From NCBI GenBank assembly GCA_011316305.1, contig SAUG01000012.1, positions 620,001 through 684,000 of the forward strand: a stretch of DNA of 64,000 bases, given 5' to 3'. Below the pieces are notes generated by a model. That model saw only the letters and a program-made list of their open reading frames with translations, did not search any database and had not been told where the DNA came from. This document shows, in pieces, positions 1 through 64,000 of the stretch. Each line of letters starts with the position of its first letter. Positions within the stretch are counted from its first letter, which is position 1. A program made the position numbers and the translations under genes. The DNA is from Rusavskia elegans (Eukaryota; Ascomycota; Lecanoromycetes; Teloschistales; Teloschistaceae).

Positions 1-353
1 GGACTGAAATCGAGCCATACAATACGATCCAGATCATATGCAGGCATGATGGCATCGCCACAGACCTTGGTTTTGTGACATCGCAGACGATGACTTTGAG
101 GGAAATAAGATCGATAATCGACGTTCATCTAGTAGCGGCTGAGGCACTCCCAATGGAGTCCGAGCGGTAACGAGCGGTTTACGTCTCGCGACCGGCCTTG
201 TTGACGTTGTTTCAATCGAATCAAACGGTGTTACAACTCTTCAGTCGGCAATTGAGGCGGTTGTGCGGCTCTTTGATTGCGCAAGGTACTGCAGATCATC
301 CGCCCTCTCGGAGCCCAGCGGAGAGCTAATATCACCCAGGTTGTTAGATTCCG
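1..353. other. Intergenic, no gene seen
   Basis: This stretch lies beyond the stop codon of the minus-strand gene that ends at 354. I see no ORF with protein-like composition on either strand. It probably contains the 3' untranslated region of that gene. Confidence 0.5.
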
Positions 354-1884
354 TCACCCAATCCGCTTCTCTAATTTCTTGAAAAATCGGTTAACACCTT
401 TGTCAAGTTTGCCGGCTTGTTGTTCGAGCTTGCCGGATGGCTGTCCACCATCGGACGGTCTATGATGCTTTTGCCGGCGCGCTTCCTCCTCAGTTGGTCT
501 GTACAGCTGATTATGGACGTCGTAGTCGCCGCCATGTTGGTGCGAATGATGATGGTGCTGATGATGCTGGCCATAGTGGTGATCCGAGTAGCCACTGGGT
601 GGATCATGCGTCTGTCCTTGGGGCGCATGTTGATGCTGAGGACGGTTGGCTAGATAATCTGCGTATTGAGGTTGCAGATGTTGCAACGGCTGCGGCGGAG
701 GGCCAACGTAAGAGTTTCCCAGAATTTGCGCCGAGGGAGAATCGAGAGGCTTGTTTCCAGCGCGGTTGAATGCGTTTGGATCTCGCGGAGGGGCACCGAA
801 GGAAGGCTGCAAAGACGTGGCACTCGAAGGTCCCTGGAGCTGTGTCGATGGTGTAGTGTATGGTGCTTGAGCCGAGGCGACAGATGAAGTCCTGGCACCT
901 TGAGGAGGTGGAGGCGGGAGTGATGACACGCTGCCCATCCGAACCCCTGGTGCAGGGGACATACCACTCAAACCAGTGAACGGTTGCGGTGGCGGTGAAT
1001 TGTACAGATTACCATGTGGCTGGGGGCTGGAGTATGCCGATGAATGCACGGAGCTAGGATACGGTGGTTGTGACATCGAGCCATGGCCTGGGTGGGACAG
1101 AGGGGACACTGTATGGCTAAGGTGATGATCTTGATACGCAGCAGCAGAAAGTCCTGTGCCTTCGGTCTCGGCTTCGGGTGGTGGTGGAGTCTTTTCTCGA
1201 TGCTTGATTTTCTCCGGTGCGGGCGGCGCTGCCGGATTGTAGGCCAGAGGCTTGAAGTTTTCCGGGTCAGTCGACTTCGGCGCGCCCGGGCTGGTCTCAT
1301 TCGAAGCTGTGGGCGGAGGAGAAAACACCGGCATAGCTGGCCTAGAATTGCGTGTTTGGCCATTCTGATAGGCCGAATCCTCCACCGCCACATTCTCGAG
1401 CTTTTGAACGACGGGACTCATGAGATTCTCATGTGCAGCTGGGGCCAAGGGCCTGTCGAGTATCTCCATCTGCCCAGCTTCCACCAATTTTTCGATGGAG
1501 TCCACAAACGTGGTTGCATCCGCGGCTGTCCAAAAGTATATGTCGACCGTGTGCAGCCTAAATAGGTATTTACCTTCATTTCGAGGATCGGTATTCGGTA
1601 AACGCCAATGATGTTCCGGATGTTGTAGTGGAGGTGGCAAGGGCGGCTGGTAGCCATCGACAGTGACCGTACATAGGGTGGGATGTTTGTGGGACTGGCG
1701 GACTTTGACGGTATCCAAGGCTACGACGGCGCAGGGTCAGCTCTTCACTGTGACGAAGTACGAGTGGTATATACCGCCAGTGAAGGCATCCTGCTCTGGC
1801 TTGCCGACATTGTTTGCTACCTCAATTCTTCCACCATGATCATTGGTATTCCTATAGAGGTACAGATATGAACCTTTGTCGAAC
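354..1884 (-). CDS. Pro/His/Gln-rich fungal protein of unknown function (5' exons unresolved)
   Basis: The last exon runs from 1720 to the stop at 354. A 54-bp intron (1721-1774; donor GTATAT, branch GCTGAC, acceptor TAG) joins it in frame to an exon at 1775-1884, which begins after an acceptor CACAG at 1885 and reads ...FDKGSYLYLYRN.... The start codon is therefore further upstream, probably in the 1.9-2.1 kb region, and I could not fix it. The N-terminal part is a globular segment of about 110 residues (GKYLFRLHTVDIYFWTAADA, then an amphipathic FVDSIEKLVEAGQMEIL). Its layout is compatible with a PH-like fold, but I do not recognise the family. The rest is low-complexity Pro/Ser/Gln with a His cluster (QHHQHHHHSHQH), closed by a basic amphipathic tail ending GVNRFFKKLEKRIG. 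Such tails can bind membranes or partners, but that is inference. If read without the intron, an in-frame TGA separates the two exons. Confidence 0.75.
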
Positions 1885-2933
1885 CTGTGAGACAAGGGTC
1901 TGGGTGTAGGAGCGCTGAAGTAGTAGTGAACGTCGGCATAACTAGAGAGACGTTAACAGCCGGTTCGAAAACGCTGGAGTTGTTGATGAGGAGCTTTACA
2001 CAGTCATCACACGCTCTTCCTTCCCGGGCTCTGCCATTATGCACCAAGGTCTTGAGGACGATAAGCTACCAAGTCAAAGCGGGCAAGAACCATGGAACGG
2101 CAATGTAGGTGGCAAGTCTGACTTGCCCTATTAACTGGTACTCACGGCCCCGCGCGCATGAATGGCGGCAACGTGGACGGGGTTATAATTAGCTCCCGCA
2201 AATCGGATGCCCCGCCAATAATGTATGAGACTATAGGCTTAGTGTCCTGATTTTGCTGCTCACCGCGAGGGTAAGACATCTACGACTTCATAACATTTTG
2301 CACATTAGCAGTGTTTCTCTCCAGCAACTGTCCATTCTTGGGCTGTCAAGTTGCGGCATTCTTTTGATTCCTCAAATGTACTATCAGCAGAAAAGGAAAA
2401 CACATCAAGAATACGCGAGGACACCAAAGTAATACTAAATACACTGGGATATTATGCTTTACAGTCTTGCGACTCTTATTCGAGACGGCTCGAAGCTCTC
2501 TAAGTCCCACAAGCACCTTGCCGTCCAAAATTCTGTATTGCTCAAATCGGGTACTGTTACCCAGAACGAGTAACTTCTTGCCACATGAGAAATCCTCTTC
2601 TCAATATGTACCCTTCCAGTCCCTAAATGCCCAGGATACAAGATCAAATCTGTTTTCAAGATTGGACCACTCAAATACCTGAAACTAATCCTGGCTTATA
2701 GGACTCTGGGCATATCCGCTCCCCTCTCGGTAGGACTTGACAATATCATAACTCGTCGGAAAATGGGCTGAGAGTCTCTTGAACGGGCGATCGCATTTGT
2801 CTGAAAGTGCGGTTGGAAGCCTGCAACATACCCGCGTCGTTTCAAGAATCCGCTCAATCGGTGTTCGTCCTTGATTCATCAAGGCTTACTTCCTCAGTAC
2901 ATTAATCGAGCCACCTCCGTTCTATGGTGACTA
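1885..2933. other. Intergenic or 5' part of the upstream gene; nothing firm
   Basis: About 1.9-2.1 kb may hold one more minus-strand exon of the Pro/His-rich gene: a reading frame around ACDDCVKLLINNSSVFEPA would join the next exon if spliced in phase 2. From 2.1 to 2.9 kb I see only short, mutually overlapping frames with no protein-like bias. Confidence 0.35.
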
Positions 2934-4030
2934 CTAGGAATAGGTTTGAGAACATAAGCTGACCAGATTGCTCCAACGGTAGTTTCCGATTGACTTTCCG
3001 AACATAAGAACTTGGCAATACTCGTTACCGAGGATAAGATCAATCCAACGTCTGGCTCCAAAAAAAAAGGTAGGATTGATCTTGACGTGGAAGAATACAT
3101 GTTCCGCGTCGACTGTACCACATTCCCATGTGCATCCTTCCATCGGCTGATCTACCTGGTAGCCCTTCTCTAACACAAGTCTTAGAGATGGGTCGTGGAA
3201 GTCCCGAATTGGGAGGCTGTGAGTCTGCCGTATAAGGCTTGAAACCCATTGGCTGCCAATTGAAGGGTTGTCGAAAGGCTGCCTGCCACACTACCCGATC
3301 ATGGACAGTCATGTCCGCCAACAAGCTCCCCGAAGGCACATGTTGATAGCCCTTGAGCTGACGATGCTGCGTCTGCAAACGCTGCAGCATCTGAAGAATG
3401 CTTTCATCCCAGTCAATCTTGATAATATCCGTAACTATTGAGAGGGTTGGGCTTGCAACGCGCCAGGGGCTTGGAAGAAGCTTAGCCAATGGCTCGTGAA
3501 GAAACATCCAGCTTCTGCCAGATTGCAACTGGTTGAGAATTGCGTGGCATTCGCATGTTTCAAGGCAGTTGAAGATGGCCGGTCTTCCCAGGTCAATTTA
3601 CAATGATTGTACCATTCGCCGCATGCACTCGGATTGAGATAGTGGAATATCTCCCACGAAGGCCATCGAAACACTGAAAACAGCGTTGCCTCCATCGAGT
3701 CCATCCATTTGCCGTCGGGGACCACTTTTGCCTCAGGGTAGGCTTTGCTAAGCTCCTCGGCGAGAAAGCAACATGGCGGATCCATGACACGCTGCATCAC
3801 TGTCAGTGTCAACTCAAACCACCGAAAAAGGCCATCTTCAACATCATAGTCACCAGTGAGTCCATCGAACTCTTCTCTCTCAGAACATTGTCCAATGCCA
3901 TAGAATTTGGCCATCATCGCTTTGTCCCATTGCGGATAGTGTCGATATGAATACGAGCCGTGAATTTATAAACGGTGTAAGCGTATTCCTTCAGAGCTCG
4001 TGCGAGTGCCCTGGATTATTTTCTAATATC
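2934..4030 (-). pseudogene. Unknown protein gene, multi-exon or decaying
   Basis: Protein-like sequence runs through the minus strand but changes frame several times. From high to low coordinates I read a segment containing ALARALKEYAYTVYKFTARI (about 4.0 kb), then one with FDGLTGDYDVEDGLFRWFEL and MDSMEATLFSVFRWPSWEIF, then IFNCLETCECHAILNQLQSG with LSIVTDIIKIDWDESILQML, and finally SLRLVLEKGYQVDQPMEG to HVFFHVKINPTFFFGARRW. One change can be explained by a 49-bp intron (GTGCCT ... ACATGAC ... GTAG, near 3293-3341) that keeps the frame. The change near 3.6 kb has no good splice pair; the best candidate uses an AAG acceptor. Either this is an intron-rich gene of a fungal family I do not recognise, or it carries one or more frameshifts. 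The acidic, helical composition argues that it was coding. Confidence 0.45.
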
Positions 4031-4786
4031 GTTGTATTCAGCCGGCCCCAACCTATGATACCCCTTCTCCCCAATTCCATTCATAGTAATGTCATGGGTT
4101 TCGTGCGAGTTTCGCTCGGTTTTCCCGCAAGCTTTCCTTGTATATCGTAATTCTGTGAAGAGGTGGCGAATAATTGCAGAAGACAGAGTAGCGCTGCAGG
4201 GCCTACCTCTTATGAGGGTTCCCACGACTTCCATCCTGTTGACTATACTGCTCAACGCAGTCAAGGTCGGAAGGGCCTCTTTTGACTTTGTTATTATGTT
4301 TTTCTGGTTCTCGTTGTGCTGGCTTCTGGGAGTTCCGAATTCTTAAGCTGTGATTTCCACGCATTGAAATAAATGTGCTCAGATATTTCCAGCACAGCAC
4401 ATCTTTGATCACGGCGAGAAACGGACGGTCATTCCACCGCGTTCATACGCTTGCGTAATCGTCGACCTCGCGTCGATCTGCATATGCATGTCCACATGTG
4501 TCGGATTTCCTCGCTCGTCGCTTCCAACCTCCAAAAACCAAATATGCAAGCACCACCTCAGCTTCTTACGGCCGTGCTCTTACTACTGAGTGATTGTCGG
4601 GAGTCAAAATATGCGTTGATGTGCTATGTCTTCTCTAGCGTCCTACCCCGAATGCATCGGATCTCCTCGCTCGTCGTCGCTCGAGTGTCGACTCAAATCA
4701 ATCGAGGAAAATGCAACTGCGCCGCTACTTCAGAGTGCCTATCCAACATACGCATCTCCTTCCCACGAACGAACTGAACGAACATT
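4031..4786. other. Intergenic, divergent promoter region
   Basis: This lies between the minus-strand unknown gene and the plus-strand glycosyltransferase, so it should hold both promoters. I see no further coding sequence and no recognisable TATA element. Confidence 0.4.
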
Positions 4787-6716
4787 ATGTCCATGGATAG
4801 CCGCAACGAGGACCGGGCCGACAACGCTCATACGCCGCTGCGTGGGACGCAGGCCAGTAATACACGCTGGTTGCCGACCTCGACATTACTTTCCATGATG
4901 ACAAGCTCGATTTACCTAATCTCTCGTTCCATAAACGTGGTCTTTGCGGAACAAGCAGACCCTGTCATTTGGGCAGCCTTGCTCATCGAGATCATGGCTG
5001 CAAGTAAGCCATAGGCTTTGACACTTGGATGGTCCCGTATTTGCTGATACGAGAGTAGTTCCTCGAATACCGCGGCAATTGTCCATCTTGTACGGACTCG
5101 ACCGCTCCGCTGGCGTTAGACTGCCTCAGTCGACTAAGAACGACTCTCAGCTTCCCAGAGTGGACATTTATGTGCCCTGTTGCGGAGAAGGAGATGATAT
5201 TGCGGTAAATACCGCAATGGCAGCCTGCTCGCAAGATTACCCAGAATCTCTCCTTCGAGTAATCGTCCTCGACGACAGTGATTCTACCCAGCTGTCCGAG
5301 ACAATAGCCCAGTTGCGGAAGCATCACTATCCGAATTTGTGTTATGCCTCTCGGAAAGTACAAGTGACAACCCATTCGAAGGCAGCAAACCTCAATTTTG
5401 GACTGCGATATACAGACTCTTTACCAGGCGGAAGTGCAGAATTCGCAGCGGTCTTGGACGTAGATATGATCCCAGAACGGCTCTGGCTCAGGACCGTAAC
5501 CCCTCACCTTCTCCGCAATGCCAATGCCGCTCTCGCCGGCCCTTTTCAATACTATTACAATGTTCCTCCCAACGACCCTCTCCGGATCCGAAACGACCTC
5601 GACGAGTTCCATGCTTCCGTTTGTCTTGATGACCTGACGAATAAATCTCCTTGCGTAGGAAGTGGCTTTGTTGTCCGCAGGAAGGCACTTGATCAGATCA
5701 ACGGCTTCCCAGAGGGTTCAACCCAAGAAGATATCCTTACATCCATTTTGCTGTCCTCGCTCGGCTGGGAGATGGTTTACATCCAAGAGTCTCTCCAATG
5801 GGGCCTAGCAGCCGGCACCTTTGCCGATTGGATACGCCAACGCCAACGCTGGATCGTGGGCACCCTGTCAAAGGCAAAATACTTGGGTTCGAAGGATGCA
5901 AGCAAGCTCCCAAAGGCTGCACGCCAGGAGGGGATAGTCTCACCAGCCGTGGTCATTATTTCAACCTGCGCCATATGGACCACGGTGATGACTCTGCTGC
6001 CTCTCCTCGCTTTGTCAGGCAAGCCTCTTCTGCCGTCAACGCCCTACTTGCCATCCCTCCTCCGCCTCGCGGTGCTGGATTTTGCGACTCAAAGCATCTA
6101 CCAGGCTCTACTCAACTCGGTTCTGGATTTTCGAACGTCTCTCCTCGGCCCTATATTGGCGGCATGGACGGCGCCTTACAGGCTTGCCATGGCTTTGCGG
6201 TGCGTAGTATCAATCTGGCTCGAAAACTCTCTCCCACGATCCACTCCGACGGGGGTCAGCGAGGCTGTAGGTAGAGCGGAGATCGAGGCCCGAAAGAATC
6301 GAAGCTCATGCTTGAAAATCGTTCTCTGGGATTGCGGAGCCTGGATTTATTTAGCTAACTTGGTCGCACTGGTCGTCGGAGCCGCTAGTTCCGTCATCGG
6401 CGCATCGCGAGCCTCCTTTTCCTCGCCAATCCTCCCGGCCCTGGTCCTTCGAATAGGCTGGCCACCGTTATTATTCCTGTGGTTAGCATCCATCAACACG
6501 GTAGTGCTGCCAGTCGCTTATGCGTTTTCTCCGCCCCCTTTTCTCGAAAGACGGGATATGATGGATAAGGACCCAGTCACGGGGGTTCTCTACCCTAGGA
6601 AAAGTATCAAAGAGGCTTACCTTGCTAGAGCGGGGCAGAAGATGTGGTTCACTATCGCTGCGTATTACCTTGTTTGTTGCGTTCTGAATGAAGGACGGTT
6701 CTTGAACTTCAATTAG
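4787..6716 (+). CDS. Family 2 glycosyltransferase, cellulose-synthase-like, multi-pass membrane
   Basis: There are two exons, 4787-5003 and 5059-6716, separated by a 55-bp intron (GTAAGC ... GCTGAT ... GTAG). Joined they give 624 aa. The motifs of a processive GT-A polysaccharide synthase appear in order: VIVLDDSDS at about 141-149, the metal-binding DVD at 206-208 (in AVLDVDMIPE), TQED at 294-297 carrying the catalytic-base aspartate, and QRQRW at 333-337 (Q-x-x-R-W). One or two hydrophobic helices precede the catalytic domain and several follow from about residue 365 onward. This is the membrane topology of synthases that polymerise a UDP-sugar and extrude the chain. The product cannot be told from sequence; cellulose-like, mixed-linkage or another beta-glucan are possible. 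The domain order and the absence of a myosin or long chitin-synthase region argue against a classical chitin synthase. I chose the first ATG because it precedes a continuous hydrophilic lead into the first hydrophobic helix. Confidence 0.9.
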
Positions 6717-7389
6717 AGCGTTAAGGGATCGTATGTATGCTGAGCTAATGAGTCTGATTAGACTCGCAAAAGACCGAATATCTGGACACTGATGCTTTTC
6801 ATGACTACGCCAAGTTCTTTTTGGGATCGTGCTAGTTCGAATGAGTTCAGACATGATGAGGATCGAAAGATGGTTTTTGGTTTACTCAATGTGATCTGCG
6901 ATCTTGAGACGCAGCTTGTACGGAGTACGGAGTATCCATTCCGCTGCTGGGGTCTTCGATTCAGATTTTAGGGGCTCGGCGAGCAGAAGAATCCTGATAC
7001 TAAGCCTACCTAGGTATCGTCTTATGCACTTAGTAGTATTTCCGATACAGCTGGTAGTCGAGGTATCGAATTCCTACTTCCGCTAAGTCGAAGGGATACT
7101 AATAATAACCGAACGCAAGAGAGGATTGCAGACGGAATCCATTCCGCGAAGACCCCATCAAGCCCATGTAGCAGCGGAAGGGATGCACTGTTTAGATCTC
7201 TTGAATTGCAACTGGCCTTTGAGATGACAAACGGACTTTTCGACGCTTTCGTCTTTTGGTGTGATTCATTTCACAATCTACTTTCTATTTGGTCGTTATT
7301 TTCATGTCTGAAGCTTCGACATAAATCACATGATCGTGCCTTTCTTGCGCTTCAGCATCGATCCCCCCCAGTGGCATCAACGAAGCCGT
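6717..7389. other. Intergenic between convergent genes
   Basis: This region holds the 3' ends of the plus-strand glycosyltransferase and the minus-strand pyruvate kinase. I see no gene in it. CCTAGG/TAGG-type short repeats near 7000-7040 look like ordinary low-complexity sequence. Confidence 0.4.
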
Positions 7390-9365
7390 TTATTCTTCTT
7401 GCGAAAGTCCCAAATCTTCCTCGGCCGGCACGATGCGGGTCGTATTCGTGTGACCTTTGCCTCCGCGCCAGCCTTGCACGCAGACAACCAGGTCGCCCTT
7501 GGTGAGGATACCCAATTTGATAGCCTCCGATATGCCCCATTTGAGACGCTTGTCCACGTCCTGTTGCCAATCCGCATTCTTGAAATCGGGCTTCGCCTCG
7601 GGGAAAAGGAAAGGGTAGACTCCACGGTAAAGGTGCGAATACTACTGCATGTCAGTGCATCCACCTCGAAAGAGAAAGTGAAGACTGACTCGTGACGCTG
7701 TAGCATTACGTGTGACCATGATGATAGGGCAGATGGGTCGATACTTGGATAGCATCCTGGCGGACGAGCCACTGTACACATCAGCGGGCTGCTGGAGGCT
7801 CTCCGGTAGGTGAAGGAGTCCTACCTGGTGGTAAGAACCAGTATAGCGCCCGCATTGAGCTCCATACTGGAACTCACAGCTGATGTTGCCGTGGCTTCCA
7901 CCTGACTGATTGGCTTTTCAACAACAGCACGGAGATCGTTGAACAGGCTTATGTAGGGGATAGCGACTTCTGCGATTGCGCAAGTATCGTGCATCATCTG
8001 AACGGATTCCCTTGGATAGTTTCCCTTCGCAGTCTCTCCTGACAACATGACACAATCGGCACCATCGAGAACGGCGTTGCCGACATCGCTGACCTCTGCA
8101 CGGGTTGGGCGAGGATTATAGGTCATCGACTCGAGCATTTGAGTGGCGCAGATGACTGGTTTACCGGCGCGATTGCATTTGGCAATCATCATCTTCTGGG
8201 CGATGAAGACCTGAGCGGGAGGGATCTCAATCCCAAGGTCACCTCGTGCAACCATGACCCCGTCGGTTTCTTTCAAGATCTCGTCGAAATTGTTGACCCC
8301 TTGCTGATTCTCGATCTTGGCGATGATTTGGATCTCTTTCCCGTCTTCCCCGAGCACCTCTCGGATGGAGGTAATGTCACTACCACGACGAATAAAAGAT
8401 GCAAATACCATGTCCACGCGGTTCTTGACGCCGAACCGGAGATCGTTCTTGTCTTTCTCTGACAGAGCGGGGAGGTCGACATCGGTTTTGGGCAGGTTGA
8501 CTCCCTTCTTCGAGGATATCTTGCCGTTGTTCATACACTTGACGCGAAGAGTCTTATCGTCGACAATGTCTAGGACTTCGAAAGACAGGACTCCGTCATC
8601 CACGTAGATGGTACGGCCTTTCTCAATGACTTTGGTGATGTTCTTGTAGTCGACATACCTACCGTGCATCAGTGGACGTTCATGACTGACCCTGCGTTCG
8701 ACTCACATGTTCTTGTCATCGCAGGCAGTGGCATATTTATCGTCGGTCGTTATATTGAGCTCGGCACCTTGAGCGATAGGTATGTCTTCGTCTCCCTTGG
8801 TATTGCCAGTGCGGATCTCCGGCCCTTTCTGCGGGCTCGTCAGAGGGTCTCACCTCGTTCTGACGGAAGGACAACCGGGACGGCATAACATACAGTATCC
8901 AGAGCAATCGCCAAAGGGCGACCTAGATCCATTCGCTCTGCTTCCCTCGCATTATCGATAACCGATTGGTGGTACTAGGACAATGACGATGAGTATCGCT
9001 CTGGAAAGTGCGGGAGCACAGGCAGGGTCTGTTACCTCGTAAGCGCCGTGGGAAAAATTCATGCGGACAACGTTCAAGCCGGCTAAGAGCCGTCAACTCT
9101 TGAGTCTCGATATGGGTTACGCCCATGAGCTGTACCTTTCCGAAGCTGGTTGATTTTGGCAGCCGAATTGGTTTTCGGACCTGTGAGGGTGGTTAGGATC
9201 ATGAAAGGATTGGACATTTGGCAAGACGGTGCTCAGAGCCTTACCAATTGTGCAAATGATGGACGTTCGTCGATATTCTTTTTGCGGTTTGTACTCGGTG
9301 TTCAGGCCGGAGGTCCACTCGATGCGAGTTCTCCCGGAAGCCATATGGTCCAGTGAGTCTCCCAT
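7390..9365 (-). CDS. pkiA: Pyruvate kinase
   Basis: Pyruvate kinase makes pyruvate and ATP from phosphoenolpyruvate and ADP, the last step of glycolysis in the cytosol. I rebuilt eight exons on the minus strand: 9365-9245, 9180-9136, 9082-9036, 8974-8894, 8828-8707, 8658-7825, 7771-7690 and 7641-7390. All seven introns (48-65 bp) have GT..AG ends, most have a CTRAC-like branch site, and all phases agree, giving 1584 nt and 527 aa. That is the normal length of fungal enzymes. Diagnostic segments follow in order: [38 protein letters not shown], the active-site segment [37 protein letters not shown], and the C-terminal [19 protein letters not shown]. The start at 9365 ([11 protein letters not shown]) gives the usual short N-terminus before the [14 protein letters not shown] block; an in-frame upstream ATG at 9506 would add an unlikely hydrophobic leader. 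Nothing suggests inactivation. Confidence 0.97.
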
Positions 9366-10760
9366 TATCGGTGTTGGATCTTTGCGTGATGATGAACTCA
9401 GTAGCGGTAGTCGTTGGAGGATGAAAAGTAAGAGAAGGAGTGGTGATAGAGTGCAGTTTATTGTCGGTGGTGGATGTGAAACCTGATAAGCTCGGAGAAG
9501 CTTCAATAGCTAGCTCGCCTCAACACACGTGGGGGCGGAAGGTGGACCGTGCGTCGGGCCGTCTCAACAGAAGGAGTAGTAGTAGCGCTTTACATCTTTA
9601 CATAAGCTGCATTAATATCATTCTACAGACACGAGTGTTCTGCCGCTGGAGGTTCGGACACGACTTTTTGGAGTTCCCCACATACCATTCTGCTTGTGGA
9701 ATGGCCGGACGCCCTGACTGTGTGAGCGCGGAATGAGATAAAAGAGCTCCCTCCTACTCCATCGGCCTTGGCAGACGAATGCACGTGACACCTGTTGTAT
9801 TTGCGAACGGCGAGGTACTCGATACTCGAATAGCCAATACAGAACTCGACCATTCATCCCAGTCTCTAAGGTCTCCACATACAATCATCTAAGCTGCAGA
9901 TTGCTCGGAATCTGTTTCCACCATCAGTACCGCGAACATGGTGGTGGAGTCTACCACCTCGAGCTTGCCCTGCTCCTTTGACTGACTGCTTGGCAGTTTG
10001 GCAGGCTGACCCACTATGCCTTTGATGCCGTACTCGGTATATTCTTCAATTATCAGGCTCCGTGTGTCCATCGCTGACAGTCCCTCTCAGTCTCCGCTTT
10101 CCTTGCAGGTATCAAGCGATCTACTGGTTTAACGTACGAATGTCCAACCACCCAATTTCCAGTCTTGTCTGCATTCCTACACCATCTTGTAATGTGCTGA
10201 CAAGACCCTTATCATGGGATCCTTAGCCCCAGCTTCCAATCCGACAAAATCTCCGAGAGCAGAGAATTGAAACGATGGGTCGATAAATATCTAGGCATGG
10301 GGGAATGGGTCATGGATCAGAGCGTGGCTGTATTGGGCTCCACCGGCTATTTCGAACGCAGACGATGACCAGCTTCGGGGTAACATGGCATGGCGGTGGA
10401 ATGAGTACGGGAAGTCCAGAGCGACCCATTACCGTTTGAGGTGTTATATGGTGTATGGCCTGGACTGGTGCCACTGAGGGCAACGCCCATGGCCGGTAAA
10501 GACAAGGGTCCCAGGGGTTTACATTTAATTCTCCACGCTTTGTATAGCAGGATCACCTTGCCAAACTAACAATGAGTAATCATACACGGCATGAACAAAT
10601 TTATCAAGAATAAGTGGGACTTGATTTACGTTCACATTGCATTCCGTCATGATTCACACCGTGACAATCGGACAACATCCGCCTGTTCAGAACTTCCTCC
10701 AATCAACCACGACAATTCGTCCGTCATGTCTAGATAACTCAGAACAAGTGATCCTCAGTA
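9366..10760. other. Intergenic, divergent promoters of pyruvate kinase and DUF1769 gene
   Basis: This 1.4-kb stretch separates two divergent genes. The 100 bp upstream of the pyruvate kinase start are pyrimidine-rich on the coding strand, as is common for highly expressed fungal glycolytic promoters. I see no further gene. Confidence 0.45.
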
Positions 10761-11883
10761 ATGGCAGACAAGTACTTGCTTCGCGTCACTGCTGGCCCCT
10801 CCTACGACCCCTCATCTCACCAAGTGGTTGCTGTGAATACAGGGACACCCACATCTATACAATCCTCTCTCTGTTCTGCCAGAATCTCTGTACGCATCCA
10901 GAACTACCGCGGTAATTACATCCTTGGATACACCAAAGAGACTTCTGACTGTGCTAATCGTTCCATAGGCCTTCCGCAGGGATCACCTTCAACCTCTTCC
11001 TACTTCTCTCATCCGCCGCATACACATGACCAGTACTCCATAGGCTTCTCTTTCGTACCGCATCGGTCTATCAACGGCAAGTCGCTCGTTTTCGGTAACG
11101 ACTTCGAACATCCTATCCGTGACCGCATACCACCCGGTTTCAATGCTGCTTTCAAGATTGTCAAATGGGCTATCGATCCCGGTCTTGATGGGGACGTATA
11201 TGCCGACAAGCCTTACCTGTATGGAAATGCGCTGAGCAGCATAAACGTGCTTAGCGTCGGGCCAAAGGCTGGCAAGGAAGCTATCGAGAAGCAGTCTGCA
11301 GAAGCCCCAGATGATGAAGAGGCAATCAAAGAAGGCGGTTTCAAGGGAGGGGAAGAAGTAAGAGAAAACTTGAATGTCCCGGACAATGCGGCTGCACGAC
11401 AGAAGTGGTTTCTGGGCGGCCATGATAGGCTTGAACATTGGCAATGGGAGGAAGGCCGGCTTTACAAGGCTGACTTCTTCAATCCTTACTTGGACTTTAA
11501 CGGTAGGCATTACCCTGCCAGGAGCGGAATCTGCGATATTCAGCCTGACATTGCTGTAGAGTTTGCTCTTAAGCTGCCTGGGTTCTCACTCAAAGTCTTG
11601 GGCTATCTGGGTGGCGAGGATTATCTCAGGTTGGTCGTATTCCCTCTTGACCTATGGCACCCAGTGACGAGTGATGTGCTACGTTACTCACACAATGGCT
11701 AGATACGTCTTGAAAGATAAAGACACTGGGGACGTACTCTTCGTCGTCGTCTTCACTCTTCTCCCGAACAATCAGGACGACAAAGGCGACGCAGAGACTC
11801 CTCAGCCAGGCAAGTCTAATGCGAGGCCATCTAACGATTCGCCGGCGAGACCTTTTGAACCGAAGGCTGAAGACTTGGATTGA
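10761..11883 (+). CDS. DUF1769 (UPF0590) family protein
   Basis: There are three exons, 10761-10911, 10969-11629 and 11703-11883, with introns of 57 and 73 bp whose phases agree. The product is 330 aa. The conserved core of the DUF1769/UPF0590 family is clear: YLLRVTAGPSYDPSSHQVV near the N-terminus, VRIQNYRGLPQGSPSTSSYF across intron 1, then INGKSLVFGNDFEHPIRDRI, PPGFNAAFKIVKWAIDPGLD and YLYGNALSSINVL. A charged linker (about residues 165-200) and a second conserved block (GRHYPARSGICDIQPDIAVE) follow. Intron 2 joins GEDYLR to YVLKDKDTGDVLFVVVFTLL. I recall work on a fission-yeast member placing it at the cell cortex with phosphoinositide binding, so a cortical or membrane-lipid role is possible here. 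That is family knowledge, not seen in this sequence. Confidence 0.88.
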
Positions 11884-12552
11884 GTGGCCAAATGTTATCC
11901 TTCCCGGCATACGTACGTCTCGAGGTACCGGGGCTTGTAAAGTCGTTGAGAAACTCGGTCATGGTCGCTAAATTTAGAAGGCAAAAAATGTCTGCATTCC
12001 GGTTTGTCTGAGACCGTCATAGGTCCATTACATTACTCGTTGTGCGATATCCTTTTCTTGGCCGGTGGGTTCGGGCTTCGTAAGTAGCCTGTCAACCGTA
12101 AGTCTCAAGATATATCAGTAAGCACCCAAAGAACCTGAATGGTGGATTCATAGACTCAAAGGCACTCGGCCCTTTGACTCAATAGAACGCCCTTTCTCTA
12201 TGGATAATTCTCTCAAATCTTCTCGAGCTTTTTTAGCCTATCATGAGCGATGAAAACTACCGCTTAAGTGCTCAAAATTCAACAACACTAAGAAGCAACG
12301 GCTTTCGAAAATTCTATGACACTAGTCTAATTATATATATGCGTCCTCGCTGTTCTCCTGGTCCTTGTTGTCTTCTTACACCACATATATTTATATGGCT
12401 TGTTTCTTCGGCCTTTCCAGCGTCATATCTGTGCGGTACAGTCTCATCAAGTCCTTGCATCTTTCTTTCCATCACGCAGCGCTGTTTCCATGACCACAAA
12501 GTTTACTACCTACTAAACCACTATCATCGTCCTTCTTAACATACCGCTTACC
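11884..12552. other. Intergenic, promoter of the HEPN-like gene
   Basis: No coding sequence is seen. The last 200 bp before 12553 are CT-rich and probably hold the transcription start of the next gene. Confidence 0.4.
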
Positions 12553-14787
12553 ATGGCTTCGACCATCACTCTTTCCTCACCTCCGGCAACTATCCTCAGC
12601 GCAGTCAAGGGTCCAACGAAAGGTCTCGATGATGTATCCCCACGGAAGGTTCCTTCCGGTGGAGATATCCACAAGCTACGTGACGACTTTGACCCCTGGT
12701 TTGAAGCAAAATGCCGATCCGAGGACGCGATAATACGTGGCTTTCCCGCCTGGTCCTCTCCGATAGCTAACCCTACAGACACCAAGGTTCGATTCAAGTA
12801 TCGAGCCAACGGCCATTACCTTGAATTCCTGTCCTTATTTCTGACAGGAGAAAGGCAGGTCGATATTAGCTTTTCGCGGCGGCACGCATTAATAGTTTTT
12901 CTTCTGAATAGCTTGGAGGAATGTCATTCCCAGTACGCCAGGCGCAGGATTCCCGAAGAATTCGAAAAATTGCAGATGCTCTCGTCGGACGAGTTGGAGC
13001 TGCAGGTGTGGCAGGCTTTCATACATGCAGATCATCACAAGTTAGGGGTGATGGACTACGCAACAGATGAAGACGGTGAGACATACAAGTTCTTCAAATC
13101 TGTGAACCGGATCAGACATCTCGCCGTCCATCGCAGTTCAACCTACCGATGGAACTTTGACACGAGGATCATTAAGAGCGCAGCTGCATGTGCTCAACAT
13201 CTTGGCGACGACGCACTCGTCGAGACGATTGAACTTCTCGTCAAGGTCCTTTATGCCGATGCTGGCGGGGAATCCGAGTACGCGGTGACTGATGATGAGA
13301 GAAATAGAGCCTACAACCTCCTGTCGCCTTCTAACCGCCAGCCTGAGACCACTCATCAATTACTCGACAAGCTCCAGAATCTCGCAGAGAAGTCCAGCTA
13401 CAGCTTCTGTCAAAAGCGGCTACCGCAAGAACTTGTGGGGTTTGAGTGCACCACAGCAGAGCACTTTGAGCTGTCTCAGTGGCGAAAAATCATCATGTCC
13501 AGATGTCACAGTACCGAGGACGAGGACTCTTTTGCCGAGCTCGACATGAAACTCCAGAAAGCCGATGTCTCGATGCTAAGGAACGCAGCGTCTCACCGAC
13601 AGAGCCTTATCCTCTACTCCGCAGACAAATTCTACGATGATTCACCGGAGCTCCGAATGTACATCAAAACTGCCAAAGCTTACGTCCGAGCATTGGGTGA
13701 CGAGGAGACAGCGCTTCAGATAGAGACACTGGAACATGAAGTGCTCCCAGCGCTCAGCAAGAAATACAACGACAACTGGCTCGATCCGCAATGGTGCGGT
13801 AACCGCGACTTGGAGGCTATCGACCAGATACTCCGGCAAAAGAGATCTCAATGGGATAGTCTCCGTAATCATTTCTGGGACACGATGGAGGTCAATATCA
13901 ACCCGATCTTGCCTGTGTACGGCCGGGCGGAAACACGCCTGTATCTGCTCAAGGGAAAGCTTGGATTGAACGATACCACCCCTGAATCGTCCGAGGACAA
14001 CGTCGGACAGACACCGTGCGAGTCAGCAGTCGAATCACCAATAGATCTCCGTCAATGGCCAAGCTTAGCAGATCTGGATTCTTTCTGGTACTCGAAGCCC
14101 ACGGAGACGCCTTCGGACACAGAAGACTCATCACCATCCACCAATTCCACCAACTTCCACGACAACAACGGAGAACTATTTCCCTTCGCGACCGCATATG
14201 GCGCGGAACAAGAGCAGGATGACCTCGATACCACGAATGGCTCAGATAGCGCAAGCCATGTCAGTGAAGGTTACAATGCGAGCTGGGTTGAAGGAAATGA
14301 GATCGACACAGCTGTGGGTTCGGCAGCTGATCGAGGAATCGCCGTCGGTTGTTGGGACGATGCACACGATGATACGACCGTGTCAGACGCAGAGGATTCC
14401 GACGAAGACACCGACGAAGACACCGACGAAGACACCGACGAAGACACCGACGAAGACACCGACGACGAGGACCTTGACGGCAAGGATACTGACAATACGG
14501 AGGACCGCGAATGGTGGTCCCCAGATTCAGCAGCTGATCGAGGCATTGCTGTTGCTAGTGGGAACGACAAACATCATGATACGACGTTGGCGGAGGCAGA
14601 CGATACAGACGAGGATAATGATCGAGACACTGATACTGACTACTGGGGCACTGACGACGGGGACACGGATGAGACGGAGGATCCCGACGAGACCGAGTAT
14701 ACCGACGATCCGGAGGAGACCGAATGGTCGTGCCCTGACCCGGCAGCCGATTGCGGAATTGCTCTCGGAGGCTGGAACGATGCGTGA
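12553..14787 (+). CDS. 744-aa protein with two HEPN-like Rx4H motifs and an acidic repeat tail
   Basis: This is a single uninterrupted ORF. Residues 1 to about 470 are globular and mostly helical. They contain two R-polar-x-x-x-H motifs: RHLAVH at 188-193 (in NRIRHLAVHR) and RNAASH at 343-348 (in MLRNAASHRQ). Each sits in a similar helical context about 155 residues apart, as in two tandem HEPN domains, whose family hallmark is R-x4-6-H with N, D or H after the Arg. Many HEPN proteins are RNases; a nuclease role here is inference. Residues from about 480 on are acidic and disordered. They include five copies of the 12-bp unit GACGAAGACACC (DEDT) at 14401-14460 and three copies of a longer motif starting at 14320, 14527 and 14740 (SAADRGIAV, SAADRGIAV, PAADCGIAL). 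The neighbouring genes give no functional clue. I do not know an assigned name for this family. Confidence 0.8.
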   Translation: MASTITLSSPPATILSAVKGPTKGLDDVSPRKVPSGGDIHKLRDDFDPWFEAKCRSEDAIIRGFPAWSSPIANPTDTKVRFKYRANGHYLEFLSLFLTGERQVDISFSRRHALIVFLLNSLEECHSQYARRRIPEEFEKLQMLSSDELELQVWQAFIHADHHKLGVMDYATDEDGETYKFFKSVNRIRHLAVHRSSTYRWNFDTRIIKSAAACAQHLGDDALVETIELLVKVLYADAGGESEYAVTDDERNRAYNLLSPSNRQPETTHQLLDKLQNLAEKSSYSFCQKRLPQELVGFECTTAEHFELSQWRKIIMSRCHSTEDEDSFAELDMKLQKADVSMLRNAASHRQSLILYSADKFYDDSPELRMYIKTAKAYVRALGDEETALQIETLEHEVLPALSKKYNDNWLDPQWCGNRDLEAIDQILRQKRSQWDSLRNHFWDTMEVNINPILPVYGRAETRLYLLKGKLGLNDTTPESSEDNVGQTPCESAVESPIDLRQWPSLADLDSFWYSKPTETPSDTEDSSPSTNSTNFHDNNGELFPFATAYGAEQEQDDLDTTNGSDSASHVSEGYNASWVEGNEIDTAVGSAADRGIAVGCWDDAHDDTTVSDAEDSDEDTDEDTDEDTDEDTDEDTDDEDLDGKDTDNTEDREWWSPDSAADRGIAVASGNDKHHDTTLAEADDTDEDNDRDTDTDYWGTDDGDTDETEDPDETEYTDDPEETEWSCPDPAADCGIALGGWNDA
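14401..14465 (+). repeat. 12-bp coding minisatellite (DEDT repeats)
   Basis: Five near-perfect tandem copies of GACGAAGACACC encode Asp-Glu-Asp-Thr inside the acidic tail. In-frame repeats of this kind change copy number easily, so tail length may vary between strains. Confidence 0.95.
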
Positions 14788-15207
14788 ATGATACGACGTT
14801 ACCGGAAGCAGATGATACTAAGGTAGAATACTAATGGAGAAGCTACTAATGACGGGGACACTGACGACATGGACGATGCCGAATGGGTGTCCCTGAATCT
14901 AGTAGCTGATCGAGTGAAGGGGCGGGCGAGATCGCAAGGACCCACGCCGTCACTGCGTCGTCTTACACCCTGTGTGGCTCAGAGAAGAACAGGCTGTTGT
15001 ACAGAGTACCAATGCATAAGCCATCACCCGATTTTGCGATAGGCGCCACCAGCGCAAGCGTCCACTCGGCATCACGGCTTCGTCTTTCTCTATTCCCACG
15101 ACGATCATATGCTCTTACGTGGTTTCTACTACGAAGACCTGCGTTTCGACGTCGAAGACAACCATCCTCACGAGAAGAGAACAGACCCACCAAGCAATCA
15201 CTGAGCG
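14788..15207 (+). other. Decayed continuation of the acidic repeat, then promoter
   Basis: The longer repeat of the previous gene continues past its stop. A unit resembling NDTTLPEADDT starts near 14785 in another frame, and GDTDDMDDAEW followed by LVADRVK is readable up to about 14915. The stop at 14785-14787 therefore looks as if it was created by a small indel inside an older, longer repeat array. The rest of the interval is the likely promoter of the secreted protein. Confidence 0.55.
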
Positions 15208-15693
15208 ATGTATATCACCTACTCCCTCATCGGTCTCCTATTCGGGCCATACGCCGTCTCGTCGGCCGTAGCCCAACCGGCCAGTTCCTTGTCATCCCCC
15301 AATAATCGACCCTATCCTCTCAACGATTTCCACCACCCTCAATGCCACCGGGTTCACGGGCCCGGAATGCCTGGTCTCAACCCCACAAACTGCGTCACCG
15401 CATCCGAAATACTGTGCCAACATCTCCTACCCGGCGAACCTCCAGCGAGGGAGTGGATCTGGATCGAGCAGCCCGGGTGCGCCGTTGCTTTCTATCGGCC
15501 GCCGTTCCGCTACCCTGATTACAGTAAATGCGAGAACGTATTTTCGGCTATCATAGGCTTATGCGCGCGCAATTCAAGGTTTAATGCCGGATCGGTCAAT
15601 GTGTTGTTGTTGCCGGATTTCAGTCAGGATGGAAGGGCCGAGGACGAACGACGAGACAGGTATTTGTTGGCGCCGGAAAGATTGACGTTGTAA
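15208..15693 (+). CDS. Small secreted cysteine-rich protein
   Basis: This is a single exon of 161 aa. A hydrophobic signal peptide (MYITYSLIGLLFGPYAVSS, likely cut near SAVAQ) leads into a mature chain of about 138 residues. It has six cysteines at 46, 62, 70, 91, 108 and 119, enough for three disulfides. The ordered core reads NCVTASEILC, then GCAVAFYRP, then KCENVFSAIIGLC, with GSVNVLLLP and a charged C-terminus. I recognise this layout from a broad set of fungal secreted proteins without known function. The protein at 21420-22134 shares it. Size, export and cysteines fit a candidate effector or apoplastic protein, but no host interaction can be inferred from sequence alone. Confidence 0.75.
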   Translation: MYITYSLIGLLFGPYAVSSAVAQPASSLSSPNNRPYPLNDFHHPQCHRVHGPGMPGLNPTNCVTASEILCQHLLPGEPPAREWIWIEQPGCAVAFYRPPFRYPDYSKCENVFSAIIGLCARNSRFNAGSVNVLLLPDFSQDGRAEDERRDRYLLAPERLTL

Positions 15694-17615
15694 GGGTGAG
15701 CATGATTGGTATGTATTCGACTGGACACAATCACAGAAGCAAGGTGTGAAGGCTGCAAAGTTGGTGGGCTTGATTGATATGTTTCGACTGGTAGTGAGGA
15801 AGGAGCATACCGCAAAGGTTCCGAAAAGTTGTTCGATTTGTGTTGAGGCCAAGCAGGCAGGGGCAATGAAATGCATTGAAAGTCGATTCAGCACCACTCA
15901 TACGATGGATGCTCCGAGGCTACTATGACCCCTACGGACCATCAGTATGAGTATATCCACTCTCTCATATCCTCGTCATACTGGATACACACCTTCAGTC
16001 CAACGACGGCTGGCACACTGTCACCAACGCACTCGCCAAACCCACCATCCGCCATTCACTACAATCACAACGCCATTCCTAACCCCAATACCCTCAAATG
16101 ATACCGACCTCAGTACCGCCATACATATACCCCCCATACACCCCAGGCGACCTTTGGCCGTGATAGCTATCATACCGGATCAATAATCTCAGCAGCGAAA
16201 TTCATCGCTCCGCAATCTCCAAATCAACAGCCCCTGTCACCGTATGCGCACTACGACAAACCAGTCCACCACATCAATTCCGGCGGATCTTTGGCGCGCC
16301 GCAGAGATCCAACTCGACGGATTGGATTGGCGAATCGAAGTGTTTGGATAAGGTGTGTATCGCTTCGTCTGACGTTGAGGGTCCCGATTCAGGGGTAGAG
16401 CAGAGGGCGCGGAACTCTATCATGAGTAGCGGAAAGGAAAGGGATGGAGGAGGCGTGGATTGGGATGAAGTGCTTCGGCAGGTGGAGGGGGCACACATAT
16501 ATACTGGTTGTTGTACGGTATGCGAATAAAGATTTTTAAATGGCAAGGGGATTGTCGGCAACTCACACCCCCGGTCAGACAACTCCTATTGTTTCAGCAA
16601 CAGCGCCGAGGAAGGCATTTCTGGGAAGGGGACACGAGTATTCGCGGCTGAAACGATGCCGGATTACAGGAGCCGCCACGGTCGTGACTTGAAAGGAGTC
16701 GGTAAACGAAGAGTGGGACTTACTGTTGGGGTTTTGTTCATGAGGATGCCTTCTATCTTTTTTTTTTTTTTTTTGGGAGTATCTGTGCTGTTTTTCTTGT
16801 TCCAGTCTTGCCGACGGTCTTCTTTGAGTTGGATGGATACGGTCTTAGTTCTGTTGCTGGTATATCATATCGTCATACCGGCACCCTTTTCCCACGGTGA
16901 TTTTTATCAATGTCGGTGGGAAGGTTTGATTATCAATTCTCAATCAATCATCATTCTTCTATCGGTATCTACCGTGCCTCGGTCGCCCCCGCCCAAATAT
17001 CATCAGCCTCCTTATCTCCTGCTCTCTTATCCGTCCACTTCTTTCTCAAGTTATACGAACTTGATTACCAATCGATCAACAGTAATCTATTCGTCTGGTC
17101 GCCTGCTTCTCATCGAGCATTCAGCGATGAAGATGATTAAAGGAGGAGGAAGGTTGGGGAGGACTGGGACGGGATGGATAGATGCTGAGATCTTTTGTGT
17201 GAAAGATGGATGTTGTGTTTCAATCATGTGTGAGATGCGGGTTGTGAGATGTTTGGAAGGGAGTGAGGGTTTGGGTAGGACCGTGTTCAATCTCCATCAC
17301 AAGTCGTGAGTCGATATCGAATGTCGGGATCATCTACTGCTGCGTGATATGATAGTTTTGGAGAAAGGAGAAGGAAAAAAAGAGAAGAAAAAAAATAAAA
17401 AGAGAAGAGAAAAAGAAGAAAAAAAGGAAAAGAAAAAGAAGATGGAATCTACGAGCCATGTTAGCAACGAGGCCATCATTTCCGTTGTCGTAGAACTCAT
17501 TCCTCGTAATCATAAGACCCCTACCTATGTGAACTCCCCCACACACACTCCCCCAACCCACCATCGCCAACCCCAGACATCTGAACCCGCCTCCACGTCC
17601 AATAAAAACCCCTCT
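15694..17615. other. Long intergenic stretch with homopolymer and purine tracts
   Basis: I see no convincing gene. There is a run of 17 T at 16758-16774. A nearly pure A/G tract at about 17361-17443 lies just beyond the stop of the minus-strand GMC gene, where it reads as a long pyrimidine tract in the possible 3' UTR. A 217-codon open frame at 16656-17309 runs through the T tract as a Phe run and has no protein-like composition. Confidence 0.5.
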
Positions 17616-19724
17616 TCAACCACGCCCCTTCAAAATCCCATCCACCACCTTCTCCGCCAGCGCATAAACCACACTCTGTGGATGCCCGGGCGTCAAAAAC
17701 GGAAACGCACTCGCATCCACCACCCTCAGCCCCCTGGCGCCAAATACCTTACCCTCGGTATCCACAACCGCCATGGCATCCCCCTTGCGCCCCATCTTGC
17801 AAGTCGCCGCCGCATGCCATACTGTGCCCACGTTCTTCTGAATATAATCCCAGATCTGCTCATCGGTGCGCACGCTGGGGCCCGGTTTGTATTCCTCGCC
17901 GATGGTGATGTTTTGGGCGGTCAGGTAGGCCCAGAAGTCGCGCTGGCGCTTGAAGGCCGGGATGGCGAGGCCCTTGTCGGCGGGGTGGGTGAGCCAGGCC
18001 GGGTTGATGACGGGTGGGGAGGTGGTGGAGGCACTGGAGATGGAGATATTGCCTTTGCTGAAGGGGGTTATGATGGCGGTGGAGATGGAGGCGTAGTTGT
18101 TGCCGTCAACGGGGTCGCTGGCGACGAAGTTTTCGGCGCTGAATACGCTGCTGGCGGGGATGAATTCCAGTTGCGGCCAGTCGGGTGGGAAAGTTTGCAG
18201 GGCGGCTTGCATGGATGAGGGAAGGAGGGAGAAGGTGGCGTTGGGAAGGTTTTCCCAGCCGAAGACGGGGACGGCGGGGTTGGTGAGGGGGCCGGAGGCG
18301 CCTAGGGTCTTGTTAGTGAAAGCGGCGATGGCGGCGGCGGTGAGGGCGGGGTTGTTGAGAGCGGCGGAGGTGGTAAGGAGATTGACGCGGTAGGAGGTTC
18401 CAAAGAAGATTTGGTCTTGCAGGTTTTGGCCGACGCCGGGGAGATCTTTGATTATGGGGGCAATTTTGTGCCGCTCGAGGGTTTCGCGGGGGCCGATGCC
18501 GGAGACCATAAGGAGTTGGGGGGATTGGAATGCTCCTGCGGAGATAATAACTTCCCTTCGGACTCGAAGGGTGTACGTTTGATTGGTGTTGCCTGGGGCG
18601 GATGATGAGACAAGGACACCATGGGCGATGTTGGTGCCTGGTCTGAAAAGGATGCGGCGCGCCAGGGTATTGTTGTAGAGACGGATGCTCGGGTCTTTGC
18701 CTGGCGCAAAAGCATTGAGTAAGAAGCTCGAGTATGAACTTGACCGAAATCCCGAGACAGGGTCTTCTGTAAAGGGTATATATGAGCTACCAATGAGTTT
18801 TCCAGATTGGAAGCCGTTGATAGCAGGCTGGCCCATTCCTTGGAAAGCGCGCTGGGCCCACGTTCCGAAGGAGTCTTCATATCTCCCAAAGGAAACCTGT
18901 AGGGGGCCCAAAGGGTTGACATTGAAAAAGCTATCATCATGGCTATTCGTGCTGTTCAGGTAAGGGATGTCTGGTGCGCTATAATCGACACTCTTCTTGA
19001 GAAAGGGTAGGAAGTTTTGCCATGTATAACTCTCATCGTCTACTTCATCGGCCCATTTCTGCATGGTTCCAACAGTGGGCCTATACGGATCAGCATACTT
19101 GTAATCAGAAGTATTTGTCCGTGATTGTACCGATGATAGATCAACCTAGCAGAATTTTGAGTCAGTATTATCTCGTTAGTGTACATGTTGCAATGTGAGA
19201 CATGGCACTTCGAACAAGAGCTCGGGGGTTGACTCACAGATTTCTGGCGGAAGAGCCTCCCATAGTCTTTCCACGTGGGTAATGCATTCTACGGCCATCT
19301 GCACCCTGCCAGGCAATAAGCCCGGTTGTCTGTTTCAAGATACTCAGGGTCATGCACGTACAGGTTGGGGCTCCGTGACAAAGCCCCAATCGATGGCGTT
19401 GGTGTCGGTAGGGTCTGTCCCAACGTTGAAAGCTGCATACGCCGGGACCGTACTGATATTGCCCACGGTTTCCTCATAGTACCCTCCAGCTTCGACGACA
19501 GCAACGCTCAAGGAGGTGTTCTGCGTGAGACGGGCGGCTATGGTCAAGCCGGCAGTACCACCGCCGACGATGATATAGTCATAGGTGGCGTCGGTGTTGG
19601 GGCGACCGTATGGGCTGGGGCGTCCTGTAGTGCCACGAGCCAAAGCGGATATCTGTCGATGCTGAAGTGAGATTGCGAAGGATGCTGAGATGCAGGCGCA
19701 GGAGAGGAAGAGCGTCGGCAACAT
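17616..19724 (-). CDS. Secreted GMC oxidoreductase (FAD-dependent, AA3-like)
   Basis: There are four exons: 19724-19362, 19305-19238, 19145-19131 (only 15 nt) and 19080-17616. The introns of 56, 92 and 50 bp have consistent phases, giving 636 aa. A signal peptide (MLPTLFLSCACISASFAIS) is followed by the FAD dinucleotide-binding segment DYIIVGGGTAGLTIAARL with acidic VVEAGG. The GMC block PRGKTMGGSSARN comes next, and the microexon then supplies LLIYHR before PTVGTMQKWADEV. Further on are GMC signature 2 (GAFQSPQLLMVSGIGP) and the C-terminal active-site pair: His in TVWHAAATCKMG and His in FLTPGHPQSVVYALAEKV. Family members oxidise alcohols, sugars or polyketide intermediates and often release hydrogen peroxide; aryl-alcohol-oxidase-like and versicolorin-B-synthase-like enzymes share this layout. 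The substrate cannot be called, and no biosynthetic cluster surrounds it. Confidence 0.92.
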
Positions 19725-21419
19725 CCTGAGCTAGCTTCACTCGTTGTCATGCAAACTCCATGAGTTGAAGGAAGCCATGGTCTTCTTGTACTTTTTCGTC
19801 GATGTGATCTCGTACGAGCTGAGCCTCGGCTATCGCGTCTCGCATCGCATGTTGTAGTGTCGCAAGAAGGCGCCGAGGAACGAGGGTCGATGACAAAAGC
19901 CTTGTCGGCGAAGGGTTCGAATTGGCAACATGGCCAAGAAAAAGGGTTCAAGCACCTGCCACGCCACTCGTCTCTTCGCGCAAGGGACTAAAGATTGACT
20001 TAGCAGAGGAGAGGAAAGTTTGATATTCCCGTCTGCCATACGTCCTGCAAACATCCGTGTTCAACCGACTCAATAAGCTGCGATATTCGACGCGCGCGGA
20101 CGCGCCTAAGCCCGAGAGACAGCCGGCTAAGATCGTGCTAAGACTTCGTGGAGCGTGCCTGGAGGAAATGAATGGCCATAACATATTCTTTCCGCGGATG
20201 GAGATCAAAAAGTCGAATCAGATGCCCTACAGCCCTCCACAGAAATTACTTACATGGCTCTGCAAGATCCAGCTTCCTTGGCATCAACCGCCTCCTGAGG
20301 CTGTCGGCGGCCCTTGAGCTTCGTTCGTTAGAAGACTGCTCGGTCGCGTGGATGAGGGTGCAATAAATCCAGCTTCCATCCTCTGAACCCAGACTTCCAT
20401 CGGCTGGGATAGTGATAACAACGTGCAGGATAGGGAGAAGGAAGGGTTTTGAATAACAATTGTATTGATCGAGTTTGTCCTGTGGAATACATTTCCAATG
20501 GAATGAGGGTAGGACTTGGTGAGAATTTCGTTGGTACGAGTATTCATAGGATGGAGGAGAATATGGTCGAGGTCTTAGTATTCCGGGATGATTACACAGG
20601 ACTGGAGTCTGGCGAGATTTCTGCGTCCCGCCGGTCACTTCGGGATTGGACAAACGGAATGGGATGAGATAAGGTACAGAAACGTTGCGAGATATCCTAC
20701 CGCGCGAGATGCCATGATCATCTCATCACAGCAGAACGTCTTCCCAAATCTGGGCCCCTCGGTCACGCTAAGCGCTCCTGTCGATGAGAACGCCGATCTT
20801 TTGGTCCCTGCCTAAAACACACTGGTAAGTACAGGAGACCACGATGAATTCAGACCGTTGAGGTCGCACCGATTGATCAGGTCACTCACCAATAGCAAGA
20901 GCGAGTCCTTGCCTGCCGTTCTGAACGCACAGAGTATTCACCGCAACCCCGGCCGTCCAGACTTCCCACATAGAGGCTGCCGTCACTTGGTTGCCCAGCA
21001 TATCGATCCGAAGAACTGGAGGCGGTTCCGCTACAAATCGAGTGTTAGCGAATTGATCGAGGACGGGGAATGCCGTAGAAATGCTGGACTGGTGAACATC
21101 AACAACAACAACAACTGACTCCCATACTGGTTCCACCACAGCGTCGCTTGCATCCGTAGATTAGATTTGGACCACTCACCTACAGGTTCCCTTCTGGGTA
21201 GGAGGTACGTGACCGCGCTTGACCCTGCTGGGCCAGGCGCCCGGGTATGATTAAAGGTAGTAGATACTTTCTCATTCGTTGGCAGTGCGAAAAGTGCACG
21301 AGTAACTTTGTCTTTGAAGGCCCGGTCCAAGGGTGGCGATGGCGCTACGTTATCGCAACGTATAGTTGGCACTCTGTTGGCGTAGCTGCTGAATGTAATT
21401 CCCAGCCGGCTGGTGGAGC
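19725..21419. other. Intergenic, nothing firm
   Basis: The 300 bp above 19724 should hold the GMC promoter. Frames on both strands between 19.8 and 21.4 kb are short, overlapping and without domain-like sequence. I see no RNA gene. Confidence 0.4.
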
Positions 21420-22134
21420 CTAGCACAGCCACAGCCCAATTAGTCCTCCAAGACCTACGTAGCACAGAATCTGACCGCTCCATGCAGTACGTGATAGGGA
21501 TGGCGTGCAAACTGGCCGACTGCCATCGATGCTATAGCGAATAACTCACTGAACCTCTTGACCCAGCCGCCCCGGTTCGTTTGCCTGACACAAGTCTCAA
21601 GCACATTACGTGCAGCCTCGACGATCGAGTTCCCGTAAGCATCATCTCCCATATCCCGTTGTCCGCTCGGGGTTCGCTCCGCGTCCATCTTGAGGTCCTT
21701 TGCAGTATAGGATAAGCGCTGTGTTTTCCGAGTTAGAGTTTAGAGCTTACGTACTATCGCACATGTGCCATCGTCACTGAGCCAACGGATAGGTGTTGTT
21801 CTGCCATGATGACACTCAGCATCCTGTGCGAATGAAGAGGATAGTGAAGCCAGTCCATAGAATCAACCCACATTGTACCAGCAGGGCCGAAAGGGCGAAC
21901 ATGACGGCCCAGGAAATGTAGGTTTTGCTGTGTACCTCCCGGAAGATCGTCCTGCATCTTTTCCCATGCGTTGTAACAGCTGTGCCAGCTTATTGCAGGA
22001 CGGGAAATGGGTTCGCAGCTAAGAATTAGGGCATTCTGATTTGCTATATTCAAATTTGGTTTGACCAAAGCCCGAGGGAGAAGAGAGGATGACCATGCTT
22101 GAGACGCAAATATGAAGGGGAATACGTTTTTCAT
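21420..22134 (-). CDS. Small secreted cysteine-rich protein, related to the one at 15208
   Basis: I rebuilt four exons: 22134-21868 (3' edge uncertain), 21823-21755, 21718-21550 and 21454-21420, ending WLC-stop. Introns 2 and 3 (36 and 95 bp) fit in phase. Intron 1 is less sure; the phase-compatible donor is GTTGAT at 21867. The product would be 179 aa. It starts with a hydrophobic leader (MKNVFPFIFASQAWSSSLLP) and has cysteines at about 40, 53, 93, 110, 155 and 179. The core reads SCYNAWEKM, WLSDDGTCAIRLSY and GNSIVEAARNVLETC with RGGWVKRF. This parallels the 15208 protein (TASEILC, GCAVAFY, SKCENVFSAIIGLC), so I place both in the same loose fungal secreted family of unknown function. The 36-bp intron is unusually short but has a good branch site (TCTAAC). 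Confidence 0.6.
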
Positions 22135-23027
22135 CGTACGAAATGTGCAGACGAGGGAAGTGGCGATACTGGGTGGAGATGAGCACCTTGAAGTACAAGT
22201 ATGACAGAGAACAAGCAACAAAGAGGGTCAAGTAAACCAGTTATCTTGTTTTGGGAACGGGCCGCGAGGGCTTGAATATAGGCGCATGGTTTATATCCGA
22301 CGAGTACCAATATGGATCACTGTTGACGGGGCAGAGAACAACATACGCGGTTTCACTACTCACGAAATGAGATTCCGGTTAGGCGTAAAGAATACTCTCC
22401 GCAGTGCCTATTTCTTTTCTCTTCCAAAGTCCGTAACATCAACCTCAGGCTCCGCTGATTACAAGTCCCTAAGACACCCCAGTTTCGAGACAGACTCGGT
22501 ACAGGTCATTCCGTTGTGATTCACTTGAGCATTCGCATTTTCCGATATTGGCCTACACTCCGGAAAAGTGACTCAAGCCCGGGTCGCGAAAGAGAACTAC
22601 ACAATTCCAGCGGGAGCGCATGCTGCTGGCGAAACAATGCGTATCCAGCAAGGCCACCATGTGTAGATTGATGAGTATTGATATTAATGGCAGTCGGAGA
22701 AAGCACAGGGCAGGACCGATTCACGAACGGTTGTGACCTGAGATGGGACGCGAAAGGCGGGTTTTCGGGACGAAACACCACGTGACAGCGAAGATTGCGC
22801 CTCAAGTATCACATTTTGTACGCGCGCAATGCACGGTGACCCGACCGATTTCCAGGCGGACGACACGGAACAATACAATTTTCAGATTTCTCAAGTACGA
22901 CGGGCATTTCATGAAGCTTTAAGGGTAATGAGGCTTCTAATAAGCGCCTAAAAGCTACCATCGCAGAAGGCTAAAAATAGCGAAGGCGTCCAGCCGGGTA
23001 GATGTGCTAGGCTAAGGTAGGCTTCGA
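22135..23027. other. Intergenic, nothing firm
   Basis: This is probably the promoter region of the minus-strand secreted protein and of the tentative plus-strand gene. I see no coding sequence. Confidence 0.4.
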
Positions 23028-23700
23028 GTGACTCCATGGACAACTGTTTCTATATCAACACGACGGATTGAAACCTCTGTCGCTGAAGATCATGAAAAAG
23101 GTCGTCACGACGTGTCGTTCTACCGCTTTCCCACTTTATCCAACCAGGTGAATCCTGCAACAACAACCGCCCCTCTCAACCTTCGTCCTGCAACTCGATC
23201 CTGGTCATATAACTGCTCCCATGCCGTAACTCTTGCATTTACCTCATCCACCATTCTCCTCCCCATAATGCCCCGCACAATCTTGGGACCAGACCCCCGC
23301 TTTAATTCTCACCGATACCCCACCACGAGACCCTCCGCAGGATATTCGTTCTGCTGCAGGAGCTGTCCTCGCCTACACGGACTTCTTCGTGCGAGAAAGA
23401 GGAATAGCCTTCTCGCGTGCTCTCTTCCCGTGTTTACCACTCCATTCAATTCGCTGGAGGACACCTCCCCCAGCTCCAACCCGACGATCAATAGAGACCC
23501 TCAAGTTGCCGGAACGTGGGTATAGGGATTGGTTCCCTCCGAGGAGCACAGACAGGGATCTTATCGATGGTAATTTATGGAGGACCCTCGTGTGGTTCCA
23601 GCTACGCGAGGACAAGATGGAGGAGGACAAGGGCGGAGGTGAAGAGGGAGGAAGTAACGAGGCCAAGGCGCAGAAGACAGGCGAGTCGGCGCAGGTGTAG
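23028..23700 (+). CDS. Tentative two-exon protein, unknown function
   Basis: Exon 23293-23700 is a strongly protein-like frame. It begins TPALILTDTPPRDPPQDI, continues AAGAVLAYTDFFVRERGIAF and PERGYRDWFPPRSTDRDL, and ends in a highly charged Glu/Lys/Gly tail. It has no start codon of its own and is preceded by an acceptor (GACCAG). A donor GTGAAT at 23148 joins it in phase to an upstream frame from ATG 23028 (ending FPTLSNQ) through a 145-bp intron, giving 175 aa. The exon 1 sequence is less convincing than exon 2, so the true start may differ. I do not recognise a family. Confidence 0.4.
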
Positions 23701-25592
23701 AGCTTCCATGGGATATTTTGTGAGCAGTTGAAAAGGTTGGCGGCAAGCATCGAGGAGAGTACGGTGGGGAAATGAGAGCTAAGGGAATCATCTACGGAAG
23801 TTGTGATGATTGTTGACGCAGGGTGGGAGGAGGAAGGCGTGAGGCTCACGTGGAAGAAAGACGCAGCGGTGCAGTATGTCGGGTTTGCAGCGGAAGAGCT
23901 GAGGGGGTAGAGCAGGAGGCGCGAGGTGGATTTAGGGAGCCGCGGTGCCTGCTCGAGAGAGCAATCAGGATTTTAGCTTCGAGAGATCCGGAGAGGCGAG
24001 GTGGGACGAAGGCGGAGTGGGATCATCAATTCGAGGAAATGCTGGTAGATGGCAGACTTGGTGGGACTTTTATCAGATGTTTCACACAGCGTGTATCTGT
24101 GCTTAAGGCCCCTAAGAACATAGAGGAACAAGACCTGGGGAGCTCAATCTGCCTAGTGAGCACCAGCAAGCATTTCCATCGTCACCGGCCCCATTCTTGC
24201 TTCACCCTAGTTATCGACCTCGTGCCAGACGCATAAGCTTGGCTCTCTGAAGGGAAGAAGCTTGTAATAGAGTAGTTGGAGTGTCAGATATCACGCTATT
24301 TTCGTCGTCCATATTTTGATCCTCTCGATTACCTGCTAGACGGTGGAGCGCAGCTCGTTGATTAGGAGTTCTAACAGAAGGGCTGGTCAGTGCGTCGACT
24401 CCAATTTGGCAACCTTTGCAACACGCTAATAACGGCCTCTAATTTAGCGACTCTTAGTATACCCCTTTAAAATAGAAGAGCAAAAAAAGTAATATTGTTA
24501 TAGGTAGAAGAAGCCTAAAATATAATAAATTTTTTAATTAGACTAGTAATATAGTAAGAGAAATTAGTCTTTCTAATATTAGGTTCTAAGAATGCAAATA
24601 TAGAGGGGATTTAGCTAAATCCGTTAGGTCCGTATTACAAAAGAGTGCGCAGCCTGCTATAATGTTCTTTTGGCCGCACTCCTTCCCGTCATTTCGATAT
24701 CTGAAAGCCTTCATCTTTTCCCTGGGTCTTATTGGGGCTGTACTCGACCGCTGGGAATCGACATATGGATTATTCGTTGTTCTGCATGCAGTTTCGCCCT
24801 AGGCTTAGTTTGAGCCAAAGATACTGTTCACTAACTTTTCTAAGGGGCGACTATCCTCTGTGGTGGTGAGATGGGATACGTTAGTGCTGCACACCCGTGT
24901 TCCATACACCCAGCGCATTCATTACAATTTAGTGATCGAAGCGGTCGCTGTGCCTACCAGGGGAAATGTTTTCGCTTTAGATGCGTCTGGAGGATGATGA
25001 TCATAGAGTTGCAAAGACTGAATCTCAGAGATTGATGAAGATACCACCACTGTTCGAGGCGTTGGCCACCAATTGTTGTTAACGCCAAGATTAATACATG
25101 AAGCTGGAGACATTAAAGGCAGTTCATGGTAGATGATTTCTACAGCCTAGAGTGGACCAGATGCATAGGCGAGATTGTACCCCTAACTTGCGAAGACTGA
25201 AGACGAGCGAGCAGCTACACCTACTTTGTGATTCAGGGATAGTGGGCTCAGTTTCCTAGGTAAATTCCCATCATGGCCTACAATGGATTATCGCCGTCAT
25301 TTTCACAATGATGGTGTTGTTCTGACTATAAAACCCCATAGGCGCCGCTGTGGACCGCCACGAGTCCAGACAATCCCAAGACTGCGTCGGCTGTTCGCCT
25401 GGGGAACATGAATATTTCCGGTCTTCTAAGAACCCACGTGGATGGTCCACTCTCCCGCGGGACAATGTGGGCGTGTTGCGCTACGCGCTGGCTTCTGAAA
25501 CCGGATATCCACAAATATTAATCGCTCTTGTGATAAGACCAAATGAAGATCTCTCGAAGTTCCCTTATACGTCTTTCTCATCTTGAAAGCTC
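23701..25592. other. Intergenic with a short AT-rich relic
   Basis: No convincing gene is seen. Between about 24430 and 24640 the composition switches abruptly to AT-rich sequence with few CA or TG, resembling the RIP-affected block far to the right. It is probably the remnant of a small transposon insertion. The flanking sequence is ordinary. Confidence 0.5.
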
Positions 25593-26326
25593 ATGTGTAT
25601 TATGCGTCTTCTGCAGCTTCTCTATGCTACGTCAGCTATCGTTGTATCGATACAGGGGGCATCGATTCCTTCTCTTTCGAGAGTGATTGGTGATCTGCAT
25701 CGCCCACATGATCGTTTCCGGATTCTTGGAAATAACCTTAATTTGACAACAAACAAGACCGAGAGGGTCGAAGCACGGTAATGCAGCTGGGTCTTCCACA
25801 TGATACATTAAAACTTACATGATATCCCAGGGTTCCCGCAGGCTGGCGCCCAGGACACCCCTACATCTACCACGTTGGCCGCTCCTCCTTGATGTTAAAA
25901 TGTGATCAGTTCCTCCATGAACCTCTTCAGGATGCCAACAAAATGGACCATCTCTTCCAACGGCTTCTAGCCAAATTCAATAACCCACGCTTCCGTAATG
26001 ACCCGGTTTTTGACGGTGGTTTTAGAGCTTGGGAGTGGTACGAACCGCGGCAGCTGAACGGTGAACCTTTTGCTGGATTCGGCCTCGAAGTTCCAGCTGA
26101 AGATTCGAGGGCAATGAGGAGAGGTGATTTGTTGGTTGCGGTTTGGGGCGTCAATGAGATCAGGCTATCGTGGCCGAACTTGGATTTCTGGTGTGGTGTT
26201 TATAGGGATGGAGAGGGAGGGAAAGCGGAGAGGTATCTGGGGAAAATTGAGTTGTTCTTTGAGCCCGACGATGAAGAGGAAGTAAATTGGCGCAGTACAC
26301 GTGACTTGAACACAGCTAGCGGGTGA
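25593..26326 (+). CDS. Secreted protein of unknown function
   Basis: Two exons, 25593-25777 and 25831-26326, are separated by a 53-bp intron (GTAATG ... CCCAG); the phases agree and give 226 aa. The signal peptide is MCIMRLLQLLYATSAIVVSI with a likely cut after IQGAS; a second in-frame ATG at 25602 would serve equally well. Possible N-glycosylation sites NLT and NKT lie just after it. The mature part includes the aromatic stretch WRPGHPYIYHVGRSSLMLKC and later FRAWEWYEPRQLNGEPFAGF, RRGDLLVAVWGVNEIRLSW and an acidic end. I recognise no domain. Isolated export, moderate size and a position between gene-rich and AT-rich DNA make it an accessory candidate. Confidence 0.78.
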
Positions 26327-27044
26327 CGGCGACAGAATATTCAAGATACAAATCATTCAGGGACGTAAAAGATAGGGGTTCCCTCGCGGCACCCACCCCC
26401 ATTACCTTACTTCCTTCTTCGTGCACATAGATCTCGATGATCATCATCAATATTGTTACCATACCCACATTACTGTGTACTCGCTTCAAGGAATCTGGAT
26501 TAGACTGCACTCATCCAACCGATCAGGCTTTCCAGGCGCCTGGTCTGGGAGACTTGCAACGTGCGAGCAGCAGCATCTAGAATTCCACCGCGTCGTTGGC
26601 TACGGCATCCTTTCTCACCAGCGCGTCAGTAGAGCCGATGACGTTAACATCAGCAAACGCACAGCCATCGGTTTTCTCTGTAGCAGGTGCTGACAGAACT
26701 TATCTCGCCACTTCTACTTCTTCAGGACAGTGTTCAAACGGCCTAAGCAGCGGCGCCGATAGTACGCTGTACTAAGCGCTGGCAAGCTGGGCACAAAATC
26801 TTTGGCATGAGCTTTGGCGTCGCTGACATATGAGATCTCGATTCCAGAGAAGGATGTAAGAACGCAGGAAGAATGCAATTTTTCATTCAGGTTTCCGCAT
26901 GAAATCGAGATGTCGGCATACTATTAGAGGAACACCTGGAATGTCGTGAATGTCTCCCTGAATATGAGCTCTGCTAGTGCCTGAGATAGACGCCAGATGG
27001 TGTCGGCCAGAATCAGCACCACATCGTTTGTAATTCACACCGAA
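26327..27044. other. Intergenic between convergent genes
   Basis: This region holds the 3' ends of the secreted-protein gene and the HET gene. I see nothing further in it. Confidence 0.4.
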
Positions 27045-29087
27045 CTAAATCAGAACAATGGTCTTCAATTCAGCATCCTCGACGAGCTCTACCCGACGAG
27101 CCGACTTCGAATAATGGATCGGAAGATCCTGATATGACTTGTAAGTACCTTCGAACAGACCGACCCGTCGATACGTGTGTATTGCAGGATCGATGCAGCG
27201 GAGAGCGAGTCCTTGTACCAACGTGCCGTCATATTTATTCTTTGTCGATATCAAGAGACAGAATACGGGTTGATGGGAAACTTCGTCCTGGACATCTGGG
27301 AAGATCCATTGATCTCCAGTGACATTTCTGTCAGAGAAATGGACGCTCAGCCTGTCTGACTGTAACGCTGATGATTCAGGAGGTGCAATTAATCCTGACA
27401 AGAGCGCACCACGAAGACGTATCCACCCAGAACTCAATTGGCCCATTGGATTTCCTGGGACTAGGGGAACTGTCATCGCTTCTTGTACGGCAATCAAGAT
27501 CCTTTCGATATTCGGTCGTCCAGGCATGATATGGCCGTCAAGTGCAGCCCAGCTCCAGGAAGGGGCACGATATGTTCCAGCTCTTGTGGAAGGAAGTCCA
27601 TTCGCTTGCTTACCATCCATCACCTTCCAGAGTAGACCCGATGATAAGGTCCCCTTCCATAATCCAGCCAAGTATTCGTCCTGGAGCGAAGCCTGCAATT
27701 TTTTTGCTAGACCCGACATGGCAGCGAGCTTGTCGGATGCCACAGTGAGTTCACCAGCAGTGTAGGCAGTGATAATCTTGTTCCACAGATGATATGTGTA
27801 AAGTTTTGGTGAGGACCGGCTGTCACCCATCGACTGCAACTCCTTGCCATCCACATCTGGATCAAGGCCTTTGTGCTTGCTTTGTGCGTTTTGTTGGGCA
27901 AGTGGCAAACCAGCAGGATATGACTCGCAAGCATCCAATTCATGACATTCCCATGCCAGCTGCGTTCGACCAAAATGGAGTACACAGGGTGCCAGTAGCC
28001 GCTCCTGTACCACCCACGCCCTCTTATTCAAGGGTGCTGAGGTGACAATGTGGTCCCAGAGCCCATATTCAATGACGCGAAAGACGGTACTTTGCAGACC
28101 TGTCCATCTTGGCTTCACGACGAGACCTTCAACGTCTGATGCGTTACGCTCTTGGAAGCATCCGTCATCGCTAGAGAAGTTTCCTGTCGCTGAAATACTA
28201 CAAAGCGCATTTGTATACACTTCACTCATCATTCCTGCCTCATACGCCCAGTCCTCGATTGAGTCCTGGATGATACACAGTGAGTCTATCCATATACACT
28301 TACAGCCCAATCTCTTAGTCATGACAACGGCGTCCTGGAATGTACGTGGCAGATCCGTAATATTGAACCCCCTTTCGAGGTCTGCAATGTTCGAATGTTT
28401 GAGCTTCAGAATTGATGCAATGCCCCAGCGGTGGCTGAGTGTCAAGTATGGGCCCGTGAGTATCTCTTTACTAGTGAGACATAAACGAAGGTTCTTATCC
28501 TCACCATCCGGTAAGATCTCCACAAGACGCGTAGGATAGTAAGGCTTCGACTGATGCTTGACATGGCATTTAGTATGATGCCCCAGACATTGCGCAAGCC
28601 AATCTTGAGCTAACGTCAAACACGTCTCCGAGGCGGTATGTGACGGAATTGTGTAGTGACTGGTGTACCTCAAGAAATCTGAAGAGAATCAGAAATTATG
28701 GCGTGTAGATTCAGCAAAGGGAGATTTGATAAACGAACCTTTAAAAGGTTCCACGATGAACATATTGTATCTATCCCTGTAATCCGTAGTAGTGACGGTA
28801 TCGTCGTTAAGCGAGAACCCCAGTATATAGAGATCTGCTGGGATATCCTTGTATCCAACAGCAGGGGTCTCTTTGCCGCGTTGAACAACATACATCACAG
28901 AAATGTTCTCTTGGGAAATGTCTCCAGTCGTGAGATCGGAGAACGAAGCCCATACTAGTCGACACATCTGACACCCAACTTCACGAGCTTGTCGAAGTTC
29001 TATTACAGTGCTGTGGTGTTTTATGCTCCCCAGTTCCAATGCTCCCTGGAAGATCTTGGTGCATGTCTGACACAACATTGACTCCAT
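27045..29087 (-). CDS. HET-domain (heterokaryon incompatibility) protein
   Basis: There are two exons, 29087-28739 and 28678-27045, with a 60-bp intron (GTTCGT ... TTCTGAT ... TTCAG). The phases agree and give 660 aa. The N-terminus carries paired cysteines (LCQTCTKIF and GCQMCRLV) typical of HET proteins. The HET domain runs from about residue 193: GPYLTLSHRWG, then ADLERGFNITDLPRTFQDAV, LGCKCIWIDSLCIIQDSIED, MMSEVYTNALCSISATG, and later RAWVVQERLLAPCVLHFG. HET proteins trigger cell death when genetically different hyphae fuse. The C-terminal half (LPSTRAGTYRAPSWSWAALDG onward) is the usual poorly conserved tail. No stop or frameshift is seen, although the gene lies next to a RIP-mutated repeat block. 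Confidence 0.95.
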
Positions 29088-29420
29088 ACCTCAGAGAGGA
29101 ACCGATTGCGGGCAGATTGCTTCAAATCACAACGATTTGTTCCGTTCCACAGACGTGAAAGCGTGGCTTATGATGGTCTATCACTTATCAATATTCTCTT
29201 GCAAATAGCTTCAAAAGATACTGAAACATAAGCTAACGGTTTCTACGCCTCAATATAAGGTAAGGAATTGTCCTTTATGCCTTGTTCGATCATGTGATAC
29301 ACAGTGAAAGTCCAAGACTGTGATATTTTCATCCGTGAACTTCGGAACGATCGTGTTGATCCGAATGCCAAGCCGACGGGTCCCTCGCCGGCTTTTACTC
29401 TACGTTAGGTTTAGGGTGAC
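29088..29420. other. HET promoter and boundary to AT-rich DNA
   Basis: This is the upstream region of the HET gene. Composition is normal up to about 29410 and then changes within a few tens of bases to AT-rich sequence. Confidence 0.6.
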
Positions 29421-31688
29421 CGTTTCTTAATATCGCGTAAAATAGAAGAATATCGAGAACTTTCGCCTAGAATCGATTCGATATTATATACTAGCTCTTT
29501 TCTAATATTAGATTATTTCGATATATAAACGGATATTGAATATAATTCGTTAAATTAATTTTGAAATAAATATTATTAATATTTTTTTTCATTGAACGAT
29601 TTTTTATAAAAATAAATTTATTATAATATATTAATTCGCTAGTAATAATTTAAAGCTACGTTTTAACGAATATTTTTTTTACTATCGATTTTTTATTATT
29701 TTAAATAAAAAGTTTTCGATATAAAAAAAGACCTTTTAATATATATAACTAGTTAAGTTTATTTAATTCAATAAAATAGATATATATTTTAATCTATTTA
29801 TAAAAATAAATTTTATATTTAAATTTCTATTTTTTTTAAAATTTTTATCCGGAATTTAAATAATTTAATCTAATTATTATATTTATATTTTATATTATCG
29901 ATCTAGAAATATTACTTTCTAGTTTTTTTTTCTAAATTTATCCACTATTTAATTTACTCTTTTATTCTATTTATTTTTTGGAAAATATTTATCGATATCG
30001 ATATATATTTTATAAATCTTTTTAAATTTATTATAGATTTTAATAAATAGTTTAATTACTAAATTTTTATTATATAAAGCCGAATGATATAGAATTTTCG
30101 ATTTTATTTATTAAATATATTATATTACGGCTATCTATTTGAAAAAGACTAATTTTTTAAATAATTCTATTAATATTCGCAGCGAAATATATTATAGTTT
30201 TTAATAGTATATTATCGTTTTCTATAAATATAAACTTATTATTTATATTAGTATCAGCGATTATATTTTTCGATTTTTTATATTTTAAATTGATAAATCC
30301 AGTAAAATCGTAAAATTTTAACTCGATTTGACGATTTGTTTATAGTTGTAAATCCGTCTAATCGCTTTTATAAATATTAAAAATCGTTAAATTAACTGTC
30401 GAATCGGATTTCGAATCCGAATTAAAAAAACCGATTCGATCTAAATCGGTTCCGACTTTTCTAGATATTAAATCGAATCCAATCGGATTTTTTAAAAATT
30501 CGACCCGATTTAGTTTCGGGTCGAATCTAGAAATCCGGATTTAATTTATTAAAATCGTTAAAACCTTTTTTTTTATATTATAAAATCTATTTTTTTATTA
30601 ATAATATAGGAATATATCGAAGTAGAATATTTATCTAAATCTACTATTGCTAGATATAGATAACTAATTAAAAAATTTAATAATTTTCTTTATATTTTTA
30701 TCGTTTTCGGTTTTCGTTTCCGTTTTTTTTTCTATATTTTTATCTTTATCTTTATTTTTATTTTAATAAAAGTTTATACTTTTAGCTAACTTTTTATTAT
30801 CTTTAAATTTAATATTATTTTATTTAGCCGAATATCTTTCTACTATTTAGTTTTTATTATTAATTTCGACGATATTATTAATATTTTCGTTTTTCTTTTT
30901 ATACGGAGATTCGATAACTATATAAATGGTATTACTACTATAGTTAAATTTTTTAATAAATTTCGACTATTTTTATAGAAATTTTAGTATTTAGATAATT
31001 TTAAATTCTTTAAAGTTATTATAATAGATTATTTATTATTAGATAAAATTAACGATTAGAATTATATATTTAATTAAAGTTATTCTATTTATATCTTTCG
31101 TATCTATAGTAGATTTAAAGAAATATTAGAAATAATTAATTATAAATTAAATAATTTAAATATATTATTTTAATATATTATTTAATTCTGTTTCTACTTT
31201 ATCTAATTAATAAATATTATTTCTTTTGAATTTTTTCGCGAGTTTTATTACGGAATTTAGTTATATAATATAATATTATATGTAAATTAATATTTAGTAT
31301 CATCTAAAATATTCTATTGTATTATTAAACAGTATTTTACTAATTCTATAATCCGTTTCTTCGTTTCTGACGTTTTATTTTAAAAGAATCTTTGTATTTA
31401 AATCTATAGTTTTCTATATATCGGTTTTTTTTGATTCTAAAAACGTTTATATATAGTAATATAATCTTTACTTTATTTTTTATAGAATATTTATTTAGAT
31501 TTCGACTATTTTCTACCGTATTTATAATTTGTAATCGATTTAGATATTATAGATAGTAACTTTAATTTAGATATAATAGAATACTAGATAGTAGTTTAAA
31601 CAATATAGTAAAGTAATATATTTAATATTTTAAAAAATCTATATAAAATAGTAGTTAAAATAGAATAGAAATATAAAATAGAATATAT
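29420..31688. repeat. Unassigned RIP-mutated sequence
   Basis: This AT-rich DNA contains no element boundaries that I could match. Between about 30390 and 30540 there are several short inverted repeats around CGGATT/AATCCG and GACCCG/CGGGTC, all richer in CG than their surroundings. It is probably one or more old transposon fragments. Confidence 0.5.
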
Positions 31689-31693
31689 TAGAA

Positions 31694-32184
31694 TGTTATA
31701 AACACGGGCGACGTAATTTAGGTAACGCGGTAGTATTCGGTATAGTACCGGATTTTCTATTACGCTTCGACAGGCAGGAATATATAGGATAGTCTAAATA
31801 TTAATACTAAAAAGTATTTTAGTAGTTTTAGTAAATAAATACTATAAATACTTTAATTATAGTAGTATTAGTAGATAAATACTATAAATACTTTAATTTT
31901 AATAATTTTAGTAAATAAATACTCTAAAATAGAGCTATTTTGGTTATTTTATTTAATAAATAATCTAAATAGTAGAAGATTTTATTATTTATATAGATTC
32001 CGAACTCGACGCCTTTATAGTTTATATTAAATTTATTAGTTATCGCTATATACTACTTTAGTAATTAAACTAATTTATTTTTATATTAATTTAAATAATT
32101 ATTCGTTATATTTTCGTTTATAGATATACTAATAAATCTAACTAATCTATATAGATACTAGACTCTTTAAATAGCTTTGTAATA
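31694..32184 (+). repeat. 5' LTR of element A
   Basis: This is a 491-bp LTR starting TGTTATAAACACGGG, collinear with 38880-39370. It contains tandem-like AAATACTATAAATACTTTAA units. Its 3' half resembles the LTR of element B. Confidence 0.93.
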
Positions 32185-32499
32185 TTTTAAATATCTTTAA
32201 AATATCTATTATAGATTAACGGTAAACTTCTACTCTAAGTAATTCTAGCTATATAACTAAATAGTCCGAATTTAAAGAAAAAGAAATCTAAATAAAAAAC
32301 GAAAGTAAAAATAAAAGTACTCTTTCTACTAATCTATACTTTTATAGTATTAAAGTTAATAAATTCAGTAAATACTATAGAGATTATAATAAACTAAAAA
32401 ACTGACTCGTATAATTAGATATATACTTCGTATTCTATCCTATATCTAAAAAGAAAAAGATCTTTTTCGCTATATTTTACTTTCGAAAATAAATTTAAT

Positions 32500-35400
32500 A
32501 TTAGATAAAATCTTTCCTTCGCTAGTATATAGACGATAATAAAAATAATAAATATATTTTCGCCTAATTTATAAAATTTAAAAAAGCTATTTATAAAATC
32601 TTCGGAGTTTTAAACGAAATTTAAACTATTATATATTTTATTTAATATTTTTAGTAAAAGAATATAGTATCTAACTACGCTATACGATTTAAAAAATAGA
32701 TACTACTAATAGAATAAAATAATAACGCCTTATACGTAGTATTTAGATAAAAATTTAAAGAGCGAATAAAGAATAAATTTATATATAATAGTCGAGTATA
32801 TAATATTCTAGATAATCTAATTAAAATATCTATTGATTTTAATAATAAACTATATAAATAAAATATAGAAAAACGCTATAATAGTAGACTATAAGATAAT
32901 ATAGAATATTATTCGGGATAGCCCTATAGAAAATAATATCTAGATTAAAAATAGTCCGAAAATAGCTATTTTAAATCGATACTAATAGATTTAGACTCTA
33001 TATAATAGTAATATAAAAGGAAAAACCCTAGAAATAGTAAAAGAAATAAAAATTCTAAGACGTATAATAACTATAATAAACTAGGCTATTTTATAAAAAA
33101 ATATCGATTAAATAAAATATAATAACGATAGTTTAACGCTATACTAAAAAAACCTAAAAACTAGTAAAAAATAATTTTAAAAGACGACGATAGTAGTTTT
33201 AAACTCTAGAAAACTAATTTAGATAAAAAATTTATATTTATAGAAAACGATAAAATATTATAGGAAACTACGATAAATAATATTTGGCTGCGAATATTAA
33301 TAGAATCTACTAGAAGAAAAGTCGCTTTTAAATAAATAATTATAATAATAGAAATTATTAAACTAGTATACCTTTAGGCCTTTTATAATAAGGAATTCGT
33401 AAAAAAAGGATTTATAATAATCTATAAAAGATTTAAAAACGTTGATAAAATATATATTAGCGACGAATATCTATAAAACGATAAATAGGATTAAAAAATA
33501 AATAATATTATCGATATATTAGAAGAAAAACTAGGAAATAACGTTTTTAAAAATAAAATTATATCTAAATCGATATTATAATAAAAAAATATAATAATTG
33601 GAAATTAATACGTATTATTTAATTAGACCGCCTGCTATAATAATAACTATAGAATCTATAAATCGGAAAAAGAAGGAACCGAATAATATTTATTAAAATT
33701 ATACCGATACGCTTTTATAATATCTATTAAAGTCGGAATTTATAATATTTATAACTATTTTGGATATATTATATATAGGAGATATAAATATTAGAAGGAA
33801 TAGTAGGAAAGAAATAAATACTTTAATTAGAAATTCTATAGATATATTTTATAAGTAGATTACGAAAATAAAAAATATAAAAATATAAGTAATAATTTGA
33901 AAAAAAAAATAAGATTTTATAGTAATAGGTATACTACGAGCGTATAATTTTATAATTCGGAAAAAATAATTAAATTTAACTAGTTATATATATATATTCG
34001 GCCTGGGTGGCGCAGTAGCAACGCTGCGTGACTTGAAGGCCCGGCGGATCCAGCGCTCTTCGGAATTAACGGAATTAATCCGACGGGTCGGGGATTCGAA
34101 TCCCTCGAAGATTAACCTAATATTTAAATTTTTTCTATTAACTTTAGTCGATTTTATAGAATTTAAAAAATATAGAAAGATTATATAGTAGATCGTCTCG
34201 GTCTAGCCCGATCGATCAAATTGAAATTAAGTTAATTAAAGTTAAATAGATTACGATTTCCCTCTAGATTTTAGTCCAAATCTAATTCCTTCGGGAATTT
34301 TTAATTGAATTTTCGGTAAAGATTCGAATCCAAATAATTGCGTAATCTGATCGATTAGTACTTTTAGTACTAATTCGTAAAAGATAATCAAAAAATCCGA
34401 ATGATTAATCGAATATATATATATATATATATATTCGAAGTTAAAATGATTATTAAAACTAATAACGGACTATAAAAGATTAAAATATTTATTAATTTAG
34501 ATATAACCGGAAATTTCATATTAAAGGATTTAATTAAAAAGAAAAAATTCCTTCGAATTAAAAAAAAGAATCTATATAATTTAATATCTATTAATAGAAA
34601 TAAAATACTAAATAGAAATAAAAAGATTATAAAAGAAATAATATCGCTTTAAATAATAATTAATTAGTATTAGAAAGAATTTTAGTTTAATATTATTCGA
34701 ATAGCTAGCTATAAAATTAGATTTAGATTTCTTTAGTTAAAAGATTATAATCTAGTAATATATTAGGAAAAAAAAATATTTAGCTTCGAATAATACTTTT
34801 ATATAGAAAATATCTAGCCTATATCGAAATAGTAATTTCGGGTAAATAAAAAATAGAATATAAAGCGCGAATTTATAGTTTCGAAAAAAAATAATTAAAA
34901 ATTATTTAAATCCGATTTATTAGATACCGGTAGAAATTAACTAGATTAATAAAATAGAAATAGAAAAAAAAATTATAAACTTTTTAAAAATTCTATACTA
35001 TCTAATAAAAAGTTAATAGAAATCTATTAAAAAGAATTTTAGATAAATATAAAAATTAGATAAATTTATTTTAAAAAAAAGTAACTATAAAAGTATTATT
35101 TAAATATTAATTATAAGGTTATAAAATTAAATTTAAATTAGATAAATAATTTACGTTTAAACCTATTTATCTATTATTAATAATAGAGTTCGAAATATTC
35201 TATAAATATCTAGACGAAAATATAAAAAAGAGATTTATTAAAAAATTTTAATTATCGGCAGAATATCCGATTTTTTTATATTTAAAAAGAACGTAATATT
35301 CCGTCTATATATCGATTACCAGAAACTAAATAATATTATAATTAAAAACCGATATCTACTATTAAATATTAACGAATTTTAAAATAAATTTACTAAAATA

Positions 35401-37450
35401 TAATATTTTACAAAACTCGACTTTTAGAAAGTATATAATTTTATATAAATAAAAGCCGGAAAAAATTAAAAAATAACTTTTCGAATATAATATAGTTATT
35501 ATAAATATATAGTAATATTTTTCAGGTTTATAATTATCCCGATAATCTATTAAAATATAATTAATAATATATTTAGAAAATATTAAAATATATTTATTAT
35601 TATTTACTTTAATAATATTTTAGTTTTTTTTAAAATATTCGAAAAATATAAATAGTACGTTAGTAAAGTTTTTAAATATTTAATAAAAAGGATTTATATT
35701 TTAAACTAAAAAGATATAAATTCTATAAAAAAATATTAACTTTCCAGAATATATTATAGAACGAAATAGATTATATATCGATTCTAGTAAACTAAAAGCT
35801 ATTATAAAATAAAAAATACTAATAAATATTAATAAAATCTAGAAGTTTTTTAGATTTATAAATTATAATCGGAAATTTATAAAAAACTATTCTAAAAAAA
35901 CTTTCGCTTTAATAATTTTAATAAAAGATACTACTAAATAGTATTAGAATAAAGGAAAATAATAAATATTTAAAGATTTTAAAAAAATATATATAAAAGA
36001 CCTAGTATTAAAAATCTTTAATTTATAAAAACTATTAAAAATAGAAATAGATTTATTAGATCTAGCTATAAATATATATCTTCTATAATAATATAATAGT
36101 AGATAGTATCTAGTAATATATATATTAAAATAATTATTACTAGTGGAATAGAATTATAATATCTATAATAAAAAACTACTAGCTATAGTAGCTATATTAG
36201 AATAATCGAGAATATATATCGAAAAATTACTAGAATTAATAATTTTTATAGATTATAAAAATCTACTATATTTTATAATAATAAAATAATTTAATAAAAA
36301 ATAAATATAATAGTCTAAATTCTTCGGTTAATATAAATTCAAAATATACTATATTTTAGATAAAAAAAATAAAAAAAATAGATATTTTTAATCGAAGAAA
36401 TAATTATATAAAAATAAAAAAAGTTTTTAGTAATAGTATTTTTAAAATTAATAAAAATAGATTACTATTAATAAATTAATATAAAATAAATACGATACTA
36501 TATATATTTAGAAATAACTAAAAATAGTTTTCTATTAAAAAAAGAAAACTATAAATATTAGATAATCAAATCGACAAATATATTTAAGAATACTAAAATA
36601 GAATACTATAAAAATATCTAGATATAATAAAAATAATATAACTTTTATAATAGTATTATTAGTTTTCTAATATAAAGTAATATATTAAAATATATATTAA
36701 AAAATATTTTATTTATTCGTAAAATAAATATACTATATATACTCGTTATAGAAATATCTAATATTAGAAACTACCGGATTTACTATAGAAGAAAGTTACT
36801 TTAGACTTTATTATTAAATTTCTAAAATCGAAAAATCCGATAATAAATATAGAATACGATTTAATATTTAATATAATAGATAGATTTACTATTCTAGATT
36901 ATTTATTCCGATATTACAGACTACTAGAAGTTTTAATAAATAATAGAAATAAACTTTTTACTTCGAACTATTAGAAAATCTTTATTTCTTTAATTAATAT
37001 AAAATTAAAAATATTAATAGTCTTCTATCCGATAATAGATAGATAGATAGAATATATTAATTAGATTTTAGAATAGTATCTAAAATATTATATTAATAAT
37101 ATTTAAAATAATTCGATTTTATTTTTACTAATAGTTTAATTAATATTTAATATAAAGAAATTAAATATAATAAAAAAAATATCGTTTTATACTAATAATT
37201 GGAGGAATCTAAATTTATTTAAACGACCACTACTATATATATTAGCGGAATTAGCTATTTAAAAAGTCGATATTTCGAAAAAAATCTATAGAAATATCTT
37301 TAAAATATAGAAATACTCGGGTAGTTACTAAAATAAAAAACGAAAAATAGTATTTTAGTTAAAGAAAAGAAATAAGATATATCTTTTTATAAATAACTTT
37401 AAATAAAAAATTTAACTATATTAAAGTCGGACTATTTTTAATTAAAAAGA
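32500..37450 (+). pseudogene. gag-pol remnant of element A
   Basis: Frames are broken by many stops. A CCHC-type gag zinc knuckle is recognisable although its Cys codons now read Tyr (33064-33107). Reverse transcriptase is recognisable at 35.2-35.7 kb, with both catalytic Asp codons changed to Asn (YFNN). Position and order give Ty3/gypsy. Protein function is lost. Confidence 0.8.
34000..34421 (+). mobile_element. SINE-like element, copy 1
   Basis: A tRNA-like head (GGCCTGGGTGGCGCAGTAGC, A-box; GGGATTCGAATCCC, B-box region near 34092-34105) is followed by a roughly 300-bp body shared with copies 2-4 and ending ATGATTAATCG plus a TA-rich tail. The flanking duplication is about 16 bp: TATATATATATATTCG at 33985-34000 and 34422-34437. 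Element B lacks the insertion at the equivalent site (about 59625-59645), giving an empty allele. Confidence 0.88.
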
Positions 37451-37461
37451 TTAAAGGATTT

Positions 37462-38080
37462 ATCAGCGAATACTAAAATGGATTTTTAAATTAGACCGGC
37501 TAACAGCCATTTCAATCTAAATAATCCAAAAATCTAAATAATCTAAAAATCTAAAAAATAGATTTTCGATAGATTAGAACTCTAATAGTATCTATAGTAC
37601 GAATATCTATTTAGTAAACAGCCTAAAAGAGAATCTATATATAAGTTAAAAATAAACCTATATAATCTAACTTAAAAATAAGATTTAACGGTCGCCGCTA
37701 AAAGCGGGAATAACGGAAATCGAATATCTATTTAATAAACTACGCTAGACCTAATCTAATTAGATTCTAGTAAAGAAATCTAATATTTCCGATCTAGACG
37801 AAGCAAGTCTAGCGGTATATATAGGCGTATATAGACCTATTAACTAAAAAGGACTTAAATAAATTTAAAATCGAATCTCTAAATCTTTTCAGCCGGTTTT
37901 AGCCGTTTTAGCCGCTTAGCCGTTTCAGCTGTCTTAGCCGCGCAGCTACGCCGCTTCGGGTATACCCGAAACCGGCTAATAAGCCGCTTATAAGCCGCTT
38001 TTAGCTATACCGACTGAGAACCGGCTGAGACGGCTAAAATAGCTGAAACCGATTTTAAGCCGGTTTTAGAAAATGCTGAT
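37462..38080. mobile_element. 619-bp insertion with imperfect inverted ends and GC-rich foldbacks
   Basis: This sequence is present in element A and absent from the same place in element B (near 62530). It begins ATCAGCGAATACTAAAATGG, and the reverse complement of its end begins ATCAGCATTTTCTAAAACCG, so the ends are imperfect inverted repeats. The right half is rich in AGCCG/CGGCT motifs on both strands and contains the perfect 16-bp palindrome TTCGGGTATACCCGAA at 37955-37970. It has no coding capacity. A non-autonomous DNA transposon (MITE-like or foldback) is most likely. I could not define the target duplication. Confidence 0.65.
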
Positions 38081-38879
38081 ATTTTAAAACTTCGAATTTA
38101 ATTTATTTAAAGATGTTAAAGTATATCCGGTATTCTATATATTTCTTTTAAAACTAGTTAACTCCGGCACGCTATTATAATAGATATTTAATTTCGAAAT
38201 ATAGAAAAAAAATATCTTTATAGTTAAAAAAATCCTATAATAAAAAGGTTAGAATTATTTAATTAAATAGAAAGGTTAGTCTACTTTAGAAAATATTTAG
38301 AAATCTAAAAAATATTTAGTAAACTACTAGAAAACTTTATAGCAGTTTTATTAAAAAGAGCTAAAAAAGTTATCGACTAGCTAAAATCGCTAGATAGAAT
38401 AATCTATTCGGAAGTTATATCGATAAAAGAATTTAAATTAATAGACGAAAATAAATCTATAGGATTCTCTTTTTATTTTAATATTTCGATATTTTATAGC
38501 TTTCTATCAATTATAATATACTGCTTTTTTTTAATATAATCTAATTAACGAAGTAGATATTACTACTTTATATATACTTTATATAATTCCTTTTTTAACT
38601 TTTTATATTTATTTTTGAAACGATATTAACGCGTAGTATCTAGTAGAATAAAAATATAAAAATAAATTTATCCTATATAACTAATATACCTTTCGGAACT
38701 TTTATTAATATAATAGAATTTCTTTTATAAAAAATAATTCCGATAAAAATATATAATATACCGATATCTATTAATAGAACTTTTTTATAATAATTATTTA
38801 TCGATAATCTTTTTCTTTTATTTATAAAAAAGAAGAACGGAAGGTTTTTTAGAATAAAAAATTTAAAGAAAAAACCTAG

Positions 38880-39370
38880 TATTATAAATACGAGCGACGT
38901 AATTTAGATAATATAATAGTATTTAATATATTACCCAATTTTCTATTACGCCTCGATAGATAGAAATATATAGGATAGTCTAAATATTAATACTAAAAAG
39001 TATTTTAGTAGTTTTAGTAAATAAATATTATAAATACTTTAATTTTAGTAGTTTTAGTAGATAAATACTATAAGTATCTTGATTTTAGTAGTATTAGTAA
39101 ATATATACTCTGAAATAGAGCTATTTTAGTTATTTTAGTTAATAAATAATCTAAATAGTAGAAGATTTTATTATTTATATAAATTTCGAACTCGACGCCT
39201 TTATAGTTTATATTTATTTTATTAGTTATTACTATATACTATTCTAGTCATTAAATTGATTTATTTTTATATTAATTTAAATAATTACTCGTTATATCTT
39301 CGTTTACAGATATACTAATAAATTCAACCAATCCGTAAAAATACCAGATCTTCCAGATAATTCTATAATA
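38880..39370 (+). repeat. 3' LTR of element A
   Basis: This is a 491-bp copy of the 5' LTR, more heavily RIP-mutated near its start. It is followed directly by the target duplication TAGAA. Confidence 0.93.
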
Positions 39371-39375
39371 TAGAA

Positions 39376-40204
39376 GTTTATAGAAATATATAAACTCGTC
39401 TATTTTAGCCGAAATCCAGCCGACGATTATATTAATTAATTAAATTTTATTTTCGATCTTTTTTTTATAATTAAATAATTATTACTATTAATATCTAATA
39501 TAATATATACCGTATTCCATTATTTATCGTTTTATTTATCGTAGTATATAAACGTAATTATAGTATATATTAATCGGATTAATAATATATTCAAATAATA
39601 TAATAAACTATATTAAAACGTTAAGAGGTATTCTAATATATAAAAATATTACGAAACCGATCTATAGAAATTTAAAAAAGATAAAAAGTAATAGAATCAA
39701 ATAAAAAAAGAAATCCGCTAGTATAATAGTAAAAGTAATACTTTAAAATAATCTTTTCTAAATAGTCTAGCTAATATTATATCGATATAATTATAAATTT
39801 AAAATTAATATTAAAATTTTCCAAAATATCCGTCGCTATTAAAAAGGTTTCGATAATCTAATTTTAAAAATATTATTTATTAGATTATATCGCGAAATCT
39901 TTGAAAATATTACTATAGAAATAATTAATTCGGCTAGAGTTATTAAAATATAGAATACGACGTTAACGATATTATCAAATTCTATAAAAGTATATATTAT
40001 TATTTATTTAATAAAAAAATATATTATTTTATTATATTACTATTTATATACGAATATCTTTTTATTATTTTAATATTGATTTAATAGTAATTTACGTTAA
40101 ACGAATTACTATTTAAAATAAAAAATTTTAGTTTATTAAAAATCTAATAAAAAATTTAGAAATATAATTAAAAGATAATAAATTAATTAATAATCGAATA
40201 TTAT
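39376..40204. repeat. Unassigned RIP-mutated sequence between elements A and E
   Basis: This AT-rich sequence shows no LTR or coding motif that I can place. It probably belongs to an older element into which A, E or both inserted. Confidence 0.4.
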
Positions 40205-40209
40205 ATAAT

Positions 40210-40450
40210 TGTTAAAATGGATATATTTCCAAAACAGTATACGATTATAGACCAGACGAGAAATATATAATAGAACTAATTTTCATTCTAGAAAAACTGA
40301 GATATAATCTAATAATAAAAGAAAAGAAAAAAGTAGAAAAAAATCGAAATTCGACGCGCTAGCGACGCTTTAGCGACTAGGCGGCAAGCTTTATTTCTAA
40401 ACGTTTTAATTATATTTCTAGAATTTATATAACGCGTCTACTATTTTATA
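40210..40450 (-). repeat. Left LTR of element E
   Basis: This 241-bp sequence starts TGTTAAAATGGATATATTTC and contains CGCTAGCGACG...TAGCGACTA near 40360-40380. It is intact and serves as the empty-site reference for the B insertion in the right LTR (TCTAA followed by TAATAAAAG here). Confidence 0.88.
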
Positions 40451-40513
40451 ATAACTTGTTTTTAAATAATACTGTCTTTAATATTATATAATATTTATTT
40501 ATATAATTATAGT

Positions 40514-40943
40514 GGCCTGGTGGCGCAGTGGTAACACTGCGTGACCTGGAGGCCCAACGGATCCGCGCTCTATCTCGGAGTTAGCGGAGTTAATCCAGCG
40601 GGTCGAGGGTTCGAATCCTTCGAAGGCTAATCTAATACTTGAGTTTTTTCTATCGACTAAGTCGATTTTTATAGAATTTAAAATATAGAGAACCTAGATA
40701 GTAGATCGTCTCGGCCTAGCTCGATCGATTTGATTTAATTAAGTTAATTAATAAAGTTAAATAGATTACGGTTTCCCTCTGGATTTTAGTCCAGATCTAG
40801 CTTTTTCGGGAATTCTTAATTCGAGTTCTCGATAAAATACTTGAATACTAAATAATTACGTAATCTGATCGGTTTAACGCCTCTAGCGTTAGAATCGTAA
40901 AAGACTAAAATTAAAATTCGAATGATTAATCGCATAAATTTTA
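40514..40943 (+). mobile_element. SINE-like element, copy 2
   Basis: The head reads GGCCTGGTGGCGCAGTGGTA and the B-box region GAGGGTTCGAATCCTTCG. The body is shared with the other copies and ends ATGATTAATCGCATAAATTT. A perfect 14-bp target duplication, TATATAATTATAGT, is found at 40500-40513 and 40944-40957. It is inserted 63 bp inside the left LTR boundary of element E. Confidence 0.92.
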
Positions 40944-40957
40944 TATATAATTATAGT

Positions 40958-43869
40958 ATTTATTAGATAAATCTATTACCTTTATAGTTAACTATAAAAA
41001 TTAAAAAGGATAAAAAAATTATTTTTTAGCTATTATTATATTTAGTTTCCTTTTATATATAATTATACTTTAGTTATATAAATATATACTAGAATAAATC
41101 TAAAAAGAAAAGATATTACTATAAATCGAATATAGATTTTCTAATTAATAAAATATAATCGTAATTACGATTAGAAATATTAACTACTATACTATAATAC
41201 TATTAAATAAACGATATAATATTATTTTAGCTAATATTTTCGAAAGAATATTTGATATTAATAGATATAGATAAAGTTTACGTATTTATATATATATAGC
41301 TTATAAATAATATTAGATAAAAGTTCTAATAAATATAATTAAACCCGAATCTAATATAAATATTTAAAGATTCTAAATAGTAAATAAATATTCGGAAAGA
41401 TACGGTTCCGACGTTTTAATAATAATATAATAGTACTTTATTTAATAGAAATTCTGATTTTTTATATTTTATTTATTTAAATAGATTTTCGCTATTTATA
41501 TAACTTTTAAATATTTATATATATAGATTCATCTTCCCTATTATATTTCAGATATTTATATTTTATAACTGGCGATTATAATAATATAAATTATTTATAT
41601 TTTTATCTTCGAATATTTAAAAAACTATTTTACTAATATTTATTTTAAATATAAAAAAAAATAGAAAAAATCTATTTAATTATAAAATAGTATAATCTTT
41701 TTTAATATATTAGTTTAAAGCTAACTATAATAGATACTTTATTTTTTCGATTCGAATATAAAGTAAATAATAAATATTTACCGGTTTATAGTTTAAAATA
41801 AAAAAAAAACTATTTTTTAATAACTATAAATTTATAAAAAAACTTATTTTAAATATTATAAATATTATTAAATAAATTTCTATTTTTAATACGATATTAT
41901 AAAATCTTATATAGATATTTATAACTTTTAACTATTTCGCGATAATATTAGATTCTATCTTTAAACGTTTAAATATATATAAATACGCTAACTAAAATCT
42001 ATATTAAAAAAATAAAACTATATAAACTAAATTAACTATTTTAAAATATAAATCTTATAAATATAAAATATAGCGGGCCGCTATTATTTTTTTTTTTTTT
42101 TTATAAAATTTCGGCTTTTTTTTATATTTATTATTTCTATTTATCTTTTATTATAAAAATTCTATCCCGTCGGTAGTATATAAACTTTTATCTTTTAAAA
42201 TAGATATTACTAGTATTTTAGCGGTAGTATAAATATTTAATATAATATCCCGTTTTACTACTATATTATATTTATTTTTCGGTCTAAAACCTTTAGATAT
42301 AATTTAATAATCTTTTATATAAAATAGCTAATTACTAATATATTACTTTAAAATCGGATAATATTCTATAAATTATAGTATTTTCTATTATAGAAAAATA
42401 TAAATTCTATCCGTTTTCGGCTAGTACTATTTATTAGATTTTAGATAATAGACTAGATAAATCTATTTCGATATATATATCGATTTTAGAATATCTAATA
42501 CCGATAATTAAATAATCTATATCTAGTATCGAAATTTCTTCGCGTAAATTAATATTTCTTTTATTTCTTTAGTTATTTCCGAAGCCGATACGACCTTTTA
42601 ATAGACTATTTTATATATTTGATAACTATAATAATTAAAAGTTTTATCGAATGACCTTTTTATATACTATTAAATAGAAGAATAATATATATTTATTTCC
42701 GATAGTTCTATTAGAATTTCTATTAACTTTTTTATCTATTATTCTATTATAGTTTCTTTTAACTTTCTCGCGTATAATTTCGAAAGCGCCGAAAATATCT
42801 GGATTTTAATTTCTAGAAGTTAAAACTACCGGTACTCTAGCTTTTTAAATAATTTTTTTACTAAACAATCTAATATTTTTTAATACTTTTAATTCTATTT
42901 ATAAATTTCCGTAAACTTTTTTTTAATAGTATTAAAATAGATTTTTTCTCCGGCGTTATTTCCTATATCTATTATAAAATAAAAAAATTGTCTAAAATAG
43001 AAATATATAGTAAAGTTAGATTAATTATATTAATATAAATATATAAAAACTAGAATATATAAATTATATAATAGTAAATAAAATCTTTAGTATTATATAT
43101 TCTATAAAATAATTTTAAAAATTTTATTATCTATAAATCTATTTCCAGATATATATATTATATATATATTCTATAAACGTTTAACGTCTATAATTATAGT
43201 TTATTTTTATTAAATTCTATTTTTTTTATAGTTTTTTATTAGGGGATTATTCTAATTATATATTTTAATAAATTTTTAAATATTTTTAAAATCATTTTAT
43301 AGTTACTAGGAATTATATTCCTTTAGCTAACTAGTTTATTTTATTAGATATTTAGCTTTTAGCTTCTCGTCTTTTTTAAATTTTATAAATCTTTTATCTA
43401 AAATAGCTTCTATCTTTTATTTCTTTTTATTATTAATAAAATCCAGTAATAAATACTTTAATAGTTCGCTATTCTAGCGGTAGTAGAACTTTTCTAATAA
43501 AAATATATTAAAGGTATTATAGATTTTTAATCTAATTAAAAAAACTATTAGTAAATTTAAAAATAATCTTTTTCGATTATTTAAACTTTAGATTCTTTAT
43601 AGATAATAATATTAAATTATTAACTTTATAGTCTATTAGTTAATATTTTTATAATAATATTTAATCTAATTTATTTAAAATTTATTTCAGTTTATATATA
43701 TCGATTTATATATTTTTTATAAATTTACGACTTTTTTTTTTACTACTAGTATTTTCGTATTTACTATTTTCTTTTCTATAGCGTTATCTTTAATATCTTC
43801 GAATATTATATCTAGGTTATAATCTATAAACGCTTCGAAAAGGAATATTTTTAGAATATTATATTTACT
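40958..43869 (-). pseudogene. Element E internal region, distal to integrase
   Basis: This is RIP-mutated sequence of element E between the SINE copies. I cannot identify a domain. It may hold the 3' part of pol, an extra ORF, or an unrecognised insertion. Confidence 0.35.
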
Positions 43870-43881
43870 ATTATTATTAAT

Positions 43882-44326
43882 GACCTGGGTGGCGCAAATG
43901 GCCTGGGTGGCGCAGTGGCAACGCTGCGTGACCTGGAGGCCCGGCGGATCCAGCGCTCTTCGGAGTTAACGGAGTTAATCCGATAGGTCGGGGGTTCGAA
44001 TCCCTCGAAGGCCAATTCTAATACTTGAGTTTTTTCTATCGATAAAGTCGGTTTTATATAGAGTTTTTATACAGAGAGCTTATATAGTAGATTATCTTAG
44101 TTTAAAATAGCTGATTCGATCGAAGAAAATTAAATTAATTAAAGTTAAATAGATTACGATTTCCCTCTAGGTTTTAGTCCAAATCTAGTTCCTTCGGAAA
44201 TCTTTAATTCGAATTTTCGGTAAAATACTTGAGTACCAAATAATTACGTAATCTGATCGGTTTAACGCCTCTAGCGGTAGAATCGGGAAAGACTAAAATC
44301 AAAATCCGAATGATTAATCGCATATA
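43882..44326 (+). mobile_element. SINE-like element, copy 3 (duplicated 5' start)
   Basis: This is the least mutated copy. The head reads GGCCTGGGTGGCGCAGTGGC and the B-box region GGGGGTTCGAATCCCTCG; the acceptor-like ends GGCCT and AGGCCA pair. An extra 18-bp partial head (GACCTGGGTGGCGCAAAT) precedes it. The target duplication ATTATTATTAAT is at 43870-43881 and 44327-44338 and encloses the extra piece, so that piece was part of the inserted copy. Confidence 0.92.
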
Positions 44327-44338
44327 ATTATTATTAAT

Positions 44339-47300
44339 AAATTTAGCTAATAATTGAAATTTAATCTAATTTTCTATTTTTTATAAATATATATTTTTAG
44401 ATAATATTCTAGTTATTAATTCTATTATTTAGTTTATCTATCTATTTAGAAATAGATTATAGTATTTAAAAAACGTTTAATCTTTAGATAATAGTAGACT
44501 TCCGACTAGAATTTATTTATAAATAGCGAATTTCTATCGCTAATAGTTCTATTAGAAATAGATCCTTTATATTAAAGTTTATTAATAATAAATTCTATAA
44601 AATTCTTCGTATTAATTACTTTATAATAAGAGATATACCTCGCTATTTTAGTAAATCGATTAACGGCTATAAATACTAAATCTACTACGTTTCGAGAATA
44701 TTAAATAGATAGTAATCTAGTAATAAAATCTATCGCTATTTCTTTTTATAACTATATAGAATATAGAAGATTTTAAAGCTTTTTATATAGTTTATATCTA
44801 TAGATTTTAGTTTATTAATAGATATTAGATATTTCTATATATTTTCTAATATATTTAGATAGGTTCGGCTAGCTATAACTATATCGAATAAGTAATAATA
44901 TTTACTAATATCTAAAATATCTAACTATAAAATGATTATAGTATTTTACTAGAAACTTTATATATAGTATTTTATCTTCGGAAATATATAAGAATTTTTT
45001 ATAAAAAAGAAAACTAGTTCTTATTTCTATATTCTATAGTTCGGCTTTTTTTTTAATTTATATTAAATAGTCTATAAACGTTTCTAAATATCGGCGTTTC
45101 GACTTTAAAACTATATAAATATATCGCGTATACTAGAAATTACTTTACTATAAACTATTTTATTAATAGCAGTCTTTTATATTATTTAATATAAAATTTC
45201 TAGCCTATAGTATATATTTTAAATAATAGAGTTTATTCCGTTATTATATTTTTTATCGAAAATAGTTATTACTAATCTATTACTACTATATCGGCGGGCT
45301 ATTATATCCGAAAATAATTTCAATATATAAAATATATCGCGTCCTTTAATAAATAATAAAAGATTAATTCTATTATTTTTAGAATTTTTAGATTTTATAA
45401 AAGATTTTCTAGACTCTCTAATTATACGTCTATATAAAACGTAATTAATTCGAATTCTTTATATAGTAAATAGTTCGCTACTAGATTTATAGCTAATAAA
45501 ATTGAATTTCTATTAAAATATAAATAATATTATTTAGATTTAAAAATTAATATCTTTATAATCCGACCTTTTAAAAGACGAATTAGCTAGATAAGTCTTT
45601 TCTAAATAATAGAAAATATCAAAATCTATAATAGCTATTTTACTAATCTAGTAATATTATTAAATATTAAATTTTTTAACTTTTATAAAACTCTAAAGAT
45701 TATTATAATCTATCTAGACTTTTACTATATATTTCGCGCCTTTAAAATAATATTTCTATTATTTGAAAATTTTAATAATAATAAAAAGTTCGGTATTATA
45801 TATTTTATAGTTATATTTAATAGAAATTATATTCTTCGACTAGAATATAACTAGACGCTAGCGACTAATTTTTTAGATTAAAATATAATCCTAGTTAACT
45901 CGATTCAATAATATTAGTTTCGATATAGATTTCTTTTTTTAAATTAAAGTACTATAATATTCCGACGGTATTAAAAGTATCTTTTAGTTTTTTAAAAGTC
46001 TTTTAAATTCCGATAATTTAATAAAACGATTCCGACTTCTTTTCGGCTATATTTTCTATAAATAAATTTATTAGAAATATTATAATACGAGAATATTAGT
46101 AAATAAAACGCCGGTAAAAATTTATAATTTTTAAAAAAATCTATATTTCCCGGTAAATTTTCGGAACCGGCTATTTTTTAATAGTTACTATTTATTTTAA
46201 ATCTATCGAAATACTTTTAGTAGATATAATAAAATCTAAAAACTCTATACTTTTAATATTAAAAATATATTTCTTAAAATTAAAATATAGCTGTATATTA
46301 TCAAGTATTCGAGAGATTAATCTAATATATTTCTAGTATTTTTTTTCCGATTTAAAAAAAATTAGAATATTATTAAAGTAGACTATATAGTAAATTTTAA
46401 CTAATTTTTCTAAAACTCTATTAATATAGATTTAAAACGTTATAGATATATTATTAAAATCGAAAAGTATAATAAAATATTTAAAATATCTATATTTTAT
46501 ACGAAATACGTCTTTCTATTTATTATTTTTTTTAAACCTAAATTAATAGTATATATCTTTAATATTATATTTAGAAAAGTACTTTATTTCTAATAATCGA
46601 TCTAAGATTTTAGAAATAAAAAATAAAAGATAACGGTTTTTAATTATTATTTTATTATAATCTCTTTAATCGATATATATACGAAAACTACTATCTTTTT
46701 TTAATATAAAAAAAATTAAAACTTTTATAAAAGACGTTAAATAATAGATCTAGTCTTTTTATAGAATATTATCTAGATAATTTTATAATTTATTAAATTT
46801 ATATTTAGATAGACGATAAATCAGGCTATATAGCGGATTTTATCTATCTAATTTAATTATATAATCTATTATTCTAAACGGTAGTAAAAAATATATTAAA
46901 TATATATTATAAACTTCGATTTCTTTATATATAGATTCCGGAATCGACAGTTCGGGCTTTTATATATTTTCGTCTTTATTTTTGTCGACGTCGTTAGTTT
47001 CCGTTTATATAGTAGTATCGTTATTAGATCTTGTATATACGGCGGTAATCGATATTATATTTATTACTATATATTTCTCGGCCTATAATATATAAATAAA
47101 GACTATCGGTAAATTAATACTAAGGTAAATTAATTGTTTTATTTCTATCTAGTTATTTTATATCGTTTTATTATAAATAGAAAATCGTTATTATTTTAAT
47201 TTTAGGTCTATAATTATATATATCTAATATAATACTGATATATCTAAAAAAAAATACTATATTTATTAGTCGTATCTAAAATATAATATTATAGTATATA

Positions 47301-47789
47301 TATTTTCTAACGGTTTTAACCATCTATTATTATTTAATTTAAATTATATATTTTATAATAGATAGCTGACTAATTTCTAATCTATTAAAAATAGAATCTT
47401 TCGGTTTTTTAAATAAATTCTAAATTATATTAAATAACTAAAGATTAAAAAATAACGTTAATTTAAAAATCTAGATCAAGAAATATTTTAGTTCAACTAT
47501 ACCCTTTTACTAGTAATTCGATAAATACTTTTATTAGAAAATCGTTTTTTACTTTAATTTATTTATTCTAGACTATTATTAAAGCTATAACTAGCCTTTT
47601 TTTTAACTAATTAATATTACCGGAATTATCATTTATTATATTAATAGTAGACTTTTTGAAAAATCTATTACTATTACTATAAAAGTTATTAGAGTTCCGA
47701 TTATTTTAATTTTAGTTCTAGTTTTAAAGATAACATTTAGACTAATAATCTATACTATTATAAGTAAAATATTTACTAAATTTATTATT
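44339..47789 (-). pseudogene. pol remnant of element E (integrase, RNase H, RT)
   Basis: The minus-strand reading shows a reverse transcriptase remnant at about 46.3-46.9 kb with YFNN replacing the catalytic YxDD. The lower coordinates should hold RNase H and then integrase by the Ty3/gypsy order. All frames are full of stops. Confidence 0.65.
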
Positions 47790-47804
47790 CTATTTATATT
47801 TTCT

Positions 47805-48232
47805 TATATATACGATTAATTATTCGGATTTTTTGATTTTAGTCTTTTACGAAATCAACGCTAATGACGCTAATTCGATCAGATTACGTAATTATTTAGT
47901 ATTCAAGTATTTTACTAAAAACTCGAATTAAAGACTCCCGAAGGAGCTAGATCTAGACTAAAACCCAGAGGGAAACCGTAATCTATTTAATATTAATTAA
48001 CTTAATTTCCTTCGATTAATCGAGTTAGGCCGAGACGATCTATTATCTAGTCTTTCTATATTTTTAAAACTCTATAAAAATCGACTAGGATCGATAGAAA
48101 AAACTTAAATATTAGGTTAGTTTTCGAAGGATTCGAACCTTCGACCCGTCGGATTAATTCCGTTAACTCCGAAGAGCGCTGGATCCGCCGGGCCTCCAGG
48201 TTACGCAGCGTTACTACTGCGCCACCCAGGCC
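47805..48232 (-). mobile_element. SINE-like element, copy 4 (inverted)
   Basis: On the minus strand the head starts at 48232 (GGCCTGGGTGGCGCAGTAGT) and the body ends near 47811 with ATTAATCGTATA. A perfect 15-bp target duplication, CTATTTATATTTTCT, is found at 47790-47804 and 48233-48247. It lies in the opposite orientation to the other three copies. Confidence 0.92.
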
Positions 48233-48247
48233 CTATTTATATTTTCT

Positions 48248-49598
48248 AAAGTTATTATTACTAATATTAAAATTATATCTTCTATTAATATTATTTTAAT
48301 CGTTTTACGATTAGTTTTTTCGGTTCCGATTTTTAAATCCTTAAAGATTTCTTTTATTATACGGAGGTAGATAAAATCTATTAGTAGAAAAGTTTTACTA
48401 CTAACCCGGTATCGTTTTATCTATATTTTTTTTCTATCGGATAGTTTAAATTACCTATTTATTATAGCCGAAATTTTTTAATTTTATATTTTAAACGCGT
48501 ATAGTACGCTATAACTCCGGATAAATTTTTTTTAAAAAAAAATTAAACGCTATTTTTCCGATAAAAGAAATAACTAGATTTCTAATAATATAAAGAAATT
48601 ATAGAATTCTAGAATATTTTAATCTTTATTTTAGATTATATAAAAATACTTTATAATAATATCTAGTAAATAAGATTTAGAATTAGTAGTAAAATTTAAA
48701 AGAAAGTCTATAAATTTATTCTATAATATACTATTAAAAATATTTTTATTAATAAAAAATTTCTTTTTTTCGAATTAATAATTTAATTTTTAACTTTTAA
48801 TAAAGTTCTAGATCTATCGAATTTAATCTATATAAATAGATAAAACGTCGGATTTATAAAATTAATTTCTATAGAATTCGATCTATTTAGAATATTTTTT
48901 AAAAATTATTTTATTGCTGTACTTTTTAGACTTTTTAATTAGAAATTTTAATAAAATTTAAAGCGTTCGCGAAAATCTAATAGCTAGTTTAAAGAAAAGT
49001 TAATTATTATCTAAAATATAGTTCGGATCTATTATATAAAAAGTTTCTATTTTATAATATATTTTTTAAAAGGTCCTTTTTTTCGCTACTATTTAAATTT
49101 CTAAAGTTCGAAGCTTTTTATTATTATTAGTATTATTACTATTATTTTTATTATTAATAGTATTATTATTATTATTAGGTGGCTAAACGAGATTAGAATT
49201 TCTAAAAGTAAAAATTTTTAAAAAAAATATTTCTATTAGACTATAACTAATTATTAGACGGTTATTATTAATAGATTTAGCCGCCGGAAATAGTATAGTT
49301 TTCCGATATACTAGTAATAAAATTATTATAAAGTTTCGATTAGATTTTCCAGATAATAGAAAACGATCTAAAGTTTTTTTCGTCGGGTATTTTTAATATA
49401 AAAAGATTATATTTATTAGATTAATTTATAATATCTATAATCCGCGGTTTAATAGTATTAATATTAGTTTAAAATAGTTTTATCTAAAATATTTTACTAT
49501 AGCGATAACTACTATAAATACTACGTATCGATATTAATATAACTATACTATAAATATCATATACTAAACTAAAAATATTTAAATTAATAAATTAAAAC
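48248..49598 (-). pseudogene. 5' part of element E (gag side)
   Basis: This RIP-mutated sequence lies between SINE copy 4 and the right LTR. By orientation it should be the leader and gag of element E. No zinc knuckle could be read with confidence. Confidence 0.4.
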
Positions 49599-49701
49599 TA
49601 TTAAAATCGATATATTTTTAAAATAGTATATAATTATAGACTGGACGAAAAGTATATTATAGTACTAATTTATATTCTAAAAAGATTAGAATATAGTCTA
49701 G
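49599..49701 (-). repeat. Right LTR of element E, first fragment
   Basis: This fragment is homologous to 40210-40312. It breaks at TCTAG, the target duplication of element B, and resumes at 63806. Confidence 0.88.
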
Positions 49702-49809
49702 TATTATAATTTTAGATTGAATTCTACGCCAAATCTAGTATTTAATAATAAAACCTTTGATATATATTAAATATTTAGAAATTGTTTACTAATTAGTATT
49801 ACTTAGTAC

Positions 49810-50024
49810 TGTAATGGTCAAGGTTCTGAACCATTCGAACGGTTTAAAGGGTTATAGAATATATATCTAGATTATATAGTTATATACGAATTCGAATACT
49901 AACTAATCCGGTTATTAATTATAAAAGCGGGTATAGGAACGAGTATAGATCTAGCGTAGAGATACTTATATATATAAATACCTTATTCCTCTATAGTTAT
50001 AGAAAATCAGCTTAGAATTCTATA
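49810..50024 (+). repeat. 5' LTR of element C
   Basis: This 215-bp LTR starts TGTAATGGTCAAGG. Every difference from the 3' copy that I can align is a transition, as expected from RIP. Confidence 0.94.
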
Positions 50025-50599
50025 CTAGTAGTAATAACTTTTTAGACTATAAACGATCTAACCTTTATCCTATTATTAAAGTTTCTTTAAACCGGTTTTA
50101 CCTATCTTTATAAACGAGATTCTCTAAGCTCGAATATAAGTTTCTAAATAAAATACTCCTTCTATTTTTAGCTCGGCGCTAGTATAGAGCGAATAATAGT
50201 ATATAATAAAAATACGGCCTTTTTTAAAGTTTATATAAACCAGAAATCCTATTATAGGACCTTTTTAAACGATTTATTTACAGCTTAATTCGCTTCTATT
50301 TCTATCGTAGAAAATAACTCTCCTAGAAAAAGCGTTAGTTCCGGGAGTATTCTAGGTACTCCCGGAAATAATAATTTTTACGACAGCGATAACGAAGGTA
50401 GATTTAGTAGTAGGCGTAACCGACTCTTTAGTTATTTTTATATAAACCGTAGGAGTAGCTATACTAGCTCCGATTATTCTCGTACCCGTTATAATAGCTC
50501 TAATCTAGAACTACTAGGGCCTTCTAGTAGAAACCCTAATCCGCTATTATATAGGTCTATTTCTTCTAATATATCTAATATCTCTATAGCCTACGTAGT

Positions 50600-53500
50600 A
50601 TATAACGCCTATAATAAAAAGCCTTCTGATTTTAAAGATTATAAACGTAACTACTATATCGCCTATACCTAGCTCCGCCGCTATAAATACTACTATTTAT
50701 ATTATAGTATAATTATCGCGGACCCCGTTTTCTATAGTAATTAATACTTTATTAATAATACTAAACCGTAGTACGTTAAACAGGTTTTTAACCTAGATAA
50801 AAGCTTCTAGAAATACTTTAAAGAAGCCTTTTTAGAATAATAAAATAAGCCGAATTTTATAAAAAACGCTTTAGCTATTTAGCGTAGATTAGCCTAGAAT
50901 AGAAAACTTAGTAATATTAAAAATTACTACTCTACTTTTATTAAATTATTTATAAATATTAAGAGTAAAATTAGCGAATATACTACTTTAAAGTATTTTA
51001 TCGATTATCTAAAGCCTAATATCTAGATAGCTACCGAAAGATATCTTGCTTTATAATAATAAAATAGATAACTAATAAACTTTATAAATATTATAAACGC
51101 CGTAACGATATTCGAAAAGATTACTACTAAATACTATAGTAACCGGGATACTATAACTTCTTTAATAGTCGAATAATCTAGTACCGCCGAGCTTAATTCT
51201 ATAAATACTAGTAGTCGAGGCGGCAGTAGCCGAAGCCGAAATAGGCTAAGAGAAAAAGATAGATAAAAGAAATTAAATAGTACGAGCAAGTACTATAACT
51301 ATAGAAAGCCTAGCTATTATAAAAAAGATTACTAGAACGTTTATATTCCGGGATATATTTTTATAAAATAGATCTTTTCCGAAAAGAAAGGCCTATCGGC
51401 GACGGCTAATAATAGGTCGTCGGAAAATAAATAGCGTTATATATATCTAGGCGTATACATAGCGCCGATATAAAGTTTTTAATAGTAGAGGAATAGCTTA
51501 GCTTAATTAAAGTACGGATCGAGGAATTAGAAATAACCTCTAAAAGGATACCGGAAGAGGCTTTAACTGCTTCCCGCGATATAATATTATCGCTTAAAGA
51601 TATATAGGATAGTAAACGACTTTTATATATAGATTAAATACTAGGCTTTAATAGATAGATACGGTTTAATCTAGAAATTAGTAGAAATCGCCTCGAAGTT
51701 TTTACTAATTTAGATACTACTAACTACTTTATCGCTAGGCGTATTATTAATCTCCTAGAATTAAAGTTTTAGTAGTTATCGGATAGAATATAGTTTAAAG
51801 GCGGTAAAACTATAGATATTTTAAAAGCGATAGAGCTTTTATAGTTTTATAGAGTTTTTTCTACTATTACTCTTTATATAGTATTAGATATAAACTATAA
51901 TCTAATTTTTAGGAAAGACTTCTAAAAGTAGTATAACTTAGTATCTAATTATAATATTCTAGAAGTACGAATTTAGAAAAATAGAATTATATATCGGCTA
52001 TATAGCGTTTCGAATATATATCGTTTATAACTTTTTAAAAATATCCTAACCGAGTTTTCCGAAATTAACTTTAGAAGATTCGAATAACTTATTAAAAAAG
52101 GTATATAGGTCTATCTATATATTATATAAAACGAACCTAATTTTCCGGAATAATTTAACCCGGTCTAGAAAACGATAGGCTATATAGAACTAGATAGAGT
52201 TTTCGGCCTAAAACTTCTAAATTATCTTTAAAATAACCTTCTAATAAAACTACTATCGGAAAGGCTATTAAATTATAAAATTAGAACCGATAATATTTAA
52301 TCTATTAATTAAATTTATTATAGCTTATCTTTTAAATAAAACGAGGAATAGAAGTATTAGATTAAATATTTTACCGAACGAGGATTAATTCGACTAAATT
52401 AATTTCTTTAGAGCGCGCCCGTTCTTTTTATTAAAAAAAAGGACGGTAGCTAGTATATATATATCGACTACTAGGGCTTTAATAATATAACTATAAAAAA
52501 TAGGTATCTATTATCTAAAATTTAAAATTATCTAAATACTATTAGGATAGCGAAGTATTTTAGTAGAATTAATCTAATAAGCGGTTACTAGTAGATTAAT
52601 ATTATCGAAAAAAATAATATAAAGACGGCTTTTAATATTAAAGCTAGTAAAAATAAGTTTTTAGTTATACAATTTAGGTTAATAAACGTACCTATAATAT
52701 TTTAAACTATAATAAATAATATATTTAAACTGTTTCTCGACGATTTCGTAGTTATTTACCTCGATAATATTTTAATCTATTCGAAGAATAAAGAGGAATA
52801 TCTATAGTATATTAAAGCTATTATAGAAATACTCGAGAAAAACCAACTATTCGCGAAACCTTCGAAATATCTATTTTTCTAGAAATATATTAAATTCTGC
52901 GGGTATATCGTTAATAATAGAAAAGTCTATATAGATATAGCGAAAGTAAAAGCTATTAGAGACTAGCTACTACTATAAACGGTATATAATATACGGTTCT
53001 TTTTAGAATTATATATCTATTACCGGAGGTTTATAGAAAATTTTACTCTAATATATAAACCTCTCTATAAATTAATCCAGGGCTCGGAAGATAAAAAATA
53101 TAAACTAATTTAAATAAATTTCTTAGCTCGAAATATATACGAACTAATTAAAAATATTATAACGAGCGATAAAGTATTTATTTAGCCCGATATAATTCTA
53201 CTTTTTATTATCGAAACGAATACTTCCGATTTTAAATAGGACGCTATTCTCTATTAAATTAATACCAATAGTATTAAATAGCCTATTATTTTTAAAAATA
53301 AAGTATTTATATCTATAGAGCGTAACTACGCTATCTATAAACGAGAGCTTTTTACTATTAAGGAATCTCTATAGCGATAGCGCTGTTATATCGAAAACGG
53401 AATAACTATAATTATTAGAACAGATTATATAGATTTATAATATTTTAAAACTACTACTAAACTTTCTAGGAGGCTTATTTACTAGCTCGTAGAGTTCGGG

Positions 53501-55030
53501 GAGTATAAACTCGATATTAAATATAAACCGGATAGTAAAATAACGGTAGTAGATATTCTAAACCGAAAAAGAAATTTCTAGCTATTTACTAATAAAGTCG
53601 ATAATTATATAATTTTATTTAACGACGCTATTAGAATTTATATAGAATCCGGAACTCTATCTAATAATCCGGAAATAAAGGCTACTTTAAAAAAATATAA
53701 ATATTATTTCCGAGTTAAAGATAATATAGTATAGTATCGGAATTTACTATAAAATAGTTAGGTATCCTATATTCAAGTATAGATTTATACAACCTTTCTA
53801 GACTATATCTATAAATAATATAGTTACTATTCGTATAAGATAATAATAGATATTATTTATATAAGATAGTAGTAGCCCGAGATAAAAAAAGATATTAAAT
53901 ATTATATTAAATACTATCCCGAATATCAGTTTACTACTATCTCTCGCGATATTAAATAGGATATAATATATCCTTCTAGTATTTAGAAAGATAGATTAAA
54001 TCCTTTTAAACGCTAGAGATTTAATTTTATCGGTCCTTTACTAGAAACTAACTAGAGTAATAAATAGATTATAACTATAGTTAACTACGCTACTAGATAG
54101 CCTATAGTTTAGTCGTTTCTAAATATAATAGTAGAGGTACTGGCCGAATTTATTATCTATCGGATCTACCATAATTACGACTTTCCGAAGGAAATTATTA
54201 TTAATCGAAGTATAAACCTTTAGGTTCTAGCTATAGATAAGATATACCGCCTACTAGAAATCAAGTATCAAGATATAATATCTTATTACCTATAAATAAA
54301 TAGCGCTGTCGAGAGGTTTAATAGAGTTTTCGGGAAAATATTTACTAAGTACTATATTAAGTAGCTAAAAAAGATTTAGAATTTTTATTTAAACTAGATT
54401 CTATTTACTATACGTATTCGTATATATATAACTACTAGATTTTTACCTTTCTACTTACTTTATAGTATTAACCCGATACTATTAACTAATACTTCTAGCC
54501 CTTTTCCGGAAGAATATAATAAGAGAATCGATTCTACGCTATTTCTTTTACACGTTCGAGCTAAGATATTTAAGGATATAATAATATAAATAAAAACTAA
54601 TAAAAAGGTATAGAATTTAAAAGTAAAATATAATACTTTTATTAAAGGGGATATAGTTTTAATTAGGACTAAATAATTTTAAAAATTCGAGATTAACTAA
54701 TATAGTCTATATAAGATTATTTAAATAGAAATCTTAAATATCTATATTCTAAGACCTTTTAGTAAATTAGCTAATAAATATCTAATTAGCGGGGATTATA
54801 TAAAAAAATATTTTATAGAAGAAAATATTACTATTAGATAGAAAATACTTTATAGACGTAGAAAACTAAGGAAAGTTACCGTAGAATAACCTCTACCAGA
54901 CGGAAAGCGTAAGCGAGGAAGGCTTTATAAACTAAAGCCAGCGGAGAATCTAGATAGTAATTATTTATCTAAATTTAGGCCTGTATCTAAAAATAATCTC
55001 TATAAAAAAAGCGATAATAAGATATAAATC
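50600..55030 (+). pseudogene. gag-pol remnant of element C
   Basis: This is the best-preserved retroelement coding region in the window. A gag CCHC knuckle, RT, RNase H and integrase can be followed over 4.4 kb in the Ty3/gypsy order. It is inactivated by many TAG and TAA codons that replace Trp and Gln, and by Asp-to-Asn change in the RT active site (YLDN). Confidence 0.85.
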
Positions 55031-57010
55031 TCTAGAAAAAGGAAGAATTAATTAGATTTTTAATTTTATTTATTATTTTATATATTCGTAGATATTAAAA
55101 TATACTTAAATTTTAAATTAAATATAACGTCTTTACCTTTTATTTATTTTAAAAAAAAGTTATTCTTATTAATTTTCTATAGAGTAAAAAGTAAATAAAG
55201 ATATAAATAATTCTAAAGTAATACTAAAGCGGAGCTTTTTACTAGTTTATAGAATTATATTTAATAAAAACTTAATAATAACTTTAGATACGGTTTTTTA
55301 ATCTAGAATACGTACAATATATATTCTTTAATTAAAAGAATTTAAATCAAAAATTCGGTAAATTAGATCCTTCTATATTCTAGTATAAAGCGGAAATATA
55401 ATAGGACCGCCTTTTATAATATAATTATCGTACTTTAAATATAGCTACGCCGAAATCTAAATAACTATTTACTATTTTTTAGTTTTAGTATATCTACCGC
55501 CTTCGACGGGGCCGAAGTTCCTATTAAAAACTAGAGTAATTTTTATTAGTAAAATCGAAGTCTATATATTCGCGTTTCCTTTCGTTCTAAAACCGGTCTA
55601 TTTAATATTAAGCCGCTATATACTATACTTTAAAGGTACGTATATAGCAGGCTTTACAGCGAGCTGCGCGGGCGTTAGTAGGAATAGCCGATAAAAGTAG
55701 TATATTTTCTAGACCCGAAGGCGCTAAAGAGAAAAGAAATAATCTCTAAAAAAATATAGAATCGAGCTAAAAATCTAATTACGTATAATTAGTATCCGAT
55801 AAAAGTATATAGGTAAACGAGTTCGTAGCCTTTAATATATATAATAGAAATCTTCCTAATAGATAACTACTAGCCCTTTTTCTTTTAATTATATTCGCTA
55901 ATAAAGTTTCGGTTTAGATTATAGAAAGTTTATCTTTATATCTAGGTCTATTAGAATTATTAATAGTAGACTAAAAAAGTAAAGCTAGAAGATTAAAGTC
56001 TTTATTACTTTATAGGGAATCGGGCGGAAAAATATTACAGTTTATAATTCGCTTTAACGATAATCGACGTAGCCGTAGCGGAATAGAAGGAAGCAATATA
56101 GAATTATCGTCTATACGGCTTCTAGCTTTTATATCCGCTCGTTTTCTAGAAGATTATAGAATCTATATCCGTAATAGAAGCTCTATACCGACTATAGATT
56201 ATAATCTATATAAAAATAAATACGAATATTTACTTTAGTAGTATTTCTATAAATAGTTACTATATATACCTCCGAATTCCTATTATATATTTATATAGTA
56301 TACGAAAAGACAGATAATATCGCTAGTATAAAAGTTATAAGGTTTACTCGCTTAAATTCTATATAGCTAGAATAAAATTAGTCGCTCGAAGGGAAGTAGG
56401 TTATATATACCGGAAGAACGATTTATTTATATAAAAATAGTATTAAGCTTTTATAGATATATAATCTAGATAAATCGGCTAAGTTTACTAAAGTATTCTA
56501 TACGAATTTTAATATTTTAACGCCGGAAATTATTAGGAAGAGTAACGCTTCCCGAAACGAATTAACGGAACTATTAATATAAGTAATACTTTTATCGAAT
56601 AGTCTAATTTATAGTATTTATTACTATATAATAATAGTAATTATTTCTATAAATAATAATTACTATTTTATTAGCTCGCTATCTATTATTTTATAAAAAT
56701 CTTATAATAATTCTAACTGCCGCCGGATTAGATACGATATACTATAATAGTTATTATTACTATTATTAGAGCAGATAATCGATAACATTATTAAAAGGAA
56801 AAGCTCCGAAAGTTAAAAAGTTCGAGGTTATAGTAGTCGATATTAAACGCCCGTTAATATATTTATTTACTTCTATATAAATCGTACAAAGGTAAACTTA
56901 TACTTTTTACTTTATTTTACTCGTTATTACTAGTTATAGTTTTATTTCTATTACTATTTAGCTTTAGAGAATACTTACTTCCCCCTATATCTTATTTAGG
57001 AGGGAGAGAG
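55031..57010. other. 2-kb region between integrase and 3' LTR of element C
   Basis: This sequence is RIP-mutated but keeps more G+C than the A/B bodies (for example CTTCGACGGGGCCGAAG near 55500). No known domain could be read. It may be a long 3' untranslated region, an additional ORF, or an unrecognised insertion. Confidence 0.4.
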
Positions 57011-57225
57011 TATAGTAGTTAAAATTCTAAACTATTTAAACGGTTTAAAGGGTTATAGAATATATATCTGGATTATATAGTTATATACGAATTCGGATAC
57101 TAACTAATTCGGTTATTAATCGTAAAAGCGGGTATAGGAGCGGATATAGGCCTAGCGTGGAAATACTTATATATATAAATATCTCATTCCTCTATAGTTA
57201 TAGAAAATCAGCTTGGAATTCTACA
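57011..57225 (+). repeat. 3' LTR of element C
   Basis: This 215-bp copy now starts TA (TG mutated) and ends TTCTACA. It is followed by GTAC and then by the resumed 5' LTR of element B. Confidence 0.94.
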
Positions 57226-57671
57226 GTACTACAAATTACTAATTATTTAGTTATATTTAATATATTGATTATACTAATTATATTAATTATAAAAGATTTT
57301 ATTATCTATATAGATTCTAAATTCGACGCTTTTATAACTCGTATTTAATTTATTAGTTATCGCTATATACTGTCTTAGTAATTAGACTGGCTATTTCGAA
57401 CCAAAGTAGCGATCCGACTTCGCGATAAACGTGGCTATTACGTTTAAATTACTAGTTAAAATTAGTTTCCTTCCTAATACGGTTAGAAACTCGAACCCGG
57501 AATACGAACCCGGGTTCGAAACCCGATAAAACGGCCAATCTACTAGTAATTAAACTAATTTATTTCTAAACTAATTTAAAGTAATTATCTATTATATCTT
57601 CGTTTATAGATATATTAATTAATTTAACTAATTTTTAGAAATACCAGAATTCTTTTAGTAGTTTTATAATA
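57226..57671 (+). repeat. 5' LTR of element B, second fragment
   Basis: This is the continuation of the LTR broken at 49809. It matches 63520-63800 and contains the MITE copy at 57383-57542. It ends ATTTTTAGAAATACC ... TTTTATAATA, matching the CCTATAACA end of the 3' LTR. Confidence 0.85.
57383..57542 (-). mobile_element. MITE-like element, copy 1 (160 bp)
   Basis: The copy is 160 bp with inverted ends TAGACTGGC... and ...GGCCAATCTA. The flanking duplication is 8 bp (TTAGTAAT at 57375-57382 and CTAGTAAT at 57543-57550, one transition). It is the inverse of 59433-59592. It is unusually rich in CG and CCCGGG-type sequence for this block. The LTR of element A (about 32060) shows the uninterrupted site. 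It has no coding capacity. The 8-bp duplication fits the hAT superfamily. Confidence 0.88.
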
Positions 57672-60600
57672 CTTTAAATATCTTTAGAATATCTATCCCA
57701 GATTAATATTAAATTTCTACTCTAAATAACTCTAACTATATAGCTAAATAGTCCGAATCTAAAGGAAAAAATATCTAAATAAAAAATAATAGTAAAAATA
57801 AAAATATTTCTTCTATTAATTAACGTCTTTATAGTATTAAAATTAATAAGTCTAATAAATACTATAGAAGTTATAATAAACTAGAAAACTAGTTTATATA
57901 ATTAGATATATACTTCGTATTCTATTTTATATCTAAAGAAAAAAAAATCCTTTTTACTATATTCTATTTTCGAAGACGAATCTAGTATTAGATAAAACCT
58001 TTCCTTTATTAGTATATAGATAACGACGAAAATAATAAATATATTTTCGCGTAATTTATAAAGTTTAAAAAAGCTATTTATAAAATCTTTAAAATTTTAA
58101 ATAAAATCTAAACTATTAAATACTTAATTTAATATCTTTAGTAAAAAAATATAGTATTTAATTATACCGTATAATTTAAAAAATAGATTCTATTAATAGA
58201 ATTGAATAATAACGTTCTATAAATAATATTTAGATAAAGATTTAAAAAGCGAATAAAAAACGAATTTATATACGATAATCGAATATATAATACTCTAGAT
58301 AATCTAATTAAAATATCTATCGACTTCGATAATAAACTATATATATAAAATATAAAATAACGTTATAATAATAGACTATTAAATAATATAGGACGTTCCT
58401 CGAAATAGCTCTATAGAAAACAATATCTAAATAAAAAATAGTTAGAAAATAGTTATTTTAAATTAATATTATTAAAACTGAATTCTTTATAATAGTAACG
58501 TAAAAGAAAAAACCTTAGAGATAGTAAAAGGAATAAAAATTCTAAAACGTATTATAACTATAGTAAACCAGGCTATTTTATAAAAAAATATCGATTAAAT
58601 AAAATATAACGACGATAGCTTAACGCTATATTAAAAAAATCTAAAAACTAATAAAAAATAATTTTAAAAAACGACGATAGTAGTTTTAAACTCTAAAAAG
58701 CTAGTTTAAATGAAGAATTTATATTTATAGATTATAATAAAATACTATAGAAAGCTATAATAAATAATATTTTTCTATAAATATTAATAGAATTAACTAG
58801 AAGGAAAACCGTTTCTAGATAGTTAATTATAATAGAAGACGTTCGCCTAGTATACCTTCAGGTCCTTTATAATAAAAAACTAGTAAAAGAAAGATTTATA
58901 GTAATTTATAAATAATTTAAAAACGTTTATAAAATATATATTAATAATAAATATATAAAAAATAATAAATAGAATTAAAAAGTAAATAATATCGTCGATA
59001 TATTAGAAAAAAAACTAGAAAGTAACGCTTCTAAAGATAAAATTAAATCTAAACTGATATTATAACGGAAAAACGTAATAATAGGAAATCAATACGTACT
59101 ATTTAGTTAGATCGCCTGCTATAATAACTGCAGGGTCTACGAATCAGAAAAAGGAAAAACCGGGTAGTATTTATCAGAACTACGCCGACGCGCTTCTATA
59201 ACGTCTATTAAAATCGGAAATTATAATATTTATAACTATTTTGGATATATTATATATAGCAGATACGAATATTAAAAATAATAGTAAAAAAAGAATAAAT
59301 TTTTTAATTAGAAATTCTATAAATATATTTCGTAAATAGATTACGAAAATAGAAAATATAAAAACGTAAATAATAATTCGAGAAAAAATAAAATTTTATA
59401 ATAATAGATATATTATAAATATATAACTTTAATAGACTGACCGTTTTATCGAATTTCGAATCTAAATTCGTATTCCGGATTCGAATTTCTAATTATATTA
59501 GGAAGGAGGCTAACTTTAACTAGTAATTTAGATACAATAGCTACGTTTATCGCGAAATCGGGTCGCCACTTTGGTTCGAAGTAGCCAGTCTAAACTTTAC
59601 GGCTCGAAAAAAATAACTAAATATAGCTAGCTATATATATATATTCGAAATTAAAATATTTATCGAAACTAATAACGGATTATAGAAGATTAAAGTATTT
59701 ATCGATTTAGATATAACCGGAAATTTTGTATTAAAGGATTTAGCTAAAAAGAAAAAGTTCCTTTAAATTAAAAAAAAGGATTAATATAATTTAATAGTTA
59801 TTAATAGAAATAAAACATCGAGTAGAAATAGAAAGATTCTAGAAAAAATAATACTATTTTAAATAATAATTAATTAGTACTAAAAGAAATTTTAGTTCGA
59901 TTTTATTCGAATAGCTAGTTATAAAATCGTATTTAAAATTCTTTTAATTAAAAGATTATAATCTAATAATAGACTAGGAAAAAAGAATATTTAACTTTAA
60001 ACGATATTTTAATATAGAAAGTATCTAGTTTATACTAAAATAGTAATTTTAGATAAATAAAAAATAGAATATAAAACGCGAATTTATAGTTTCGAAAAAA
60101 AATAACTAAAAACTATTTAGATCCGATTTATTAGATACCGATATAGATTAACTAAATTAATAAAATATAAATAGAAAAAATAATTATAAATCTTTTAAAA
60201 ATTCTATACTATCTAATAAAAAGTTAATAGAAAGTCTATTAGAATAGTAGCTAGATAAATATAAAAATTAGATAAATTTATTTCGAAAAGAAATAACTAT
60301 AAAAATACTATTTAAATATTAACTATAGAATTATAAAATTAGATTTAAATTAAATAAATAATCTATATTCAAACCTATCTATCTATTATCTATAATAGAA
60401 CTTGAAATATTCTATAAATACCTGGACGAAAATTTAAAGAAGAGATTTATTAAAAAATCTTAATTACTAATAGGATATCCGATTCTTTTTATATTTAAAA
60501 AAAAAATAGAATATTCCGTTTATATATTAATTACCGAAAGCTAAACGATATTATAATTAAAAATCGATATCTATTATTAAATATTAGCGAATTTTAGAAT

Positions 60601-63406
60601 AGATTTTCTAGAATAAAATACTTTACGAAATTCGATTTTTATAAAAATTATTAACTTTATATAAATAAAAGCCGAAAAAAAATAGAAAATAGTTTTTTAT
60701 ATATAATATAAATATTATAAATATATAGTTATACTATTTAGATTTATAAATATATCGGTAATCTATTAGAATATAATTAATAATATATTTAGAAAATATC
60801 TAAATATATTTATTATCGCTTATTTTAATAATATTTTAGTTTTATTAAAAATATTTAAAGAATATAAATAATATATTAGTAAAGTTCTTAACTATCTAGA
60901 AAGGAAAAACTTTTATTTTAAATCAAAAAAATATAAATTCTATAAAATAAATTAATTTTCTAGAATTTAATATCGGATATAATAGACTATATATCGATTC
61001 TAGTTAATTAAAAGCTATTTAAAAATAGAAAATACTAATAAATATTAAAAAAGTCTAAAACTTTATCGGATTTATAAATTATAATCGAAAGTTTATAAAA
61101 AACTATTTTAAAAAAACTTTTATTCTAATAGCTTAAATAAAAGATACTATTAAATAATATTAAAGAAAAAGAAAATAATAAATATTTAAAGATTTTAAAA
61201 AAGAATATATAAAAAATCTAGTATTTAAAATATTCGATTTAAAAAAACTATTAAAAATAGAAATAGATTTATTAAATCTAGTTATAGATATATACCTTCT
61301 ATAATAATATAATAATAAATAGTATCTATTAATATATATATTAAAAAAATTAATACTAGCGGAATAAAATTATAATATTTATAATAAAGAACTACTAGCT
61401 ATAATAGCTATACTAGAATAATAGAAAATATATACTAAAAAATTACTAGAATTAATAATTTTTATAGATTATAAAAGTCTTCTATATTTTATAATAATAA
61501 AATAATTTAATAGAAAATAAATATAATAGTCTAAACTTTTCGATTAATATAAATTTAAAATATATTATATTTTAGATAAAAATAATAGAAAAATAGATAT
61601 TCTAAATCGAAAAAGTAATTATATAAAAATAAAAGAGGTTTTTAATAATAATATTTTTAAAGTTAATAAAAATAAATTATTATTAGCTAATTAATACGAA
61701 ATAAATACGACGTTATATATATTTAGAGATAACTAAAAATAGTTTTTTATTAAAAAAGAAAAACTAAAAATATTAGATAATAAAATTAATAAATATATTA
61801 AAAAATAATATTATAGAATACTATAAAAGTATTTAGATATAATAAAAATAATATAACTTTTATAATAGTATTACTAGTTTTCTAATATAAAATAACGCGT
61901 CGAAATATATATTAAAAAATATTTTAGTTATTAGTAAAATAAATATAGTATATATATTCGTTATAGAAAGATATAGTTTTAGAAACTACTAGATTTACTA
62001 TAAAAGGAAATTATATTAGACTTTATTATTAAATTTCTAAAATTAAAAGATCTAATAATAAATATAAAATACGATTCGATATTTAATATAGTAGATAGAC
62101 TTATAAAATATATTTATATAATTCTATTATAAAAAGATTTTATAGTAAAATAATTTAGATTTATAATTTTAAATTAATTAGATTTTACTTTTATTAATAA
62201 TATAATTAATATTTAATATAAAGAAATTAAATACGATAAAAGAGATACCGTTTTATATTAATAATAGGATAAATTCGAACCGATTTAAATAACCGCTACT
62301 ATATCTATTAGCAGAATTAGTTATTTAAAAAGTCGATATCTAGAAAAAAATCTATAGAAATATTTTAAAGATATAAAAATACTCGAATAATTACTAAAAT
62401 AAAAAGCGAATAATAGTACTTTAGTTAAAAAAATAAAATAAAATATACTTTTTTATAAAGAATCTAAAAATAAAGACTTTAAATAAAAAATTTAACTATA
62501 TTAAAATCGGACTATCTTTAATTAAAGAAATTAAAGAACTTTAGAATTTTAAATTCGATTTATCTAAAGATATTAAAATATATCTGGTATTTTATATATC
62601 TCTTTTAGAACTAGCCGACCCCGGAACGCTAATATAATAGATATTTAATTTCGAAATATAGAAAGAAAATATCTTTATAGTCGAAAAAATTCTATAATAA
62701 AAAGGTTAGAATTATTTAATTAAATAGAAAGATTATTCTATTTCGGAAAATATTTAAAAATCTAAAAAATATTTAGTAAACTACTAGAGAACTCTATAGC
62801 AATTCTACTAATAATAGATATCGAAATAATTTAGAAAAAATTCGATAGATTATTTAATGTACTTTAGATTTATAAAAATAAACTAAATAAAAAACTATCG
62901 AAAAAATCTAGAAATTTAAAAACTTTATATTCTTTAATACTAGATATTTCTATTATAATAACCTTTTTAGTACGTTTATCTAATAAATCTATTTTTTAGT
63001 AAAACTATATCTTTTATATAAAAGTAATATATATTTCTATCCGAGCTTTTTTTTTAAATTTTATAAACTTTTCGGATATTTTTATATAATTTTAACTTTT
63101 TATTTTTTAGATAATTCTATTCGAATTAAATTACCCGAAGATTATATTTCTATCTATAATATAGATATTTACTATATTTTCTAGATCGAATATAGATTTT
63201 ATATATCTTTTTATACTTTATTTAAATAGAATAAACTTATACTATAATATTACTAAAAAGTCTAATAAAGTCGGTAAATTTATAATAACGAATAGTACTA
63301 GATTTAAAACGATATTAGAATATAATATAAAAGAAAAAAAAGGAAAAATTTAAAATAGCGTAAAAAAAGTTAGTTTCGGGATAAAATTAAAAAAAAGAGA
63401 AAATAA
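57672..63406 (+). pseudogene. gag-pol remnant of element B
   Basis: This is collinear with the internal region of element A, and lacks both the SINE and the 619-bp insertion seen there. The gag knuckle, RT and downstream pol are recognisable but fully interrupted by stops. Confidence 0.8.
59433..59592 (+). mobile_element. MITE-like element, copy 2 (160 bp)
   Basis: This has the same length and sequence as 57383-57542 in the opposite orientation, with ends TAGACTGACC and GTAGCCAGTCTA. The duplication is 8 bp (AACTTTAA at 59425-59432 and AACTTTAC at 59593-59600). Element A shows the empty site near 33950. Confidence 0.9.
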
Positions 63407-63800
63407 TATTATAATTCTAAGCTAAATACTATACTAAATCTAGTATTTAATAATAAAAACTTTAATATATATTAAATATTTAGAGGTTATTTAGTAATTA
63501 ACATTATTTAATATTACTAATTACTAATTACTATTAAACAATATTTAGTTATTTAATTATATTTAGTATACTAATAATACTAATTAACAAAGATTTTATT
63601 ATCTATATAGATTTTAAATTCGACGTTGTTATAATTCGTATTTAATTTATTAGTTATTACTATATACTACTCTAGTAAATAAACTAATTTATTTTTATAT
63701 TAATTTAAAATAATTATCTATTATACCTCCGTTTATAGATATACCAATAAGTCCAACCAACTCTTGGAAATACCAGAGCCCTTTCGGTAGCCCTATAACA
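63407..63800 (+). repeat. 3' LTR of element B
   Basis: This 394-bp LTR is uninterrupted. It starts TATTATAA and ends CCCTATAACA, followed by the target duplication TCTAG. Its second half resembles the LTRs of element A, its first part does not. Confidence 0.9.
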
Positions 63801-63805
63801 TCTAG

Positions 63806-63942
63806 TAATAAAGGAAAAAAAAAAGTAGAAAAAGATCGAGATCCGATACGCTAGCGACGTTCTAGCGACTAGACGGCGAGTCTCGTCTCTAAACGTTCTA
63901 ATTATATCTCCAAGGCCTATATAACGCGTCCGGCGTTTTATA
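63806..63942 (-). repeat. Right LTR of element E, second fragment
   Basis: This is homologous to about 40314-40450, including the GCTAGCGACG...TAGCGACTAG segment. It is followed by the ATAAT target duplication of element E. Confidence 0.88.
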
Positions 63943-64000
63943 ATAATTGAAAGATCCGAGAAAAAAATATATAATCTAGAATCTTTCTAATAAATAATAC

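Follow-up and report, generated by a model that had tools for sequence, protein, structure and literature searches.

A large SINE family in a lichen-forming fungus (Teloschistaceae), with a T6 tract behind its tRNA-related head

The four repeats described here are confirmed as genuine members of a large SINE family in a lichen-forming fungus. They lie in a window of 64,000 nucleotides of Rusavskia elegans, this being the whole stretch of DNA that was analysed, and they represent, in all probability, a dispersed tRNA-related SINE family of about 424 bp in a member of the Teloschistaceae. By one of its proteins the fungus is placed close to Xanthoria and Calogaya. The SINE anatomy, the dispersal and the independent target site duplications (TSDs) are strongly supported. 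We would class the element as a new SINE family, set apart from MgSINE, SINE2-1_BG and Foxy by their descriptions. A T6 tract after the head and the failure to find a LINE with the same tail do not fit the textbook tRNA-derived SINE.

The four copies and their TSDs are located in the window as follows.

34000..34421, plus strand: SINE copy 1, a full-length match, with a SINE-free paralogue at window positions 59629-59659
33985..33999 and 34422..34436: TSD of copy 1, 15 bp, 5' and 3' sides, exact repeat
40514..40943, plus strand: SINE copy 2, a full-length match, with a SINE-free site in locus L053
40500..40513 and 40944..40957: TSD of copy 2, 14 bp, 5' and 3' sides, exact repeat
43900..44326, plus strand: SINE copy 3, from sequence and BLAST, with a SINE-free site in locus L038
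43870..43881 and 44327..44338: TSD of copy 3, 12 bp, 5' and 3' sides, exact repeat
43882..43899, plus strand: partial second SINE 5' end, 18 bp, within the TSD of copy 3, from sequence
47805..48232, minus strand: SINE copy 4, a full-length match, from sequence and BLAST
47790..47804 (SINE 3' end) and 48233..48247 (SINE 5' end): TSD of copy 4, 15 bp, exact

The preliminary description had placed four copies at these positions, each with its own TSD and in both orientations, and this was borne out: the copies are full-length by sequence reading and BLAST, their exact repeats measure 15, 14, 12 and 15 bp (copies 1 to 4), and three are on the plus strand and one on the minus strand. Copies 1, 2 and 4 are 80.6-83.7% identical to copy 3 across 425-427 of its 427 bp (BLAST). 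The insert at copy 3 consists of the SINE together with the extra 18 bp at 43882-43899, and this extension is missing from the empty site in L038. It had also been claimed that the copies sit in two different host retroelements; the flanks do match other repeats, which may include such hosts.

Short motifs searched in the whole genome gave 263 matches for the body (control 0), 417 for the head (control 0) and 252 for the tail (control 2), so that dispersal in many copies, named beforehand as a support for the SINE reading, is shown by hundreds of motif matches. The body motif had no match in viral contigs and seven in prokaryote contigs, none of them with further SINE similarity. Among the first 30 of the 252 tail-motif loci, taken in genome order, the SINE starts at consensus position 11 or before in 26 and later in four, and at least about 200 bp of SINE are present in 28. 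Loci L084 and L093 are 5' truncated copies, each with an exact direct repeat of about 9 bp found by eye. Most copies end in (TA)n, L037 being an exception with an A run in its place.

Family statistics were drawn from 60 distinct full-length copies. With a threshold score of at least 11, a TSD is present in 47 of the 60, compared with 3.5% of 3540 mismatched flank pairs. The remaining 13 have no TSD by this threshold, window copy 3 among them, because the 18-bp extension hides its TSD. The lengths are variable, as had been expected of this family, ranging from 11 to 22 bp with a peak at 14-15 and with 33 of the 47 at 13-15 bp. These lengths contradict the reading of the copies as solo LTRs of a Helenus-type TRIM, a tRNA-bearing LTR miniature. 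Such elements do occur in fungi and carry tRNA-like sequence within their LTRs, but their fungal TSD is given as 5 bp (PMC10886601), and we consider this origin highly improbable. A TATA or ATAT starts at offset -14 in 25 of the 60 copies; at offsets between -64 and -36 the average is 4-5 of 60. Insertions thus favour a TATA about 14 bp upstream, at the presumed first nick, which fits the (TA)n tail.

The DNA in which all 60 copies are found is AT-rich, and its indices are RIP-like. C-to-T changes at CpA reach 39% when 33 copies are compared with a RIP-aware consensus, which is partly circular. In conserved columns (at least 80%) of the 60 copies the rate is 14% at CpA and 7-10% elsewhere, and the RIP context bias is therefore modest. 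The restriction to AT-rich DNA, together with the repeat-like flanks of the window copies, would suit passengers of a larger retroelement that have no mobility of their own. This explanation is already contradicted and scarcely credible: the TSDs are independent, one SINE is nested inside another at L083, and for all three insertion points tested (copies 1, 2 and 3) the joined flanks form an unbroken match to SINE-free paralogues at the junction.

The internal features of the element are given for copy 3.

43908..43918, plus strand: A box TGGCGCAGTGG, from sequence; consensus form in 38 of 60 copies
43993..44003, plus strand: B box GGTTCGAATCC, from sequence; GGTTCGANTC in 41 of 60 copies
44030..44035, plus strand: T6 tract, likely pol III terminator, directly after the head
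44258..44285, plus strand: 3' tail stem-loop, from covariation

Copies 2 and 3 have both boxes unaltered, whereas a single G-to-A change is seen in each box of copy 1 and in the A box of copy 4. The ends of the head in copy 3 (GGCCT/AGGCC) are complementary. The distance between the boxes is mostly 85-88 bp (45 copies with both boxes located), which is long for a tRNA gene. The tRNA-like head that had been proposed is thus upheld as far as the pol III boxes and the paired ends are concerned, but tRNA models recognise it weakly. The Rfam tRNA covariance model, a check suggested with the original claim, scored two copies at 14.8 and 15.3 bits (E 3.5 and 2.4), which is below its gathering score of 29. 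It covered the head of copy 3 only in part. ARAGORN in its default mode found no tRNA in the window; with introns allowed it called two SINE heads (L016 and L021) among loci L001-L100 and the window, and it calls copy 3 only under relaxed scoring. Covariation in the cloverleaf of the head was not above that of shuffles. For the genome, 30 tRNA matches are listed.

A run of T6 or longer about 130 nt into the element, after the head, was found in 57 of the 60 copies, and TTTTTTCTAT is the longest column run with at least 93% conservation. This tract was absent from the preliminary description. Further runs of T5 or longer are found in the body of 59 copies. Tracts of T are not avoided, since runs of T5 or longer average 2.4 per copy and runs of A5 or longer 1.0. 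tRNA-derived SINEs (SINE2) are usually without a strong internal pol III terminator, and this family probably departs from them in this respect. From its sequence the T6 is likely to be such a terminator, and a pol III RNA would therefore be expected to stop near nucleotide 135-140 of about 424. In budding yeast T6 is reported to release paused pol III fully (PMC9278858).

The same tracts can be accommodated if the family is transcribed by pol II and is a SINE-like retroposon comparable to Eg-R1, with a tRNA-like head that no longer drives a full-length RNA. Templates would then come from a pol II promoter or from pol II read-through. The internal runs of T6 and T5, present in almost every one of the 60 copies, and their excess over A runs agree with this, and the poly(T) argument has already been made for Eg-R1 of Blumeria (PMC6022598). 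However, the A and B boxes that Eg-R1 is there said to lack keep their consensus form in most copies here, and (TA)n rather than poly(A) ends most of them, the A run of L037 excepted. We hold this explanation to be possible, if rather doubtful.

The 3' stem-loop is maintained by paired changes: in 32 copies 98.2% of cells are paired, and there are 19 two-sided changes where shuffles give 4.5. From the TSDs, the TATA targeting and the few 5' truncated copies we infer mobilisation by a LINE, as had been proposed, but a LINE whose 3' end matches the SINE tail was found neither by the tail motif nor by tail patterns. The exact 16-base tail motif has 42 matches in the genome, none of them near the LINE-like locus at C209:917-921 kb. 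Two genome patterns in which the tail is preceded by non-SINE letters gave one match (control 0) and five matches (control 13); by our estimate each would pass only about 22-36% of true independent tails, so that a very small LINE family may be missed, and a tail shared with a LINE over a greater length would slip through, although 28 of the first 30 tail loci have some 200 bp or more of SINE. LINEs decayed by RIP may also escape protein searches. A genome profile search with PF14529 gave two matches. The only RVT_1 match over 485 nt is C209:918969-919742 (150 scored of 422 candidates); the other scored matches are all shorter, and each has stops apart from C16:10110-10424, where the match is short and the open frame around it has 457 aa. 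The remaining matches we read as Gypsy-like, from match length only. C209 is the sole LINE-like locus found with a long open frame, and it is called LINE-like because of the PF14529 and RVT_1 matches upstream of its C-terminal piece. This piece has no Pfam match and, used as a query, matched only itself (two candidates scored). The SINE tail was not found in the 1.8 kb read at this locus. A repeat of about 1 kb in SINE flanks is bordered by direct repeats like those of the SINE, and beside the C209 frames there is a relative of it that is un-RIPed; it was dropped as a partner by way of a shared tail because 29% of random windows from the DNA examined match equally well.

For the life cycle of the element our main reading is that the (UA)n end of the RNA probably pairs with nicked TATA DNA and so primes target-primed reverse transcription by a LINE enzyme, which would recognise the 3' stem-loop. 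The full-length RNA would come from pol III read-through or from pol II. RIP-altered DNA is rich in TATA, so that landing sites would be plentiful. A further scenario is speculative and on balance unlikely: the head would be a self-contained pol III gene, with A box, B box, structured RNA and T6, for a separate RNA of about 135-140 nt, the 424-nt template would be made by another route, and the family would have spread with the enzyme of a LINE that is now lost or decayed past recognition, with the TATA-rich DNA made by RIP as its landing ground. If this were true, the SINE would be adapted to the mutational graveyard of the genome. With this family it becomes possible to test how a SINE can persist when its promoter is followed by a strong terminator, and by what means retroposons continue to move where RIP destroys the long elements that supply the enzyme. 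Its hundreds of insertions might also be used for RIP and phylogeny studies in lichen fungi.

Fungal SINEs had been called poorly described. This is fair for lichen fungi, and no SINE of a lichen fungus was found in the literature searched; in the genome of the lichen Solorina crocea SINEs are reported absent (PMC12387558). For fungi at large, several SINEs have been published. Named in one source (PMC5063351) are MgSINE of Magnaporthe (472 bp, about 100 copies), SINE2-1_BG of Blumeria and Foxy of Fusarium (about 160 copies), the first two being termed tRNA-derived. The AfuSINE2 families of Aspergillus fumigatus, described in the same source, are similar to the lichen SINE in their tRNA-related 5' region and short TSDs, and the 3' end of AfuSINE2-1a resembles the I-1_AF LINE, whereas no such match was found for the lichen SINE. 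Helenus TRIMs share with it a tRNA-like sequence in a fungal non-autonomous retroelement (PMC10886601), but they are LTR elements. Eg-R1 is likewise a fungal SINE-like retroposon whose internal poly(T) would truncate a pol III RNA, but it is described as polyadenylated (PMC6022598), whereas in the lichen SINE the boxes are present and most copies end in (TA)n. MgSINE, SINE2-1_BG and Foxy are dispersed fungal SINEs as well; judged by their descriptions, the lichen SINE is distinguished from them by its 263-417 motif matches, its T6 and a covarying stem-loop before the (TA)n.

The SINE observation made in the preliminary description is real: four copies of an element of about 424 bp (a head with pol III A and B boxes, a body, a 3' stem-loop and a (TA)n end) are found where they had been placed in the window, and all are full length.

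34000-34421, plus strand: SINE copy 1
40514-40943, plus strand: SINE copy 2
43900-44326, plus strand: SINE copy 3
47805-48232, minus strand: SINE copy 4

Copies 1, 2 and 4 are 80.6-83.7% identical to copy 3 (BLAST). As previously proposed, each copy has its own target duplication, an exact flanking direct repeat of 12, 14 or 15 bp. When the two flanks of a copy were spliced together, leaving a single repeat, the alignment to a SINE-free paralogue ran unbroken across the junction for copy 1 (window 59629-59659), copy 2 (locus L053 of the same genome) and copy 3 (locus L038); loci L004 (copy 1), L081 (copy 2) and L024 (copy 3) gave no clean empty site. Copy 3 carries 18 extra bp at its 5' end (43882-43899), a partial duplicate of the SINE start lying inside the target duplication, which is perhaps the result of a template jump in reverse transcription.

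The genome (44.2 Mb, 217 contigs, the window included) was searched with motifs that tolerate RIP, the fungal C-to-T changes favoured at CpA, and hundreds of matches were obtained: 263 for the body (control 0), 252 for the tail (control 2) and 417 for the head (control 0). The exact A-box motif gave 53 matches (control 3), and of 30 loci taken with it two, L009 and L012, do not match the SINE. A body or tail match stands at the right distance from 58 of the first 100 head matches in genome order and is lacking for 42, while 8 of the 58 bodies on the contigs of these heads lack a head match. At least one unpaired head (C19:73227, in L081) belongs to a copy that has diverged yet retains body and tail; the others among the 42 may include a second family with the same head. 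This is a new SINE family, and the earlier reading was largely right; a likely internal terminator and a missing LINE do not fit a textbook tRNA-derived SINE, and these two features lift the family above the routine. No description of a SINE from a lichen fungus was found in the accessible open-access literature on fungal, ascomycete and lichen SINEs and on retroelements of Xanthoria, Teloschistales and Lecanoromycetes, a body of work that leaves aside Repbase and most subscription papers. One report states that Solorina crocea has no SINEs (PMC12387558).

Sixty distinct copies, including the four of the window, were drawn from the retrieved loci; all have enough flank, and their match to the family model comes to within 12 positions of the start and 9 of the end. 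A direct repeat scoring at least 11 is present in 47 of them against 3.5% of 3540 mismatched flank pairs, copy 3 being among the 13 others because of its 18-bp extension. The target duplications, whose length distribution had been left to establish, measure 11-22 bp, most commonly 14 and 15. Counted independently of repeat calling, TATA or ATAT starts at offset -14 from the SINE in 25/60 copies (mean of 4-5/60 per offset from -64 to -36), and it starts between -18 and -12 in 42/60, compared with 17-25/60 in four control stretches. This position fits the (TA)n found at the 3' end of most copies, and we infer a pairing step in which the UA repeats at the end of the RNA could anneal to TATA at a nicked target.

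No LINE with a 3' end matching the SINE tail, the partner that had been suggested as a target for searching, was visible. The PF14529 profile found two places in the genome: a LINE-like locus on contig C209, with an open frame of 847 aa matching PF14529 and RVT_1 and a C-terminal part in further, separate frames, and a broken piece on contig C81. The tail is absent from 1.8 kb of the C209 locus, from the C-terminal part into downstream DNA (the EN-RT part lying outside), the C-terminal part retrieved only itself, and tail-only patterns across the genome gave nothing clear above control. The partner may have been lost, destroyed by RIP or missed, or its recognition may be limited to the stem-loop or the TA end.

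The genome also has a second dispersed repeat, about 0.9-1 kb long (L084:1986-3017, L057:58-1012, L085:2019-2921, L051:1927-2848 and others). Its copies share a 3' end (CAAATTAACTAAATA or close to it), four of them show direct repeats of 11-14 bp by eye, and it looks like another non-LTR retroposon. An un-RIPed relative, L100 (G000:C209:916900-917699), lies directly downstream of the LINE-like C209 frames and reaches a RIP-aware score of 129 with this repeat (shuffled maximum 42); it may be the 3' region of the C209 element. For the coding piece of that element, L099, no clear relative appears among the genome loci compared (90 against 70). At L096 and L045, SINEs in opposite orientations to the second repeat adjoin its TA-repeat stretch, as though they had used it to land. 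SINE copies are also split by pieces of this repeat (L030:757-1518, L044:1346-1870), and in L083 one SINE is nested within another.

The 3' stem-loop was evaluated in 32 aligned copies hand-chosen from the 60: 98.2% of cells are paired, where shuffles average 93.6%, and two-sided changes number 19 (4.5 in shuffles), values to be read knowing that kinship of copies alone, without structure, can beat such shuffles. In slid versions at most 45% of cells pair. RIP on both arms could explain certain two-sided CG-to-UA changes; it could not explain the UA-to-AU changes, which affect one pair in three copies and the next pair in a single copy. The head folds well, but its cloverleaf (acceptor, D and T arms) gives no values above those of shuffles.

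The 1-kb flanks of the 60 copies, a non-random sample since these were found by sequence motifs, have 15-34% GC (median 22%); the SINE median is 37%. Pooled dinucleotide indices are RIP-like for SINEs and flanks and not for the genic part of the window, and a strict context test gave a weaker signal, with C-to-T at 14% in CpA against 7-10% in other contexts. Some copies may be fairly young, as 0.2-1.5% transversions separate the two members in each of the eight closest pairs. The window itself joins a GC-rich part (51%) to an AT-rich part (about 20%) starting near 28-30 kb, with a sharp border at 28000-30000 from gene-bearing DNA of about 50% GC to repeat DNA of about 19%. In the lichen fungus Cladonia rangiformis a similar two-part pattern is ascribed to RIP, in a paper whose main text does not contain the word SINE (PMC12542154). 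A glycosyltransferase-like ORF (5025-6713), 93% identical to its closest database protein, has 84-85% identity with proteins from Xanthoria mediterranea and X. steineri and 82% with Calogaya; this one protein places the host among the lichen-forming fungi, in or near the Teloschistaceae. The ORF at 7821-8669 resembles, by eye only, a pyruvate kinase fragment.

Directly 3' of the head stands TTTTTT, intact in 57/60 copies, and a tract of T4 or longer lies between positions 120 and 400 in every copy. TTTTTTCTAT is the longest stretch of columns with conservation of at least 93%, which alone is no proof of selection because T and A columns, spared by RIP, are generally better kept. As paused pol III of budding yeast is described as fully released by T6, weaker tracts being aided by RNA hairpins (PMC9278858), a pol III RNA should by analogy end near nucleotide 135-140. 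The SINE template would then come either from rare read-through RNAs or from pol II transcripts. For Eg-R1 of Blumeria, pol II was inferred from the same poly(T) argument; however, Eg-R1 lacks the A and B boxes that this SINE possesses (PMC6022598).
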